NCBI GenBank assembly: GCA_018992685.1
Contig: JACVGT010000021.1
Coordinates: forward strand, 1 to 64,000
Length of the DNA stretch: 64,000 nucleotides
Direction: 5' to 3'
Source of the DNA: Theionarchaea archaeon
GTDB taxonomy: Archaea; Methanobacteriota_B; Thermococci; Methanofastidiosales; SZ-28-30
This document shows, in pieces, positions 1-64,000 of this stretch (the first letter of the stretch is position 1; each line of letters starts with the position of its first letter). A program made the translations under genes and the position numbers. Below the pieces are notes generated by a model that searched no databases, had not been told where the DNA came from, and saw only the letters and a list, made by a program, of their open reading frames with translations.

Positions 1-79
1 CTTCTGTCACTGTGAGGTGTTCTTCCTCTGGCAGTTGGAGTAATTTCCATCGTTCTGTTACCACGTCCAATGGGATCAC
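1..79 (-). mobile_element. IS481-like transposase, N-terminal fragment at window edge
   Basis: A reverse-strand open frame runs off the left edge. From a GTG at 79 it reads IPLDVVTERWKLLQLPEE, which resembles the extreme N-terminus of IS481-type integrase/transposases, just before the helix-turn-helix that ends in RKTGYKW in that family. Only about 26 codons are inside the window, so the assignment rests on this short match plus the flanking TGTTACCCATGT repeats, a sequence style typical of the ends of such elements. The start could also lie slightly upstream. Completeness cannot be judged from here. Confidence 0.4.
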
Positions 80-98
80 CTTCTGCCAAAGTGTTACC

Positions 99-146
99 CA
101 TGTCTCTACTTACTTTTGTTACCCATGTCCCTACTTATTACAGTGT
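99..146. repeat. Tandem near-identical TGTTACCCATGT repeats (IS end)
   Basis: Two copies of TGTTACCCATGTCTCTACTT, differing by one base (TCTCT versus TCCCT), lie 26 nt apart just upstream of the transposase fragment. Repeated TGTNACCYATGT units are characteristic of transposase-binding ends of IS481/IS21-like elements, so this probably marks the insertion sequence boundary. Confidence 0.5.
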
Positions 147-181
147 ACCGCAATCACCAAGCAACCCCAATAATCCCCCAG

Positions 182-523
182 TCACAGGAGAGACAGGTTA
201 CCAGTAATGACATCAATTTCCTCAGCTCTTGCGGGTCCAATTCCCACTGCAGTCTTGGTGCCAGGAGGGATCTGAGTGAGGCCGGCATCTTGAATTAACG
301 TGGTAGGCAGCCCTGCGCGTTTTGCCCTGTCAAAAATGATGACCAGATCATATTCACTTTTTACCTTGAGAACCACTTTTTTCTGATTCTCCTCAATCCA
401 CGCTTTCTGATCTTTCTGCGGGGCTCTCACGTATGCCTCCAGAGAAGCGTGTGCCACCTGGGCAGCCAATTTCCCTTTCCCCAGTTTCAGGTCTGTTCTT
501 ACCACAATCACCTGTTTGAACAC
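182..523 (-). CDS. pth2: Peptidyl-tRNA hydrolase, archaeal Pth2 type
   Basis: Pth2 cleaves the ester bond of peptidyl-tRNAs that dissociate from ribosomes, recycling tRNA in the cytoplasm. The protein has the family pattern almost end to end: VRTDLKLGKGKLAAQVAHA near the N-terminus, then KKVVLKVKSEYDL, the DAGLTQIPPGT motif, and a C-terminal GNLSLL. I place the start at the GTG at 523 (113 aa), giving MFKQVIVVRTDLKLG like other archaeal Pth2 proteins. A TATA-like TTTATATA at about 546-553 lies about 27 nt upstream, which fits a leaderless transcript. An in-frame ATG at 559 would overlap that box and add 12 residues. Identification is firm; the start is the only doubt. Confidence 0.93.
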   Translation of the reverse strand: MFKQVIVVRTDLKLGKGKLAAQVAHASLEAYVRAPQKDQKAWIEENQKKVVLKVKSEYDLVIIFDRAKRAGLPTTLIQDAGLTQIPPGTKTAVGIGPARAEEIDVITGNLSLL

Positions 524-675
524 GCTTCTGTATGTCTGCTGATTATATAAATATTGCATATGGTCACTCTCTTCACGTTCCCCACATGCATGAAGATTGG
601 ATCAAAGTCGGGGAAAAGTGAGAACCGTGAGGAACCGAGAGTAAAAGTTTAAATGATCGTTTCGCTAGCACAATT

Positions 676-921
676 ATGAGTGAAGAAGCTTTTTCCGTAG
701 ATTTTTCCCTGTATGTACTCAACCTGGTTACTACAGCACTGTACCATTTTGGAGATCTGGGAGATAAAAAGGATACTGAAGCTGCGAGATCAGTTATTGA
801 CATCCTGCTGATGTTAAAGGAGAAGACAAAGGGAAATCTGACTTCAGAAGAACAGAAAACATTAGATGAATCCATACATGATCTCCAGATCCGATATCTT
901 CAGGAAATCAAGTACCTCTGA
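676..921 (+). CDS. DUF1844 family small protein
   Basis: An 81-residue, wholly helical-looking soluble protein. It matches the DUF1844 pattern: an N-terminal FSLYVLNLVTTALYHFGDL, a central LLMLKEKTKGNLTSEEQKTL and a final LQIRYLQE. The function of the family is unknown; members are scattered across bacteria and some archaea. The start ATG at 676 lies about 28 nt after a TTTAAATG box at about 648, so the message is probably leaderless. It stands alone between pth2 (divergent) and a 470-nt gene-free stretch. Its downstream side carries an 8-bp hairpin at 991-1011. Confidence 0.8.
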   Translation: MSEEAFSVDFSLYVLNLVTTALYHFGDLGDKKDTEAARSVIDILLMLKEKTKGNLTSEEQKTLDESIHDLQIRYLQEIKYL

Positions 922-1398
922 TAGGACATTGATGAAGGAATGAATGTTATGGTGAGTTTCAGTAAATTTCTCGTAATTCTACAGAAGTAGAGAGGGACAT
1001 TACGTCCCTCTGAAAAGGGAGATGAAAGATGTTGAAATACTAACGTGTTTAACACATAAATAGAGACTTCTCTATATATAAACAATAGTATGCCATTTTT
1101 TTATAACCATGGAAAAAAAGAAAATCATCCTCATAAAATCATGATTGAATCTTGATTTAAGGGAAAAAGAAGAAAAAAGGGAGGTGAAGATGTAAGCGTA
1201 GGGAAAACACTAGAGATACCACAGAATTCTGGCATTACTTTCTCATTCCGTGATCTTCTCCTGTGTTTGTCATCTACTATATCATAGGGTAGCAGGAAAT
1301 ATAAACAATGTTACAGCGAAAAATTATAACCATGAGAAAAGACGATTTTTGAATGTTGACCTTCGATGAACGAGCTTCTTCCCCTCTCATTTGAGAAA
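922..1398. other. Gene-free stretch with one perfect hairpin
   Basis: I see no credible coding sequence. A perfect 8-bp hairpin, AGAGGGAC / GTCCCTCT around the loop ATTAC, occupies 991-1011; no T tract follows it on the plus strand. A purine-rich segment at about 1155-1190 ends in GGGAGGTGAAGATG, a Shine-Dalgarno-like run ahead of an ATG that meets a stop at once (ATG TAA), so it is not a usable gene start. Confidence 0.6.
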
Positions 1399-1472
1399 TG
1401 GGCCCGTCGAGATTCGAACTCGAGACCTCCGCCTTGTCAAGGCGACGTCATAACCACCTAGACTACGGGCCC
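1399..1472 (-). tRNA. tRNA-Val (anticodon GAC)
   Basis: On the minus strand the 7-bp acceptor stem GGGCCCG pairs with CGGGCCC, with discriminator A. The anticodon arm is TCGCC-TTGACAA-GGCGG, so U33 precedes anticodon GAC, which reads valine GUC/GUU. The T arm is TCGAG-TTCGAAT-CTCGA. There is no intron and no encoded CCA. D arm TCTAGGTGGTTATGA is normal. The superficially Asp-like loop reads GAC, not GTC, so this is valine. Confidence 0.95.
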
Positions 1473-1593
1473 TACAACACCATGCGGATGTTCCTATTTA
1501 AGCTTTTGCCCTTTTCTGCGAATAGTAACAAGCAAGACAAACAAAAATCACTATCAGGATAGCACTTGCCCTAGGAGATAATTACTGAAGGAT

Positions 1594-1821
1594 TCAGGAC
1601 GCAATGAGAGTTGATGTCAGTTTTATGTTTTTCATTTTTCTCAGCCTCTGAGTGAGGAATGCGTCCAGGTCAGTGAGGCTTTCCACCTTGACTCTCAGTA
1701 TGATATCCCACTCTCCGTATAAAATGTCAGCGAATTCTACTTCTTTCATTCTCTCCAGTTCCTCTGCAACCACCTTTTCTTTCCCTATGGTGGTAGCAAC
1801 CAGGATATATGCTGTGATCAC
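1594..1821 (-). CDS. Stand-alone Lrp/AsnC ligand-binding (RAM) domain protein
   Basis: A 75-residue protein consisting only of the effector-binding alpha-beta domain of Lrp/AsnC regulators: ITAYILVATTIGKEKVVAEEL, then VEFADILYGEWDIILRVKV and a C-terminal LRKMKNIKLTSTLIAS. There is no helix-turn-helix, so it cannot bind DNA alone. Known stand-alone RAM proteins bind amino acids and may form mixed oligomers with full Lrp proteins; that role here is inference. The start is a GTG at 1821, with a TTTTTAAG box at about 1853-1861 upstream. Confidence 0.85.
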   Translation of the reverse strand: MITAYILVATTIGKEKVVAEELERMKEVEFADILYGEWDIILRVKVESLTDLDAFLTQRLRKMKNIKLTSTLIAS

Positions 1822-2147
1822 GCAACCACTGTTTCGTGCTCTTCATGTAAGACTTAAAAACCTTTCTGCTGATCGGATTCTGAGATCAAGAATGAGATTT
1901 CTTATGGCATCTTCACAACTTATCCACCGTGTACTGAATATATATCACCAAGATGATTATCATGCTAGAAATACGTACTGAGAGCAGAATAACAATCATT
2001 TTTTCCGTTCCTTGTCCGTATTCTATAATTAAAATGGAATCTAATTCATTTTTCAAGAAATTACAACAAAAAAGAAACTGCATGAGATATACACAACTTT
2101 TCAGAAGGTTTAAAAGCCCGAACATCAAGAGCTATGCAGGTGATCCT
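1822..2147. other. Divergent intergenic region, promoters only
   Basis: AT-rich spacer between the RAM-domain gene (leftward) and the VOC gene (rightward). Promoter-like boxes are TTTTTAAG (leftward, about 1853-1861) and GGTTTAAAAGCC (rightward, about 2106-2117). In-frame codons upstream of 2148 do not resemble a VOC N-terminus. No other feature is seen. Confidence 0.6.
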
Positions 2148-2504
2148 ATGATCCTTGATATTGACAATGTCTCCCACCCTGTCAAGAATCTGGAAAGAGC
2201 AGTGGTATTCTACAGGGATGTTCTGCAGCTTGACCTTCGGTTCATAGCGAAGGAGATGGGCTGGGCCGAATTCGATGTGGGAGGCTCCACTCTGGCATTG
2301 AGGGAAATAAAGTCTGGATTTGTTCCTTCTCAGTCATCGATTTGTTTTCTGGTGACTGAGATAGAAGAAGAAGTAGAACGGCTCAAGAAGGAAGAGACAC
2401 ATTTCTTAGGCGAGATTGAAGACATACCCGGTGGACAAGGGCGCGTTGTGGGATTCCTTGATGTTGATGGAAACAGACTCGATTTTTATGAACCACCTCA
2501 GTAG
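2148..2504 (+). CDS. VOC (glyoxalase/bleomycin resistance) superfamily protein
   Basis: A 118-residue single VOC domain: DIDNVSHPVKNLERAVVFYR at the N-terminus, LDLRFIAKEMGWAEFDVGGS in the middle, and GRVVGFLDVDGNRLDFYEPP at the C-terminus, the classic ending with the metal-ligand Glu in FYEP. The substrate is unknown; the family includes lyases, dioxygenases and epimerases. I chose the ATG at 2148 because AGGTGA sits 5 nt upstream and because the protein then begins exactly at the first VOC strand. The gene converges on the MFS gene with only 4 nt between them. Confidence 0.82.
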   Translation: MILDIDNVSHPVKNLERAVVFYRDVLQLDLRFIAKEMGWAEFDVGGSTLALREIKSGFVPSQSSICFLVTEIEEEVERLKKEETHFLGEIEDIPGGQGRVVGFLDVDGNRLDFYEPPQ

Positions 2505-2508
2505 ATGA

Positions 2509-3663
2509 CTATTCTTCTACAAATGCTACGAGGAGTGCTGCCACCGTTGATGTCGCCATGGCGAACATAAATGGTGCAGTCATTCCATACGTGTCCCAGA
2601 GCAATCCAGCAATCATGGAGGCAGCAAAAGCACATAGCCCCATGACCATCTGGTAGGCCCCCAGTATAGAAGCTTTTCTGGAAGGTGGAGCCAGCTCTGA
2701 CACCAGGGTTCTTTGTACTGGATCTAGGGCGCCTTTGTGCATGCCGTACAGGAAAAGCAAAGGTATGATGGCATATGCACTTTTCTGGGGATCAGTTCCC
2801 CCACAGACTGCAAATCCAGCACACAAAAGCCCGAATAGCGCAAATGCAATCATGAGTACGGTCTTTCTACTGGTTCTGTCTGCCATTTTTCCAAAGGGAT
2901 AGGAAAAGGCTGAAGCTGTTGCAGTGAAAATAAGATACAACACAGGGATGAATCCAGTAGAGTATCCTGAATCCCTTGCAAAGATCAACATGAAGGAATA
3001 GCTAAATGCACCTACAGCAAATATCGCAGAAAGAATGAAGAACAGCTTCAGGTTTGGCGTAAGATCTTTCAGGGAGAGACTGACATAGGCACTACCAGTT
3101 TTTCTTTCCTTAACTAGGTAGAGAATGAAAAACGCTCCCAGCAGGGATGGGAATGCTGCTACAAAAAACAGGGGCCTGTAGCCGATTTTCTGCACCACAG
3201 CAATGCACACCAGGATGCCACATACAGCTCCTAGATTGTCCAGGGTGCGCAAGAAGCCGAAGGCTGCTCCTCTTGTCTTTCTGGTGGACAAATCTGCCAG
3301 CATGGCGTCTCTGGGTGCTCCTCGTATCTTACCCAGCCGATCCATTATTCTGAAAGGCACCAGGTGATAGATAGAAATTGATGCAGCATACCCAATACGG
3401 GATACTGAAGCGAAAACATAGCCCAGCCAGATGAAGACTTTTCGCTTCTGGAGCCTATCAGAGAGGAATCCGCTGCCTGCCTGTGAAAAAGAGACTAGTG
3501 CCTCCCCCAGTCCATCCAGAAATCCAAGAAAGGTCATACTTCCTCCCAGGACAGAGGTAACAAAGAGGGGCCACACAGGATACACCATGTCTGATCCCAG
3601 GTCATTGAGAAAGGAAGCCAGCGCAAAAGCTTTTAGAGTCCTCCTGCTTCGGTTCTCATTCAT
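2509..3663 (-). CDS. Major facilitator superfamily transporter
   Basis: A 384-residue polytopic membrane protein with about 12 predicted helices. The MFS loop 2-3 signature appears as GFLSDRLQKRKVF (residues about 64-76), and a mirrored loop GKMADRTSRKTVL lies in the second half. The substrate cannot be read from sequence; MFS proteins with this N-terminal NDLGSDMVYPVWPLF pattern are usually annotated as drug or metabolite efflux pumps. The start ATG is at 3663 with a TTTATAAG box at about 3690 on the minus strand, so a near-leaderless transcript is likely. Not in an operon. Confidence 0.85.
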   Translation of the reverse strand: MNENRSRRTLKAFALASFLNDLGSDMVYPVWPLFVTSVLGGSMTFLGFLDGLGEALVSFSQAGSGFLSDRLQKRKVFIWLGYVFASVSRIGYAASISIYHLVPFRIMDRLGKIRGAPRDAMLADLSTRKTRGAAFGFLRTLDNLGAVCGILVCIAVVQKIGYRPLFFVAAFPSLLGAFFILYLVKERKTGSAYVSLSLKDLTPNLKLFFILSAIFAVGAFSYSFMLIFARDSGYSTGFIPVLYLIFTATASAFSYPFGKMADRTSRKTVLMIAFALFGLLCAGFAVCGGTDPQKSAYAIIPLLFLYGMHKGALDPVQRTLVSELAPPSRKASILGAYQMVMGLCAFAASMIAGLLWDTYGMTAPFMFAMATSTVAALLVAFVEE

Positions 3664-3709
3664 GGGGGGAGAAAAGAGCCACTGTCTTATAAAGGTTAGG
3701 CTGTTCCGC

Positions 3710-3985
3710 AGGTTTACCCGCTATCGCAGCTCAGTAGATTTGAGAGGTCGCTGAATGAATATGTTACCTCAAATCTCTGCTGGAGGACAGCAGATCAATG
3801 CAAACTTCAACATGAGGGTTCTCGTCCTTCTGTCCCTATCTTGGGCGTCTGTTGCTGGCCCTGAACCTACCTCCCCACCAGTTGTTTTACCGAGTACCAA
3901 CGGAATACTCCAGTAGTCGCAGCTAGCTCGCCTTTTCGGTAAGGCGTTGGTCTGGGTGATTCCTGATTCATGTCACAAGAAAAGT
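3710..3985. ncRNA. Candidate structured non-coding RNA (family unknown)
   Basis: This roughly 275-nt stretch has no usable frame but many complementary arms: AGATTTGAG with CTCAAATCT (about 3735 and 3769), GCTG-GAGGA-CAGC (3778-3790), GAGTA-CCAACGGAA-TACTC (about 3893-3910) and CGCCTT-TTCGGT-AAGGCG (about 3930-3947). TATA-like boxes flank both sides (TTATAAAGG at about 3688 and TTATAAAG at 4031), so the strand is undecided. It does not show RNase P, SRP or rRNA signatures that I can recognise. Structure is seen; being an RNA gene is inference. Confidence 0.35.
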
Positions 3986-4059
3986 CCTGGCAAGATGCCT
4001 AATCCTAAGAATATGCGATGATGAGATAATCTTATAAAGTTCGTCTGATAACCAATTTC

Positions 4060-4365
4060 ATGATCAGGAGAATTCCGGCCGCCATTAGACGTATCGAAGA
4101 CATTTCCGACGAGCCCAGAGTCAGTGTGGTGGGGACCGTTATCAAGCGTGGGGAAGCGGAATTCATCCTAGATGACGGCACTGGCCAGCTGACTGTAATC
4201 ACATCGGAAGACCCAGCAGTGAAGGAAAGGGAAATCGTGAGAGTCATTGGGAAAGTATACGGCACAACACTCGAGGCTGAAATTGTTCACCCCCTCAAAA
4301 ACATTAACATGCAGCTCTATCTCAAAATGTACGAACTGAGAAAGAAGGTATACGGTAGTCAGTAA
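4060..4365 (+). CDS. Small single OB-fold protein, RPA-subunit-like
   Basis: A 101-residue protein with one OB-fold: RVSVVGTVIKRGEAEFILDD, then GTGQLTVITSEDPAVKEREI and VRVIGKVYGTTLEAEIVHPL. This strand order and the DDGTGQL turn are typical of small replication protein A subunits and of archaeal RPA-associated proteins, which bind single-stranded DNA or bridge RPA complexes. The larger RPA-like protein of the window lies 10 kb away at 14218. The TTATAAAG box at 4031 is about 26 nt before the ATG, so the message is leaderless. The specific partner is unknown. Confidence 0.7.
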   Translation: MIRRIPAAIRRIEDISDEPRVSVVGTVIKRGEAEFILDDGTGQLTVITSEDPAVKEREIVRVIGKVYGTTLEAEIVHPLKNINMQLYLKMYELRKKVYGSQ

Positions 4366-4424
4366 CCATGATCCAATATCCAAACCGTGAAATCCCAGAT
4401 ATCAGCAGGAAGAGCCAACATGTT

Positions 4425-4757
4425 TCACATCTGCAGTAAGGAGTCTACTTCTTGCCGAATGATCAACGGCGAAGTGTGTTCATCCATCATGATCCCGATG
4501 AAGTAGTCCTGATGCTTGATGATCATCATGCGATAGTCTGAACCTTCTATGATTACCTGTTTAACGTCTCCAAGATCCAGTGAATTGGCAATCTCTTCTG
4601 CAGTGGCTCCTGCAAAGACTGATATTGCTCCTTCACTTTCGGGATCTTTCAACGTGGACGCCAAAACCACGCCGTCTCTGGCTACCACAACGGCCCCATT
4701 TACTCCCTCAATTCGGGACATGTCGTTGACAAGCCGTTTCAAAACTATATCCGCCAT
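4425..4757 (-). CDS. Roadblock/LC7 domain protein
   Basis: A 110-residue Roadblock/LC7 domain: LKRLVNDMSRIEGVNGAVVV, then RDGVVLAST, AGATAEEIANSL and the strand KQVIIEGSDYRMMIIKHQDY. These small dimeric platforms regulate small GTPases (MglB type) or scaffold motor and signalling complexes. Here it is the last gene of a three-gene minus-strand operon after a MinD-type ATPase and a membrane stub, with a 4-nt gap to the latter, which suggests a partner role for a membrane-bound switch ATPase. No Ras-like GTPase is next to it. Confidence 0.85.
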   Translation of the reverse strand: MADIVLKRLVNDMSRIEGVNGAVVVARDGVVLASTLKDPESEGAISVFAGATAEEIANSLDLGDVKQVIIEGSDYRMMIIKHQDYFIGIMMDEHTSPLIIRQEVDSLLQM

Positions 4758-4761
4758 TTCA

Positions 4762-4974
4762 TCACCACAGTTTGAGATTCCTAAATTCCTTTATATCCTC
4801 AGCAAGCTTATATAGCTCTTCATCTGTAATTTCCATCTTCCGCTTGAGGTCGGTGAGATCTTTTGTCAGTTGCTTGATCCTAATATACAAGATGGCGATT
4901 ATCAAAAGGGCAATCAACGTTTCCATGATCAGTACGATCAAGAGAGTTTCCGCGCTTATCATATTACTCACCAA
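4762..4974 (-). CDS. Membrane stub with coiled coil, minD operon
   Basis: A 70-residue protein: a single N-terminal transmembrane helix (LLIVLIMETLIALLIIAILY) followed by a charged helix with heptad character (KQLTKDLTDLKRKMEITDEE). The cytoplasmic helix probably mediates oligomerisation or binds a partner. Its start overlaps the 3' end of the minD-like gene by 11 nt, and a 4-nt gap separates it from the Roadblock gene, so the three are translated together. The start could be the second Met (MISAE). No family recognised. Confidence 0.65.
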   Translation of the reverse strand: MVSNMISAETLLIVLIMETLIALLIIAILYIRIKQLTKDLTDLKRKMEITDEELYKLAEDIKEFRNLKLW

Positions 4975-5749
4975 ATATTGATCTCACAAAGCGAGAGACA
5001 ACACCTTCCTCTCTCTCTGTTTCTGGTTCTGCAAATTCCTCTCCAATCATTTTCGTTGCCAACCGTCGATATGCAATGGCAGCAGGAGAATCTTCGCTGC
5101 GTATGACAATAGGAGTCTTGAAAGCAGAAGACCGCCTTACCTCTGGATCTTCTGGAATGATTTCCAGAATCTTAACACCCAAGATCTTTTCCACTTCTCG
5201 CATAGACAGATCAGTCTTCTCGAAGTTGGCACGATTCAGTATTGCACCCGAAACACGAGAACCCACCATCTCTGTCATGATCTTGGTTTTTAGAGCATCT
5301 GCCATAGATGATATTTCAGGGTTGACCACTAGAACAACCTCATCCGCAACAGCCAAGGGTATCACGCCGTCCCTGGACAGGCCAGCGGGTGCATCGATAA
5401 GCAGAAATTCAGTTCCCTTGAGCAGCTCAATCATAGCATCTTGAAGCTTCTCCGGATTGGACTTCTGAAATCCTGACAGTGAAACGCCGCAGGGGACTAC
5501 AATAACTCCACCGGGTCCTTTGTACATAGCATCCTTGATGTCTGCCTCGCCAGCCAGCACTTCGTGAAGCGTGACCCTGCTCTTTTCCATGCCGAGGATG
5601 AGAGCAAGGTTGGCCATGGCAATGTCAGCATCGAGGATGATGGTCTTCTTTCCCAGCAAAGCTAAAGCTGTACCTAGATTTGCAGTGGCAGTAGTCTTTC
5701 CTGTTCCCCCTTTTCCAGATGCAATGGTAATTACTCGAGGATTGTACAT
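4964..5749 (-). CDS. minD: MinD/ParA-family septum-site-type ATPase
   Basis: A 261-residue deviant Walker ATPase. The P-loop is GKGGTGKTT (residues about 12-20) with the signature Lys at its second position; the switch regions read LDADIAMANLALILG and LIDAPAGLSRDG. The C-terminus ends in VVSRFVRSIFGE, an amphipathic helix like the MinD membrane-targeting sequence. MinD-type ATPases dimerise with ATP on membranes and position other proteins. First gene of the operon with the membrane stub and Roadblock protein. TATATATA at about 5766-5773 precedes the ATG by about 20-26 nt. Whether it acts in division or in another localisation process is open. Confidence 0.9.
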   Translation of the reverse strand: MYNPRVITIASGKGGTGKTTATANLGTALALLGKKTIILDADIAMANLALILGMEKSRVTLHEVLAGEADIKDAMYKGPGGVIVVPCGVSLSGFQKSNPEKLQDAMIELLKGTEFLLIDAPAGLSRDGVIPLAVADEVVLVVNPEISSMADALKTKIMTEMVGSRVSGAILNRANFEKTDLSMREVEKILGVKILEIIPEDPEVRRSSAFKTPIVIRSEDSPAAIAYRRLATKMIGEEFAEPETEREEGVVSRFVRSIFGE

Positions 5750-6487
5750 ATTGGGCTTTTTACTGGTAAAGTATATATATCTTTTGGTTCACACAGCATT
5801 TCTTCCCGTAATATGTATGTATAAGATCGGGTGACATGGCAGTATTGAGTGGACATGAGAAGTTACATGCCAATAAGCTGGTGTTATTCTCACCACAGGG
5901 AGAGGACGGGAACATCGCTGCATTTTCAGGGGGAACCTCCCTCATGAAATGACAGGTATCCGCCGAGAATCGGCAGATTCTGCTGATGAAGGCACAGTAA
6001 TCAAGGTGTTGAACATTTTCCATTAAGAGATATGTTTATATACAATGAATTATAACTTATACAGGGTTGAAAGACTTTAACAAGCAATAGTCTGGACAGA
6101 ACAGTGGAGGTGTTCACAATGAGCAGAAGACCAAAGTATAGAACAACACGATTGCCTGGGAAGGGCTCTGAAAGACTTCCTGAACCATATGTGCTTTTCC
6201 CATGAGATTGAAGGGGCAATTCAGACCAAGGGGCAACCAGATGCGTGATCAGTGAACGTTTGGGGATGGAGAAGAACGATCTTCAGTTGAGAGGACATGG
6301 TAAAGGGGAGTCTGTATGAGGGAAGCTGGATTCTCATCAGAATGGCTAGTCACCCTTTGTTGATGTCTGGCCAAGGAACCCCGGGGGGTGCACTATGACA
6401 CCCCTGCCTCAGGCTAACTAGTGTTACGTTTTCTCTGACACGGGACAATTCCAGCGAATTTGTAAATTCACGTTCTGAGAATAATCA
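5750..6487. other. Long intergenic region with one tiny ORF and a hairpin
   Basis: About 740 nt without a normal gene. It holds the minD promoter, a 38-codon frame from ATG 5835 without a good ribosome site, a TTTATATA box at about 6030, the 28-codon ORF listed separately, and a perfect GGGGTG / CACCCC hairpin at about 6385-6404. Open frames are short in all directions. It may be a decayed locus or host an unrecognised RNA. Confidence 0.5.
6119..6205 (+). CDS. Possible 28-residue basic microprotein
   Basis: An ATG at 6119 lies 6 nt after GGAGGTG, the strong Shine-Dalgarno form used elsewhere in this window, and about 90 nt after a TTTATATA box. The 28-residue product begins MSRRPKYRTTRLPGKGSERL and is rich in Arg, Lys and Pro, with no membrane segment. 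It resembles nothing I know. The strong ribosome site is the main reason to list it; chance is possible. Confidence 0.3.
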   Translation: MSRRPKYRTTRLPGKGSERLPEPYVLFP

Positions 6488-7103
6488 ATGAAGAAAGTTG
6501 TGATAACGGCACGAAAAAAAGACATCCATAATATGGAGGAATTGCTGAAAAATTCCACTTCTAGGACCTATCTACGCATTTTCTGTCTGTGTGGCCTTAG
6601 GAAGAGTCAAAGATGTTCTGAAGACTGTTGGGAACCTCACTGGTCTTCTCTTCATGGTAATTGTTGTTTCCTGTATTGCCACTATCCTGTTATCACACGT
6701 AACAGACCTCTCCTTAACAGCTGAAATCAGAGCCCGAATGGATTCAAACTTCATATATATTCTCATGGCCATCCTCCTGGGATTTGCCACCATGTGTGCC
6801 CTCTCCAAGGATATCTCTGAGAGTATTGCTGGGGTAGCCATTGCGGCGGCGTTGCTGCCACCTGCTGTGGTGTCAGGCATAAGCCTGGTGCTCTATCCTG
6901 AAGAATTCATAACGCCTCTCGTCCTCACCCTAGAGAATGTCCTGGGGCTCATGGCGGGAAGTCTGGCCGCCACTTCCATACTCCACATCAGGCCCAGGAG
7001 AATCCACAGAAAAGCGGTAGCTAGACGTCTTATTTTCAGAACAGCATCTGTATTGGCTGTTCTTCTTTCCTTACTGATCTTGGTCTCAATCTTTCTGGAC
7101 TGA
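6488..7103 (+). pseudogene. DUF389 (TIGR00341-like) membrane protein, internally deleted
   Basis: The 5' part encodes the start of a DUF389 cytoplasmic domain (MKKVVITARKKDIHNMEELL) in one frame. After about 20 codons the homology jumps, in another frame, to the membrane core: PLLGPIYAFSVCVALGRVKD followed by helices with FIYILMAILLGFATMCALSK and AIAAALLPPAVVSGISL. A TGA at 6546 blocks the second frame upstream, so no single product spans both. Most of the N-terminal domain and the first helix are gone, meaning a deletion of roughly 100 codons plus a frame change. The core from a GTG at 6591 could still be translated (170 aa), but function is doubtful. Confidence 0.75.
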
Positions 7104-7241
7104 TGGAATCCTTGAAAGCTGGTGACCATCAGGAAGACGAAGATCATGAGGATTCGGCAGCCACTACCAAGAAGAGTATTTTCATGGGGGACGCATATCG
7201 AAATCAAAAAGTATTTAAGAATTAGAAATATCTCTTCTTGT

Positions 7242-8189
7242 ATGGAAGAAGTCACTTTAAAAATTCAAAAAAGGGCGGTTAAAAGCCGTGGTAGGGCCAG
7301 GTTGAACAAATCAATGCTTTCAAGACTAGGCACAGAAGAAGAATCTAAACTGGAGATTATTAACAGTGCAGCTGATAGATCTGTGACGGTCACGTTGTTT
7401 GCTGATTCCATGGTTGAAGAGGGCTTTATTAGGCTGAGTGAAGAGGATCTGGAAGCTCTGGGACTCGATGAAGGAGATACTGTTGTTATCAGGAGAAAGG
7501 CACCCATTTCTGAACAGGTTAGAGATCGTGCCGAAGAAGCTGCAGAAAAGATCTCTGAAGGAATAGACAAGATTGGAGAGCGGGCCACAGAAACTGCAAG
7601 AAAAGTTGGTGAAGAGATTGATGAAGTGGAAGAATCAGTACGCGAAGGAATTGGTAAGGCACGGGTCAGCACCTCTCAAGCAGCAGATGTGGTAAAAGAA
7701 ACTGTTTCGAAGGCATACGGAAGGGTGGTTGTGGAGACAGCACCGGTGACGGGGCGGATTGAAACTGCAACCAAGGAAGCAGTGAGCAAGATCAAAGAAG
7801 GAGTCTCTCCCACAGCAGAAATGGCTGAAGCAAAAGCAAAAGAGGTCTATCAGAGAATCGTGGATGACCTGCCCTCTCTCAAAGATCGGTTGTCCAAAGC
7901 AGCAGAACCGGTGGTCAATCGGTTGAGGCCCGACCAAGGTACAAAGCTGCTGGAGGCCCTGAGGGGCGCTGAAGGTGTTATCCAGACAGCCACCATAAAG
8001 TCCGATGCTGTGGCTGATAAATTGATTAGAGAGCTTGAGCTTCCCGCAGATGTGGTGATTTCTGCAGTGCAGCGCAATCAGGAGATTGTCATTCCCAAAG
8101 GAGAAACGCGGCTTGTGAAGGGTGACATTGTTTACCTCGTTGGGAAAGAGGAACCAATCGCACAGAGCATCAGGATGATGGAGGGGTAG
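7242..8189 (+). CDS. CDC48-N-like barrel / long helix / TrkA-C domain protein
   Basis: A 315-residue protein of unusual architecture. Residues about 15-87 look like the double-psi barrel of VAT/CDC48 N-domains or AbrB-like proteins (ARLNKSMLSRLG ... LEALGLDEGDTVVIRRK). Residues about 90-225 are an Ala/Glu/Lys-rich amphipathic helix with LEA- or apolipoprotein-like character (AEEAAEKISEGIDKIGERAT). Residues about 232-315 form a TrkA-C (RCK_C) ligand-binding domain (EIVIPKGETRLVKGDIVYLV). No membrane segment and no NAD-binding RCK_N. I chose ATG 7242: a GTATTTAA box sits about 26 nt upstream. The upstream in-frame region is not protein-like. First gene of the coiled-coil cluster. Confidence 0.75.
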   Translation: MEEVTLKIQKRAVKSRGRARLNKSMLSRLGTEEESKLEIINSAADRSVTVTLFADSMVEEGFIRLSEEDLEALGLDEGDTVVIRRKAPISEQVRDRAEEAAEKISEGIDKIGERATETARKVGEEIDEVEESVREGIGKARVSTSQAADVVKETVSKAYGRVVVETAPVTGRIETATKEAVSKIKEGVSPTAEMAEAKAKEVYQRIVDDLPSLKDRLSKAAEPVVNRLRPDQGTKLLEALRGAEGVIQTATIKSDAVADKLIRELELPADVVISAVQRNQEIVIPKGETRLVKGDIVYLVGKEEPIAQSIRMMEG

Positions 8190-8190
8190 C

Positions 8191-8571
8191 ATGGATCTGG
8201 TGCTCACCTCTGATGAGCTCATCACTGTTGGCGTCATTCTCGTAGCCCTCATCTTCGTGTATTTAATAATACGGGAATTCCGGCTCATGAAAACTGATGC
8301 TCGAAAAATGGAAATAGAGCTTGACAGAGAGAAGTTGAAGCTTTTGCAGCAGGATGTGCTCTCCAAGGGTTACCCCTTCACCAGAATGACCTCAGAACAG
8401 TTGAACTACCTCAAGGAAATTGATGAGCAGAATTTTGTGCTGGAAACAGATATCTACGCTAGAGAGAAATCAGCAGAATCCCGATTGAAACGACTCGAAA
8501 ACTATGTTAAACTGGAGAAACTGGATCGATTGCTGGAAAGAATAAAGAAGGAAGAGAAGAAAATAAGGTGA
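8191..8571 (+). CDS. Membrane-anchored coiled-coil protein
   Basis: A 126-residue protein with one transmembrane helix (residues about 11-27, ITVGVILVALIFVYLII) and then an almost continuous charged helix to the C-terminus, broken near residue 60 by SKGYPFTRMT. It begins 1 nt after the stop of the TrkA-C gene, so the two are coupled. No family recognised. The coiled coil faces the cytoplasm if the positive-inside rule holds (REFRLMK after the helix). Confidence 0.7.
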   Translation: MDLVLTSDELITVGVILVALIFVYLIIREFRLMKTDARKMEIELDREKLKLLQQDVLSKGYPFTRMTSEQLNYLKEIDEQNFVLETDIYAREKSAESRLKRLENYVKLEKLDRLLERIKKEEKKIR

Positions 8572-8575
8572 ATCC

Positions 8576-8884
8576 ATGTATCCAACAACCACGAGAACGA
8601 GATTAGGAGATTCTCCTCATGTGAGGAGAATATACGGCCTCCCCTCATCACTTGGAGACAGAATACCCACTCTTGAGAGGACGCTTGATGCGTACTTTGA
8701 CATTCACTTTGAAGACATCATACATGAGTGGCAACTGTTGACAGACAATGACCTGCGTGATCTGGAATCGAGGCTTGACCACGTAACCAGGGAGATCACT
8801 GCGTTATACACACAGAAATCTGATCTGGAAAAGAGAGCTGATGCCTTGAGAAAGGAGCTCGAGAACCTGGAGGGATCACCATGA
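8576..8884 (+). CDS. Small coiled-coil protein with shared EW motif, copy 1
   Basis: A soluble 102-residue protein. Residues 37-54 read LDAYFDIHFEDIIHEWQL, which aligns without gaps with motifs in the next two genes; the consensus is D-x-Y-x-D-x-x-(F/M)-x-x-(I/L)-I-x-E-W-x-L. A coiled-coil helix follows (residues about 55-100). The stop overlaps the start of the next gene (ATGA). No known family; the motif plus coiled coil suggests a binding helix and an oligomerising stalk. Confidence 0.7.
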   Translation: MYPTTTRTRLGDSPHVRRIYGLPSSLGDRIPTLERTLDAYFDIHFEDIIHEWQLLTDNDLRDLESRLDHVTREITALYTQKSDLEKRADALRKELENLEGSP

Positions 8885-9105
8885 AAGTAATTGACGACTA
8901 TCTTGATGAATATCTGGATCGCAACATGGAATTCCTCATTGAAGAATGGGATCTGGCATCTACAAGGAATATTTCAAGCCTTTCTCGCCGAATACGAGAG
9001 CTTGAGGGCGGTGTGGATCCTGTGAAAGATTTTTGTGACCAGGCGTCCCGGAGACTCGGTGAGCTTGAAGCACGACTCAAAAAATTAAAGGAGGGTTCAC
9101 CATGA
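8881..9105 (+). CDS. Small coiled-coil protein with shared EW motif, copy 2
   Basis: A 74-residue protein, the shortest of the three paralogues: residues 8-25 are the motif LDEYLDRNMEFLIEEWDL, then a coiled coil. It overlaps the previous gene by 4 nt and the next by 4 nt (ATGA junctions), so all three should be made in step. It lacks the N-terminal extension of copy 1 and the membrane helix of copy 3. Function unknown. Confidence 0.7.
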   Translation: MKVIDDYLDEYLDRNMEFLIEEWDLASTRNISSLSRRIRELEGGVDPVKDFCDQASRRLGELEARLKKLKEGSP

Positions 9106-9464
9106 CAGTTGCTGAAGCCCTGCTCTTCCTCATTATACTGGGTATCATCCTCCTGGCGGCTTACTACTTTCTCAAGGGTTCGTCAGGAAGAGTGGAAATC
9201 ACCCGCCCCATTGAAAGTCGCATCGATGAGTACCTTGATCAGAGATTCGACTCCCTCATTTCTGAATGGAGGCTGGTCAGCCGGTCCAGAGTCAGGCGGT
9301 TTGAGAATGAGAAAGCCCCTCAACTTCACGAAGATGAATCACGCATGGCTGAGCTCAGGGCCTTTGAATCGCAGATGAAGGCCACCTTGGATAACCTGGA
9401 GGAACGACTTGATGTCCTTGAAAAGGAAATGGCCAAAGCGGGAAAGGGAAAATCCAAGAAATGA
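9102..9464 (+). CDS. Membrane-anchored coiled-coil protein with EW motif, copy 3
   Basis: A 120-residue protein: transmembrane helix at residues about 5-24 (EALLFLIILGIILLAAYYFL), the shared motif IDEYLDQRFDSLISEWRL at 41-58, and a C-terminal coiled coil ending in a Lys-rich tail. It would tether a hetero-oligomer of the three motif proteins to the membrane; that is inference. The 3' end overlaps the start of a zinc-ribbon gene. Confidence 0.7.
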   Translation: MTVAEALLFLIILGIILLAAYYFLKGSSGRVEITRPIESRIDEYLDQRFDSLISEWRLVSRSRVRRFENEKAPQLHEDESRMAELRAFESQMKATLDNLEERLDVLEKEMAKAGKGKSKK

Positions 9465-9711
9465 ACCTGATCTGTTTGCCCAGCTAAGAAGTGAGATCCA
9501 GGCAGTCAGGGAGCAGGGCGAACCTGCACAGAAAAATCCCTCAACCTTTTCCCAGTATCTCTGTGATCTGTGCAGTACATCTCACCCCATATCGGCCCTC
9601 AAGCAGTGTGCAGTGTGTGGCAGGTGGGCATGTCCAGATTGCTGGACTGATACATACTACGTATGTGATTCCTGTGGTGGGATAATTGCTATGAAGAGCA
9701 TAAAGCTTTAA
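9412..9711 (+). CDS. Small zinc-ribbon protein
   Basis: About 99 residues with a Cys-rich module at residues about 45-90: CDLC, then CAVCGRWACPDCW and CDSCGG, which can hold two zinc ions in a B-box/FYVE-like or double-ribbon arrangement. The N-terminal third is charged and likely unstructured. The start is uncertain: ATG 9412 overlaps the preceding gene by 53 nt, and later in-frame starts are lacking. Same strand and spacing as the coiled-coil cluster, so it may be part of the same complex. Confidence 0.6.
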   Translation: MSLKRKWPKRERENPRNEPDLFAQLRSEIQAVREQGEPAQKNPSTFSQYLCDLCSTSHPISALKQCAVCGRWACPDCWTDTYYVCDSCGGIIAMKSIKL

Positions 9712-9734
9712 ATAGTCTGAAGGAAGCGGTATTC

Positions 9735-10211
9735 ATGGAAGAATCTTTTGAACTGGCCGATCGATGGGAACGAATTGCAAAACGGTATGAAGAAGATAAC
9801 TTCCTACTGGAAAAACAGCTGGTAGAAACGAAGATTGAACGCGACCAGTGGAAAAGACAGTATGAAAGTGAGAAAAAGAAGAGCTGGGGCTGGGCTCTGG
9901 CTCTGCTTTCTGTGCTGCTCATTCTTTCTGCGGCCGGGCTTGCCTACTTTGCCACTGAATACGATCGGTTATCCAAGGAAAATCGCAGCCTGCAGTCTCA
10001 ATTGGACGCGGAACAACAGGCTCGCATATCGCTGGAGACGGAGTTGTATGCCGAGATTGATCAGCTGGAAGCTGAAATTGCTGCACTGGAATCAGAGAAT
10101 GCAGTCTATGAGTCCCAGGTTGCGCAGCTGCAACGAGAAGTCGATGATAAGAAGAAGCTCGTCGAAGAACTGCAGAAAATCATTAAAAATCTGCGAGAGG
10201 AGGAGTCTTAG
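9735..10211 (+). CDS. Coiled coil - transmembrane - coiled coil protein
   Basis: A 158-residue protein: coiled coil at residues about 1-48, one membrane helix (about 52-72, WALALLSVLLILSAAGLAYF), and a second long coiled coil (about 75-155) rich in Glu, Leu and Gln. This bipartite layout would link complexes on both sides of the membrane. An AGCTTTAAATAG box at about 9704-9715 gives it its own promoter as well. Its last 29 nt overlap the 3' end of the opposing acyl-CoA synthetase gene. No specific family. Confidence 0.65.
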   Translation: MEESFELADRWERIAKRYEEDNFLLEKQLVETKIERDQWKRQYESEKKKSWGWALALLSVLLILSAAGLAYFATEYDRLSKENRSLQSQLDAEQQARISLETELYAEIDQLEAEIAALESENAVYESQVAQLQREVDDKKKLVEELQKIIKNLREEES

Positions 10212-11607
10212 TTAGGAACTGATGCCTCTTCCTCAGAATCTGGTAAGCAAAGGCAAGATCTTCTGGTTTGTCAAAATTAAGTACGAATACTTTCTGGAAC
10301 TTGTCTCTGATTATTCTCGCCAACTCACCCCCGACACTGGCTATTATTACGGGTTTCCCATACTCTACCATGAGGCGGGCTGAGTCCTTCACCAGTTCCT
10401 CTCGCAGCGACGCTGGTTCAAAAGAGGGAATACTCAGAACACAATCCACATTGTCTTCTGCAAGAAGAGTTTCCATGACTCTGCAGTATGTTTCTGAGGA
10501 AGCGTCACCCACAATGTCCAAGGGGTTGGTGACAGTCACGTTGGGAGGCAGGATCTTCTCCAGATCAGATACAACACTGGGTGACAATACACTGAGAGTT
10601 GACTCAGGTACGTGGTGCTGCCGCAGTGATTCAGCCAGGAGCACCTTGAACCCACCTGCATTGGTGATGCCCACACAAAAGAAGTGATCCCTGTTGAGGA
10701 AACGATCAGAAACCATGGAGTGGGTCATTATGGCAGCGCAAAACTCTCCATAGTTATGAGCCCTATTCACATGAACCTGCTTCAGGGCACCATCCAAGAT
10801 AGCATCATTGGTCGCCACACTGCCCGTGTGAGACAGAGCTGCCTTGGAAGCCAGCTCGCTGCCAGGCTTGAGAATGACCACAGGTTTTTTTTCATTAAGG
10901 CTCCGGGCAGCTTTCATGAATCGCCTGCCATTCCTGATCCCCTCAATGTAAACCCCCACAACATCACATTCCGTGTCCTTCTGGAAGTATTCCATGAAAT
11001 CAGTGGCCACCAGGTCAATACCATTTCCGTAATTGACCAGTTTATTCAATCCCAACCCCTGTTCTTCCAGCCACGCGGTAAGCAGTCCTGAGACGGACCC
11101 CGACTCACTGATGATGTTAATGTTGCCCTTGGGAGGAATGGGCATGCCCTCCAGGGTGAAAGGACTGTAATCCGGAAGGAAGGTACTATTGACAAAGGGA
11201 ATATTCAATACACCAATACAATTTGGCCCCACAATTCTCATCCCACTCTCTCGTGCTGTCTTCGCAATCTTCTGCTCAAGGATCTTACCTTCTTTGAAGC
11301 GAGCCGCTTCACCAAATCGTGAGGTAACGATAATGAGAAACTTGACCTTTGTTTCTCCACACTCTCTGGTGATCTGCAGTGTGTTGTCAGGACCCACGAC
11401 AGAAATCGCCACGTCGATTTCATCCGGAATGTCGCGGACAGAACGGTATACTTTGCGGCCCATCACCTCATCGTATTCCGGGTGAATCGGGTACAATTCA
11501 GCCTTCAGATGAATATTATTCTGCATGACATGATATCCCAGACTTCCTTCCTTGTGAGAAGCCCCAATCACAGCCACCGTCCTCGGATAGAAAAGATCAT
11601 CCAACAT
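10183..11607 (-). CDS. ADP-forming acyl-CoA synthetase alpha-type protein
   Basis: A 474-residue protein resembling the alpha chain of ADP-forming acetyl/acyl-CoA synthetases, which couple acyl-CoA hydrolysis to ATP formation in archaea. It has a CoA-binding Rossmann domain (PRTVAVIGASHKEGSLGY), two succinyl-CoA-ligase-like domains (IVGPNCIGVLN; GNINIISESGSVSGLL), and the probable phospho-histidine H260 in SHTGS. The usual motif is SHTGA, so Ser replaces Ala. No beta (ATP-grasp) subunit is nearby; some such proteins work with an unlinked beta subunit. The acyl substrate is unknown. Confidence 0.85.
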   Translation of the reverse strand: MLDDLFYPRTVAVIGASHKEGSLGYHVMQNNIHLKAELYPIHPEYDEVMGRKVYRSVRDIPDEIDVAISVVGPDNTLQITRECGETKVKFLIIVTSRFGEAARFKEGKILEQKIAKTARESGMRIVGPNCIGVLNIPFVNSTFLPDYSPFTLEGMPIPPKGNINIISESGSVSGLLTAWLEEQGLGLNKLVNYGNGIDLVATDFMEYFQKDTECDVVGVYIEGIRNGRRFMKAARSLNEKKPVVILKPGSELASKAALSHTGSVATNDAILDGALKQVHVNRAHNYGEFCAAIMTHSMVSDRFLNRDHFFCVGITNAGGFKVLLAESLRQHHVPESTLSVLSPSVVSDLEKILPPNVTVTNPLDIVGDASSETYCRVMETLLAEDNVDCVLSIPSFEPASLREELVKDSARLMVEYGKPVIIASVGGELARIIRDKFQKVFVLNFDKPEDLAFAYQILRKRHQFLTKTPPLADF

Positions 11608-12013
11608 GACATAGTAGAGAAATCAGGCTTTATAAGAATAAGGAACTCTTCTCCCCCTTGTACTTCATTCAGTGGTAATTATACTTTAGTACCACCAAGA
11701 GATTCAGAGTAATCCTAAATGAGAAAAAAAGGAAAGAAAGTCCCTCTTTAAGGGGGACATCTTTCACCTCCCTTCGAGACCAGCTTCCATGTGTGTATCT
11801 CCTGTCCTGTTCTTGCTTGAAGGAGTATATAAATCTTTCGGTTACAGAGTTATTGAATGTTGTAAATTTTACTGAAGCCCTGCTCTTGTATTCGAAACTC
11901 GGTGGATTAAATTGAGTTCTCACTGAAGAAGAGCTTACCCAGCTTAGTGAGATATTACCTTATATAATGAAAAGAAAACTGTACCTTGGACAGTGAATCG
12001 TAGATGTAATATA
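11608..12013. other. Intergenic region with a micro-leader and terminator-like hairpin
   Basis: About 400 nt with no full gene. On the minus strand there is, in order, a TTTATATAC box at about 11824-11832, GGAGGTG at about 11766-11772, an ATG at 11760 opening an 18-codon frame that ends at 11704, and inside it a 7-bp hairpin GTCCCCC / GAGGGAC (11740-11758) followed by a T-rich tract. A second stem, GTGGTA / TACCAC, lies at about 11673-11697. Confidence 0.5.
11725..11758 (-). terminator. Hairpin plus T-rich tract, intrinsic-terminator-like
   Basis: On the minus strand, GTCCCCC-TTAAA-GAGGGAC forms a 7-bp stem with one G-T pair and is followed by TTTCTTTCCTTTTTTTC. It would end transcripts of the upstream secreted-protein gene or of a short transcript starting near 11800. 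Confidence 0.5.
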
Positions 12014-13297
12014 CTAACCGACCAGAACATCCACGACACTGGCTGTTGATTGATCCACGAATTTGACAACAATGGTTACAGGTTGTATGGTCTGTTCCTG
12101 CCCCATGAAGATCCAAAGGAGAAGCTTGTCCAGTTCAGTAAGCAACTCCTGTCCCTCAGCTCCCTCCTTGAGAATCTGCTTTAATTTCAACCCTGCTGCA
12201 TACGTTCCTTCCCTGGCATTTCCCGCAATCACCAGCATACACAGTCTCTTGTCGCCTCCAGTTATAGAATGAATGGCAGAATCATCCAACCTGTCGAACA
12301 TGGGGATCAGGGCGATTATGCCGTACTCTGAGTCGCTGTATGAGAACCCTCCGGGTTCCTGAATGAACCATTTGTTGGCGAGATTCCGATTTTCTATGAA
12401 CTTGGTGGACAAACTGGAATTGTACCGCAGCATGGAAGTATTGACTTCTGGTCCTCCAACAATGACGGTAAAAAACCCTGCTTTCTCCAGGTTCGCATTG
12501 TCATTGACGATCTCCACAGTCTGCAGCTGATCCAGCGTGGTAGCACTAATGGAAGTGTACCGGTCTTTGAACTCAGGCACTTTCTCAGTAATCCGAGGGT
12601 CTGCTTCTTTGATCCAGGTGAGGAGAGCACTGCGCACCTGGAGAGCTGTGACTCCATCCATCTGGTTAGCCTCAACTCCCACTACAATGATTGAGCCTGG
12701 GTCAAATTTCACCCCACTCTGCAGGAGAATAGACGCTTTTGGTCTTTCTGTAGTCTTTACTATGATCTCCAGGTCCTCACCGGGTACGGCTTCAAACCGC
12801 TGCTCGGGGTAGTCTGTGACAATGAGAAAGCATGTTCGGTCAACGCTCACCTCAAAATCAAACCGGGAAGTATCATCGGTTACTGAAAATCCAATACTCT
12901 CATTTCGAATGGCATCAAAGAACTCGATCACGTAACCCGCTCCCGCAAGAGTATCAGTTGAATTGAAATATAGGGTGCCCGAAATATACCCTGTCTCTGA
13001 TGAATACAACACTACCTCGTAGCTCGTGGGATAGGGGGGGTTTAGAATTGCCCCATAGCTCTCATATCCATCCTTGTTGACCACGAGGCTGATGGGGACA
13101 GTGTACTGCTGAGGAATTTCCATGACAGCTATTCCCTCTGCATTCGTTTTCTTTTCGTCATACGCTACTTTCACATTGGCCCCTTCTATGGGATTCCCGT
13201 TAATGTCAAACACGCGAATAGTAAGAGCGTAGGCCGTAACCGAGTAGATACTAGTTATGAATAGGAAGATAATGAGCAGTATCTTGAAGATTCTCAT
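12014..13297 (-). CDS. Secreted protein with carboxypeptidase-regulatory-like domain
   Basis: A 427-residue exported protein. A signal peptide (FKILLIIFLFITSIYSVTAYA) is followed by a beta-sandwich domain of the CarboxypepD_reg type (LTIRVFDINGNPIEGANVKV, residues about 24-110), a second sandwich (GYISGTLYFNSTDT), and a C-terminal part with VIVGGPEVNTSML and LVIAGNAREGTYAAGLKLKQ, a GGPxVN-type module seen in archaeal S-layer and surface proteins. It lacks an obvious C-terminal membrane anchor, ending SVVDVLVG. Its TTTAAAAAGG box lies about 26 nt upstream of the ATG. Probable surface or cell-wall role; substrate unknown. Confidence 0.75.
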   Translation of the reverse strand: MRIFKILLIIFLFITSIYSVTAYALTIRVFDINGNPIEGANVKVAYDEKKTNAEGIAVMEIPQQYTVPISLVVNKDGYESYGAILNPPYPTSYEVVLYSSETGYISGTLYFNSTDTLAGAGYVIEFFDAIRNESIGFSVTDDTSRFDFEVSVDRTCFLIVTDYPEQRFEAVPGEDLEIIVKTTERPKASILLQSGVKFDPGSIIVVGVEANQMDGVTALQVRSALLTWIKEADPRITEKVPEFKDRYTSISATTLDQLQTVEIVNDNANLEKAGFFTVIVGGPEVNTSMLRYNSSLSTKFIENRNLANKWFIQEPGGFSYSDSEYGIIALIPMFDRLDDSAIHSITGGDKRLCMLVIAGNAREGTYAAGLKLKQILKEGAEGQELLTELDKLLLWIFMGQEQTIQPVTIVVKFVDQSTASVVDVLVG

Positions 13298-13453
13298 ACT
13301 CTAATCATTGAGAGGACCTTTTTAAACATTACCATAAAACAGGTTGCCCTAGGGTGGGATTTTCGATTTTACAGGAATCAAATGGGACTATTGGGGAGAA
13401 AGGTCTCTTTCTGATGTCAGACAGAACCATGGGCAGCAGGTTGGGAACATCTT

Positions 13454-13460
13454 TTTATAT
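13454..13460 (+). promoter_or_regulatory. TATA box of RNase P RNA gene
   Basis: TTTATAT lies about 25 nt upstream of the first base of the P1 helix at 13482, the usual archaeal TATA-to-start distance. Confidence 0.65.
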
Positions 13461-13481
13461 GGAAAGTCCCTAAGAGAATCA

Positions 13482-13785
13482 GTGGGCGGTCTGCGGCTTC
13501 GGACGCATGTCTGAGGAAGTTCTGTCCATGGGGCTGGGACCGTAGCTCCTCCGGAGCCTGGCGAAAGTCAGGGTAAAGCACAGAAACAACACGGCCATCA
13601 CCTGATGAGAATGAGACAGCCCATCTGTCGACGAATGTGGTGGAAGCGGTGAAAAGCTCCCTTACGGTCATGCAAGACCAAATGTTGCCAATGAATCCCC
13701 AGCTAGAGGCAGAGGTAGGTCGCTTAGTGGAATGCCGCACGTGATCTCTTGATCACATACAGAAGACAGGCTATAGACCGCCCAC
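13482..13785 (+). ncRNA. rnpB: RNase P RNA
   Basis: The ends form a perfect 11-bp P1 helix (GTGGGCGGTCT with AGACCGCCCAC). Universally conserved RNase P elements appear in order: CTGAGGAAGTTCTGTCC near the 5' end (CR-I), CACAGAAACAAC (CR-II region), a GGTGAAAAGCTCCC segment, GCAAGACCAAAT, and the 3' ACAGAAGACAGGCTATAGACC (CR-V). Length, about 304 nt, is typical of archaeal type A RNA. A T5 tract at 13795-13799 follows. It cleaves the 5' leaders of pre-tRNAs together with protein subunits that are not encoded here. Confidence 0.95.
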
Positions 13786-13906
13786 CTCTCTCTGGTTTTT
13801 GCGATTCTCGCCGTTACTGGTCATCAGTTACACAGGCTGCTTCCTTGAGATTGCAGATTCTCGCAATGTATATAAGGACTGAAGAACGAATGAGTACGGT
13901 GATATC

Positions 13907-14074
13907 ATGGCCTTAACGCCACCCAAGAAAACCACATGGTATCTGTGCATTCTGTTGTGGATCATTGGCGTAATTGTGACCTTTGGAGTTGCTGACTACC
14001 AGCTGTATGGCTCTCTTATCCTGGCTCTTTCAGGGATAATATTGATTCTGGCAGTGTATTTCAAAGGTATGTAA
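13907..14074 (+). CDS. 55-residue membrane protein with two transmembrane helices
   Basis: An ATG at 13907 opens a 55-codon frame beginning MALTPPKKTTWYLCILLWII. Two hydrophobic segments (residues about 11-28 and 34-51) are joined by ADYQLYG, leaving a short basic N-terminus. A TATATAAGG box at about 13868-13876 lies about 30 nt upstream, and a strong T tract follows the stop (from 14079). This is the pattern of a real single-gene unit. Family unknown, reminiscent of small archaeal membrane proteins found beside housekeeping genes. Confidence 0.65.
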   Translation: MALTPPKKTTWYLCILLWIIGVIVTFGVADYQLYGSLILALSGIILILAVYFKGM

Positions 14075-14078
14075 ATAT

Positions 14079-14105
14079 CTCTTTTTTTTGACTTTTTTAT
14101 TTTCT
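14079..14105 (+). terminator. Poly-T terminator
   Basis: CTCTTTTTTTTGACTTTTTT lies directly after the 55-residue membrane protein gene. Archaeal polymerases terminate at such T tracts without a hairpin. Confidence 0.55.
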
Positions 14106-14217
14106 TACAGACGCTTCAGGGGAGGAGTGGCAGTTCGGAACCTACACGCAGTAGCCCACCGCTGCCGGAGTGGAAGCCGACCAAAGAGTTATAAGGGTTG
14201 ATCTCTTACCACTCGAC

Positions 14218-15891
14218 ATGAATATTGACCAGATCTTCTCGCAACTTGAGGGGAAGATTGCTAAGAATGAGCTTGATCAGAAAATACGAGAGAAGATCGA
14301 TGAATTTGGCGGCCTTTTGTCTGAAGAGGGAGCGATTTTGATAGTTGCAGCAGATTTAGGGATAGATCTGAAACTGGAGCACCCCCGTGAATTCATGGAA
14401 ATCAAGGACCTGAGCGTGGGTATGAGCGACATCTGGCTGTGTGCCAGAGTGATCTGCATTTCGTCCATTAAAGTCTTCCAGAGAGATTCTGGCATCGGGA
14501 AGGTGGCCAATGTGGAGGTCATGGATGGGACGGGGAGTACCCGCGTGGTGTTGTGGGATGATCTGGCAGACCTTGCTGTGAGACTGACCAAGGGAGAAGT
14601 CGTTGAGGTAAAAGGTGGGTACATCAAAAAAGGATATAGAGAAGGATTGGAAATCCATCTTTCCCCTTCTAGGAGAGGGAGTATTACTACGAAATCCGAG
14701 ATTGAAAAGGATCTACCTGAATGCAAGACTGAATATACTCCTATAGCGGAATTAGAAGAAGAAATGGCAGACGTTGATGTCGCTGGAAGAGTGGGCCAGT
14801 TGTTTGGGATCAGAGAATTTCAGAAAAACGGAGGAACAGGGAAAGTTGCCTCATTATCACTGGTGGACGACACTGGTGAGATCAGGCTGTGCTTATGGAA
14901 TGACAAGGCGGATATTGCCCAGCGACTGAAACGGGGAGATTTAATTGCTGTGGAGGGCGGGTACACCAAGATGGGATTGAACGAGCTGGAACTACATTCA
15001 GGCTGGAGAGGGCGCATTGTGTTGAACCCTGCCATTTCAGTTTCAGAACTGCCTGAATTGGAACGAGTTGATCTCATTGATCTCGAACCCGGCCAGTCGT
15101 ACAGTGTTTCGGGCACCATAGCTGAGGTAGGTGAGAGGCGTTCCTTTGTCAAGAGCGATGGTTCACCTGGTCAGCTGGCCAGTTTCATCCTCCAGGACAA
15201 GAGTGCAGAAGTCCGAGTCGTATTATGGAATGAACAGGCGGATTTGGTGGATGGACTAGTCCAGGGGATACGTCTCAGTATTGACAATGGATTTGCGAAA
15301 GAGGGGATGCAGGGTCTGGAACTCCATGTCTCAGCTCTGGGACAGGTTACGATTGAAGAAGAATTTACCATTGAGCAGAAGATTTTCAATGTGAAAAAAG
15401 GTTCCGTTGTCTTGACGGGGAGGTACTACAAGGGAGAGCTGATTGATGAGTCAGGAAGAATTCGCGTTGACCTTGATACTACTGTGGAAGACGGTCAGCT
15501 CTTGAGGATTGAGGGAATCTATGACACAGAAATGACTGTCAAAAGCGTTGAGAAGATCACCGATGAGTTTCCATCACTGGAATCATTGTTGCACCCTCCC
15601 CGGAAGCGTCTGGCAGCCCTTGAGGAAGGAGACTTTGTAGAGGTCTATGCCCTGGTGAGAAGAGTTCTGGAATTCAACACCTACGCCAGGGTTACTTTAG
15701 ATGATGGCTCAGGGGAAGCAACGGGCATAGTGGTTGGAGACATCAAAGAAGGCGAAGAGTATTGCTTTTACACAAGGATTTATAAACGGGAGACAGGAGT
15801 AGAATGCGTCTGCTACCAGTTCCACATTGTGGAAGCAGAAAAGGAAGCTTTCGACGTGATTAAGGAACTGGAAGGACTAGTGGAGGTCTAG
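14218..15891 (+). CDS. Replication protein A-like multi-OB-fold ssDNA-binding protein
   Basis: A 557-residue protein with an N-terminal helical segment and at least four OB-folds. Three successive folds repeat the pattern GxGKVAxxxxxDxTGxxRxxLWxxxAD followed by Gx-GY-x-KxG-x-LE-x-H (around residues 90-180, 190-280 and 300-390); a final OB ([20 protein letters not shown]) lies near the C-terminus. There is no Cys zinc finger, unlike many RPA1 proteins. It coats single-stranded DNA in replication and recombination. ATG 14218 was chosen because a TTATAAGG box at about 14189 sits 26 nt upstream. radA begins 1 nt after its stop, which fits a shared recombination operon. Confidence 0.88.
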
Positions 15892-15892
15892 G

Positions 15893-16831
15893 ATGCCAAA
15901 TATCGAGGATTTACCCGGAATTGGTCCCAAGACAGCAGAAAAACTGCGAGAAGCGGGATATGCAACGGTGGAGAAGATTGCAGTGAGTTCACCGAAAGAT
16001 CTCAGTGAACTGGCTGACCTGGGTGAAACTATTGCCACCAAGGTCATTGAGGCTGCCAAAGAGATGGCAGATGTGGGTGGATTCATAACTGCAGAGGAGC
16101 TGCAGGAAAAGAGAAAAAGTATCGGACATATTACAACGGGAAGCAATGATTTGAATGAGCTCCTGGGAGGGGGTGTGGAGACGCAGGCCATTACTGAAGT
16201 ATTTGGTGAATTTGGCTCTGGAAAGTCTCAACTGGCCCATCAACTATGTGTGAATGTCCAGCTTCCCGAGGAAAAGGGTGGACTGAACGCGGGAGCCATC
16301 TTCATTGATACTGAAAACACCTTCAGACCGCAGCGTATTATTCAAATGGCCGAAGGACTGGAACTTGATACTGCTGCTGTTATGAAGAAGATCAGGGTGG
16401 CCCGGGCGTTCAACTCTTCGCACCAGATTCTTCTAGCTGAGAAATCTGAAGAACTGCTTCGCCAGGGAGGGATTAGGCTCTTGGTTGTGGATTCTCTCAC
16501 AGCGTCCTTCAGAGCAGAATACATTGGAAGAGGTACTCTGGCTGAGAGGCAGCAACTGTTGAATAAGCACCTGAGGACTTTGCACGAGATGGCAGACCTG
16601 TATGATGTGGCAGTGTTTGTCACCAACCAGGTTTCAGCCAGGCCAGATGCATTCTTCGGAGATCCCAATAAACCTATTGGGGGACACGTTCTGGGACATT
16701 CAGCCACTATGCGCGTCTATCTGAGAAAGTCAAAGAAAGGCCAGCGAATTGCCCGGCTGGTGGATTCACCTAACCTCCCCGAGGGTGAGGCCATCTTTGT
16801 GGTGACTGAACAGGGAATAATTGACAAGTGA
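15893..16831 (+). CDS. radA: DNA repair and recombination recombinase RadA
   Basis: A 312-residue archaeal RecA/Rad51 homologue. N-terminal helix-hairpin-helix ([20 protein letters not shown]), Walker A GEFGSGKS at 105-112, Walker B in [13 protein letters not shown], and L2-region [17 protein letters not shown]. It forms ATP-dependent filaments that pair homologous DNA. Intein-free and full length. It follows the RPA gene by 1 nt, so single-strand binding protein and recombinase are co-expressed. Confidence 0.97.
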
Positions 16832-16836
16832 TCTGA

Positions 16837-18195
<1,359 letters not shown>

Positions 18196-18271
18196 CTCAT
18201 GGAATCACATCGTATCCCCTGCCCGATCAATAAGGGGATACCTTTTTAACACTAGAGAGTACATCCATACT

Positions 18272-18892
18272 ATGGAAATCGGGCCCATAGACATGCTGAT
18301 GTCACTGGTCTTTGCCCGTGAAGTGGATCCCTGGAATATTGATATTGTAGAATTGACGGAAAAATATCTGGAACAGATACAGAGGGCAGAAGAGTTGGAT
18401 TTACGATTATCTGGAAAGACATACCTAGTGGCTACCATTCTCCTCAGAATGCAATCTGAATCCTTTTTCATTGAAGAGAAGGAGGTAGAAGAAGAGGAAG
18501 AAGACGAACTTGATTTTGAGCCGTCACCCATCCTTCCTCCTCTGAGGCGAAGAAGTGGCAAGATCACCCTTCCGGAGTTGCTGAATGCCCTGCTCTTGGT
18601 ACTGGAGGAACGCGAAAAGCGAAAAGACAGGCCTAAAAAACCCCCTGAACGTCACGTCGTCCGGGTGGATGTCTACAGAGTAGATGTCAAGAAATATGTT
18701 GATGAGCTGTTTTTGCGAATCAAGATGATGGCGAACGGTGAGATCATAACCTTCTCTCAGTTGCTCATAGACAAATCGCCCTTATTTATAGCACGAACAT
18801 TTTTATACCTCTTGTTCTTAGAAATGAACCAAAGAGTAGAAATCTGGCAAGAAGCAGAATTCGGTGAAATCTATATCAAGGTGATAACGTGA
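18272..18892 (+). CDS. scpA: Segregation and condensation protein A (ScpA-like)
   Basis: A 206-residue kleisin-type protein. The N-terminus IDMLMSLVFAREVDPWNIDI matches ScpA, where it binds the SMC neck; an acidic linker (EEKEVEEEEEDELDF) follows, and the C-terminus (GEIITFSQLLIDKSPLFIAR ... RVEIWQEAEFGEIYIKV) is the winged helix that binds the SMC cap. A CTTTTTAACAC box lies about 26 nt before the ATG, giving a leaderless message. Its stop overlaps the next gene's GTG by 4 nt. SMC and ScpB are not in this window. Confidence 0.88.
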   Translation: MEIGPIDMLMSLVFAREVDPWNIDIVELTEKYLEQIQRAEELDLRLSGKTYLVATILLRMQSESFFIEEKEVEEEEEDELDFEPSPILPPLRRRSGKITLPELLNALLLVLEEREKRKDRPKKPPERHVVRVDVYRVDVKKYVDELFLRIKMMANGEIITFSQLLIDKSPLFIARTFLYLLFLEMNQRVEIWQEAEFGEIYIKVIT

Positions 18893-19299
18893 AAGACCCT
18901 TATATTCTGGTCAGAGCCGACAATTCACAGAAAGCAATGACAGCCTTGGCAGATCTGGAACGATATGCCAACATCCGGATCAACGAACCCCGGTTAATGC
19001 CCAAACACATGGCGGAGGATCTGATATCAGAATTCCTCAATCTGAAAAGCGAGAAGAGGGTGAATTTCGTAGTTCAAGTCCACATGAATCCAGGTGAGGT
19101 TATCAAGAGGGTGCGGAAAATCAGACCTCCTGCCCACATTGTGGTGGTAACTGACAGGTACCGAACTTACGAGATCATGGAAGCCAACTATCAGGAATTT
19201 CCCAAGATTGAAGGATTCGTCCCGCCAAAGCCAGCGCCTCCGGGAAGAAAACAAGGAAGAGGGAGAAGCCCCGGAAGACCCTACAGAAAGAAGTACTAG
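18889..19299 (+). CDS. DUF356-like conserved archaeal protein
   Basis: A 136-residue protein with GTG start overlapping scpA (GTGA). The core (YILVRADNSQKAMTALADLE ... PGEVIKRVRKIRPPAHIVVV) reads as an alpha/beta domain like DUF356 proteins of methanogens, whose function is unknown. The C-terminal 35 residues are basic and low-complexity (PGRKQGRGRSPGRPYRKKY), likely contacting nucleic acid. Coupling to scpA suggests a chromosome-linked role, which is inference. The DUF356 match is from memory. Confidence 0.6.
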   Translation: MKDPYILVRADNSQKAMTALADLERYANIRINEPRLMPKHMAEDLISEFLNLKSEKRVNFVVQVHMNPGEVIKRVRKIRPPAHIVVVTDRYRTYEIMEANYQEFPKIEGFVPPKPAPPGRKQGRGRSPGRPYRKKY

Positions 19300-19358
19300 G
19301 TGAGCCTGAGAAAGTGGTGGATAACGCGGCGAAATGGATCGTGCCACTGGCGGTACTT

Positions 19359-20267
19359 CTACCTTTCTTTCATTTTCTTGATGGCTTCCAGCATGCTACA
19401 TGTCTTGCAGACCGTGCCCACAGTGGGCTCGCCGCATCGGCTGCACAGAGAAATGGGACAGGTGAACTGTTCCTGAAAATAGGGGACAAGTCTGTCATAA
19501 CTTTTGAGCAAGCTGTATTTGGTAGTTGGTCTCTTTGATTCCATGGAGTCCAGAAAATCCCTGATATCCCCTCTCAAAGCTTCAGAAGCGTAGGGACAAA
19601 CTGAATGGTCCACGTCAATCCTGGCCAGAACAGCGTACAGCATTACCTCCTTTTCCAGAATCGTTCTGAGAGGTTTGATTCTGGGGACAAAATGGGGAGA
19701 TTCAGTATAAGAAGGACCCGTTCTGCCAAACCTGAACAGGTCACCCCGCAGGAAGTTCATGAGCACTGATTGTACTTCATCATCCAAGTTCAGGCCTACC
19801 GCGAGCTTTCCTGCTCCGAGTTCTCGTGCTTTCTGGTTTAACAGGTACCGTCTCAAGACCCCGCAGAACGAACAGTGGGAACAGACATTGGGATCACATG
19901 CATCGATGGTAATTCCAAACTCCTGCTCAAAAGAGAAGATATGGGACTCCACTCCTAAAGTGTTACAATTCTTGACAGCTGCTCCAATCGTCTTCTCTCT
20001 GTAGTTGGAAATTCCTTCATCAATGATGATGGCAGCCATCTCGAAGGGACGGTCCTTCTGTAAATCCCAAAGCAAGTGCAGCAAGACGGTACTGTCTTTC
20101 CCCCCTGAAAGCGCCACTGCAATGGTGTCCCCCTTCTTGATGTAGTTGTAAGCACGTATGGTTTTTCTGAATTTCGAGTGGATACTCTTTGAAAAACATG
20201 TACTGCACAGATACTGTCCTGATTGTCTTCTGTGGTAGACTGCCGTTCTTCCACATCTACATCTCAT
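19359..20267 (-). CDS. ttuA: TtuA/Ncs6-type tRNA 2-thiouridine synthetase
   Basis: A 302-residue PP-loop ATPase of the TtuA/TIGR00269 group. N-terminal zinc ligands (CRC, CSTC), the PP-loop SGGKDST at 54-60, a central CSHCSFC that supplies Cys ligands for an iron-sulfur cluster, and a C-terminal CSRCGEP...CKTC zinc knuckle. These enzymes adenylate and thiolate tRNA uridine (54 or 34) using sulfur from a ubiquitin-like carrier. That carrier is the adjacent 62-residue gene, ending one base before this start codon. Confidence 0.9.
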   Translation of the reverse strand: MRCRCGRTAVYHRRQSGQYLCSTCFSKSIHSKFRKTIRAYNYIKKGDTIAVALSGGKDSTVLLHLLWDLQKDRPFEMAAIIIDEGISNYREKTIGAAVKNCNTLGVESHIFSFEQEFGITIDACDPNVCSHCSFCGVLRRYLLNQKARELGAGKLAVGLNLDDEVQSVLMNFLRGDLFRFGRTGPSYTESPHFVPRIKPLRTILEKEVMLYAVLARIDVDHSVCPYASEALRGDIRDFLDSMESKRPTTKYSLLKSYDRLVPYFQEQFTCPISLCSRCGEPTVGTVCKTCSMLEAIKKMKER

Positions 20268-20456
20268 TCAACCACCAGAAGCCACAGGGAGGAGTTCAAC
20301 TGCATCATGGTCAGAAATATCATCTTCAACTACCACAGAACCCTCCTTCAGAAGGATGACGCTCTCAATGGGGTAGCCACATTGTTCCAGGATGTGCTCG
20401 ATAGACTGCCCCTCTATCCAGTTCGTTTTGCCATCCACAGTGATCTGGACTTTCAT
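20268..20456 (-). CDS. Ubiquitin-like sulfur carrier (TtuB/SAMP-like)
   Basis: A 62-residue beta-grasp protein ending in Gly-Gly (LLPVASGG), where a thiocarboxylate or isopeptide can be formed. The core KVQITVDGKTNWIEGQSIEH and DAVELLP follow ThiS/MoaD/TtuB folds. Immediate position before ttuA makes a sulfur-donor role in tRNA thiolation the best guess, though SAMP-like protein tagging is possible. It overlaps the M50 protease gene upstream by 4 nt. Confidence 0.85.
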   Translation of the reverse strand: MKVQITVDGKTNWIEGQSIEHILEQCGYPIESVILLKEGSVVVEDDISDHDAVELLPVASGG

Positions 20457-21532
20457 ACAATCACATTGCCTAGCAGGTTGATGGCCAGGATTCCTAAGGC
20501 GAGAACTCCAAATGCTGTCGACAGCCTCCTGGAGGTGGTGTCTGAGAAGAAGTGCCGCAGTATTTCGTCAGTGATTTTTCCCCCATCAAGAATGTTGGAA
20601 ATAGGAAACAAGTTAAACAAGGCAACGCTGAGGTTTAACATAGATATCCAGCTAAAAATATCGAGAATCATGAAATACTTGAAGTGCTGGATGGGATAGA
20701 CTCCCATATACCCCTGGCCCTCTTCATCTGGATGATCTGTTAAAGTGAGAGTGAGAGTCCCCCTGTTTGTTGCCAAGGCCAGTTCGTCTCCCGAATGATA
20801 CTTCTCGAGTTCTTCTGAAAACTGTTCATATGTATCAATCTGTGAATCATTCATCTGATAAATGATGGCTCCCTCCAGTCCTATCTGATCGGCAGGCGTG
20901 TCTGGTATGGTCTCATAGATCTGGACACCGTCAGGGACACGAGGGATTGACATCAGCAATACAAGGAAGAATGCAGCCACCACAAAGTTGGCCATGCTCC
21001 CTGCAGAGTATACTTTCACCCTGGACAAGGCAGGTTTTTGTTTCATTTCCTCTTCATCTGGTTCCACAAAAGCTCCCGGTATGATGATCAAAAGGAGGAG
21101 CCCCATTGACTTCAATGAAATGTTCTCTCTCCGAGCCACGATTCCATGAGAGAATTCATGCGCAAAGAAAATGATGATTATGCCGATGATGAGCCCCCAG
21201 GTAACCTTAATGGTAACGCCTGGTATGACAGGGATGACTGCGGTGGCCTGCTGGGGTGCAGAGAGTACCTTATACGCATTCCAGGCAAAAAACCCCATGG
21301 AGACGGGGATACCCACTACGGACACGGCAACTCCTGCCAGACTGTACCCCGTCCAGAAGGATTTTGCCTTTTGGGCCAGTCCATCCACAATGTGTAAGAA
21401 CCTCCTGGTTCTCACCATGAAGAAGAACAGAGGCACCATGGTTACTCCATGCTCTTCAAGATTGAATTTCTTTACCAGTAAGATCAGTGTCAGCCAGAGA
21501 ATGGCTATCCCTAAGAGTATGTATTCTATCAT
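20453..21532 (-). CDS. M50-family site-2 protease-like membrane metalloprotease
   Basis: A 359-residue polytopic protein. Zinc motif HEFSH at 125-129 inside a membrane helix, a PDZ-like insert (GLEGAIIYQMNDSQIDTYEQ, residues about 210-270), and the third-ligand segment NLFPISNILDGGK near residue 310. Such enzymes cut membrane-embedded substrates. A CGTATATAAG box lies about 26-33 nt upstream of the ATG. Its stop overlaps the start of the ubiquitin-like carrier gene, so protease, carrier and thiolase form one operon. Confidence 0.9.
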   Translation of the reverse strand: MIEYILLGIAILWLTLILLVKKFNLEEHGVTMVPLFFFMVRTRRFLHIVDGLAQKAKSFWTGYSLAGVAVSVVGIPVSMGFFAWNAYKVLSAPQQATAVIPVIPGVTIKVTWGLIIGIIIIFFAHEFSHGIVARRENISLKSMGLLLLIIIPGAFVEPDEEEMKQKPALSRVKVYSAGSMANFVVAAFFLVLLMSIPRVPDGVQIYETIPDTPADQIGLEGAIIYQMNDSQIDTYEQFSEELEKYHSGDELALATNRGTLTLTLTDHPDEEGQGYMGVYPIQHFKYFMILDIFSWISMLNLSVALFNLFPISNILDGGKITDEILRHFFSDTTSRRLSTAFGVLALGILAINLLGNVIV

Positions 21533-21653
21533 GAACAGTAGAGTCAGCAGGTGTTGACTTATATACGTTTCTGTATGGCTGGATCCTGATAAACTGGTGC
21601 AGGTTACCGCAGTGAAGGAACGGCAGTGATAGAACGCACAGCAGACCCGTCAT

Positions 21654-21995
21654 TCACTGGTTCTCCAACCTGTGCCGCAATAATGATAATTCTTCATTTA
21701 GCACAGATATCTGCCTGTACAGATCTCTGTTGAGAGTGTGCATCCTGAACATGAGCAAGTACAACAAGAAGATGGATAGGGCAAAAATGGTATTGGTTCT
21801 GGTCCTGATACTGAGATATTCTGCAAGAAGATCCCCCACCTGGGGAACAGCAGATAGGACAAGAAGAGATGCACCGACTGTACCCCACACCAGAAAATCC
21901 TGGACTTCTTCTTTCTTGTTCTTTACCAGGAGGTAGCTTCTGAGAAGGAAATAGCACCCCAGCAGAAATCCACCAACATGTATCAATGAAACCAT
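21654..21995 (-). CDS. DUF2304 membrane protein
   Basis: A 113-residue protein with three hydrophobic helices and a C-terminal coiled coil (LNRDLYRQISVLNEELSLLR), the DUF2304 layout. These proteins are usually found next to family 2 glycosyltransferases and are thought to help them at the membrane; here the GT2 gene ends 4 nt upstream. Exact role unknown. Confidence 0.8.
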   Translation of the reverse strand: MVSLIHVGGFLLGCYFLLRSYLLVKNKKEEVQDFLVWGTVGASLLVLSAVPQVGDLLAEYLSIRTRTNTIFALSIFLLYLLMFRMHTLNRDLYRQISVLNEELSLLRHRLENQ

Positions 21996-21999
21996 GGTA

Positions 22000-22674
22000 T
22001 CACCTGAATATTAAGATCTTGATAATACAGTCAACCATCTTGAACGGATACAAGGCGTACGTTTCCAGGTCGAATTGGGACCTTCCCTCGCCCCGCACGG
22101 GCATTTCTACAGATATTTCCTTTATGGTCATTCCTTTTCTGGCGGCTTCCAGAGTCTGTTCCAGAGCCCAGTGCTGATCAGTCAGCGGTGTCAACTGTCT
22201 GAGAGCAGAGGCACGATAACACCTGAACCCGGAAGTAACGTCCGTCACAGAAAGAGAACCGAGGGTGTTTGCCACCCAGGAAAAAAACTTTATCCCCGAA
22301 CGCCTGGTCAAATTGTAATTCTTGTGAGAGGGGTTGAGAAATCTGGAGCCGATTACTATGTCGGATTTCTCAACTGCTTCGAGAAGTCGCGGTATATAAG
22401 ACGGATCATGCTGGAAATCTCCATCAATCTGGATAACAACATCAGGGTCACGGTTGAGAGCTGCACGGTACCCTGTCCTCAGAGCCGCCCCAACCCCTCT
22501 GTTCAAAGCGTGGGAGACGACGGCGGCACCTGCCCCTAGTGCAGTATCTCGTGTACTGTCAGTAGAACCATCATCGACCACTATGATTTCGTGAACGTAT
22601 TTTTTCACTTCGGCCACTACTTTCTGAATGGTTTCAGCCTCATTATGAGCTGGTATTACTGCAATAGTCTTCAT
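22000..22674 (-). CDS. Family 2 glycosyltransferase, dolichol-phosphate sugar synthase type
   Basis: A 224-residue GT-A enzyme: AVIPAHNEAETIQKVVAEV, EIIVVDDGSTDSTRDTA, the metal-binding VIQIDGDFQHDPSYI, and QHWALEQTLEAARKG. It probably transfers a sugar from a nucleotide sugar to dolichyl phosphate or a related lipid. No transmembrane domain of its own; the DUF2304 partner may supply membrane contact. ATG 22674 is preferred over 22770 because an ATTTATATGG box at about 22700-22710 would place the transcript start near it. Confidence 0.88.
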   Translation of the reverse strand: MKTIAVIPAHNEAETIQKVVAEVKKYVHEIIVVDDGSTDSTRDTALGAGAAVVSHALNRGVGAALRTGYRAALNRDPDVVIQIDGDFQHDPSYIPRLLEAVEKSDIVIGSRFLNPSHKNYNLTRRSGIKFFSWVANTLGSLSVTDVTSGFRCYRASALRQLTPLTDQHWALEQTLEAARKGMTIKEISVEMPVRGEGRSQFDLETYALYPFKMVDCIIKILIFR

Positions 22675-22825
22675 GCCACTTGGGTTGGTAGAGCTTGGAT
22701 TTATATGGTTTTGCATTCTCAGTACTTCCGAATGTAGAAAATTATTGCACACTATAGGGGATTTTTTCATTTAATTTACTAGTATTTTCATATATCTAAA
22801 TCAAAACTAATGGAGGTGATAACCT

Positions 22826-23485
22826 ATGAATAAAGAAACTAATGAACAAAACAGAAACGAAAAGAATATAAGCCACCGCATTTTATCATGGTGCGGTGAG
22901 CAAAAGATGAAATTAATAATAATCGTTGCCATTCTAGGGATAGGGCTAGCAGGAATTGGACACTGGTATCAAGTCCAAGAGCAGTGCACAGATTTCACAT
23001 TGAACATAAGTTGGGATACAACAGAAAGTGGCCAAATCATAACTGATACTGACCCGGAGATTAAGATAGGTCATCTTCATGGCGCCAAATTAGTTATCAA
23101 CGTTGATACCCCAAGAGAAGGAACTCTTAAAGTTTCTGCCGATTCCCCAGATAAGGACATAGAAATCCGCATTGGGGAGAGTAGCAGCATAGAGAAATTG
23201 CCATGCACAGTACGAGAGCTGTATGTCTTGAAAGGGAAAAATCAAGAAGTCTCCACTTTACTAATCAATGCGCCCTTGAGACCTACCAAATATGGCATCA
23301 CTGTATGCGCCACTTTGAATGGCCAATGCCAAATTTGCAGGAATGCTTATATCACCGTAGTCAGTGAGAATGATCTTACACCAGCTCCAACTGAGACGGA
23401 AGAATCTGATGGTTCGTGCTTGGGTACGAGTTTCATTGCAATATTGGTAGTACTCTACACGGTAATTGGCAAAAAGAATAGATAA
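22826..23485 (+). CDS. Exported Cys-containing protein with two membrane anchors
   Basis: A 219-residue protein of unknown family. A cytoplasmic N-terminus of about 28 residues, one membrane helix (LIIIVAILGIGLAGIGHW), an extracytoplasmic beta-rich domain with five Cys, a short Thr/Glu/Pro linker (TPAPTETEESDG) and a C-terminal helix (TSFIAILVVLYTVIG). GGAGGTG lies 7 nt before the ATG. It opens the AT-richer accessory stretch, and its base composition differs from the operons to the left. Likely a horizontally acquired surface protein. Confidence 0.65.
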   Translation: MNKETNEQNRNEKNISHRILSWCGEQKMKLIIIVAILGIGLAGIGHWYQVQEQCTDFTLNISWDTTESGQIITDTDPEIKIGHLHGAKLVINVDTPREGTLKVSADSPDKDIEIRIGESSSIEKLPCTVRELYVLKGKNQEVSTLLINAPLRPTKYGITVCATLNGQCQICRNAYITVVSENDLTPAPTETEESDGSCLGTSFIAILVVLYTVIGKKNR

Positions 23486-23559
23486 TCTGGGCTTAAACAT
23501 GGAAAATAGAATCAACTTTCATTCTCTTTCTTTTTCTTTTTATCGTCTCACCAATCCAT

Positions 23560-23703
23560 CTAACAGAGTTTGCGTTCCACTAATCCTCTGTAGACCATGC
23601 TCACGTATTCACCTTTCCCGATGATAACATGGTCTAGAATCGTGATTCCAAGATAATCACATGTTGGCAAACGTTTGCTTACGTAAACTAGAAATCCCCA
23701 ACC
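23560..23703 (-). pseudogene. RadC-family (JAB/MPN) C-terminal remnant
   Basis: On the minus strand about 45 codons read ...RLPTCDYLGITILDHVIIGK, then GEYVSMVYRGLVERKLC and stop. This matches the last 25-30 residues of RadC proteins, which end ...LGI-x-LLDHIIIG-x-YVS. The catalytic His/Asp part is absent, so only the 3' end of a former gene survives. RadC genes are common on mobile elements, which supports an acquired, decayed origin for this stretch. Confidence 0.7.
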
Positions 23704-23759
23704 TCCAAAAAAACATAACTTTTTAAAAACTACTTTGGATTATTAGGCGAGGTGAAAAG

Positions 23760-23948
23760 ATGAATAAGAATATACTTGCTATAGTGTTTGCCGCCCTCAT
23801 CTTATTGGGGGGAGTTTCAGATCTATTGGCTGAAACACCAAATAACCCCACTGAGAATAGTTGCGGAATAGTCGTGTCACTTGCATCACTCCTAGATTAT
23901 CCACTCACTCTTTTGGGTATCGGGAATGGTGGGGGAAATCCTGGATAG
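23760..23948 (+). CDS. Signal-peptide microprotein
   Basis: A 62-residue protein with a clear signal peptide (NILAIVFAALILLGGVSDLL-AE) and a mature part of about 36 residues ending LTLLGIGNGGGNPG, with one Cys and a hydrophobic stretch. AGGTG precedes the ATG, and a TTTTTAAAAAC box lies about 40 nt upstream. It could be a secreted peptide or a bacteriocin- or signal-like product. Its 3' end overlaps the convergent regulator gene by 44 nt. Confidence 0.55.
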   Translation: MNKNILAIVFAALILLGGVSDLLAETPNNPTENSCGIVVSLASLLDYPLTLLGIGNGGGNPG

Positions 23949-24882
23949 TCCATTTCTTGGTCCAGTTGGAAATTGGAACAGAATACTTATACTCCTCTAC
24001 AAACCCAGAAGTACTCATGAGGTTGAGAAAGTCAAAAAAGACATTTTGCAGGAAGTTCCGTTCTAACAAGATGTAGGCATAAATCCACCTATCAACTTTA
24101 AGGATGGAACAGTGCACAGGCATTTTCTTCAGCATATCCACTAGCTGTCCCTCATAATTCGTTTTAAACAATATAAAATAACCATTGTAATTCATGTATC
24201 CACGTGGATAATACGGTACCCATGCTGTACATTTATCCATGACATTATGAAGGTGGTCATAGAATACTGATTTAGAAAGACCAAAGCAGCGAATAATCTC
24301 AATATATTTCATTCTCAAGTTATTTTTCAATAACCTGAACAAAGAGAGGTCCTGCTCATCCCATATTAATTCATTTCTAACTGGGAACGTCAATTCTGAC
24401 CTGATGAACTCCCCTGTATCTAAGAAATCTTGGAACTTTGTGTAGTACTCATCCATAGACCTTCTTTCTACTTTGTTGTATATGAAATCGCTTCGAGGTC
24501 CACTCAAAACAAACCCATCAAATCCCTTTTCCATGGAGAAATCAATCTTCTCACGAGACATCACCATGAGGTCGAATGCGCCAGAGCAATGTGCTGCATA
24601 GACAATGCGTGGGTTCTCAGTCATTTTCATGAAGAGTAATTGTGCATCCTTAACCCTCATGAAGTATGTGTACTCCTGATAATTAAGGAATATATTCAAT
24701 CTGAGAAATGGTGGAGACATCACTCCTTCAGCTAAAGCCCACCTGTAAAGCTTTGCAGCACTCTTATCATTGATACTAAGGTTTCTTCCGATTTTAGAGA
24801 AATTCTGCCTCGCATCATTCAATAACAGGAGATACAAAGAGTGGTAATAGTCTTCTATTTGTACTCTCGACCACTTCGGCAT
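23905..24882 (-). CDS. Large Lrp-like protein with two helix-turn-helix regions
   Basis: A 325-residue protein with an apparent duplication. Each half has a winged-helix (DARQNFSKIGRNLSINDKSA; LRMKYIEIIRCFGLSKSVFY) followed by an alpha/beta segment, as in tandem Lrp/AsnC-type archaeal regulators. No catalytic motifs. It converges on the signal-peptide microprotein and may control it or the nearby peptide genes; this is inference. Aromatic-rich, AT-rich codon use unlike neighbouring operons. Confidence 0.55.
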   Translation of the reverse strand: MPKWSRVQIEDYYHSLYLLLLNDARQNFSKIGRNLSINDKSAAKLYRWALAEGVMSPPFLRLNIFLNYQEYTYFMRVKDAQLLFMKMTENPRIVYAAHCSGAFDLMVMSREKIDFSMEKGFDGFVLSGPRSDFIYNKVERRSMDEYYTKFQDFLDTGEFIRSELTFPVRNELIWDEQDLSLFRLLKNNLRMKYIEIIRCFGLSKSVFYDHLHNVMDKCTAWVPYYPRGYMNYNGYFILFKTNYEGQLVDMLKKMPVHCSILKVDRWIYAYILLERNFLQNVFFDFLNLMSTSGFVEEYKYSVPISNWTKKWTIQDFPHHSRYPKE

Positions 24883-24989
24883 GTTAAATCACCGTAACTG
24901 TTATCTAGCTCTCGCTTATAAACCTATCTGTCGTGGAGATTTCAAGCCTCAACCAATGAAAATCCGAAACAAAAATAGGAGGTAGAAAT

Positions 24990-25121
24990 ATGGGTGAATC
25001 AATCATGCCGGATGACTCGGAAAAGAAGAAAACCAGTGAAAGAGAGGATAACAACCCAGAAAAGGAAGAAAAGAAGAAAAAAGGAAGGACATATCCACGC
25101 ATCGGAGAAATCCCTGGATAA
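24990..25121 (+). CDS. 43-residue highly charged peptide
   Basis: An ATG at 24990 lies 5 nt after AGGAGGTA, a near-perfect Shine-Dalgarno site. The product begins MGESIMPDDSEKKKTSERED and is a charged, low-complexity helix, then ends with the distinct tail GRTYPRIGEIPG. A strong hairpin terminator follows 72 nt after the stop, so the gene, its ribosome site and its terminator make a complete unit. No known family. Confidence 0.55.
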   Translation: MGESIMPDDSEKKKTSEREDNNPEKEEKKKKGRTYPRIGEIPG

Positions 25122-25192
25122 TTACCTTCTCACATAGTACCGCAAGAATCGAATCGGACAGAGGCCGAAAGGACTTTTACCGAGTGGGACAG

Positions 25193-25250
25193 CAGAGAGC
25201 CTGTAAACACTTCTAGTCTTTCACCCCCCTCAGGCTCTCTGTTCTTTTTA
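25193..25250 (+). terminator. Perfect 11-bp hairpin with T tract
   Basis: CAGAGAGCCTG (25193-25203) is the exact reverse complement of CAGGCTCTCTG (25231-25241); TTCTTTTT follows. This is the strongest intrinsic-type terminator in the window and closes the 43-residue peptide unit. A role as an RNA structure is also possible because the loop is 27 nt. Confidence 0.7.
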
Positions 25251-25732
25251 ATAGAAATGGTCATATGGGAATTAACCTCTAGTTTTCCCATGAGAGATGA
25301 GAGAGATAGTCTAGCATCTGTTGGGATATGCGATTTATTTCATTTCTTCATTGGCAGCTTTCAGTACCATTATCTTCTGAATAACATTACTATATAAACG
25401 AAATCTGTCGGAGCACAGGAAAAGTAATATTAAATGGAATATAGTAAATGATGAATCTATAGAATTTTCTCATTTCGCATATTGTGTTAATATTGATTAG
25501 AGGAACTATAGAAAGCATTGTTTTATGGAAATTCATGTAGATAAGGTGTTGAATTGTTCAAATAGAATATCTGTTCATAATACTAATATTGATAATGTAA
25601 TCTGTTGAATTGATAGATTATAAGAATATTCATGATTCTGTACATTATCTCTTTTGGTAGAAAATGATTTTCCTTTAATAATTTCTATGCGATAGAACAA
25701 GAGTTTATATAGTATAACTTCAAAAGAGTAAT
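25251..25732. other. AT-rich gene-free region
   Basis: About 480 nt, strongly AT-rich, with many short runs such as GAATATT and TAATATT and no frame longer than a few dozen codons. The right end holds GTTTATATAG at about 25702-25711, the likely TATA box of the zinc-ribbon gene. No repeat array or tRNA-like element seen. Confidence 0.6.
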
Positions 25733-25951
25733 ATGGTTAAAACAGTAGAAACCGCAACTAGGAAATACATCAGAGGATTACTCTGTGCGCCTTTCGTTCC
25801 ATGCCCCGTATGTAACAAGAAAACTAGGGCAATGTATACAAATACTTGCCAGTGGTGCAATGTTAAATGGAATGAAGAGCAATTGGAGGAAAGGGAAAGA
25901 CTCAGAAATGAGCAAATTGAAATATCTCGGAAGATGGGATTGTTAGAATAA
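25733..25951 (+). CDS. Small zinc-ribbon protein
   Basis: A 72-residue protein with CPVCNKK (residues about 24-30) and CQWCNVKW (about 39-46), a CxxC-CxxC zinc ribbon, then a charged C-terminal helix (NEEQLEERERLRNEQIEISR). The transcript should be leaderless given the TTTATATAG box about 25 nt upstream. Such ribbons bind nucleic acid or proteins. No specific family; part of the accessory stretch. Confidence 0.6.
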   Translation: MVKTVETATRKYIRGLLCAPFVPCPVCNKKTRAMYTNTCQWCNVKWNEEQLEERERLRNEQIEISRKMGLLE

Positions 25952-26114
25952 GTAAGACTCTTCCCATCTCAGAGGTTCCAAGAGTCAATATTCTACATAT
26001 TCATATTTAATTTATCTTTGCGAATTTCGCAATTAGTGTGCAGTAATTTTCTACATTCGGAGTTACTGATTCTCCATCCCTGATTGCAGTCGAGAGTCAA
26101 TTCCGGCTCGAGAG

Positions 26115-27212
26115 CTATCTCAGCCCTAGGAACGCCTTCAGGAACTCAATAAATCGATCCCACAGCCCTTTTTCTTCGGGGAGGTTTAATCTCTCCTTCA
26201 CGACTTCAAGAACAGTAATGGTGAATGATGTTTCCTGGTAGCGCTGTCTGTTGAAATCGTCAACAAACCCCATCTTCATGGTAAAATAATGTTCTCCTGG
26301 TACAGAAGATGTCACATCTGACTCAAACGTGTCAAAGTCACCCGCTTCCAGACTACCAATGTAATAGGAGGTGTACTCCCAATCCATGTCACTCATGACT
26401 TCCAGGTAAATTCCATTGACAGCGAATCGCCCTCCATTTGCCACGTCCACAGAAAACGTGAAAGTCTGTCCTTGATCCAGTTCCCGAGGGTAGCTGATGT
26501 TCAGCAATTTGAGCAGCAGTTTTCTCCTGATAGAAATACTCACTGTCTCCTGAGTTGTATGAGATGTTATTGAAGGGTCCTGATAGGAAATTGTCAATTC
26601 CAGATCATACACCCCTGAAGGAGCCTCTCCGGAAACAGCATACCTTTGGTTCACTGATACAGCTCGTCCAACGTCCACTCGGTTGAAATATGCTGAGCTT
26701 GAGGGCTGTATGGGAGAGAAAAACTCAGTTGAGGCAAAGAAAATGGTGACATTTAAGGCATCTCCCGTTCCTTCATTTTCTATCACGAGAAGGAGCTCGA
26801 ACTGTTCTCCCGGACCCACGTCATCCGGCTGAATCGTGAATCTCGTGACATGCAGCTCAGGCAATGGCTGCTGGTATTCCATGACCACGGCAAACGTAGT
26901 ATCTTCTTCCAGTTCGACAAGCTCACTGTGGGGTGAAAACCCTGCTTTCACCACAGTAACATAGTACGTCCTATAAGCTTTCAACGTAAAGGACGCAGTC
27001 CCCTGGACTGTGAACTGATCTGGGATGGATGCATCTTCTGGTCTGGGATATTGGTAGGAGACAGACACGCGCACATTATCAAGAGGGTTGCCGTACACAT
27101 CATGTACAGCAACAGTCAGGACAGCATACGTCTCTGATGTGACCTGAACCATGCTGACACCAGCACCTGCGAGAACGAGCACGAGCAGAATACCTATCCC
27201 CAATTGCTTCAC
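26115..27212 (-). CDS. Secreted protein with regulatory-like and CARDB-like domains
   Basis: A 365-residue exported protein: signal peptide (LGIGILLVLVLAGAGVSMVQ), a CarboxypepD_reg-like sandwich (LTVAVHDVYGNPLDNVRVSV), then two CARDB/NPCBM-like Ig folds (ELHVTRFTIQPDDVGPGEQF; KLLNISYPRELDQGQTFTFS). The C-terminus ends FIEFLKAFLGLR without a clear anchor. It overlaps the ABC ATPase gene by 4 nt and is the last gene of the PadR-led operon, so it may act as the extracellular part of an export system or as its cargo. Confidence 0.75.
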   Translation of the reverse strand: MKQLGIGILLVLVLAGAGVSMVQVTSETYAVLTVAVHDVYGNPLDNVRVSVSYQYPRPEDASIPDQFTVQGTASFTLKAYRTYYVTVVKAGFSPHSELVELEEDTTFAVVMEYQQPLPELHVTRFTIQPDDVGPGEQFELLLVIENEGTGDALNVTIFFASTEFFSPIQPSSSAYFNRVDVGRAVSVNQRYAVSGEAPSGVYDLELTISYQDPSITSHTTQETVSISIRRKLLLKLLNISYPRELDQGQTFTFSVDVANGGRFAVNGIYLEVMSDMDWEYTSYYIGSLEAGDFDTFESDVTSSVPGEHYFTMKMGFVDDFNRQRYQETSFTITVLEVVKERLNLPEEKGLWDRFIEFLKAFLGLR

Positions 27213-27898
27213 GTTTTGACCTCCTCAATTCTTGTAACCTGCCCATCAGTGAGGTAGATAATTCTGTTGCCATAGTGGGCCACATTCATGTCGTGGGTGA
27301 CTACCAAGAAGGTCTGCCCTTTCCTGTTTAATGCATAGAGGACTTCCATTATCTCTTCAGAGGTCTTGGAATCCAGGTTGCCGGTGGGTTCGTCAGCAAG
27401 AATGATCTCTGGATTATTAATGATGGCTCTGGCTATGGATACCCGCTGCTGCTGTCCTCCTGACAGTTCAGTAGGATTATGGTGTAGTCTATCCTCCAGT
27501 CCCAACTCAGTAAGGAGAGTGGTCACTCTTTTCTCTCGTTCCGATGCAGAAGCGTTGCTGAATACCAGAGGGAGCTCCACGTTCTCCACAGCAGTCAATG
27601 TACTCACAAGGTTAAAAGACTGAAACACAAATCCAATGTATTTCCTCCTGAACAGGGCAAGGTCGTTCTCATTCAGTTTGGTTAGGTCTTCCCCCTTTAC
27701 CCACACCTTCCCTTTGCTGGGTTTCATTAACCCTCCCACCAGGTTGAGCAGGGTGGACTTTCCGGAGCCGCTGGTTCCTACAATAGAGACAAATTCACCC
27801 TCCTCCATGGAAAGTGACACTCCCCGCAGAGCATTGACCATAGTATCACCCATGGTGAACTGCATTTCCAGATCTTCAACCTGCACAGCGAGCATCAT
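27209..27898 (-). CDS. ABC transporter ATPase, LolD/MacB type
   Basis: A 229-residue ATPase: Walker [11 protein letters not shown]-loop [20 protein letters not shown], signature [15 protein letters not shown], Walker [14 protein letters not shown]-loop VVTHD. The [14 protein letters not shown] region identifies the LolD/MacB/FtsE family. Unusually, no MacB/FtsX-type permease is next to it; its neighbours are a Yip1 protein upstream and a secreted protein downstream. The permease may be encoded elsewhere, or the Yip1 protein may partner it. Confidence 0.93.
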
Positions 27899-28563
27899 AT
27901 ACCTCCTGCCACCTGACTGCCTACAGAAGACATGAGAAATCCCAGCAAGAAGTAGAGAGCATACGGTACTGCAACTGCAACGAAAGCTCTTCCAGTACTC
28001 AGGGTATACTGCTCTCTTACTGCAATGACCATGAGCACAAGAGCCCAGAGAAAGAAGATATTGTGATCTCTTACGAAGTCCAGAAGGATATCTGGATTCT
28101 CTACCTGCCTCACAAACTCTTCATATGGCGGAGGAGAATAGGTTAATCCCCTGAATACATCCAGAAGCCCCTTGAATATGAAAGGAATATATGTGTATGC
28201 GATCACATGAATGGTGGATGAGATTGAAACATCAGTACCACCCAGAATCCTGGAACTCATATGGAATGCAAATGACTTCGCAGCCCAGGCGACCCCTACA
28301 GAAACAATGCCTATAATCACGCTTATCGTGGTCATAAGTCCCTGTATGCTCTGCATGGCCTCCTTCTGCTGGTCGGTGAGGGTGATCATTTCCCCTGTGT
28401 ACTGATTTGTTAGCTCCTGGGATTTCTGCTGAATCATGGCATTTCCTGCTACGGTCAATACTCCTGGTATGAAGACCAGGAGCAGCGCAATCACCCATTT
28501 TCTTTCTGATTTCAACTTCTGGAATTGGTCTTTAGCCCTGAACGGATTGACAATTCCAAGTAT
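27895..28563 (-). CDS. Yip1-domain membrane protein, apparent AUA start
   Basis: A 222-residue polytopic protein of the Yip1 superfamily: N-terminal ILGIVNPFRAKDQFQKLKSE, then about five hydrophobic segments, with the family's typical IAYTYIPFIFKGLLDVFRGL. If only canonical starts are allowed, the gene begins at a TTG at 28515 and loses the conserved NPFRA element. Extending the frame gives ATA at 28561-28563, 5 nt after a perfect GGAGGTG. No ATG, GTG or TTG exists in that frame upstream before the previous gene. Role in the export operon is unknown. The next gene overlaps by 4 nt. Confidence 0.7.
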   Translation of the reverse strand: MLGIVNPFRAKDQFQKLKSERKWVIALLLVFIPGVLTVAGNAMIQQKSQELTNQYTGEMITLTDQQKEAMQSIQGLMTTISVIIGIVSVGVAWAAKSFAFHMSSRILGGTDVSISSTIHVIAYTYIPFIFKGLLDVFRGLTYSPPPYEEFVRQVENPDILLDFVRDHNIFFLWALVLMVIAVREQYTLSTGRAFVAVAVPYALYFLLGFLMSSVGSQVAGGI

Positions 28564-28574
28564 GGTACCACCTC

Positions 28575-29321
28575 CTATTCTGCTTTGTTAAAGGCCGTCA
28601 CTGCAACGGCCGTCATAATAATAGCGAACCCTGCCAAAAAAAGAATATCGGTGGCTAGAGCATGTTCATGAATGCCCAGGATGACACCTCGCAATGCATC
28701 CACCCCATAGCTCAGTGGATTGACTGCGACAATAGATTTCATCCAGGCTGGCAGCCCTGAAATGGGAAAGAAGGCACCACTCATGAGAAACATGGGCATG
28801 ACAAGGAAGTTCATGATGAGGTTGAACCCTTCAAATGACACCATCCGGGATGCTATCAGTAACCCCAAGGAGGTCAAGGCAAAGGATATCAGGAAAATGA
28901 TCGCCAGCACCTTGATAATAATCAGGGGAGTCAGGGTCACATCCACAATGAAGGACAGAACCATGATGATCGAGCCCTGGATCATTGATTGGAAACATCC
29001 CGACAGTGTTTTCCCTACAGCAATGGAGGTTCGAGACACAGGAGCAACAAGCATTTCCCTGAGAAATCCGAACTGGCGGTCCCATATCACGGAAACTGCA
29101 GAGAATACGCTGGTAAATAGCACAGTCATGCCAATAATTCCCGGGAACAGAAACTGAGCATAGTTTCCTGCATCAGGTGATCGAAAAACCGTGTTGAATC
29201 CTGTCCCCATGATGGCCAGCCACAAGGCGGGTCGAGCAATTGACCCGATTATCTGGGACTTCTCTCTGAAAAACCGGCGGATATCCCGGAGGCAAATCAC
29301 ATACACTGCTTTCCAGAACAT
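28575..29321 (-). CDS. ABC-2 type permease (DrrB-like)
   Basis: A 248-residue permease with six predicted helices and the ABC-2 pattern: cytoplasmic N-terminus with RDIRRFFREKSQIIGSIARP, then LFPGIIGMTVLFTSVFSAVS, RQFGFLREMLVAPVSRTSIA and MFLMSGAFFPISGLPAWMKS. It pairs with the upstream DrrA-like ATPase, whose stop codon overlaps its start at 29321. Likely exports a lipid, glycan or drug. Confidence 0.9.
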   Translation of the reverse strand: MFWKAVYVICLRDIRRFFREKSQIIGSIARPALWLAIMGTGFNTVFRSPDAGNYAQFLFPGIIGMTVLFTSVFSAVSVIWDRQFGFLREMLVAPVSRTSIAVGKTLSGCFQSMIQGSIIMVLSFIVDVTLTPLIIIKVLAIIFLISFALTSLGLLIASRMVSFEGFNLIMNFLVMPMFLMSGAFFPISGLPAWMKSIVAVNPLSYGVDALRGVILGIHEHALATDILFLAGFAIIMTAVAVTAFNKAE

Positions 29322-30283
29322 TAATGCCCACCTCTCATTCTCATTCGCATCCTGTCCCTGGCTGACGCTTCCTCCGTTCTGATTTCATGGCCTGTCAACT
29401 TCAGGAAGACATCATCCAGAGTGGGACGCCTCAGGTGAATGGAGTTGATCTTCGTGGAAAAGGAAGAAATGAACTGTGGAATGAATTCTTCACTGTTCTC
29501 AATCTCGAGGTGTATACCTGCTTCATCTCTTCTAACGTTCAAATTGTATTGTTCACCTATTTCTTTTTCTGCCTTCTCATCATCAGTGGTTCTTATTGTG
29601 ATGACATCTCCTCCCACAAGCCTTTTCAAATTGTCTGGAGTGTCCAGAGCCACAAGTTTTCCATAGTCAATGATGGCGATACGATCACAATTTTCGGCCT
29701 CATCCATGTAGTGCGTTGTCATGAAAATGGTGATCCCCTGGTCTTCCCTGAGCTTATTGATGTATTTCCAGATGTGGTTCCTGGTCTGGGGATCAAGGCC
29801 CAGAGTGGGCTCGTCCAGAAAGAGGACTGTGGGCCGGTGAAGCAGTCCTCTGGCAATCTCTAGCCGACGCTTCATACCACCAGAATACGTCTTCACCACA
29901 TTCTTCCTTCGTTCCCACAGGTCTACCATCTCAAGCAACTCCTTCTTCCTTTCTGTTCTGATATCCTTGGGAACATCATAGATAATGCCATGGAAATCAA
30001 GGTTTTCCTCTGCAGTCAATCGATCGTCCAGGGACGGCTCCTGGAAAATCAACCCAATGGATTTTCTCACCTCACTGGGATTCTTGGTAACATCGTACCC
30101 ATTAACCTGGGCCTCTCCCGATGTTGGAGTCAATAATGTGCACAGTATATTGATGGTGGTGGTTTTCCCAGCTCCATTGGGTCCCAAGAATCCAAATATC
30201 TCACCTTTGTCCACTGAGAAGCTCACACCGTCCACCGCTTTTACCCCATCAAAATACTTGCATAAGTCAACGGTCCGAATCAT
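29321..30283 (-). CDS. ABC transporter ATPase (DrrA-like)
   Basis: A 320-residue ATPase: Walker A GPNGAGKTT, signature YSGGMKRRLEIARG, Walker B VLFLDEPTLGLDPQ, switch TTHYMDEAENCDRIA. The roughly 90-residue C-terminal extension (DVITIRTTDDEKAEKEIGEQ ... RRPTLDDVFLKLTGHEIR) is that of daunorubicin-resistance-type DrrA proteins. The start overlaps the stop of the PadR gene by 4 nt. Confidence 0.93.
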   Translation of the reverse strand: MIRTVDLCKYFDGVKAVDGVSFSVDKGEIFGFLGPNGAGKTTTINILCTLLTPTSGEAQVNGYDVTKNPSEVRKSIGLIFQEPSLDDRLTAEENLDFHGIIYDVPKDIRTERKKELLEMVDLWERRKNVVKTYSGGMKRRLEIARGLLHRPTVLFLDEPTLGLDPQTRNHIWKYINKLREDQGITIFMTTHYMDEAENCDRIAIIDYGKLVALDTPDNLKRLVGGDVITIRTTDDEKAEKEIGEQYNLNVRRDEAGIHLEIENSEEFIPQFISSFSTKINSIHLRRPTLDDVFLKLTGHEIRTEEASARDRMRMRMRGGH

Positions 30284-30744
30284 GAAAATTCCTCCAAAAG
30301 TTGTTGTAGTGATTTCTTAGCCCTTTCCTTATCTGGTGCTTCCATCACTTTTCTCCTTAAGGCAAAAAAGAGCTCAGCCAGTTCAGCTTCCTCCGGGGGG
30401 AAGAAGGTCTCAAAAACCAACTTCCTGAAGGTATTGAAGCGTTCATTAATCTCTTTATGGCGTTCCTTCAAAAGATCCAGCTCCTTTTTCCCTTTTTCGG
30501 TGATGGTATAGAGTTTCTTGGAGCGTTCCCCAACTTCAAGTACCTCAATCAGCCCTTTCTCTTCCATCCTGTTCAGTAGAGGATACACCATTCCCTTGGA
30601 AGGAACCCACTTCCCATCAGTCCTCTCCTCAATGTCCTTTATGAGGTCATATCCGGCACAGGGGGCCTGTGACAGAATCCTCAGGGTATAGAGTTCCAGG
30701 AATGTATGTTCCTTCCCTACAGACGCTCTACTCCAAAGGGTCAT
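30280..30744 (-). CDS. PadR-family transcriptional regulator
   Basis: A 154-residue protein with a PadR winged helix: FLELYTLRILSQAPCAGYDL, KWVPSKGMVYPLLNRMEEKG and GERSKKLYTITEKGKKEL, followed by a C-terminal dimerisation helix. PadR proteins repress efflux operons until a ligand binds. I chose ATG 30744, since the upstream in-frame codons cover the promoter. A perfect palindrome overlaps the start and lies just past the TATA box, so the operon is very likely autoregulated. Confidence 0.9.
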   Translation of the reverse strand: MTLWSRASVGKEHTFLELYTLRILSQAPCAGYDLIKDIEERTDGKWVPSKGMVYPLLNRMEEKGLIEVLEVGERSKKLYTITEKGKKELDLLKERHKEINERFNTFRKLVFETFFPPEEAELAELFFALRRKVMEAPDKERAKKSLQQLLEEFS

Positions 30745-30764
30745 ATCTGAACAGTTCAGATATG
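30742..30764. promoter_or_regulatory. Perfect palindromic operator of the PadR operon
   Basis: CATATCTGAAC and its exact reverse complement GTTCAGATATG flank a single central A. The 23-bp site includes the ATG of the regulator and sits 4-12 bp downstream of TTTATATA (about 30768-30776, minus strand). Binding here would block initiation by RNA polymerase. The identity of the bound protein is inferred from position. Confidence 0.8.
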
Positions 30765-30920
30765 GACTATATAAAGGTTTCATCACATAATCGATTTACG
30801 GTGGATAAATAAGAAGTGATGACGTTGACTGGGGGTCTTGAGGTTTGATCAGAGACTGTCAATCTCAGTGCTGGATGAGGGTACGCATAGCCTTAAGAAG
30901 TTGGAAAATCTATCTATAAC

Positions 30921-32687
30921 ATGAAATCTGTGGAAGAAAGCGAGTATTTCGATATGGTGAAATCTTTGTGGTCTGTGCCCCGTGTCTCGAATGTTGTAGG
31001 GGCAAGAACGCGCACTGAATTCCTCTATACCGATACGAGATCAGGGGTTCCATCACTGTACGTGTGGAACAGCGGTGAATGCGTGGCAGTTTCCCGCGAC
31101 AGTAACCCTGTGACAGGGTTATATGCTCTCCACAATGTGAAACCCTGGGTTGTTTTCGCCAGAGACGAAAAGGGAAATGAAAATTTCTCTGTGTATGTGG
31201 TGGATTATGAAACCCGTGAAGTAGATAGAATTACACAAGGCGGCATCGGCCGGCTAACAGAGCTATTCTGGGTTTCAGATGACGAATGGCTGGTGATTGG
31301 ATGTAACGATCAGGAGTACTTCATCACACTGCTGCATAGGGATGGAACCCGGTGCAACCTGTATGCTACTGACGAACAGATCGTGACTGCAGATTATGAT
31401 GACAGGAGAGAACTGGTGGTGGCTTCCGTGGGGAGAGGACCAGGCAGCAGGATAGCTTTAATGAACATTAGAAAAAGGAATATCGCGTGGATTTCTGAAT
31501 CAGATATATCTGAGGACACGTTCCCAAAGGTATTTCCTGAGAAAGGATACTATGCCTATGTGACTGATGTTGAAGGCGAATCTGAGGTCGTTGTGCGGTT
31601 CGTAGATACCCACGAAATAGTCAGCCGGGTCTCTGTGTCTGGTGATATTCAATTCCTGCCAGGTAGGGGCAACCTGGAATGGTTGGATGAGACCACCTTG
31701 TTTGCGGCTCCAGGTCAAGATGCTGAGTTGTCTCCCCGGTTAGTGGACATTGAGGAGAAGGTGTGTTCTGATCCCTTGACTGGGATTTCTGTCACTAGTT
31801 CTACACGGATTGGAGAAGGTGTTGTGTTTGCAGGGAGCACCCTGTCGTGTCCTCCCGCCATCCAGTCCTTCAAGAAGGGAAGAGTTGCAACTGTAGTTCC
31901 ATCATGTGCCAACAGCTACAGCTCCTACGAATCTCACTGGTATCCTTCATTCGATGGCAAGCAGATTCAGGGGTGGCTGGTGAAAAGCAAAAAGGAGAAA
32001 GCGCCATTGGTAGTCTACTGTCATGGGGGACCTAATTTCGCAACACTGAACATATGGGACCCCGAGTTGCAGGCACTTGTCAAGGCGGGTTACCACGTGT
32101 TTGCTCCTAACTTCAGAGGTAGCACAACCTTTGGTTCTGCTTTCAAGAACCACAATACTGGGGACATTGGAGGAGGAGACATCAAAGATGTGTCATATGG
32201 TGCGAAATATGCATGTAAGGTGCTTGGAGTTGAAGGCAAGCCTGCCATTGCTGGTGGAAGTTATGGTGGATATTTAACCTTGCAGGCTCTGACCACTCAG
32301 CCTGAGGAATGGGCTGGCGGAGTGGCTCTTATCCCTTTGCTCGATCTTCTGGGAACTTACGAGATGGTCGATGCCCACTACAGAGCGTTGTTGGTCTATT
32401 TACTGGGGGGAACTCCAGAAGAGAAAAGAGATCTTTACAGAGAACGATCCCCAATTACGCATATAGAAAACCTGAAAAGTCCCGTTCTGATACTGGCTGG
32501 TGAAAATGACTCCCGCTGCCCTCTAGAACTCATCCAGAGATTCCATGAAAGGGCAACCCAGTTGCACCTGCCCGTGGAGCTAGAGATCATGAAAGAAGAA
32601 GGCCACGTGGGATTCCATCTTTCCAGTCTTATCAGAACATCGGTGTTTCAGCTTGAATTCCTCAAGACCCTGTTCTTTCATGACTGA
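30921..32687 (+). CDS. S9-family prolyl oligopeptidase/acylaminoacyl-peptidase
   Basis: A 588-residue cytoplasmic serine peptidase. The N-terminal ~330 residues form a beta-propeller; the C-terminal alpha/beta-hydrolase domain starts near SHWYPSFDGKQIQGWLVKSK and carries VVYCHGGPNF (oxyanion region), the nucleophile GGSYGGY, the acid in LILAGENDSRCPL and the His in EEGHVGF. There is no signal peptide. It probably trims short peptides, in keeping with the peptide and amino acid catabolism suggested elsewhere. Confidence 0.92.
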   Translation: MKSVEESEYFDMVKSLWSVPRVSNVVGARTRTEFLYTDTRSGVPSLYVWNSGECVAVSRDSNPVTGLYALHNVKPWVVFARDEKGNENFSVYVVDYETREVDRITQGGIGRLTELFWVSDDEWLVIGCNDQEYFITLLHRDGTRCNLYATDEQIVTADYDDRRELVVASVGRGPGSRIALMNIRKRNIAWISESDISEDTFPKVFPEKGYYAYVTDVEGESEVVVRFVDTHEIVSRVSVSGDIQFLPGRGNLEWLDETTLFAAPGQDAELSPRLVDIEEKVCSDPLTGISVTSSTRIGEGVVFAGSTLSCPPAIQSFKKGRVATVVPSCANSYSSYESHWYPSFDGKQIQGWLVKSKKEKAPLVVYCHGGPNFATLNIWDPELQALVKAGYHVFAPNFRGSTTFGSAFKNHNTGDIGGGDIKDVSYGAKYACKVLGVEGKPAIAGGSYGGYLTLQALTTQPEEWAGGVALIPLLDLLGTYEMVDAHYRALLVYLLGGTPEEKRDLYRERSPITHIENLKSPVLILAGENDSRCPLELIQRFHERATQLHLPVELEIMKEEGHVGFHLSSLIRTSVFQLEFLKTLFFHD

Positions 32688-32739
32688 ATGTACGTCAGTT
32701 GACGGTAGGTGGCCCCGGCACTTATAGCAGCCGGGCGTC

Positions 32740-33414
32740 TCACCTATCTCTCTGCACCGTCACTGTTAAGACCCCGATTCCCTCTATGCCTGCCTCAACA
32801 ACATCTCCATCTACCATGGGACCAATGCCTTCAGGAGTCCCCGTGGCCACAACGTCCATGGGTTCCAGGGTCATGATGTTAGAAATGTGAGAGATCAGCT
32901 CATTCACAGAGAAGAGCATGTCCCGTGTAGTGCCATGTTGCCTGTAGATACCATTTACTTTCAACCAGATATCCAGATCACGTGGATCGATTTCCTCTTT
33001 GGATACAATATTCGGTCCAATCGGGGCAAATGTGTCAAACCCTTTTGAAATTGCCCAGGAAAGTCCTTTTTTCTTTGCTTCAGCCTGTAGATCGCGTGCC
33101 GTTACGTCGATGAACACGGTATATCCCAGAATAAATCTAAGAGCTTCAGGGGCAGATACCTTTCTGCAGCGGTCCTTCATGACCACTGCCAGTTCTACCT
33201 CATGGTCCACCCGCTGGGATGCAGCAGGCAGTACCACAACACCAGTATCACCTATCAAGGAAGAAGGAGGTTTCAGGAAGAAAGTAGGAATCTCGGGCAC
33301 AGCTGATCCCATCTCCTGCGCATGAGCTCTGTAGTTCCTGCCAACAGCCACAATCTTTGTAGGAACAAGATCTACCCAGGTGTTCTCGAACTTGAGTATC
33401 AAGAACCTCACCAC
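32740..33414 (-). CDS. Fumarylacetoacetate hydrolase-family protein
   Basis: A 224-residue FAH-fold enzyme: KIVAVGRNYRAHAQEMGSAV, FFLKPPSSLIGDTGVVVLPA, VDHEVELAVVMKDRCRKV (metal-binding acidic residues), GYTVFIDVTARDLQAEAKKK, SKGFDTFAPIGP and ATGTPEGIGPMVDGDVVEAG. Members split or decarboxylate beta-keto or acylpyruvate compounds with Mg. Substrate unknown. GTG start behind a TTTTATAATC box. Converges on the S9 peptidase gene. Confidence 0.9.
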   Translation of the reverse strand: MVRFLILKFENTWVDLVPTKIVAVGRNYRAHAQEMGSAVPEIPTFFLKPPSSLIGDTGVVVLPAASQRVDHEVELAVVMKDRCRKVSAPEALRFILGYTVFIDVTARDLQAEAKKKGLSWAISKGFDTFAPIGPNIVSKEEIDPRDLDIWLKVNGIYRQHGTTRDMLFSVNELISHISNIMTLEPMDVVATGTPEGIGPMVDGDVVEAGIEGIGVLTVTVQRDR

Positions 33415-33512
33415 ATAGATTTAGCCCTCTGATTATAAAAGTACTCTCCCTGTCATGTCCTCTACGGCTGCCCCTTACCTGAACCAGCAGCCACATGGCC
33501 TGTGGCAGGTGC

Positions 33513-34241
33513 CTACTCTTTCTCTATGACGACACAGTAGGTGCCCTGTTTCGCTTCGATGAATCGGTTAATTGCCCAGCCGGTACCTGAAACAATATCC
33601 TGCATCTCGTCTTTTGAGACTATCAAATAGTCAAACCATGGCGTGACATATTTCTTGTAGTGTACTCGTAATCTCATCTGTCCCGCCATTCTGCCTCTTT
33701 TTCTGTTAAACTCGTGGTACTCCAAGTGTTCGGGGACATCAGTCTGGTACGGGTCTCGACTTTCAGCGAGTATTCGTGCTGTGTCACTGGTCATGGTGGA
33801 AAACTTCCTTAAGTACGCCTTAGCCTGCTCATAGCCCTGCAGGAGTCCGAAATTATTCCCAAACATAATAATGGTGTTGAATACACCTAATTCCGGTCCA
33901 ATTTCAGCGATAGACCTCACCTCTGCTTCTTTCAGTCCTCGCAACTTGCAGGTCCTGATGGCCAGCGGCGAAATATCGATGGCCACCACATCATGTCCAT
34001 GTTCTTGTAAGTACAGCGAGTGTCTTCCCGCCCCACATCCAATGTCCAAGACACGTCCTTCAGCATGGGTTATAACCTTTTTCTCACGATCGCTCCAGTT
34101 CTTATATTCGGAGAAATATAGATCGGGTCCTGAAGATACGTCAAAGTAGCCGTCATCCCGTTCTGTGATCTCATATCCGCCCTGCCCATTGAAGTGGTCG
34201 AACATGGCATGTCCATATGCATCTTCAGAGTCTTTCAACAT
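33513..34241 (-). CDS. SAM-dependent class I methyltransferase
   Basis: A 242-residue methyltransferase with motif I VLDIGCGAGRHSLYLQEHGH, motif II VVAIDISPLAIRTCK, and FNTIIMFGNNFGLLQGYEQA around motif IV. The N-terminus (AMFDHFNGQGGYEITERDDG) is distinctive and resembles small-molecule methyltransferases. The start overlaps the 3' end of the small basic ORF upstream. Substrate unknown. Confidence 0.85.
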   Translation of the reverse strand: MLKDSEDAYGHAMFDHFNGQGGYEITERDDGYFDVSSGPDLYFSEYKNWSDREKKVITHAEGRVLDIGCGAGRHSLYLQEHGHDVVAIDISPLAIRTCKLRGLKEAEVRSIAEIGPELGVFNTIIMFGNNFGLLQGYEQAKAYLRKFSTMTSDTARILAESRDPYQTDVPEHLEYHEFNRKRGRMAGQMRLRVHYKKYVTPWFDYLIVSKDEMQDIVSGTGWAINRFIEAKQGTYCVVIEKE

Positions 34242-34438
34242 GGTATCCCCCTCTGTAAATCCTTCATGTCACGTCTGGCGTTCAGCTTCCTACGAGTTGA
34301 TCTCTCTTGGAGGTTTCTCTGCTTTTCTCCTCCTGATTCAGTACCTTCCTTGCCTTTCCTGTGAGTGGCAGAAGAATCTCGGATTGCTACACTGGACAAC
34401 TCTTTCCTGTTCTGGATGAGAATTTCACACTTCAGCAT
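34235..34438 (-). CDS. Possible small basic protein upstream of methyltransferase
   Basis: A 67-residue frame from ATG 34438, MLKCEILIQNRKELSSVAIR, then a Lys/Arg/Glu-rich low-complexity tail. A CTTAAG-type box at about 34460 lies about 24-26 nt upstream, and its stop overlaps the start of the methyltransferase by 7 nt, an arrangement typical of translational coupling. It matches no family I know. The coding potential is weak, so it may only be a leader ORF. Confidence 0.35.
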   Translation of the reverse strand: MLKCEILIQNRKELSSVAIRDSSATHRKGKEGTESGGEKQRNLQERSTRRKLNARRDMKDLQRGIPC

Positions 34439-34586
34439 ACAACATCTTGTCATATCAGCTCTTAAGTGTTTTGAAGAGATCCCATCCACATTATCCTTCT
34501 CTCAGGGCGGCGAATACGCTTCCAGCAGGTGATTCACGACAAGAAGTCTACAAAATGCTTATGAATGACGGAGTGAAAAAGGGGGT

Positions 34587-35267
34587 ATGAACCTCGGCGT
34601 TCTGTTCTCTGGTGGTAAAGACTCCACTCTTGCTCTGTTCAAGGCACAGCAGACTGACACTGTGGTATGCCTCATCTCTCTGCTGTCCAGCAATGAGGAG
34701 AGCTACATGTTTCACACACCAAATATTGATATTACCCGATTGCAGGCAGAAGCTGTGGGATTGCCACTCATTCAGGAGACAACTGAGGGAGTGAAAGAAA
34801 AGGAATTGATTGACCTGGAGAGAGCCATAGAAAAGGCCAAGTCCGTGTACAATATTGAGGGCGTGGTAACGGGAGCTGTTGAATCTGTATATCAGGCCGA
34901 AAGAATACAGAAAATATGCCACGGATTGCAGGTGTGGTGTTTTAATCCCCTGTGGCTGAAGAGCCAAGAAGCCCTCCTCCGTGAAATTGTTGAGGATGGG
35001 TTTCACGCAATCATCTCTGGAATTTTTGCGTATCCTTTAAGCGAGGAGTGGCTGGGCAGGTCGCTGGACGAACCCGTCATCAACACATTGATACAACTGC
35101 AGAAAACCCACGGGATTAGTCCCTCCGGCGAGGGGGGAGAGATTGAGACCACTGTCCTGGACGCCCCTTTCTTTAAGAAGAGAATCGCAGTTACAGATTC
35201 CGAGATAGTGTGCGACAAGTATTCAGGAGTCTACATCATACAGAAGGCTGATCTGGTGAAAAAATGA
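34587..35267 (+). CDS. dph6: Diphthine-ammonia ligase
   Basis: A 226-residue Dph6/TIGR00289 ATP-pyrophosphatase. PP-loop SGGKDST at 8-14, then EGVVTGAVESVYQAERIQKI and the family segment ISPSGEGGEIETTVLDAPFF. It amidates diphthine on elongation factor 2 to diphthamide. Standard length; leaderless start. Followed at a 4-nt overlap by a glutamine amidotransferase-like gene, which might supply ammonia; this is inference, as Dph6 generally uses free ammonium. Confidence 0.93.
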   Translation: MNLGVLFSGGKDSTLALFKAQQTDTVVCLISLLSSNEESYMFHTPNIDITRLQAEAVGLPLIQETTEGVKEKELIDLERAIEKAKSVYNIEGVVTGAVESVYQAERIQKICHGLQVWCFNPLWLKSQEALLREIVEDGFHAIISGIFAYPLSEEWLGRSLDEPVINTLIQLQKTHGISPSGEGGEIETTVLDAPFFKKRIAVTDSEIVCDKYSGVYIIQKADLVKK

Positions 35268-35812
35268 TCTTGATCATGGATTTGAACCAGACGAGCCTGG
35301 GGTCTTGTGAATTCTGCCTCCCTTTGTACAGTATTGTCAGTGAGATAGAAGAATGTGTAATCCAGCACCACACCACAGCACAATCCTTCTCACCCTACAG
35401 CAAGATCATTCTGTCCGGCACTCCCTTGATGGACACTGAATACCTGGACCATGTTGATAACTTCCACTGGTTGGAGACCTGCAATATTCCTGTCCTGGGT
35501 ATCTGTGCCGGCATGCAGGTTATGGGGCTTGCCTTTGGTTCTGACCTGATACCCTGTCTGGAAATCGGGATGACACAGATCACTCCTCTGAAAGAGAATG
35601 CATTGGTTTCCCGCTCTTTTTCTGCCTACTCACTTCACAGGTATGGGATCTGTCCCAGCAGTGATTTCGATGTCCTGGCCAGGTCAGACCTCTGTGTCCA
35701 GGCAATAAAACACATACACCTCGACCTGTATGGGGTGCTGTTCCACCCTGAAGCGAGGAATAAAGAAGTGATCCAGACGTTTGTCCGTGAAGGGAGTACC
35801 TGTAGCAGGTAG
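35264..35812 (+). CDS. Class I glutamine amidotransferase-like protein
   Basis: A 182-residue GATase fold. Nucleophile elbow GICAGMQ with Cys, and the downstream His-Glu in LFHPEARN, so the Cys-His-Glu triad is intact. The protein is shorter and more diverged than GuaA-type subunits; no synthetase domain is attached. The start overlaps dph6 by 4 nt. Ammonia supply to Dph6 or to an unlinked enzyme is possible. Confidence 0.82.
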   Translation: MILIMDLNQTSLGSCEFCLPLYSIVSEIEECVIQHHTTAQSFSPYSKIILSGTPLMDTEYLDHVDNFHWLETCNIPVLGICAGMQVMGLAFGSDLIPCLEIGMTQITPLKENALVSRSFSAYSLHRYGICPSSDFDVLARSDLCVQAIKHIHLDLYGVLFHPEARNKEVIQTFVREGSTCSR

Positions 35813-35860
35813 GGGAGAATTGATCTTTTCTGCACGCTACTGTCGATATAACGTGTCTCT

Positions 35861-38473
35861 GTGAAGCTCAAAGGAAAGATTTTTGTGCTGGTCATTCCAG
35901 ATATCTGTATGTATGTCTGGCTGGGGACTATCATTCTCTTAATTGCACTTGAAATTGCGTATTTCCGAGCGGGCAGGAGAAATAAGGTAATTGATCAATT
36001 CGAAAGTGACATACGAATCCTCCTTCTGATTGTCGTCATTGTGGGCTCCTACATTCTATTCCTCAGTATTTCCCTCTATCATATCACAAGTTTCATTGGC
36101 TCTGGCGAACTGAAATATCTGGCGTGCTCTCTCTACTTTCTATCTCCTCCTCTCCTTGGAGTCCTCCTGTATCTTTTCTTACCTCAGATATATGGGAGAT
36201 CAATCGTGTCGAAGGATGTGCCCGCCCCGGATGTACCACCAACCGACACTGTCCCCACCTTGAGCAGGCTCTTGGGCCTTGAGACTATCCCTCACATCAA
36301 GAAATGCTCATCCACGAGCTCTCCCGCAATGTATGGAAGAAATGCAAGAGGTTCAGTCCTCATACTTGGCGACATGCACTTCCTCACTGAAGAAGAGCAG
36401 AAAGCAGTTATTGTCCATGAACTCTCCCACATAAACCAGGGGGATATTGGGTTCTACACCTGGCTCACCCTGCTCTTGAAAGCATTTTCCTTCTGGATGC
36501 TCCTGTACCCTGCAGCAGTTTATTTCAGATACAGAGTTCCTCCCCTTTTCGCCATTGAGACCTCAGGGTTCGTTGTGTTCATCCCTGTTTTGTTCGTGCT
36601 GCTTTTTCTCCTGAAGAATTCCCTTTTCAGAATCAGAGAATCAATAGCAGATGCGTATGCAGTTCTCCACGGGATGGGGGATCCTCTGGAAAGAGCATTG
36701 ATAAAGTATTCAACTCTGGAAACGTCGAAGAAGAGGGGCTTCAGTCTACACTTTTACAGTGGAGTCACCTCAAGCAGTGTGATGGCAGGCCACCCCCCTC
36801 TCCTCAATCGACTTCACAACATCAAAGCCCGAACTTACCTCACCGAGGCGAGCACCAATTTATCCACTGAAGCCGCCCTGTGGACAGGCATTGCTGCTGC
36901 ATTCTTCTATCACTGCATGGTTCGAAGCTTCATATATATCCATACAGGTGTTGTGGACTCTCTTCCTTCTGATACACTATCACACATGATGTGGCTTGTC
37001 CTCTTCTTGTCGATAGTCAATGTGGTGGGAGCTTCATACGCGGTTCCTGCTTCTAAGGCTTCGATGCTCTTCATGGATCTGGGACACGGGGACTTTGTTG
37101 TACCACTCCTGAGAAACATGGGGATCACCCTGGCAGCTGCTGTGGTTACCGGCTATGTTCTCTCCCTATCCACGCAGTTCACCAGCCAGATCATATCCGG
37201 AGTGGTGGGTGGATTCCTATTTTGGGTCTTGGGATTTGTAGGAGCCCGAAGAACAGATTTCAGTCATGGGGATACATATCTGGTGCTTGCTCCACTATCA
37301 CAGGCACTCATCTTCTGGTACCCGCTGAAGAAGATATATTCTCTTGCAGGGATGCAGCTGGACGCACAGTTTTACTTTTCATTGCTGGCAATACTCGTCC
37401 TGTCTTTAACAGTGGTGCTTATCCTCACCGTGAAGGGTATGCTTCTCATGGAAAGGAATGACAGAATCCTCATGCTCTTTAAGAAGACAAAGGAATTCCC
37501 TGGAACAAATGATCTCATCTTCATCATACTGGTGGTACTCACCCTGTTAGTTCCTGGAGTGGTGGCCTTCGGAACATATATGATTTCCTTTCTTGTGGAT
37601 GGATTGAATATTTTCCCCTTCAGAAATATACCCATGTACAGTATTATCGCAGTTCTTGGGATTTATGGACTCAAGAATGCAGACATACTGTTCTTCAGCA
37701 AGCTGGCTTTCCTTGTAGATATCCTGTCTGGAAAAGGCATCGATGACACTGACCGGAGGTTCATTGGCCACGTAATTGAGAAGTATCAATCACCAGACGG
37801 TGGATTTGACTATGCTGGAATTGGATTCTCCAATCAAAAAGATACTTACTACTTTGCCAGGACGGCTGAAATCTTGAACCTCCCATTGGACATCCGGAAG
37901 ATAGAGAGGTGGATAAAATCCACGGAAACGCATACGGGAGGAGTCGCACTATTTGCCGGGGGTAATCCGAGGATAGAGGGGTTGTACTACGCTCTGTTAA
38001 CATCAAACGTCCTCCATCCGGATGAATCCCTGGAAAAGGAAATGCACAAGAAATGGGTAATCTCCCATTTCAACGGCCATTGTTTCGATTTTGAGTATGA
38101 TACAGCTCCACGGTTCCTCCAGACATGCTGGGGTGCACAAGTCTTGTACTTGCTCGGTGGTACAACGGAAATTGATACGAATGGCCTGGCACAATGGATT
38201 ATTGCTCAGTTCAATAGAAATTCCACTCCTCGAGAAGCTTTTTTTGCTGCATGTACCCTCAAAAGCCTGAAGGCGTCACGAGACCCAGCGCAGCAGTGGC
38301 TCTCAGCCAATACCAGCGTTCTGCACACTCGCGTCGACAAGAACTTGGAGGATATCTACTACTACATTAAGGTGATGAGAGCAGGTGGTGAGGCTCCCCC
38401 TCCCTTGGTATTGGAGCAGGCATTGCGGGACCTTGTGAAAACAAGGAAAGAGTATTCTAATTCTGGGTCATGA
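35861..38473 (+). CDS. M48-type membrane metalloprotease fused to a barrel-like domain
   Basis: An 870-residue protein. Residues about 15-105 hold three helices, then an M48 peptidase core with HELSH at 186-190 and RIRESIADAYAVLHG supplying the third zinc ligand. Further membrane helices span about 330-600. From about 630 to the end lies a soluble domain with recurring DGGFDYAG-, TGGVALFAG- and GLYYALLTSN-type units, like alpha/alpha-barrels of the prenyltransferase/squalene-cyclase class. No Asp-rich catalytic motif is evident, so it may only bind. Start GTG at 35861 is provisional; an ATG at residue 18 is an alternative. Confidence 0.8.
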   Translation: MKLKGKIFVLVIPDICMYVWLGTIILLIALEIAYFRAGRRNKVIDQFESDIRILLLIVVIVGSYILFLSISLYHITSFIGSGELKYLACSLYFLSPPLLGVLLYLFLPQIYGRSIVSKDVPAPDVPPTDTVPTLSRLLGLETIPHIKKCSSTSSPAMYGRNARGSVLILGDMHFLTEEEQKAVIVHELSHINQGDIGFYTWLTLLLKAFSFWMLLYPAAVYFRYRVPPLFAIETSGFVVFIPVLFVLLFLLKNSLFRIRESIADAYAVLHGMGDPLERALIKYSTLETSKKRGFSLHFYSGVTSSSVMAGHPPLLNRLHNIKARTYLTEASTNLSTEAALWTGIAAAFFYHCMVRSFIYIHTGVVDSLPSDTLSHMMWLVLFLSIVNVVGASYAVPASKASMLFMDLGHGDFVVPLLRNMGITLAAAVVTGYVLSLSTQFTSQIISGVVGGFLFWVLGFVGARRTDFSHGDTYLVLAPLSQALIFWYPLKKIYSLAGMQLDAQFYFSLLAILVLSLTVVLILTVKGMLLMERNDRILMLFKKTKEFPGTNDLIFIILVVLTLLVPGVVAFGTYMISFLVDGLNIFPFRNIPMYSIIAVLGIYGLKNADILFFSKLAFLVDILSGKGIDDTDRRFIGHVIEKYQSPDGGFDYAGIGFSNQKDTYYFARTAEILNLPLDIRKIERWIKSTETHTGGVALFAGGNPRIEGLYYALLTSNVLHPDESLEKEMHKKWVISHFNGHCFDFEYDTAPRFLQTCWGAQVLYLLGGTTEIDTNGLAQWIIAQFNRNSTPREAFFAACTLKSLKASRDPAQQWLSANTSVLHTRVDKNLEDIYYYIKVMRAGGEAPPPLVLEQALRDLVKTRKEYSNSGS

Positions 38474-38568
38474 TGCAGGAGCAATCCAAGGGATCGAGAA
38501 TGAATCAGTGAAAGCCTCCAAGAAAGGCAAGGTGACAAACCTTATAAGCCGGTTAGCAAAGCTACTGC

Positions 38569-39639
38569 ATGCGGCAGAACAGAACCATCCGCCTGATTGT
38601 CCTTGTCCTTTCCATCTACTGTTTCTTGCTGAGCATTGATATCATGGGCGGAGCATTCAAGCTGCTCGGGGAAGGATTTTCCCTCAAACTCATTCAGATG
38701 ACCTCCAGTCCCTACGTTGGGCTTGTAGTGGGTATCTTATCCACGTCTGTTGTCCAGAGCTCCTCTGCCACCACTTCTGTGGTAGTATGTCTCGTGGGAG
38801 GAGGGAGTCTAACCATTTCGAACGCAATTCCCATAGTCATGGGGGCCAACGTTGGAACAACTGTTACCAATATCTTCGTTTCCTTTGGCCATGTCAGTCG
38901 GAAAGAAGAATTCAAGAGAGCCTTTGCTGGGGCGACGGTCCATGATTTTTTCAATTTATGCGCCCTACTGGTGTTGTTTCCTCTTGAAGTGAAATTTCAC
39001 TTCATTGAGAAGATGGCTTCCTTTATGGCAGAAGCGTTCAGCGACATGGGTGGACTGACTGTTGTCAGCCCGCTAAAACTGATCATTGCTCCCGCCAGTT
39101 CCAGGATTCTTCATATTCTGGGTCCCAAGATCGGCATTATTGCTGCGCTTATCCTCCTGTTTGCAGCCCTCAGGTACATTGTATCAAGCATGCGATTTTT
39201 CACCCTTGATCGATTCCAGGTGCTCCTGGACAGATTCTTATTCAAAAATGATGCTTCCAGCTTTGTCGTGGGGACTGTCACCACAGCAATTGTGCAGAGC
39301 AGTTCAGTGACCACATCCCTCATTGTCCCACTTCTGGGCTCTGGGTTGCTTACCCTGGAACAGGTCTATCCCTACACGCTGGGGGCCAATGTGGGCACCA
39401 CAGTGACCGCAATTCTCGCTTCATTGGTTACCAACCAGGTAGCTGGGGTGACGATAGCTTTCTCCCATCTCTTGTTTAATGTGTTCGGGATTACTCTGTT
39501 CTATCCTCTGAGAAGATTTCCCATCTTTTGCGCCCGATGGCTGGCTGGGTTAGCTGCAGAAAAAAAGATAGTTGCAATTCTCTTTGTGGTGATTACCTTT
39601 TATGTAATTCCTATTCTCTTGGTGTTCCTCAGTCCTTAG
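38569..39639 (+). CDS. Sodium-dependent phosphate symporter (NptA/PNaS family)
   Basis: A 356-residue membrane protein with inverted repeats, each containing a QSSS motif: VVQSSSATTSVVV and IVQSSSVTTSLIV, and GANVGTTVT in both halves. These are the Na+ and phosphate sites of the SLC34/NptA family. A CTTATAAG box lies about 26 nt before the ATG. Its 3' end overlaps the convergent PhoU gene by 11 nt, which fits a shared role in phosphate control. Confidence 0.92.
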   Translation: MRQNRTIRLIVLVLSIYCFLLSIDIMGGAFKLLGEGFSLKLIQMTSSPYVGLVVGILSTSVVQSSSATTSVVVCLVGGGSLTISNAIPIVMGANVGTTVTNIFVSFGHVSRKEEFKRAFAGATVHDFFNLCALLVLFPLEVKFHFIEKMASFMAEAFSDMGGLTVVSPLKLIIAPASSRILHILGPKIGIIAALILLFAALRYIVSSMRFFTLDRFQVLLDRFLFKNDASSFVVGTVTTAIVQSSSVTTSLIVPLLGSGLLTLEQVYPYTLGANVGTTVTAILASLVTNQVAGVTIAFSHLLFNVFGITLFYPLRRFPIFCARWLAGLAAEKKIVAILFVVITFYVIPILLVFLSP

Positions 39640-40306
39640 AGGCTGCTTTTTTCTTGTCGAACCCGATCCTATCAAATGGCTGCACCACGGTGGAGGCGAT
39701 ATTCTGCAGGTGGGCAGAAATTCTCCTGAGATACTCAGTGAGCAGTGCATAGACAATGGCTGTCTTGACGTCTACTGATTCCTCGCCATTCAATTTCCTC
39801 ACGACCTCTGTATGGAGTTGCTTCGTCTCCACGTGCATGGTCATCACGACTTGGGCCTTTTCCGCATCAGATTCTTCCAGTGCCCGGAGAGTGAGATCAA
39901 ACATGGAACTGATATTCTCGTGCATTTTTGAAAAGATGTCGAAATAGGGGGAAGGGTTCAGTGAGGTGGGATACATCAGCCCCAGCTGAGCGATGTTCTT
40001 GCAATAATCTCCGATACGCTCATAATCCACCGCAATGGCCAGCAGTACGAGAGAGGTTGAGATATCGGGAGCTGAGTTAATGGCCAGATACTGCAAGATC
40101 TCCCTGCGAACTTCCTTTACAGACGTATTTATCACTCGATCTTCTCTGCTAATGTCTTTCGCAATCTCATCTTTGTTTTCCACCAGGCATTTCACTGAAA
40201 GATCGTACATGCTCCTGGCCTGATTGTGCATTCGTTCAACTGCATTGAGGGCAGACTTGAGGATAGAACCCTTGAAAACTGCGTCGAAAAGCTCCTTGAA
40301 CATCAT
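39629..40306 (-). CDS. PhoU-domain protein
   Basis: A 225-residue all-helical protein with two PhoU repeats: SREDRVINTSVKEVRREILQ and LLAIAVDYERIGDYCKNIAQ in the first, and ALLTEYLRRISAHLQNIAST in the second. The E/D-xxxDYxRIGDY pattern carries metal ligands. PhoU proteins control phosphate transport; a fused version is often attached to Na/Pi symporters, here split into convergent genes. Leaderless ATG at 40306. Confidence 0.88.
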   Translation of the reverse strand: MMFKELFDAVFKGSILKSALNAVERMHNQARSMYDLSVKCLVENKDEIAKDISREDRVINTSVKEVRREILQYLAINSAPDISTSLVLLAIAVDYERIGDYCKNIAQLGLMYPTSLNPSPYFDIFSKMHENISSMFDLTLRALEESDAEKAQVVMTMHVETKQLHTEVVRKLNGEESVDVKTAIVYALLTEYLRRISAHLQNIASTVVQPFDRIGFDKKKAASKD

Positions 40307-40340
40307 GCTAGTAACTACCCACAATAGCTTAAAAGACTTT

Positions 40341-40559
40341 GTGAGCCTCAGGCCTCTCTGGGATGTCCCTGGCGAAGGAAGAATTGAAGAAGAGCCTCAC
40401 TATGATGGACTTCTTTTTGTATTTTATCCGGGATGGACTTCCCTGAGAACTCTGGCCAACAAAGCACTCAAGATCTTGAGGTGGAAAGAAAAAACCAGGC
40501 AAGAGAAACGACTTAGGAAGGAATTTTCACTGAATGAAACCTTCGTAATTGAGCATTAA
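40341..40559 (+). CDS. Possible small protein divergent from phoU
   Basis: A 72-codon frame from GTG 40341 (SLRPLWDVPGEGRIEEEPHY ... VFYPGWTSLRTLANKALKIL), basic toward the end. No ribosome site is evident and the nearest TATA-like box (CTTAAAAG, 40328-40335) lies too close for a leaderless start. The composition is protein-like, but nothing is recognised. Listed because it fills the space between phoU and the island. Confidence 0.3.
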   Translation: MSLRPLWDVPGEGRIEEEPHYDGLLFVFYPGWTSLRTLANKALKILRWKEKTRQEKRLRKEFSLNETFVIEH

Positions 40560-40766
40560 TGTTAATAACCTGATGATGAAATGAATATATCTTGGAAAAT
40601 TTCCTAGAAAGGTGGTATTTCTGTGATCTGAAGACACGTTTGACATTTCAAGTGGTATTCGATATGCAACACTCGCCATATACCAAGTTTGTTTTCGCGT
40701 AAATACGGAATGGATATTTTCAGCAAAGTATTTATATACAGCTTTCTAAGAGAGGCAGGGAATCCA

Positions 40767-41504
40767 ATGAACACATACATCGTGTCCTTGTTGAGCAGAA
40801 ATGGAAAGAAGGCTGTCGAATCGCTCAATTCCAATCTCAATTCAAAAGATCTGTTTTCTAAGATGCCTTCCACCATGAGCTTCGACGTAAAGTTCGATGC
40901 GGATGATGGCTACATTTTTGTTCTATCGGATGAGAAAGTGCCACTTAGCTTTTTCTACCTGAAAGAAGAACGATTCTACGACTTGAATACAGTGAATATA
41001 TTAAATTTAGATAGAATGAACTTTATGCTGAGTTTCGTAAAGGGAATTGGAATTTTGAGGCGTGGTGATCCCCTCAAGTACATTTCATCAGAAATAAATC
41101 CATTAATTGGTAGCTCTCTATTCAACGATCCAAGTATTCTTGAAATAAGGCAATTCAGCGACAAGGAGATGCAGTGGCAAACCTGGAAAGGAGATTTGGT
41201 GAGCATTACTCTCGAATTGCCCGATGCCAAGGTTATCTCAGTAAGAGGAAGAGAAATAGAATCAAAAATAGAGGAATTAGAGCTTTATCCGAATAATAAC
41301 AACAAGATAGCAGAAATCAGGATCCATAATGCGGATTTCAATAGATATATCACGATAAGAAGAAACGGAAAAATGAGGATTGCGCTATGGCCAGGTGAAA
41401 TCAAAATGGAAGATCTGAACGAAAAAACGTTATTCTCTCGATTCTCGAAAAGAATGATTAATCTTTATGAATACGTGCAACAGGCTGTGGGTGAGGAGCT
41501 GTGA
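40767..41504 (+). CDS. Unknown protein A of the HD/PRTase island
   Basis: A 245-residue soluble protein of unknown fold: an N-terminal MNTYIVSLLSRNGKKAVESL, mixed alpha/beta middle, and beta-rich C-terminal half. No catalytic motif, signal or membrane helix. TTTATATA at about 40731-40738 lies about 26-30 nt upstream of the ATG, giving the operon promoter. Its stop overlaps the start of the winged-helix gene (GTGA), so it belongs to the same system. Codon use is AT-rich compared with the metabolic operons. Function unknown. Confidence 0.6.
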   Translation: MNTYIVSLLSRNGKKAVESLNSNLNSKDLFSKMPSTMSFDVKFDADDGYIFVLSDEKVPLSFFYLKEERFYDLNTVNILNLDRMNFMLSFVKGIGILRRGDPLKYISSEINPLIGSSLFNDPSILEIRQFSDKEMQWQTWKGDLVSITLELPDAKVISVRGREIESKIEELELYPNNNNKIAEIRIHNADFNRYITIRRNGKMRIALWPGEIKMEDLNEKTLFSRFSKRMINLYEYVQQAVGEEL

Positions 41505-42670
41505 TAGATTTCTATGAGCTGAGCTTCTTGATTCCATTGATACTTCTACACGCGAGAGAAAACTCGATAAGGGGAGGTTTGGGTCGTTTCCAGATTGCAA
41601 AGATCTCGGCGTGGCTTCTTGTGAATTCAGGAATTTGTTCACTTCAAGAAAGAGTTTTCATATATAAGTTCGGCCCATATATCTCCGGATTTGAGAATGC
41701 ACTAGCTGATTTGATAAGACGCAACATAATTGAAATCATAATTGATAGTGAGGGGCAAACAAGATTCTGTATCACGGAGGATGGAAAAAGATGGATAATG
41801 TCTCGTCTCAGGGATCAAGATTCTAGTGGGAGTGAGGTCAAAGCAGCAGAAATCGATCGAATACTATTCACTCCGCTTTCTGACCTGATAGTGGATCTTG
41901 TAGAAAAGTCTCCTTTCTTCAAACCAATTAAATATGTTATTGGGGATAAAGAACTGATTAGGATATTCGATTGGACTAATTTCGGAGATGGCAGAATTCA
42001 TTCATATCATTATACACTCTTGCGCTCATTTTACCGATTGGAGGATTACTTCGACAGAGAGCGTTATGAAGCCGAAACGAAAATGACTGAGAATGATACA
42101 GACTATCAATTGAGGATAATAGACAATTCCGCCATACCAAATACTATGCACTTGGAAGATCTCATCCAAAATTGCAAAGAAAAACATACAATACGCTACA
42201 TTTTCAACAAGGAGAATCCTAGGAGTGTTGCAGAAGACAAGTTTGAGGGGAAGAATTACATTGGACATCTCTGGTATGTGTATAGTGCTATTGACATCAT
42301 TCACACACTGGCCGGATTAGCTCCGACTATAGATGAGATTGCTAGAGTTTGTCTTACAAATTATGAATATTCCATAAAAAAAAGACATGATTATTCCAAG
42401 AGAAGGAAAATGAGAGAAGGGGCTATCCGCTCTGACATGCAGAAATTGGTTAAATATGGTATCCTGAATAGAGGGAAAGTAAATAGGATGTTCATCTACA
42501 GTATTAGAGCAAGAAGAATAGTTGACAGCTATACCTCACAGACCTACTCACTGTTGAATCCTGAGAAGATACGAAATCTATATGAAGAAGTAATTAGACC
42601 TTCCCCCGCAAATGCCGAAATAATCAAGCAGATAATTGCGGAAGGAACGGAAGCGGCAATGGAGGTTTGA
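41501..42670 (+). CDS. Unknown protein B: YwgA/SocA-like winged helices
   Basis: A 389-residue protein with a winged helix at about residues 1-105: RFQIAKISAWLLVNSGICSL, YKFGPYISGFENALADLIRR, RFCITEDGKRWIM. The KFGPY...L...L pattern resembles YwgA/DUF4065 (SocA antitoxin-like) modules of toxin-antitoxin and phage-defence loci. A second winged-helix-like segment (AIRSDMQKLVKYGILNRGKV) lies near residue 305-325. GTG start at 41501 overlaps the previous stop by 4 nt. It may be a sensor or adaptor; the family comparison is from memory. Confidence 0.55.
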   Translation: MIDFYELSFLIPLILLHARENSIRGGLGRFQIAKISAWLLVNSGICSLQERVFIYKFGPYISGFENALADLIRRNIIEIIIDSEGQTRFCITEDGKRWIMSRLRDQDSSGSEVKAAEIDRILFTPLSDLIVDLVEKSPFFKPIKYVIGDKELIRIFDWTNFGDGRIHSYHYTLLRSFYRLEDYFDRERYEAETKMTENDTDYQLRIIDNSAIPNTMHLEDLIQNCKEKHTIRYIFNKENPRSVAEDKFEGKNYIGHLWYVYSAIDIIHTLAGLAPTIDEIARVCLTNYEYSIKKRHDYSKRRKMREGAIRSDMQKLVKYGILNRGKVNRMFIYSIRARRIVDSYTSQTYSLLNPEKIRNLYEEVIRPSPANAEIIKQIIAEGTEAAMEV

Positions 42671-42674
42671 TTAG

Positions 42675-44393
42675 ATGAATGAAGAACTTGACGAGTTGTT
42701 GAAATGCTTCTCTCGAAAACGTGTGATAAATTATTATCGAAGAGAGAGGGAAGCACAAGAATCAACCGACGGAGAATCACTGGAGGATATTCAACAAACG
42801 GCAGAAGAAGTGGACATGAAACTCCTCGATGATTTCTTACATTTCATGCAAACTAGAAATATTAACAAACTTGATGATAGTCTCTCAAAAAGAATTGAAG
42901 AATTCAGAAATTTTCTCACAAGAATCGAAGAAGAAATAAAAATAGAAGTCTCTTCAGCTACTCCTGAACAGAACGAGTACTACCAAGAGCTTATTCGAAT
43001 GCTTGAGAAACAGAGGCATTCAGTGGAACTCGTGAAGCAGACTTTTGGATCCTTGGAACCATTTGAATTATCAGGAGCCCTTCTAGACTACTTCGAAATG
43101 CTCAAGGAATTTCAAGAAGCAAGCTTTAAATATCAGCAAAACTACAGAGATCATTTGATTCATTCTCTGCGGGTTTTCCTCTTGATTATCTCGATTCTCA
43201 ATGCAATGGGTGATATTTGGATTTGTATTCTGAGAAGATTCCTTTGTAAGAATCTGCGAAATCTGGGCATAAGGATTAGTAAGAAGCAGTTTGCTGAAGT
43301 TCTCAATCCGGAAGAACTCTGGGATTGTTCAATACAAGGAGTTTCAATAATGTCTTTTTTCCATGATATCGGGATGGTCTATTCCAGATATAGGGAAATG
43401 GTGGATGGCTTGGAAGAAAGGATTTTTGCGGATAGATCTCGCACCGGCATGGAGGGAGACAGATCGATATTTACCTATAAGCCAATTCTTCGCTTGAAAC
43501 ATGAAGCTGTAGGGGAAATAAAAGGAAGAATATCCATTTTCAGTGAAGCACTGGGAAAAATGCATCCAGAATACGAAGAACTTACTACAATCTTAAATCA
43601 CGTGTTCGGGAGCATTGAGAATTCCGAGAAAGAAACTGAAGAAGCGGAAAGTGAGTCTCCTGCGTCCAATGACAAGAAACTCCACGGAGTTTATGCTTTG
43701 CTGAATATTTATACCTATCAAGTCATAGAGAGGCGTTTTCTAGATAGTATTAGAGATCTCGAAAGAGAATCTAAGGAAGTAGAGAGATATAGAAGCTCTG
43801 CTTTCAGAGCATATAGGTCAAATCTAGAATCTGGGGCTAAGATTCCTCCGGATACCCTGCTTGACAACGAATCAAGGGGAAACATAAATAAACAGAAGGA
43901 AATCCTTCGGACGCTAATTCTTTGCGAGGTGTTCAATTGTATTCTGATCCATGATATGGATGGATTTCCATACATGTCTCCGCTTAGTGAGCTATTGATT
44001 TTTGCTGACAACGCTCAAGAATGGAATCGGATTGCATTCGAAGGAGGGTGCAAAAAGCAATATGAAAAAGATCAGATAGAAATCTGCATCAACAAGTGTG
44101 AAAAGGCATGTTTGTTAATTCTAGACTTCTATGAAAAGAAGATGTTTGAAGGATCAGAATCTCTGAATACGCTAATGGATATGTGTACGAAAAGATACAG
44201 TTGTGAGATTGAAGCAGGCGTGTTTGGTATCTTCTATCGCATAAAGGCTAGTGATTACGAAACAAGACGTCCTTCCCAGGCAGTCTTTGTTTGTCCACAT
44301 CTGGAGGTGGGCAAAGGAAGAATTCCACTAGAGGACACAGGAGACATCAGCCTAGACATGTTTTGTCAATATTGTCAATACACTGATAGGTGA
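42675..44393 (+). CDS. Unknown protein C: HD-domain phosphohydrolase-like
   Basis: A 572-residue protein with a large HD-type core. Candidate metal ligands are H163 (RDHLIHSLRVF), H230-D231 (SFFHDIGMVYS), H337 (KLHGVYALL), H426 (ILIHDMDGF) and D445 (LLIFADNAQEW), which follow the H-HD-H-D order of HD phosphohydrolases. An N-terminal coiled coil (about 70-120) precedes it; a Cys-rich tail (VCPHLEV ... CQYCQY) may bind zinc. HD domains hydrolyse nucleotides or cyclic nucleotides. GGAGGT precedes the ATG. Full catalytic status is untested. Confidence 0.65.
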   Translation: MNEELDELLKCFSRKRVINYYRREREAQESTDGESLEDIQQTAEEVDMKLLDDFLHFMQTRNINKLDDSLSKRIEEFRNFLTRIEEEIKIEVSSATPEQNEYYQELIRMLEKQRHSVELVKQTFGSLEPFELSGALLDYFEMLKEFQEASFKYQQNYRDHLIHSLRVFLLIISILNAMGDIWICILRRFLCKNLRNLGIRISKKQFAEVLNPEELWDCSIQGVSIMSFFHDIGMVYSRYREMVDGLEERIFADRSRTGMEGDRSIFTYKPILRLKHEAVGEIKGRISIFSEALGKMHPEYEELTTILNHVFGSIENSEKETEEAESESPASNDKKLHGVYALLNIYTYQVIERRFLDSIRDLERESKEVERYRSSAFRAYRSNLESGAKIPPDTLLDNESRGNINKQKEILRTLILCEVFNCILIHDMDGFPYMSPLSELLIFADNAQEWNRIAFEGGCKKQYEKDQIEICINKCEKACLLILDFYEKKMFEGSESLNTLMDMCTKRYSCEIEAGVFGIFYRIKASDYETRRPSQAVFVCPHLEVGKGRIPLEDTGDISLDMFCQYCQYTDR

Positions 44394-44397
44394 TTCT

Positions 44398-45606
44398 GTG
44401 ACAATGGAATTGAGAAGACCAAGTAAGATCCAGGAAAAAATCAATGAGGTCGAAAATGACTTGGCGTGTCTATTCTCTGAGATTGCAGAAAAAGAGAATC
44501 TCGACTTCGCGGAAATCGCCCTAATACCTTTGCCGAGAAGGGGGGCCGGTTTGCTGCCCGATATAAAGAGAATCGATGGCGAAAGAAGTAGCCTCATTAG
44601 CATCCTTGAAGAGTTCGGGTATCTTGAGGAATACCCTTTGTTCCCTCTATTTGAAAGGATTTCGGACTTCAGAATGATACTCATTTTTGATGACCTTTGT
44701 AGAAGAGGAACTCATTTTGCCGAATATGGAGAATATCTGCAGGAGCTTGATAAGATATTCGGGTTTATGAACGAGAAACGTATAGTCCTGGCGACTTATC
44801 TATTACACAAGAATAGATGGAATAGAGAAAAAAATCTCAAACAGGGAATTTACGCAAAAAAAATTCTCGATAAGGAGCCTTTTGATCGAGAAGTGTCAAA
44901 TATATTTTTGACAATAGCATGCAGAGGGGAAATCATCGATGCAGATCATGAACTTATTGAAGCTGAATTTTCAGAAAAGCAGGAGTTCTTTACACTGTGG
45001 AAGGAACTCGAAAAGATTGCAAAGGAGAATCACTGCGAACTTGTAGAAGACGGTATCGATTTTCTTCATCCAAAAAGAAAGAAACTGAGTTTTTTTGTTA
45101 GTGGTGATGAGGCATCGCTGGAGAAAAAAGAGGTTTTGGAAGAACATATGGATCTCAGATTTCCCAAGTTTATTGAAGGAATCAAAATTGCCAAATTTAG
45201 AATGGTTTTCGAGCTTGAATTGTCCGAAGATTGCAAAGGAGTCTTTACCACAAGACTTGAAGCAGTTCCAATTCTTAATCCGATTATTGACAACACTAAG
45301 TTCTCTCCCGAGCTTTGCCGTAAATATTGGAAACCCTACTGCGGGTTCTGTAAAGAAGGCGTAATCTCCGAGGAAGAGTGTAAGAAAAAACAGAAGCCAA
45401 GAATAGATTTCCTGAGGAAGTACTACCATAACCCTGGGTACGACTGCATGATTTGTAATCTTGTGGAGCCTTTTTCGAATCATTTCTGCAAAGAAATCGG
45501 AGACTTGTTTAAAGAGAGTGTTCTCAGGGGCGGGATAACCTTCAAGAGTAGATGGCTTCACCGTGACAGATTATTCGAATTCTGGAGAAAGCTGAAAGCT
45601 CCATAG
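44398..45606 (+). CDS. Unknown protein D: phosphoribosyltransferase-like
   Basis: A 402-residue protein whose first ~130 residues look like a type I phosphoribosyltransferase: EIALIPLPRRGAG, then the PRPP loop RMILIFDDLCRRGTHFAEYG (residues about 92-111), where DD-x-C-RRGTH matches the DDx-x-TGxT signature with R-G-T. The C-terminal half is unknown, with Cys pairs (CGFC, CMIC) that could hold zinc. GTG start at 44398 has AGGTGA 4 nt upstream; an ATG at 44404 is an alternative. It would use PRPP or a nucleotide, complementing the HD protein. Confidence 0.6.
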   Translation: MTMELRRPSKIQEKINEVENDLACLFSEIAEKENLDFAEIALIPLPRRGAGLLPDIKRIDGERSSLISILEEFGYLEEYPLFPLFERISDFRMILIFDDLCRRGTHFAEYGEYLQELDKIFGFMNEKRIVLATYLLHKNRWNREKNLKQGIYAKKILDKEPFDREVSNIFLTIACRGEIIDADHELIEAEFSEKQEFFTLWKELEKIAKENHCELVEDGIDFLHPKRKKLSFFVSGDEASLEKKEVLEEHMDLRFPKFIEGIKIAKFRMVFELELSEDCKGVFTTRLEAVPILNPIIDNTKFSPELCRKYWKPYCGFCKEGVISEEECKKKQKPRIDFLRKYYHNPGYDCMICNLVEPFSNHFCKEIGDLFKESVLRGGITFKSRWLHRDRLFEFWRKLKAP

Positions 45607-45691
45607 CTTCGTGGATGGAAATGTAGAAACTCATTTCTTTTGGGCGTTGTTGAAGTTCTGTCGGTTTTGAGACAAGTAGAATTCCATAGTG

Positions 45692-46141
45692 CTAGCTTGA
45701 ATTGTCTAGACTATCAAAGAGTCTCACATTTTCTTGAGTATCCCCAGCTCTATAATTCAAATACACTTTCCCAAGGAATTTAGAAGCTTCACTTCTATTG
45801 TGAAATTCCCGGAAGAATTTCCCTTTCTTCTCGACCCATTTGGGCTTGACAAATCCGAAATCCAGCGAAATATCCAAAGCACGACCTATTCTTATTTCAT
45901 CTAATGTAAACCCATCAAAGTATTTGTCAAAATGCCTTTTGAATTTCTCGAATCTTCCTCTCAGACGATTGGTTACCATTAGGAAAGAGAACGTCTCGAA
46001 TTGAAGTGTTTCCAAGACTAAATAGAAAGATCTGCCTAATATGGATAGCCCGATTTCCTGATATGGTTTAAGGCTCTTCTCCACAACGATACATGGGAGT
46101 ACCTCCTCACTCCTTTGATCTATACGCTTCACTTTGACCAC
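45692..46141 (-). CDS. Small hypothetical protein E, opposing the island
   Basis: A 149-residue protein, rich in Lys, Phe and Arg, with segments FYLVLETLQFETFSFLMVTN and GKFFREFHNRSEASKFLGKV. No membrane helix, no motif. GTG start is tentative. It converges on the PRTase-like gene (86 nt apart), and could be an accessory or an antitoxin-like element. Family not recognised. Confidence 0.45.
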   Translation of the reverse strand: MVKVKRIDQRSEEVLPCIVVEKSLKPYQEIGLSILGRSFYLVLETLQFETFSFLMVTNRLRGRFEKFKRHFDKYFDGFTLDEIRIGRALDISLDFGFVKPKWVEKKGKFFREFHNRSEASKFLGKVYLNYRAGDTQENVRLFDSLDNSS

Positions 46142-46541
46142 CTAGCAATCATTTTTCCATACTCTTACGTTCTTTCTGTTTTTGTTTGAGTATGACACGT
46201 CAGTATTTCTGAAGCAATCAAGCTCCTGATCTGACTTCAGAGTTGAATGCAATATCATAGCGCAAATCTGACCTCTTTGAGAAGTCTGAAAGTCTCTATG
46301 ACCTGCCTATCATGAAACCTCAAATCCACTTTCTGAAATGTTTCGACGTGGCTATCGTTTCTCTTTTCTATCCATATAAAACTTTCGGTGAAAGCATCTC
46401 ATTCTGAATTTTTTACACAAATGCTTAATTTGTAAAAAAGTGAGAATTCTCTTGATATCCACGATATGAATAAATTTCAACGCATTTCTTTGCAGTGCAT
46501 GCAGTCGGAGAGGCTTACAGTATACTATACTGAAAAGAGAA

Positions 46542-46706
46542 TTAGACAAGTGTTAGAAGCGCAGAATTCAACAGGTCACAGTATATACAGAATCCTCTGG
46601 AGAACCAGGTGATCTCTGCAGCTCTTAATCTGTTGAGTATGTAATCGGCAAAATCAAGACAATTTCCATGCTCTCTTGCACAAACAACCAGAGCAACTGC
46701 TTTCAT
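46542..46706 (-). pseudogene. Flavodoxin/NADPH-dependent FMN reductase-like fragment
   Basis: A 54-codon frame from ATG 46706: MKAVALVVCAREHGNCLDFA, then DYILNRLRAAEITWFSRGFC IYC. The order (I/V)xxxxR-x-x-GN...A-x-x-I-L...C-x-x-C resembles the first third of archaeal iron-sulfur or FMN-type flavodoxin-family oxidoreductases. The FMN-binding remainder is missing, so this is a truncated relic. Confidence 0.5.
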
Positions 46707-46891
46707 GAGCGTTCTGTTAAAGGATATTAGAACACATTTCTATGAAGGCGGTGGATGTGCAAGACGTCCTTGCATAGATCTGCTGCACCTGGACAGCTAG
46801 TTGTTGATTTCGTGAAAGGGTTCCATATTTCTTCAAGTGTGAAGTCAGTATTAATTTCGTAATGAAAGGGAAATATGTCATGAAATTGTGA

Positions 46892-47197
46892 ATGGTCAGA
46901 AATGCCCATGATTCAGACATGGAAAAAGAAGAATCCGAGATATCAAATAAAGAAGTAGTTGAGATCATCAGATTACAAGTCTTTGACCCATCTACCAATG
47001 AAATAAAGAAGCTTTTCAAGGAGAAATATAACCTCTCTTAGAATACGGGGAACCTGTTTAGGAAAGGCGTTCTAGACAAAGCACTAAGACTGGCCAAACA
47101 TCATGCTGGCCACATAGCCAAGAAGAAAAACAAGGATGGGTATATAAAGTTATTTAATAAGAAATATGAAAGTATCACATTTTACAACATTTTTTAG
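46892..47197 (+). pseudogene. Unknown small gene interrupted by an in-frame TAG
   Basis: A frame from ATG 46892 gives 49 codons (…EISNKEVVEIIRLQVFDPST…) and meets TAG at 47039-47041; the same frame then stays open for 51 more codons (…FRKGVLDKALRLAKHHAGHI…) until TAG at 47195. Both halves have protein-like, basic composition. It is most simply a nonsense-mutated gene; family unknown. Confidence 0.3.
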
Positions 47198-47298
47198 CCT
47201 TTAAAGCCTTCTATAAGCGATCAGAGCTTTCTAGGAAAACTCCATGGCATTAAAATACATAAAAAAAAGGGAAAAAGGCTCAAAAACCTAAATCTGAG

Positions 47299-47372
47299 AG
47301 CCCCGGGAGGGATTTGAACCCTCGACCAACTGATTACAAGTCAGTCGCTCTACCGAGCTGAGCCACCGAGGC
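47299..47372 (-). tRNA. tRNA-Thr (anticodon TGT)
   Basis: Minus strand: acceptor stem GCCTCGG pairs with CCGGGGC, including one G-T wobble, discriminator T. The anticodon arm ACTGA-CTTGTAA-TCAGT gives TGT, which reads Thr ACA. The T arm is GAGGG-TTCAAAT-CCCTC. No intron, no encoded CCA. Its 3' end faces the decayed region and the HD/PRTase island, so it could be an attachment site; I find no clear second copy of its 3' end. Confidence 0.95.
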
Positions 47373-47434
47373 CTACAGCTTTCTCTTTACCCAGATTTAT
47401 AAACCTTTCTTTTTCGTTTCAGTGTCTCATCCCA

Positions 47435-48724
47435 TCAGAATTTCAGCACTTCCTGGTACCCCGTCAGGTCAAGCAGCCCATGGCCTGAAATATTGAACGC
47501 AATAACCTTTTCTTCATTCTTCTTCTTGCATTCCAGAGCCTCATCAATTGCACAACATATACTGTATGCCGACTCAGGCGCTGGCAGGAAGCCTTCCTTC
47601 TGGACGAATAATTGGGCCCTTTCAAAGACCATTTTTTCATCAGGTGGATACGCAATTGTATCGAGTAATCCTTCATGTCGCAGCAGACTCAGTATGGGAG
47701 AACATCCGTGATAGCGCAGCCCATCTCCTCGTATGGGCACCATCTTTGCCTGGTGACCAAGGGTGTACATTTTCAGCATGGGAGTCATTTCAGCATGGTC
47801 TGCAAAGTCGTACCGATACTCACCCTGCAGATTGGGAGCAGCCTGACTCTGAGCAGCTATAAACCTGATCTGCTTCTTCTTTGTCAATAAATCCTGGTAA
47901 AACGGGATGGCAAATCCACCAAAATTAGACCCACCTCCCAGACATGAAATCACAACATCCGGATAGTCATCGACTTTCTCAAACTGCTTCTTGGTTTCCA
48001 ATCCAATGATAGTCTGGTGCATCAACACGTGGTTCAACACAGATCCCAGAGAATATGCCACCGTATCACTTGAGGCCGCATCTTCCAGTCCTTCAGAGAT
48101 GGCAATCCCCAACGAACCCACATGTTCCGGGTCTTCCTTCAACAATTCTCTTCCAACTTTGGTCTTGTCACTGGGAGAAGCGAACACTTCAGCTCCCAAC
48201 ATCTTCATGAAACTCCGTCTCTCAGGTTTCCAGTTGTAGACTGCCCTCACCCAGTAGATCGTACATTCCAATCCAGCCAGACGAGACGCATACGCCAGAG
48301 CAGTTCCCCACTGTCCTGCTCCCGTCTCAGTCGTCAACCGTTCCAGTCCCTGTTTCTTGGCATAATATGCCTGTACCAGAGCAGTATTTACCTTGTGTGA
48401 TCCTGTAGGAGAGTAGAACTCCGCTTTGTAGTACATTCTGGCTGGAGTCTTCAAGTACTCTTCCAGCCGCCGGGCCCTGAACAACTGCCTGGGCCTGCCT
48501 GCCTGCTCATATAATTGCAGAACACCTTCAGGGATATCTATCCACCGTTCCTGGGACATCTCCTGCTTTAAACATTCACCTATCAATACTTTCTGCAGAA
48601 AATCCAGTCTGGATTCTCCTTCCTCGGGGTTCTTGGGAGGAGGTAGAGGTTGTGGTAAATCGGGAACAATATTGTACCATTTAGTGGGCAGTTCATCTGG
48701 AGAAAGAACAATTTCTGTATGCAT
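47435..48724 (-). CDS. trpB: Tryptophan synthase beta-like chain TrpB2
   Basis: A 429-residue PLP enzyme of the TrpB2 type. PLP lysine in SPTGSHKVNTAL, catalytic core ETGAGQWGTALAYASRLAGL, phosphate-binding GGGSNFGG, and the TrpB2-specific N-terminal ELPTKWYNIVPDLP and GDGLRYHGCSPILSLL. It makes Trp from indole and Ser, or acts as a serine deaminase in indole salvage. No trpA or other trp genes here. Length fits TrpB2 (about 420-460). Confidence 0.95.
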   Translation of the reverse strand: MHTEIVLSPDELPTKWYNIVPDLPQPLPPPKNPEEGESRLDFLQKVLIGECLKQEMSQERWIDIPEGVLQLYEQAGRPRQLFRARRLEEYLKTPARMYYKAEFYSPTGSHKVNTALVQAYYAKKQGLERLTTETGAGQWGTALAYASRLAGLECTIYWVRAVYNWKPERRSFMKMLGAEVFASPSDKTKVGRELLKEDPEHVGSLGIAISEGLEDAASSDTVAYSLGSVLNHVLMHQTIIGLETKKQFEKVDDYPDVVISCLGGGSNFGGFAIPFYQDLLTKKKQIRFIAAQSQAAPNLQGEYRYDFADHAEMTPMLKMYTLGHQAKMVPIRGDGLRYHGCSPILSLLRHEGLLDTIAYPPDEKMVFERAQLFVQKEGFLPAPESAYSICCAIDEALECKKKNEEKVIAFNISGHGLLDLTGYQEVLKF

Positions 48725-48818
48725 GCTGTCACTTCCGAGAGGAGTTTAAAAGATTTACGTTTCCACCTGGTATGAATCGCATCACCACAGTCCCCGGCCA
48801 CGTACGAACTCTATACTT

Positions 48819-49658
48819 CTATTCAAATGCATTCACATCGAGTTCACAATAGGTAAAATTACCATCCTTTTCTCGTTTGATGATTCCTCTCTTCTCCATC
48901 CGTATCAGCAGTTTGGAAAGACTGGTCTTGGGGATGCTGCATGCTCGAGAAATCTTTATCTGCCGTGATCTCCCTCTCTCGTGCAAATACTCAACTACCT
49001 GTATCTCCCGTTCATTCAGGATAGAGAGAACTGCTTTGTTCAGGGGAGCTGCTTTGTATTTCTTTCTCTTGAGAAGGTTCCTGCTCATGTAGAGCACGAC
49101 TCCTGCTGCTCCCGCCAAACCTGGCACCACACCCCATGTCCAGGTTGCAGCAGGTTGGCCATCCAGCGACACTTCATAGTAAATATATACCTCATCAGAC
49201 AATTCGTCCCAGAAAAGGGTGATTTTCCTCTCCTCTTCAGAAATCTGCGGAAAGGGTGAGTCTGTCACCATGTAGGAGATTACAGCACCCTCCGGCATCA
49301 GCACTGTTACCCCTGCTTCATTGGGAGGCAAATACAGCCACCATTCAGCCCCCTCCTTATGGATTATATCCCAGCTATAATACTCGGGAAATACATATGC
49401 AGATTCTCCTTTCTGAAGAGATATATGCAGTGTAATCTGAGTTTCAGTTCCGAGCACAGTGAATTCGCTCTGGACTGTCCTATCAGAATAAACCTCCAGA
49501 TGGGTTATGGGAAAAGGTATGACATAGGAATAGGTGTCCATGTCCTCCTCAGCTGTAATGATCACCTCATGTGAGATTACGGCATACCCGGTCCCTGAAA
49601 CATCCACTGTGTACCCTGTGGTCTGCACCGCAAGGAGAAGAAGCAGGATGGTCCACAT
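48819..49658 (-). CDS. Membrane-anchored winged-helix protein
   Basis: A 279-residue protein with signal sequence (WTILLLLLAVQTTGYTVDVS), an extracytoplasmic beta-rich domain (to about residue 165), a membrane helix (TWGVVPGLAGAAGVVLYMSR, about 172-192) and a cytoplasmic MarR/COG2512-like winged helix (REIQVVEYLHERGRSRQIKI to KREKDGNFTYCELD). It can sense a surface signal and bind DNA directly; ligand and targets are unknown. The gene lies alone in the minus-strand set. Confidence 0.8.
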   Translation of the reverse strand: MWTILLLLLAVQTTGYTVDVSGTGYAVISHEVIITAEEDMDTYSYVIPFPITHLEVYSDRTVQSEFTVLGTETQITLHISLQKGESAYVFPEYYSWDIIHKEGAEWWLYLPPNEAGVTVLMPEGAVISYMVTDSPFPQISEEERKITLFWDELSDEVYIYYEVSLDGQPAATWTWGVVPGLAGAAGVVLYMSRNLLKRKKYKAAPLNKAVLSILNEREIQVVEYLHERGRSRQIKISRACSIPKTSLSKLLIRMEKRGIIKREKDGNFTYCELDVNAFE

Positions 49659-49712
49659 ACAGGGGAATACTACTCCCCCTTTTTAACTGTTCCCACCTCG
49701 ACCCACACTGCG

Positions 49713-50336
49713 TCACCAGACTTTCGGCAGAAACATGCCCACCTCTTTCTGATATTTTCTGTATTTTTCCCCGAATTTCTGGATCAGTATCTTCTCTTCT
49801 GCTGTGGCAATGCCGTAGTACCCCGGGATGCCCACCAGCAACAGCAGGAGCGGCACACTGAGCAGTGCCAGTGGCAGTCCAATGAAAAACAGCCAGTAGG
49901 ACATGTAGAGTGGGTGTCTCATCACACCGTACGCTCCCCGGGTTGCGAGAGTGTAATCACTGGGCATGGGGCCAGAAGGTGCAATGACTCCTCTGGAAAC
50001 ACGTCCCCAGTCAGCCAGCACGACACCGCCCAGTATCACCAGGAGACCTGCCACCTGAATCACATCTTCGTGAGGATTCCTGAACAGGAGGAAGGTCAAC
50101 TCCTGGTAATACCATCCCCTGTATAACAGGAGGGGACTGATCAGAAACAGAGCCCAAAATACAAGGGAGGGGGGAAATGCCAGAGCTTTGGCCCATCCAG
50201 GAATGGGGAATTCACGGTCACGAGAAGACGAATTCCTTCTCGATCGAGCCATTCTCAAATCCATATATATATGAACTGAAAAAAACAACGCCACAAGCAA
50301 TGTCAGGACACCTGCCATCAAACTCTGATCAATCAT
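49713..50336 (-). CDS. ICMT/PEMT-like membrane methyltransferase
   Basis: A 207-residue membrane protein with about five helices. The C-terminal half carries the isoprenylcysteine-O-methyltransferase-type motif (TRGAYGVMRHPLYMSYWL) and EEKILIQKFGEKYRKYQKEV. Such enzymes methylate lipids or prenyl groups using S-adenosylmethionine. The substrate is unknown. Confidence 0.85.
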   Translation of the reverse strand: MIDQSLMAGVLTLLVALFFSVHIYMDLRMARSRRNSSSRDREFPIPGWAKALAFPPSLVFWALFLISPLLLYRGWYYQELTFLLFRNPHEDVIQVAGLLVILGGVVLADWGRVSRGVIAPSGPMPSDYTLATRGAYGVMRHPLYMSYWLFFIGLPLALLSVPLLLLLVGIPGYYGIATAEEKILIQKFGEKYRKYQKEVGMFLPKVW

Positions 50337-50452
50337 GTGAGCACATTCCCTGCACAGTAAAAAAGGTTATCCTACCCCTTACCTCCTCGATCCTTAAACA
50401 TCATCCCAAAAACTTTTATATTCTAAGATAATAGGATAGAAAGGTGTGTCAA

Positions 50453-52396
50453 ATGAAAAAAGCTTTGTGGTACCCTTCTGAAGAACGCAAAAGGAATGCG
50501 AATATGACACAGTATATGAATTCCCTGAGCGAGACGTATGGACTGACGTTCAGAGACTACCATGAACTCTACGAGTGGTCTGTCAGAAACAGGGAGGATT
50601 TCTGGTCTTCACTGTGGCATTTTTTCGATGTACGAGCTTCTCGTCCGTATGGTACAGTACTGGAAAATCCTGATGACATGCTAAAGTCCAGATGGTTTCA
50701 GGGTGCCACGTTAAATTTCGCTGAGAACCTGTTGAGACACACTGACCAGCACACTGCACTCGTCTTCAAAGGTGAAACCCAAGACCCGATTTACGTCACC
50801 TACGGGGAGCTTTTCAGAAAGGCGGCGTCCTTGGCTGCTTCTTTGAAGGAATGTGGAGTTGCTGCAAGAGACAGAGTCGTCGGATTCATGCCCAATATGA
50901 TTGAGACTGTTGTGGCCATGCTGGCAACTGCCAGTCTCGGGGCTATATGGTCATCCTGTTCCCCAGATTTCGGAATCAAAGGCGTCCTGGATCGATTCGG
51001 ACAGATAGAACCCAAGGTACTGTTTACAGCAGATGGGTACAGCTACAAGGGGAAGAGGATTGATTCGCTTGAGAAAATTTCCGGTATCCTGGAGAAGATT
51101 CAATCTATTGAAAAAGTGGTAGTGGTCCCCTATGCAGAAGAACCCACGATCACTCTTCCCAAAGCAATTCACTATGAAGATTTTCAGACCAGTGCGTCCA
51201 GCATCCAGTTTGAACAGGTACCATTTGACCATCCTCTCTATATCCTGTATACATCTGGGACAACCGGTGCTCCCAAGTGCATGGTTCACGGGGTAGGGGG
51301 CACCTTGCTTCAACACATGAAAGAGCTGGTCTTACACACCAACCTGAAAAGAGATGATACCATTTTTTATTTCACCACGTGTGGGTGGATGATGTGGAAC
51401 TGGCTGGTGAGCTCGCTGGCTGTAGGCAGTACTGTGATCCTGTTCGACGGGAACCCCTTCTACCCTGATGAAGGAGCGCTCTTTCAACTGGCAGAAGATA
51501 CAGGGTTAAGTGTGTTTGGAACCAGTGCAAAGTACTTGGCTGAAGTGGAGAAGGCCGGACTAATCCCCTCAAAGGAATTTGACTTGAATGCATTGCAGAC
51601 AATCCTATCCACGGGATCTCCTTTGTCTGTGGAGAGTTTTGATTATGTGTATAGAAGCATAAGAGAGGATGTACAGCTGTCCTCGATATCGGGGGGATCT
51701 GACATCATTTCATGCTTTGCCCTGGGGTGTCCTCTCCTCCCTGTGTACCCGGGTGAACTGCAGTGCAGAGGGCTGGGGATGAAGGTAGAAGTACTTGATG
51801 AGAATCAGAAAAGCGTGGTAAATAGAAAGGGGGACCTGGTGTGCGCTGCATCATTTCCTTCCCAACCGATTTTTTTCTGGAATGATCCTTACAGCGAGAA
51901 GTACAAGAATGCCTATTTTGATGTGGTGGACAATGTGTGGGTGCACGGTGATTTTGCAGAAATCACTGACCACGGTGGCGTCATCATCTACGGGAGATCA
52001 GATGCCACCCTGAATCCTGGCGGGGTGCGGATTGGAACGGCTGAAATCTACAGGGAAGTGGATACGTTTCCAGAGGTTGTGGACAGTATCGTGGTTGGAC
52101 AACCCTGGAGGGGCGATGTCCGGGTTATTCTCTTTGTCAAGATGCGTGAAGGTACAACGCTGACAGACCAGATGAAGGACAAGGTGAGAAAGACGATCCA
52201 GGAGAACTGTTCTCCCCGTCACGTTCCCAGCAAGATCATCGGAATAGAAGATATCCCCTATACAATAAGTGGAAAAAAGGTGGAAGTTGCTGTGAGGAAG
52301 ATCATTGAGGGACGTCCTGTGTACAACAGAGATGCACTCAGTAATCCTGAAGCTCTTGACCTGTACCGGGACATACCTGAGCTTTCAACTGAGTGA
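50453..52396 (+). CDS. Acetoacetyl-CoA synthetase
   Basis: A 647-residue AMP-forming ligase. Motif YTSGTTGAPKCMVHG (P-loop-like), TTCGWMMWNWLVSSLAVGST typical of acetoacetate-CoA ligases, hinge YGRSDATLNPGGVRIGTAEI and the catalytic Lys in SGKKVEVAVR. The N-terminal domain matches acetoacetyl-CoA synthetase length and pattern (DDMLKSRWFQGATLNFAENL). It activates acetoacetate, the product of leucine breakdown. ATG 50453 follows an AGGTGTG site by 6 nt; a GTG 9 nt earlier is possible. Confidence 0.92.
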   Translation: MKKALWYPSEERKRNANMTQYMNSLSETYGLTFRDYHELYEWSVRNREDFWSSLWHFFDVRASRPYGTVLENPDDMLKSRWFQGATLNFAENLLRHTDQHTALVFKGETQDPIYVTYGELFRKAASLAASLKECGVAARDRVVGFMPNMIETVVAMLATASLGAIWSSCSPDFGIKGVLDRFGQIEPKVLFTADGYSYKGKRIDSLEKISGILEKIQSIEKVVVVPYAEEPTITLPKAIHYEDFQTSASSIQFEQVPFDHPLYILYTSGTTGAPKCMVHGVGGTLLQHMKELVLHTNLKRDDTIFYFTTCGWMMWNWLVSSLAVGSTVILFDGNPFYPDEGALFQLAEDTGLSVFGTSAKYLAEVEKAGLIPSKEFDLNALQTILSTGSPLSVESFDYVYRSIREDVQLSSISGGSDIISCFALGCPLLPVYPGELQCRGLGMKVEVLDENQKSVVNRKGDLVCAASFPSQPIFFWNDPYSEKYKNAYFDVVDNVWVHGDFAEITDHGGVIIYGRSDATLNPGGVRIGTAEIYREVDTFPEVVDSIVVGQPWRGDVRVILFVKMREGTTLTDQMKDKVRKTIQENCSPRHVPSKIIGIEDIPYTISGKKVEVAVRKIIEGRPVYNRDALSNPEALDLYRDIPELSTE

Positions 52397-52451
52397 CATC
52401 CCGCTGCTGAGAAACCAAATGTATAAGTACATTCAGAGAGAAAGGGAGACT

Positions 52452-54671
52452 ATGATCTACGGTTGCGATTACATTGGCCGTGACCATGCCATCATCAGGT
52501 TGTTCAGCAAGAACGGAACAAAGCATGTGGACTATGATGAGGATTTCTTGCCGTATATTTACGGGATTGGCTGTACCTGTCAGGATTTGTCCGCGGTTCG
52601 GGGCATTAAAGAGTGTGAGCCTGTCTCCAGAACCTTCAAAGGTGAGAAGGTGGAGGCTGTGAGAATTGTCTTCCACTTTCCCAAAGATGTCCCCCTCTAC
52701 AGAGAGGAACTGCGCTCCTACTGCAAGATTTACGAGCACGACATTCCCTTTGCCCGGAGATATCTTATTGACAGTGATACATATCCCATGAGCGGTGACT
52801 GTGATCTGAAAGTCCTGGCCTTTGACATTGAAACATACACAGAGACATATCCTGATTCCAGGAAAGATCCCATAATAATGATTTCTCTGGCAACAAACGA
52901 GAAGAGTGCTGTTATCACGTACAAGCACAGTGAGAAGGATTTTGTTGAGGTTGTAGAGAATGAAGCCCTCATGCTGACCCGGTTTTTTGAATTGATACAG
53001 GAGATTGATCCTGACGTTTTGGTGACCTACAATGGGGATTCCTTTGATCTCCCCTACATTCTGGACAGAATCAAAATTTTGAAAGTTGAATGCCCTCTAG
53101 AATTCAGGATCCTGGGCAGGGGGGTCACCACCAAAGTCCGTGTCCCTGGGTTCTGTCACGTTGATCTTTTCCCCATTTCCAAGCGACTGCTGAATCTCAC
53201 CAATTACACACTGGAAGCTGTGTATGAAGAGATCACGGGGAGAAGAAAATCGAAAATCAGGGGCGATCACATATCCCAATACTGGGACAAAGGAGGTGAG
53301 CCCCTGGCTCAACTCATCGAGTATGCCAGAGAAGATGCGGAAGCAGCCCTGGCCATTGGTGAGAAGTTTCTCCCCCTCCAGTATGCACTCTCCCGAATTG
53401 TGGGGCAGACGCCCTTTGACATTTCCAGAGCGTCCAGTTCTGCCATGGTGGACTGGCTCCTCCTCCGAGAAGCGCACAAGAGGGGGGAAATTGCACCAAA
53501 CCAGCCTCACGGTGGAGAATATGAGAAACGGGCCTCTCAGAGTTACGAAGGGGCCTACGTTCTGGAGCCTGAAAAGGGTCTGCACGAGAACCTGGTCCAA
53601 CTGGACTTCAGGTCCCTGTATCCTTCCATTATCATAACCCACAATATTGATCCTTTGACTCTCGGGTGTGATTGCTGTGAGAACAATACATCTCCTGCAG
53701 GATATACCTTCTGCCTCAACAAGAAAGGGTTTATCCCAGAAATTCTAAAGACGCTTCTCAACGAAAGAGCAAAAGTCAAACAACAAATGAGAGAATCAGA
53801 TGACAGAATGCTGGAATTCCAGCAGTGGGCTCTCAAGATACTTGCCAACTCCTTTTATGGGTACATGGGCTACCCCCGGGCACGCTGGTATTCACTGGAA
53901 TGTGCTGAATCCACCACAGCCTGGGGGAGAATGTACCTGAAACAGATTATTGACATGGCGAAAAAGGAAGACCTGAGAGTTATTTACGGGGACACAGATT
54001 CCGTTTTTATTGCCATGAAAGACGCCAACATTGAGATGGCACTGACATTCTTGGAAACAGTCAACAGTTCTCTTCCCGAGTCCATGGAACTGGAATTCGA
54101 AGGATTCTACCCTCGGGGATTATTCGTAACCAAGAAAAAATATGCGCTGCTTGACGATAAGGGCACTTTCATCACCAAGGGGTTGGAGATTGTAAGAAGA
54201 GACTGGGCAGACATTGCCAAGAAAACCCAGCAGGACGTGCTTGAGATCATCCTGCGGGAGGGCAACCCTCAAAAAGCTGCACAGATCGTAGAACAGGTCA
54301 CTCACAGACTGAAACAGCGCCAGGTGGACCTGGAAGACCTGGTAATATACACTCGATTGACCATGCCCTTATCCCAGTACAAACAGATTGGCCCCCACGT
54401 ACAGATTGCCCAGAAGATGAAGCAGCAGGGAGAAGACGTGGGAGTTGGCTCCACCATTGCCTATATCGTGAAAGAGGGAAGAGGGCTCATCAGAGATCGC
54501 GTTGTACCCTATGAAGAAGGTGAATCCAGAGACATTCAGTACGATGCTGATTACTACATTGAGAACCAGGTGCTCCCTGCAGTAATGCGGATCATGACGG
54601 CTTTCGGATTCAAGAAAGAGGACTTAATCTATCAGAAAACAGAACAGATGTCTCTGGAAAAATGGTTCTGA
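52452..54671 (+). CDS. Family B DNA polymerase
   Basis: A 739-residue replicative-type polymerase with 3'-5' exonuclease. Exo motifs FDIETYTE, TYNGDSFDLPY and YAREDAEAA; polymerase motifs DFRSLYPSII (A), KILANSFYGYMGYPRARWY (B) and YGDTDSVFI (C), then KKKYALLDDKG and KGLEIVRRDW. No intein. I choose ATG 52452: a GTATAAGT box at about 52420 lies 26 nt upstream (leaderless). Earlier in-frame starts fall inside the preceding gene. Shorter at the N-terminus than most archaeal PolB, but all motifs are intact. Confidence 0.97.
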   Translation: MIYGCDYIGRDHAIIRLFSKNGTKHVDYDEDFLPYIYGIGCTCQDLSAVRGIKECEPVSRTFKGEKVEAVRIVFHFPKDVPLYREELRSYCKIYEHDIPFARRYLIDSDTYPMSGDCDLKVLAFDIETYTETYPDSRKDPIIMISLATNEKSAVITYKHSEKDFVEVVENEALMLTRFFELIQEIDPDVLVTYNGDSFDLPYILDRIKILKVECPLEFRILGRGVTTKVRVPGFCHVDLFPISKRLLNLTNYTLEAVYEEITGRRKSKIRGDHISQYWDKGGEPLAQLIEYAREDAEAALAIGEKFLPLQYALSRIVGQTPFDISRASSSAMVDWLLLREAHKRGEIAPNQPHGGEYEKRASQSYEGAYVLEPEKGLHENLVQLDFRSLYPSIIITHNIDPLTLGCDCCENNTSPAGYTFCLNKKGFIPEILKTLLNERAKVKQQMRESDDRMLEFQQWALKILANSFYGYMGYPRARWYSLECAESTTAWGRMYLKQIIDMAKKEDLRVIYGDTDSVFIAMKDANIEMALTFLETVNSSLPESMELEFEGFYPRGLFVTKKKYALLDDKGTFITKGLEIVRRDWADIAKKTQQDVLEIILREGNPQKAAQIVEQVTHRLKQRQVDLEDLVIYTRLTMPLSQYKQIGPHVQIAQKMKQQGEDVGVGSTIAYIVKEGRGLIRDRVVPYEEGESRDIQYDADYYIENQVLPAVMRIMTAFGFKKEDLIYQKTEQMSLEKWF

Positions 54672-54896
54672 ATGCAGTCTTCCAGAGATGACTCTTGGTT
54701 TTCAGGAGGAGTTGCCTGGTACGCAGAAGATGATTCCCAGCCCATCCCTTTCGACATCCTATGTATTCTTTCTGTCTATAATACTTCACCCCTTTTTCGA
54801 CAATTGTTGATATAACAAGAGGCGAACACCGAAAGAAATATATAGGTACACTCATAGTTGAGGCAATCAATTATAAATGTTTCCAAAGGCGGTGCC

Positions 54897-55682
54897 ATGC
54901 ACGATTATGATTATACAACACTCGATGTGAAATCCACGCAAGGGGTTCTGCATGTGGTGCTGGACAGACCAGAAGTTTATAATGCGTTTAATGAGCAGGT
55001 GGTAGAGGAACTCACTGAATGCTTCGCGAAAATATCGCAAGATGAAGGGTACTGTGTGATACTGACAGGAAATGGACGCCATTTCTGCGCCGGTGCAGAC
55101 CTCGGCTGGATGCAGAGGGTTGCATCATATACGAGAGAGGAGAATATGGAAGACTCCAAGAAGATGGCATTGATGTTTGATACTATTGACAGGTGCCCTA
55201 AGCCTGTGGTTGGGCGAGTCAATGGTTCTGCATTCGGTGGTGGGGTGGGACTGGTGGCAGTGTGTGATTACGTGGTGTGCAGTGAGAATGCTCAGTTCGC
55301 CTTCAGTGAGATCAACCTGGGTATTGTGCCTGCTGTTATCTCTACATATGTTCTGCCCAGGATAGGGATCTCTCGTGGAAGAGCATTGTTCCTGAGTGGA
55401 GAACGCTTCACTGCTCATGATGCACTGGCCATGGGGCTGGTTCATACTGTATGTCCTGCTGAAGAGCTGGACGGTGTATGTGAAGAAAAAGTTCAGGTGC
55501 TTGAGTCAAGCAGTCCCAGGGCAATGGCCGCAGCCAAAGAAATGATGAGGAAGTGGTCAGTGCTGCCCAGAGAAGAGTATAGAGAGTATACGACTGAGCT
55601 GATTGCCGGTCTGCGTGCTTCTGAGGAGGGGAATGAAGGGATATCAGCTTTTTTGGAAAAGAGAAGACCTGTATGGAGGTGA
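54897..55682 (+). CDS. Enoyl-CoA hydratase/isomerase, probable methylglutaconyl-CoA hydratase
   Basis: A 261-residue crotonase-fold enzyme. CoA-binding and oxyanion segments GRHFCAGADLGWMQRV and VVGRVNGSAFGGGVGLVAVC, catalytic-Glu region FAFSEINLGIVPAVIS. The AGADLGWM pattern is that of LiuC/AUH-type methylglutaconyl-CoA hydratases. Directly precedes the biotin-dependent carboxylase genes, so it probably hydrates 3-methylglutaconyl-CoA to HMG-CoA in leucine catabolism. ATG 54897 has GGCGGTG upstream. Confidence 0.9.
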   Translation: MHDYDYTTLDVKSTQGVLHVVLDRPEVYNAFNEQVVEELTECFAKISQDEGYCVILTGNGRHFCAGADLGWMQRVASYTREENMEDSKKMALMFDTIDRCPKPVVGRVNGSAFGGGVGLVAVCDYVVCSENAQFAFSEINLGIVPAVISTYVLPRIGISRGRALFLSGERFTAHDALAMGLVHTVCPAEELDGVCEEKVQVLESSSPRAMAAAKEMMRKWSVLPREEYREYTTELIAGLRASEEGNEGISAFLEKRRPVWR

Positions 55683-57192
55683 TCAAATTCTGGAAAAGGT
55701 TTTGATAGCCAACAGGGGGGAAATTGCAGTTCGTATTTTGACTGCTTGTCAGGAATTGGGAATCAAGACGGTGGCAATCTACTCTGATGTGGATGCGAAT
55801 TCACCCCATGTTCGGAATGCAGATGAAGCGTATTGCCTGGGTGACCCTGAGCCACGTTCCAGCTACCTAAATGTGGATAAGATCATAGCAGCGGCAAAGG
55901 AAATGGGAGCTGAAGCAATTCACCCGGGATATGGATTTCTGGCTGAGAATCCAGAGTTTGCCAGCCGGTGTGAAAAAGAAGGCATCATCTTTATTGGTCC
56001 CAGCAGTGAGGTCATACGGCTGATGGGCCACAAAGTGGAGGCAAAGAGTACCATCAAGACAGCAGGAGTCCCCGTGATTCCCGGATATCATGGCGGGGAT
56101 CAGAAGAGTGAAGCCCTGGTTGAAGAAGGGATAGCCATTGGATTTCCCCTGCTGATTAAGGCAGCTTCAGGCGGGGGCGGGAAAGGTATGCGCATCGTGC
56201 GAACAAAGGAGGAACTGCCGGAGCTTATTGAAAGCTGCAAACGTGAATCTCTGAAAGCATTTGGGGATGAAACTGTCTTTCTGGAAAAGTATCTGGACAG
56301 GCCCCGCCACATTGAATTCCAGGTTCTGGGAGACAATCACGGTCACATGATCCATCTGTTTGAGAGAGAATGTTCCATCCAGAGGCGGCACCAGAAGATC
56401 ATTGAGGAAACTCCTTCCACAGCTCTTGACCAGTCTCTCCGCAAAACCATGGGGGAGGCAGCTACCAGGGCAGCCGAGGCTGTGGGCTACACCAACGCGG
56501 GGACTGTAGAGTTCATGGTGGATGCTGAGAAAAATTTCTACTTCCTGGAAATGAATACCCGACTGCAAGTGGAGCATCCCGTAACTGAATTCGTTACTGG
56601 TGTAGATCTGGTAAAATGGCAGCTACGGATTGCGTCCGGAGAGCCCCTGACCCTTGATCAGGCAACAGTTGCCCAGAGGGGGCATGCTGTGGAATGCAGA
56701 GTCTACGCAGAAGATCCCCAGAATGAATTCCTTCCATCTACCGGCATTATCCACTACGTGGAGCTTCCAGAAGGAGTTAACATACGGAATGATTCTGGTA
56801 TCGAATCTAACATGAACGTAACTTCCCACTACGACCCTCTTCTGGCCAAGCTGACAGTTTACGCTGAATCCCGCTGTGAAGCAGTTGAAAAGATGATGTG
56901 GGCTCTTTCCAATTATGTTATTTTGGGTGTGACTACCAACATCAGTTTTCTCAGACGAATTCTGGCTCATCCTGACTTTAGAAATGGAAATATTACCACT
57001 CATTTCATAGAAGAGCATGAAGAAGTATTTCAAGAGCCTGAAATCCCCCATGAAGCACTTATTTCCGCCGCAATGGCAGAAAAACTGCGAGTATCTCCTC
57101 AGAAAGTGTCAGTTGAAGGTGCTGCATCACTGTCAGGAACAGAGGACCCCTACTCCCCCTGGAAAATTAGGAGCAACTGGAGTAATGTGTGA
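55633..57192 (+). CDS. Biotin carboxylase subunit of acyl-CoA carboxylase
   Basis: A biotin carboxylase of about 500 residues: VLIANRGEIAVRILTACQEL, EAIHPGYGFLAENPEF, ATP-grasp KAASGGGGKGMRIV, catalytic FLEMNTRLQVEHPVTE. It carboxylates biotin using ATP and bicarbonate. The coordinates use ATG 55633 (519 aa), which overlaps the upstream gene by 50 nt and adds a non-conserved MKGYQLFWKREDLYGGDQ. The alternative is ATT at 55687, 5 nt after a perfect GGAGGTG, giving (M)LEKVLIANRGE exactly like normal biotin carboxylases (501 aa). I favour ATT biologically; annotation by canonical codons gives 55633. It has no biotin carrier domain; that is the next gene. Confidence 0.92.
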   Translation: MKGYQLFWKREDLYGGDQILEKVLIANRGEIAVRILTACQELGIKTVAIYSDVDANSPHVRNADEAYCLGDPEPRSSYLNVDKIIAAAKEMGAEAIHPGYGFLAENPEFASRCEKEGIIFIGPSSEVIRLMGHKVEAKSTIKTAGVPVIPGYHGGDQKSEALVEEGIAIGFPLLIKAASGGGGKGMRIVRTKEELPELIESCKRESLKAFGDETVFLEKYLDRPRHIEFQVLGDNHGHMIHLFERECSIQRRHQKIIEETPSTALDQSLRKTMGEAATRAAEAVGYTNAGTVEFMVDAEKNFYFLEMNTRLQVEHPVTEFVTGVDLVKWQLRIASGEPLTLDQATVAQRGHAVECRVYAEDPQNEFLPSTGIIHYVELPEGVNIRNDSGIESNMNVTSHYDPLLAKLTVYAESRCEAVEKMMWALSNYVILGVTTNISFLRRILAHPDFRNGNITTHFIEEHEEVFQEPEIPHEALISAAMAEKLRVSPQKVSVEGAASLSGTEDPYSPWKIRSNWSNV

Positions 57193-57201
57193 GGTGGTGA
57201 A

Positions 57202-57711
57202 ATGGAAATGTACTTTGAACACAAGAACGCAATCCATAAGGTGGATGTGGAGCAGCGCTCAGATGCCTGGGAAATTCGGATTGGAGAACAGGTGTATAAC
57301 GTTTCCGCATCCCAGATAGGGGAAGCCCATCTGCAAGTTTCCGTGAATAATGCTTGTTTCCAGCCACGAGTTTTCTGTAATGGCCAGAAGCAATTTGTGT
57401 TCTGCAACGGAGAAACCTACTGCCTGAAAAGAGCTATTCGCAGCTCCCAAATTCACGATCATGTTGAAGGGGAGATCATTTCTCCTATTGGAGGCAAAAT
57501 AGTTAAAGTATTTGCCTCCGAAGGTGATATTGTGGAGAAAGGAGAAAACCTGGTCATCATTGAATCAATGAAAATGGAGCACAGAGTGAAGGCCCCCATG
57601 AAAGGAACAGTGATGAGACTCCGGTATGGAGAGGGAGCCATTGTAGACACTGGCGAGGTTTTAGTAGACATGGAGCCAGACAGAACTGCCACCGGACAGG
57701 CAGAATGGTAA
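57202..57711 (+). CDS. Biotin carboxyl carrier protein
   Basis: A 169-residue protein: an N-terminal ~90-residue beta-barrel-like region, then a biotinyl domain with the canonical attachment site ESMKMEH, SPIGGKIVKVFASEGDIVEK before it and APMKGTVMRLRYGEG after it. It shuttles carboxybiotin between the biotin carboxylase (9 nt upstream) and the carboxyltransferase (44 nt downstream). No biotin ligase is in the window. Confidence 0.93.
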   Translation: MEMYFEHKNAIHKVDVEQRSDAWEIRIGEQVYNVSASQIGEAHLQVSVNNACFQPRVFCNGQKQFVFCNGETYCLKRAIRSSQIHDHVEGEIISPIGGKIVKVFASEGDIVEKGENLVIIESMKMEHRVKAPMKGTVMRLRYGEGAIVDTGEVLVDMEPDRTATGQAEW

Positions 57712-57754
57712 CGACTCCAGTGAAAGAATAGAAGAATAAGGAAATGGTGATTTC

Positions 57755-59362
57755 ATGGAAGTCATAGAAACCCAGATAGACCCTGATGATCCAGAATTCA
57801 AGGAAAATAGAGAGCACTACCTCAAATTGTTGAAAAACCTGAATGATACCCTAAACAGGGTAAAAGGAGGAGGCAGCGAGCAGGCCTGTGAACTGCATAA
57901 ATCCAGAGGAAAAATGCTGGTCAGAGACAGGATTAAAACCCTCCTGGACAAAGATAGCCCTTTCCTGGAATTCAGTACACTGGCTGCATACAATATGTAC
58001 AATAATGATGCCCCCTGCGCAGGCATTATCACAGGGATTGGGATCATCCATGGAAAGGAAGTGGTCATTATTGCCAATGATGCCACAGTAAAGGGGGGGA
58101 CCTACTACCCAATGACAGTGAAAAAGCATTTGCGAGCTCAGGAAATCGCCCTGGAGAACAGACTGCCCTGCATATACCTGGTAGATTCAGGGGGAGCTTT
58201 CCTCCCCATGCAGGACGAAGTCTTTCCTGATCGAGAGCACTTTGGCCGCATCTTCTACAACCAGGCAGTAATGTCTTCAAAACAGATCCCCCAGATTGCA
58301 GTGGTCATGGGGATGTGCACAGCAGGTGGCGCCTATGTTCCTGCCATGTCGGATGAGACTATCATTGTCAAGGAGACGGGAACCATTTTCCTGGGAGGAC
58401 CTCCTCTGGTGAAAGCTGCTACCCATGAAGATGTCACTCCTGAGGAACTGGGTGGTGCTGATGTCCATTGCCGGATTTCCGGGGTGGCTGACCACTATGC
58501 CCATGATGACATGCATGCTATCCAGATGTGCAGGTCCATTGTGGAGAACCTAAACCGCCCCACCAAGACCTTTCTGGATGTCAAGCCCCCGGAAGATCCC
58601 CTCTACCCGGTGGAGGAAATCTACGGGATCATCCCGAAAGATTCCAGGGTGCCCTTCGAAGTGAGGGAGGTCATTGCCCGGTTGGTGGATGGCAGCGAAT
58701 TCCATGAATTCAAGAAGGTGTATGGTACCACGCTGGTCACCGGATTTGCCAGAATCATGGGGTATCCGGTAGGAATCCTGGCCAACAATGGTGTTCTACT
58801 CAGTGAAAGTGCTTTCAAGGGGACGCATTTTATTGAGATCTGTTGCCAGCGGAGAATCCCTCTAGTATTCCTGCAGAATATTACAGGATTCATGGTGGGA
58901 AGGCAGTCTGAAGCAGGTGGAATTGCCAAGAATGGTGCTAAGATGGTATCTGCAGTTGCTGTGGCTCAGGTGCCCAAGTTTACGGTGATCATTGGTGGTT
59001 CTTTTGGGGCAGGTAACTACAGCATGTGTGGACGCGCGTACCAGCCTCGCCAGCTGTGGATGTGGCCCAATGCCCGAATTTCTGTCATGGGGGGGCAGCA
59101 GGCTGCTACGGTGCTCCTCACTGTGAAAAAGGATCAGTTATGGAGAAAGGGAATAGAATTGTCTGAAAAGGAAGAAGAAGCCATCGTAGAACCCATTATG
59201 GAAAAATACGAGAATGAGGGGAACCCTTACTACAGTTCATCCAGGTTGTGGGATGATGGTATCATCAATCCGAAAGACACTCGACTGGTGCTGGCCCTCG
59301 GGATTTCTGCTTCCCTAAATGTCCCTATACCCGATCCACCCTTTGCCCTGTACAGAATGTGA
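57755..59362 (+). CDS. Acyl-CoA carboxyltransferase, 3-methylcrotonyl-CoA type
   Basis: A 535-residue carboxyltransferase. Sequence blocks [40 protein letters not shown] and [20 protein letters not shown] match methylcrotonyl-CoA carboxylase beta subunits better than propionyl-CoA ones; C-terminal [19 protein letters not shown] and [12 protein letters not shown] are the acyl-CoA-binding oxyanion sites. Operon context (methylglutaconyl-CoA hydratase and acetoacetyl-CoA synthetase) agrees. Substrate assignment is inference; the fold is certain. HMG-CoA lyase is not in the window. Confidence 0.92.
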
Positions 59363-59813
59363 TGAGAACGTTTCTGATCATTAACCCTGAGAAGAGAGCC
59401 TCGATGGAAAGGTAATCGAGGATGGTACCACCATGGCAATAGATCTTATGTTGAGATACTAACTCTGAAACCCCTCCTGTGTCAAAAGCCCCTGAAACGT
59501 ACCCGCTGTTCCACATCAAGAGAAGGGAATTTCGCATAAGGAACGTGCGGAAACCGTCTGTAACATCCAATCGCCGCCACCATCTCAGAACTCTCTCCCA
59601 TTCAGGATTGTAGTGACACAGAAATTTCACTTCAACAAAAGATGTTTAGGTTACAATACAACAGTAAATATCGCTAGAAAACTACAATATCATCAAAGAA
59701 TCTGTTAAATTTCCAACATAGTGCCGTTGTTACGGTTTATAGCCACCGAAAGGTATTTAAGCATAATGATGTACCGTGGTACACATTCAATAACTTTAAA
59801 GGGAGGTGAAAAC
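59363..59813. other. Intergenic region with hairpin and protease promoter
   Basis: About 450 nt. A perfect 7-bp hairpin CCTCGAT / ATCGAGG lies at 59399-59421. A minus-strand frame at 59325-59630 exists but overlaps the end of the carboxyltransferase and lacks support. GGTATTTAAGC at about 59752-59761 is the likely promoter of the subtilase. Confidence 0.55.
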
Positions 59814-62012
59814 ATGAGGAAAGAAATGAGTCTAGTGCTGATAGGTATACTGGTTCTCGCAATCTACGTGCCGGTTAGTGCTCCAAGTGGTGAAGATGTG
59901 CACTTGATCTTCGAGACAACTGACAAGGCAGGATTAACCAATGTTATTAACGCTGCTGGCGGTCACGTTACCACTGAATTTGTCACAGTAGACATGCTGG
60001 CTGCTGAGATTCCATTCAGCGCCCTGGAGGACGTTCTTGGTAGCTCATACATTGTTTCAGTGTGGAAGGACCGCGTACAGACATTGCCAGAAGTTCCTGA
60101 AACTACAGACGGTGACAACTTCGAAACTACTGAAGTCATGGACATATCAGCACAGATATCAGGCTCTTACACACTTGAGGATATAGAGAGCTTACCGGAA
60201 GACTACTACAACTACATGGTGACTGGAGCTCAGGAAGTATGGTCTGAGACCAATGCTGGTGCCGGAACCCTGGTAGCTGTCATTGACACTGGTACGTTCC
60301 CATACCACCCGTGTCTGTATCCCCGTGTGATCGGTGGTATCAGCTTCGCACCTGACGAGCCCTCTGACTCCTGGGGCGACCCTGACAATCACTACCACGG
60401 AACTGTTTGTGCGGGTATTGTTGCATCCAACGCTGCTGTTCTCCTGCCCAAGACTCACCTGTGGGGTCAGGCTATCATGAGATATGCACCAGCCGAGAGC
60501 TGGATTGACTACGACGAAGACTACATTCTCGTCCCACTTCTGGGAATGGCTCCACTGGCTGAGATCTATGCCATCAAAGTCTTCCCCAAGTCAGGTGCAG
60601 GTGTGCCCACGTCAGTAGTCATGCAGGGAATTGACCATGCCATCTACATGAGACAGCTGTATGATGCCACTGGTGGTGCAGAAGGACTGCCCATTGACGT
60701 AATCAGCATGAGTCTGGGAGGAGCCACTGGCTACGATGGACATGATGCTGAAGACAAGCTGGTAGATAAAGCCACAGAGGTGGGTATAGTTGTGTCAGCC
60801 GCTGCTGGTAACAGTGGCCCTGCACTGAATACGATAGAGGCACCCGGAAATGCCAACACATCTCTTGCTGTAGGTGCAGCAGCTGATCCTATCCACACAA
60901 GAGTAGGATCGGATATTGCATACGGCATACCCGGCATTGGAGCAGACATGTTTCCCTACGATGAGCAACAGATCATCTACTTCTCCAGCCACGGACCCAC
61001 CAGTGACGGCCGTCTGGGCCCGGATGTTCTGGCATGCGGTGTCTATGCCCTGTCTGCCTTCCCACCGTACTCAATCGGAATCATGTCAGGAACGTCATCT
61101 GCTTGTCCTGCTGTATCCGGTGCAGCTGCGCTGCTGGTGAGCTGGCAGAAGACAAACCTGGGTGCTGCCAATCCCTACCAGATCAGGAACGCCATCATTG
61201 AAGGAGCTGTTCCACTTACCAAGCCCTACGGCATCTATGCTCAGGGTAACGGGTACCTGAATCTGCCCAACTCGCTGAGCTTGCTGCAAGGCGGAATCGA
61301 TGATGGACTGCACCTGCACAAGAGCTACACCTATGAAGCAACTGACCTTCATGGCGGTACCCAAACGTGGTTCACTGGGACCTTGGAGCCCGGAATTGCC
61401 TACGACCTGACCATTGCTGTTGATGAAGACACTCAGAAACTGGACATCTCTCTGACCGACGTTACCTTCTCCGGATCACAGAATCCCTGGCTGGGAGACT
61501 CTATCGAGTTCTATGTCCAGGATTCAGTCCGAACAAGTGATGCCTTTATTTACAACAGTATCAATGTCTACGGTGACGCCGACTTCACTGCCTACGAGCC
61601 GAGCCCCGGTAAGGTCAGAATCGTCATCGAGGCTGATTGGACGAACTGGGGAACCCTGTCCTGCAATATTACAGTCACGGAAACAGAAAGCCAGGAAAAC
61701 AACGGCGGGCCCAAAGAAGTTATCGGCTTCGACGAATGGCACCAGTACAACATCGAAGTTCCTGAAGGTCTGAGCTATGTGGTCTTCGAACTGTGGTGGT
61801 TGCACGATTGGTCTATGTGGCCCACGTATGACCTGGACATGTACATCTTTGATCCCAACGGCTACTTGTACGTAGATGGTGCGACACTTGCATCGCCGGA
61901 GAAGCAGGTCTTTGCTGCTCCTGTACCAGGTACCTACATAGTCTTAGTCTACGGCTACGATATCTACCACGGGAAGGATCCGTACCAGCTGAGAGTTCAA
62001 TTCATTGAATAA
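59814..62012 (+). CDS. Secreted subtilisin-like serine protease (S8)
   Basis: A 732-residue exported protease. Signal peptide (LVLIGILVLAIYVPVSAPS), an I9-type propeptide (HLIFETTDKAGLTNVINAAG ... SSYIVSVWKDR), then the triad D158 (VAVIDTG), H195 (DNHYHGT) and S428 (GTSSACP) with VVSAAAGNSGPA between. The C-terminal ~200 residues are beta-sandwich PPC/P-like domains (EVIGFDEWHQYNIEVPEGLS; ...YIVLVYGYDI). GGGAGGTG lies 5 nt before the ATG. Likely supplies peptides from extracellular protein. Confidence 0.94.
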   Translation: MRKEMSLVLIGILVLAIYVPVSAPSGEDVHLIFETTDKAGLTNVINAAGGHVTTEFVTVDMLAAEIPFSALEDVLGSSYIVSVWKDRVQTLPEVPETTDGDNFETTEVMDISAQISGSYTLEDIESLPEDYYNYMVTGAQEVWSETNAGAGTLVAVIDTGTFPYHPCLYPRVIGGISFAPDEPSDSWGDPDNHYHGTVCAGIVASNAAVLLPKTHLWGQAIMRYAPAESWIDYDEDYILVPLLGMAPLAEIYAIKVFPKSGAGVPTSVVMQGIDHAIYMRQLYDATGGAEGLPIDVISMSLGGATGYDGHDAEDKLVDKATEVGIVVSAAAGNSGPALNTIEAPGNANTSLAVGAAADPIHTRVGSDIAYGIPGIGADMFPYDEQQIIYFSSHGPTSDGRLGPDVLACGVYALSAFPPYSIGIMSGTSSACPAVSGAAALLVSWQKTNLGAANPYQIRNAIIEGAVPLTKPYGIYAQGNGYLNLPNSLSLLQGGIDDGLHLHKSYTYEATDLHGGTQTWFTGTLEPGIAYDLTIAVDEDTQKLDISLTDVTFSGSQNPWLGDSIEFYVQDSVRTSDAFIYNSINVYGDADFTAYEPSPGKVRIVIEADWTNWGTLSCNITVTETESQENNGGPKEVIGFDEWHQYNIEVPEGLSYVVFELWWLHDWSMWPTYDLDMYIFDPNGYLYVDGATLASPEKQVFAAPVPGTYIVLVYGYDIYHGKDPYQLRVQFIE

Positions 62013-62014
62013 AG

Positions 62015-62050
62015 TTTCCTTTTTTCTTCTTTTCCTTTCTTTTCTCTTCC
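62015..62050 (+). terminator. Poly-T terminator after subtilase
   Basis: A pyrimidine tract with TTTCCTTTTTTCTTCTTTTC follows the stop codon directly, as in archaeal T-rich terminators. Confidence 0.6.
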
Positions 62051-62252
62051 CGCCTATTACTTTCTCTTGGTTCATTCTGCCTTGGTTGTTTTCCTTTTCA
62101 ATCACAGTCGACTTTTCCTTCTGTGAGCGTTTCAGCAGCCATTCATCGTTAGGTAAAACGGAAGGTTGGAGATACTTTTGCATGGAACCACCACAACTCT
62201 GCATCAAAGAGTGCAGGGAAAAGAATTTAAAACGCTGCACCAACCTCATACC

Positions 62253-63365
62253 ATGACATACAAGATCGCTGTTCTGCCAGGTGACGGCATTGGCAATGAT
62301 GTTATGGATGCTGCCAAAATCGTGCTCGACAAGATCAATCTGGATGCAGAATACCTCCATGGCGACGTTGGATGGGAATTCTGGTGTAAGGAGGGTAATC
62401 CTCTCCCGGAACGTACTATTACTCTTTTGAAAGAAAGCGATTGCTGCCTGTTCGGAGCAATCACCTCAAAACCAAAAGAAGAAGCAGCTAAGGAGCTCGC
62501 TCCTCACCTGCGTGACACAGGCCTGTCCTACTACTCTCCCATTGTGGCCATGAGACAGCTGTTCGGTCTGTACGTAAACATGAGGCCCTGCAAGTCCTAT
62601 CAGGGAAACCCTCTCAATTATCGAGATGACATTGACATTGTGGTATTCAGGGAGAACACGGAAGGACTGTACGCAGGCGTTGAATTTCACCCCGTCCCTG
62701 ACCAGGTGAGGACCGCATTGTCCGTGCATGCCAAGATGGCAGCCTTCAAAGATGTGGCTAATGAAGATATGGCAATTTCCTGCAGGATCTTCACTCGAAA
62801 AGGCTGTCAAAGAATTGTGAGAGCTGCTTTCGAATACGCAAAGAAGTTCAACAGGAAGACCGTGACAGTCATTGAGAAACCCAATGTTATCAGGGAAACC
62901 AGCGGACTCATGATCCGAGAAGCCAGGAATATTGCCCGGGAATACCCTGATATCGAGATGTGGGAGACAAATGTCGATGCCATGGCCATGTGGTTGATAA
63001 AGAATCCCCAGGACTACTCTGTTCTGGTCACTTCGAATTTGTTCGGAGATATCATCTCTGACTTGTGCGCTCAGTTAGTGGGAGGCCTCGGATTCGCCTC
63101 TGCGGCTAATATGTCAGAATCTTTTGCTGTCTTTGAGCCCACACATGGATCAGCTCCAAAGTACGCGGGGCAGCACAAGGTCAATCCCACGGCGATGTTA
63201 CTAGCTGTGAAATTAATGCTGGACTGGTTGGGAGAAAAGGAGGATGCTCGAGCTCTGGAGCAGGCCATAGCCACTGTTGTTAAAGAAGGGAGGTTCAGGA
63301 CATACGACATGGGGGGAACAAGTTCAACCCTCGAAGTGGCCCAGGAAGTAGCAAATAAGCTGTAA
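62253..63365 (+). CDS. Isocitrate/isopropylmalate dehydrogenase family protein
   Basis: A 370-residue beta-decarboxylating dehydrogenase. N-terminal AVLPGDGIGNDVMDAAKIVL, substrate segment VVFRENTEGLYAGVEF, catalytic KPNVIRETSGLMIRE and NAD-site FEPTHGSAPKYAG. The THGSAPK pattern suggests NAD dependence; isocitrate, isopropylmalate and homoisocitrate cannot be separated by eye, though the SDCCLFGAITSKP pattern leans to isocitrate-type archaeal enzymes. ATG 62253 has GAATTTAAAAC about 28 nt upstream, so a leaderless transcript is likely. Confidence 0.9.
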   Translation: MTYKIAVLPGDGIGNDVMDAAKIVLDKINLDAEYLHGDVGWEFWCKEGNPLPERTITLLKESDCCLFGAITSKPKEEAAKELAPHLRDTGLSYYSPIVAMRQLFGLYVNMRPCKSYQGNPLNYRDDIDIVVFRENTEGLYAGVEFHPVPDQVRTALSVHAKMAAFKDVANEDMAISCRIFTRKGCQRIVRAAFEYAKKFNRKTVTVIEKPNVIRETSGLMIREARNIAREYPDIEMWETNVDAMAMWLIKNPQDYSVLVTSNLFGDIISDLCAQLVGGLGFASAANMSESFAVFEPTHGSAPKYAGQHKVNPTAMLLAVKLMLDWLGEKEDARALEQAIATVVKEGRFRTYDMGGTSSTLEVAQEVANKL

Positions 63366-63449
63366 CCTGCAGTCAGTACATATGAGTGTGTCCAGAAGAA
63401 ATCTGGGAACAGAAGAGTTATATATACTAACCAAGAGGACTAGCAGGTG

Positions 63450-64000
63450 ATGAACATGTGGATACTTGCACCGATAACTTCGGTGATTGCACTGGTGTTC
63501 GCCAGTGTCATCGCGTATAGACTCATGAAGTTAGATCCTGGTACTGAGAAAATGAAAGAGATCTCAGAAGCAGTCCACCACGGAGCTATGACCTTCCTCA
63601 ATAAGGAATACAAATTCCTGGTCATATTTGCCGCGGTGGTCACTGTTGCTATCGCTCTGACTATTAATAGGGAAACCGCAGTCTGCTTTGCTGTGGGAGC
63701 CCTATTCTCTTCACTTTCTGGCAATATAGGTATGCGGATTGCCACTGCTGCCAATGCCAGAACTGCCCAGGCTGCCAAGAGCAGCATCACTGCTGGACTC
63801 CGAGCGGCGTTCAACTCTGGGACAGTCATGGGGATGTGTGTAGTGGGGTTGGGACTCCTGGGAGTGAGCATATTCTACTACATCTACGGGAATCCAGACA
63901 TCATCTACGGGTTTGGATTTGGAGCATCTTCCATTGCGTTGTTTGCCAGAGTAGGAGGCGGCATCTACACGAAAGCAGCTGACGTGGGTGCTGACCTTGT
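63450..64000 (+). CDS. hppA: Membrane-bound proton/sodium-pumping pyrophosphatase, 5' part
   Basis: The frame stays open to the window end (183 codons). N-terminal helix, then GTEKMKEISEAVHHGAMTFL, NIGMRIATAANARTAQAAKS and FARVGGGIYTKAADVGADL, the last being the conserved metal- and PPi-binding segment of membrane pyrophosphatases. It uses pyrophosphate to pump H+ or Na+. The residues that separate K+-dependent from K+-independent types lie beyond this window. AGGTG precedes the ATG. Confidence 0.93.
   Translation, partial: MNMWILAPITSVIALVFASVIAYRLMKLDPGTEKMKEISEAVHHGAMTFLNKEYKFLVIFAAVVTVAIALTINRETAVCFAVGALFSSLSGNIGMRIATAANARTAQAAKSSITAGLRAAFNSGTVMGMCVVGLGLLGVSIFYYIYGNPDIIYGFGFGASSIALFARVGGGIYTKAADVGADL

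Follow-up and report, generated by a model that had tools for sequence, protein, structure and literature searches.

An HD-superfamily protein in a four-gene operon beside an archaeal tRNA gene: a possible virus-host conflict cassette

An intact operon in an AT-rich patch

Here, we describe a four-gene operon in a window of 64,000 nucleotides (the whole stretch of DNA that was analysed), which belongs to a 3.03-Mb assembly of a Theionarchaea archaeon in 45 contigs. A first-pass annotation had taken positions 40767-46141 as a candidate four-gene conflict system built on an HD hydrolase and a phosphoribosyltransferase (PRTase). The operon part of this interval holds and ends at 45606; the remainder contains a separate ORF on the opposite strand. 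The features of the locus are:

40728-40738, forward strand: candidate archaeal-type TATA box, TATTTATATAC, read directly in the sequence about 30 nt before the ATG of gene A
40767-41504, forward strand: gene A, 245 aa, ATG start; ORF with no recognisable domain
41501-42670, forward strand: gene B, 389 aa, GTG start; ORF with a C-terminal winged-helix-like stretch
42675-44393, forward strand: gene C, 572 aa; predicted HD phosphohydrolase (BLASTP, profile, motif order)
44398-45606, forward strand: gene D, 402 aa, GTG start; ORF with a possible PRTase-like N-terminus and a cysteine-rich C-terminus
45692-46141, reverse strand: ORF of 149 aa, convergent to the operon A-D and outside it
46800-47322, no strand assigned: decayed DNA adjoining tRNA-Thr; further tRNA genes of this genome have pieces of it alongside
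47298-47372, reverse strand: tRNA-Thr (TGT), which bounds the AT-rich patch

Genes A-D are real, and the operon is intact with good coding signals. The four genes are collinear and as tightly spaced as first described, with a 4-nt overlap between A and B and gaps of 4 nt each at the B/C and C/D junctions. B (GGTGAGGAG), C (GGAGG) and D (GGTGA) each have an SD-like sequence ahead of them. Among 300 first-order Markov sequences with the composition of the same region, the longest open frame reached only 230 codons, hence the frames of A-D are not due to chance. Directly readable ahead of gene A is TTTATATA, plausibly an archaeal TATA box, and the box at 40728-40738 is the probable promoter of the operon. 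The patch is also AT-rich, as had been noted: GC stands at 38-40% in A-D and at 44-50% in the genes on either side.

The position beside a tRNA gene and decayed DNA, likewise remarked upon earlier, was confirmed and extended. Pieces of 46800-47322 occur elsewhere in the genome at 70-83% identity, several of them directly adjoining tRNA-Thr(CGT), tRNA-Cys, tRNA-Glu and tRNA-Asp, and two other contigs carry longer copies, which come with a protein of 664-669 aa and a small HTH protein. This points to an element family that uses tRNA loci and has decayed at 46800-47322, and the recurrence of the decayed sequence at four other tRNA loci supports a mobile-island setting. Atypical composition, a tRNA border, mobile remnants and absence from relatives, all of them marks of defence or mobile islands, are found together here. 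No known defence gene lies next door to the patch, the tRNA was the only RNA found with Rfam, and in the same-genus species the contig with tRNA-Thr stops at the tRNA. The window also encodes an archaeal-type peptidyl-tRNA hydrolase (PTH2), and the host is probably an archaeon from a lineage related to Thermococcales.

One option is that A-D were cargo of an integrated and since decayed virus or plasmid, the HD protein and its partners having served the replication, nucleotide supply or counter-defence of that element. The decayed element DNA adjoining the tRNA fits such an origin, as does the terminase on the contig of one HD relative of C (L093, below). However, no structural, replication or integrase gene was recognised in 40.4-47.3 kb, no att-type repeat of tRNA-Thr was found, and the operon is intact amid decayed surroundings, and we regard this origin as decidedly unlikely.

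The proteins of the operon are rare. The phylum sample comprised 115 species, all from a single class and most of them from one family with ~2-Mb genomes, and a protein search found no relatives of B, C or D in the other 114 genomes, including the only same-genus species. Direct relatives of A-D were also absent when plasmids, phages, IMG/VR, GTDB contigs and the 115 phylum genomes were searched with tblastn or peptide patterns (the collections varied by protein); matches in Halopiger, a Pantoea phage and Vibrio, with E-values of 5-9, were taken as chance. In PADLOC, A-D had no convincing match and no known defence gene was found inside the operon.

Gene C and its two remote relatives

Gene C contains, in this order, the motifs Y157RDHLIH163SLRV, FFH230D231IG, LH337G, ILIH426D and FAD445NAQEWNR. 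The HD residues listed in the first-pass annotation as its core (H163, H230-D231, H337, H426 and D445) are all present as ordered metal ligands, in agreement with the motifs kept in two remote relatives:

IMGVR_UViG_3300031862_000585, positions 8018-9667: HD protein of 550 aa on a viral contig (L093), ligands H259/H307-D308/H400/H436/D457
Plasmid NZ_OY725812 of Parabacteroides distasonis: WP_122140362.1 (P0001), annotated only as hypothetical, ligands H134/H181-D182/H298/H347/D368

Direct searches with C returned no relative, and these two, the only ones found in all, were reached by a motif route. There is an HD family ending in D..QEWGR, which served as the source of the search motif. As a DNA pattern, D..QEWG(R) picked out 26 stretches in viral contigs, one of which (L093) encodes the whole motif set, and the L093 protein used as query led to P0001 at E=0.3. 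The QEW-type HD consensus itself had no match among plasmids; its match to C in C's own genome is circular and was not counted.

Several comparisons connect the three proteins. BLASTP aligns C with P0001 in two segments (pairwise E=3e-7 and 3e-5). When C was added to a set of 2,271 background frames and shuffled sequences, a profile made of P0001 and L093 only, with C left out, recovered it at E=2.4e-6, with the next unrelated sequence at 0.25. Profile-profile comparison of C with P0001 and L093 gives E=1.8e-4 over residues 114-240. The motif skeleton is found in C, in both relatives and in six of the background frames, as many as P0001, L093 and their duplicates contribute to the set. P0001 shares YRDH..H..RV, HD.G, HG, H and D..QEW.R with C in the same order and at similar spacing, and L093 has the same five motifs but a different N-terminal region and different neighbours. 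The C-terminus of C, with C540PH and C564QYC567, is a probable zinc site that both relatives lack. The AlphaFold2 single-sequence model of C had a pLDDT of 39, too low for use.

Could C and D instead belong to the conflict families HD-CE and PRTase-CE of Pfam, which the first-pass annotation may have had in view? HD-CE (PF24391), like C, is of the HD superfamily, has an example protein in a genome of the same phylum (L002), and is the best Pfam match of C (18.8 bits, E=1.4e-3, residues 227-325; 19.8 bits with the HD core alone). However, the curated cut-off is 27 bits, the alignment omits H337, H426 and D445, neither relative of C matches HD-CE, its fifth-ligand motif is LADEID where C has FADNAQEW, and its partners are unlike those of C. 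H276 and H309, third and fourth ligands according to that weak alignment, were dropped in favour of H337 and H426, which the relatives conserve. For gene D, PRTase-CE (PF24390) gave no match in Pfam and a PRTase-CE search of its own genome did not return D, so that membership was rejected for both proteins; this alternative is largely refuted and highly improbable. The HD core of C also had no match in PADLOC, and Pfam holds no model of its own for the C-type HD family. Judged from its sequence, C is shown to belong to the HD superfamily, to keep each of the five metal-ligand motifs intact and to come from a fast-evolving family outside Pfam.

P0001 is the last gene of a small operon whose other products are PDC-M50A, a ThsB-like TIR protein, Nmad2, an HMUDK_hel protein and a radical SAM protein that matches viperin best in PADLOC, and a site-specific (tyrosine-type) integrase lies nearby; the setting is of defence type and mobile. 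It resembles the C locus in being a small operon in a mobile-element setting, although its partners differ from A, B and D. The L093 contig carries a terminase, and its HD gene follows genes for an ABC-GNAT protein, a methyltransferase and a class-V aminotransferase; this HD protein could serve the virus and not the host. No partner like A, B or D was found beside either relative. The co-occurrence of HD and PRTase genes, on which the first-pass annotation had built, was not seen either: neither P0001 nor L093 has a PRTase nearby (0 of 2), and the pairing is therefore unconserved in the available cases.

The partners of C

For gene A, Pfam, NCBIfam, PHROGs and PADLOC returned nothing significant. 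Winged-helix models match the C-terminal part of B below threshold (CopY, E=0.0036; Penicillinase_R, E=0.037). Its N-terminus was earlier described as YwgA/SocA-like, and KFGPYISGF does resemble the YwgA pattern by eye, but the claim finds no backing in the databases, with no Panacea/SocA (DUF4065) or YwgA model matching B in Pfam (whole protein and N-terminus alone) or NCBIfam (whole protein).

These observations bear on a second possible origin of the operon, as an addiction or toxin-antitoxin module that belongs to a mobile element, in which C or D would be the toxin and B, with its winged helix and possibly a Panacea/YwgA-like start, both antitoxin and autorepressor, the module persisting by stabilising the island and not by acting against viruses. 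A compact operon beside tRNA-linked mobile remnants would suit this, as would the weak winged-helix matches of B, and Panacea domains are hyperpromiscuous antitoxins (PMC8832971). Against this, four genes with large products exceed the usual pair, and B, besides lacking a Panacea/DUF4065 match, has KFGPY where Panacea has its GPV signature. We consider an addiction module unlikely.

No sequence test applied here supports D as a PRTase. Its proposed PRPP loop, IFDDLCRRGTHF at residues 96-107, is present but degenerate: compared with hhhhDDhhxTGxT, it keeps the hydrophobic strand, both acidic residues and one G but not the T/S positions, so that the loop departs from the usual PRPP signature at about three positions. 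The best PDB matches of D are two uracil PRTases (UPRTs; 6wn8 and 2ehj, E 0.18 and 0.76), with which residues 31-105 align weakly, the P-R-G strand-loop at residues 44-49 (PLPRRG at 44) in register and the D-D loop in the right order. Neither with a profile of 30 archaeal UPRTs nor with eight other PRTase-like proteins of these genomes did D score above 3,000 shuffled versions of its sequence, and nothing significant was found in Pfam, NCBIfam or PHROGs. The AlphaFold2 single-sequence model (pLDDT 36) was again too low for use. D thus resembles no PRTase significantly, though it may be one that has diverged very far. Six cysteines in its C-terminal 100 residues (C307, C315, C318, C328, C350 and C353), partly in CxxC pairs, probably make this tail metal-binding.

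Salvage pathways commonly employ HD phosphohydrolases and PRTases, which, together with the weak UPRT-like motif order of D, would fit an acquired accessory metabolic operon for nucleotide salvage, clean-up or modified-nucleoside breakdown with no part in conflict. Yet salvage enzymes are usually conserved whereas these proteins are orphans across the 115 phylum genomes, and the closest HD relative adjoins ThsB-like TIR and PDC-M50A genes, leaving a purely metabolic role very unlikely.

A possible role in virus-host conflict

In light of these findings, what might the operon do? A role in virus-host conflict is plausible, since the nearest recognisable relatives of C come from a phage-like genome and from a defence-type operon of a bacterium. 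Our preferred reading, tentatively held at a probability of about two in five, is that A-D form a horizontally acquired conflict cassette, probably antiviral, in a tRNA-side mobile island of the archaeon. It draws on the spacing, coding signals and promoter of the operon, on the AT-rich patch with its tRNA border, on the absence of B, C and D from the other 114 phylum genomes and the recurrence of the decayed DNA at other tRNA loci, and on the HD homology of C with its conserved ligands and relatives in a TIR/PDC-M50A operon near an integrase and on a terminase contig. It is weakened by the lack of a known defence gene in the operon and of any detected relatives of A, B and D, by the doubtful enzymatic nature of D and the low-confidence structure models, as well as by there being only two HD relatives, of which the one on the viral contig possibly serves the virus. 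Of the nucleotide-based HD/PRTase system first proposed, the HD enzyme with its full ligand set, the foreign-looking tRNA-side patch, the decayed sequence common to several tRNA loci and a relative in a defence-type operon find support; the identity of D as a PRTase and the HD-PRTase pairing do not.

Under the conflict-cassette reading, C would be the effector or a processing enzyme, presumably a metal-dependent phosphohydrolase acting on a nucleotide substrate (a free NTP or dNTP, a nucleotide signal or a nucleic-acid end). D might make or consume that substrate or recognise targets through its cysteine-rich tail, B might use its winged-helix-like stretch to repress the operon or to hold the complex in an inactive state, and A might be a sensor or inhibitor. 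Infection would then release C, the nucleotide pool would be depleted or altered, and growth of the virus or of the cell would stop. A more specific version makes this a new archaeal antiviral type, with a zinc-bearing HD phosphohydrolase, a highly diverged partner of PRTase fold, a double winged-helix switch and a nucleotide or ribosyl-phosphate signal unseen in known systems; we hold it to be distinctly improbable.

The HD family defined by YR.H..H, HD, HG, H and D..QEW.R is represented in an island of an archaeon, in a phage-like genome and, among bacteria, in an operon that also holds TIR-type and candidate-defence genes, and its members have no informative annotation. Should it prove to be a family of nucleotide-directed effectors, its definition would supply names and tests for proteins now listed as hypothetical, and with C nucleotide-based immunity would gain an archaeal case.

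Among known systems, Type III retrons have an effector pair of a PRTase and a winged-helix protein (PMC12548924). A-D resemble them in a PRTase-like protein with a winged-helix partner, both only proposed here, and differ in that no reverse transcriptase was matched among A-E, Rfam shows no RNA besides the tRNA, and an HD enzyme is present.

Repeated DNA beside the tRNA gene

Window positions 46800-47322 hold diverged DNA that is repeated at five further loci of G000, the genome carrying the window:
L056, contig C27, 70817-74233, repeat copy
L057, contig C1, 8428-11276, repeat copy
L049, contig C5, 32047-32257, repeat copy
L053, contig C3, 119102-119205, repeat copy
L054, contig C11, 29726-29882, repeat copy

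Most copies are directly adjoined by tRNA genes, and by different ones (Thr-TGT, Thr-CGT, Cys, Glu, and Asp). In the fuller copies, a protein of 664-669 aa is encoded together with a small HTH protein, and there is no recognised integrase. Possibly, the repeat is a tRNA-linked mobile element, so far without a name.

Other ORFs in the window

The 149-aa ORF at 45692-46141 (-), convergent to the operon and without a family match, could be an additional gene of the island. A second AT-rich patch (35-41% GC) lies at 22826-26115, where 219-aa and 325-aa ORFs have no Pfam match.

HD proteins in other genomes

An operon that includes an HD gene occurs in two Parabacteroides loci:
L097 (plasmid NZ_OY725812), 1517-6675, operon
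L098, 4408-9564, operon

We consider this a candidate defence operon: it encodes PDC-M50A, a ThsB-like TIR, Nmad2, HMUDK_hel, radical SAM/SPASM, and HD proteins, having more genes than the PADLOC PDC-M50 pair, and the DNA on which it lies bears an integrase gene.

In the 3214-9670 stretch of a phage-like contig (L093), a cargo block (ABC ATPase-GNAT fusion, RHH protein, methyltransferase, and class-V aminotransferase) sits between the terminase and HD genes. At L002 964-3476, the same-phylum genome G078 (contig C19) encodes a true HD-CE protein (77 bits); the gene directly after it encodes a protein of >325 aa, and an RNA-methyltransferase-like gene, judged by eye, adjoins the locus.
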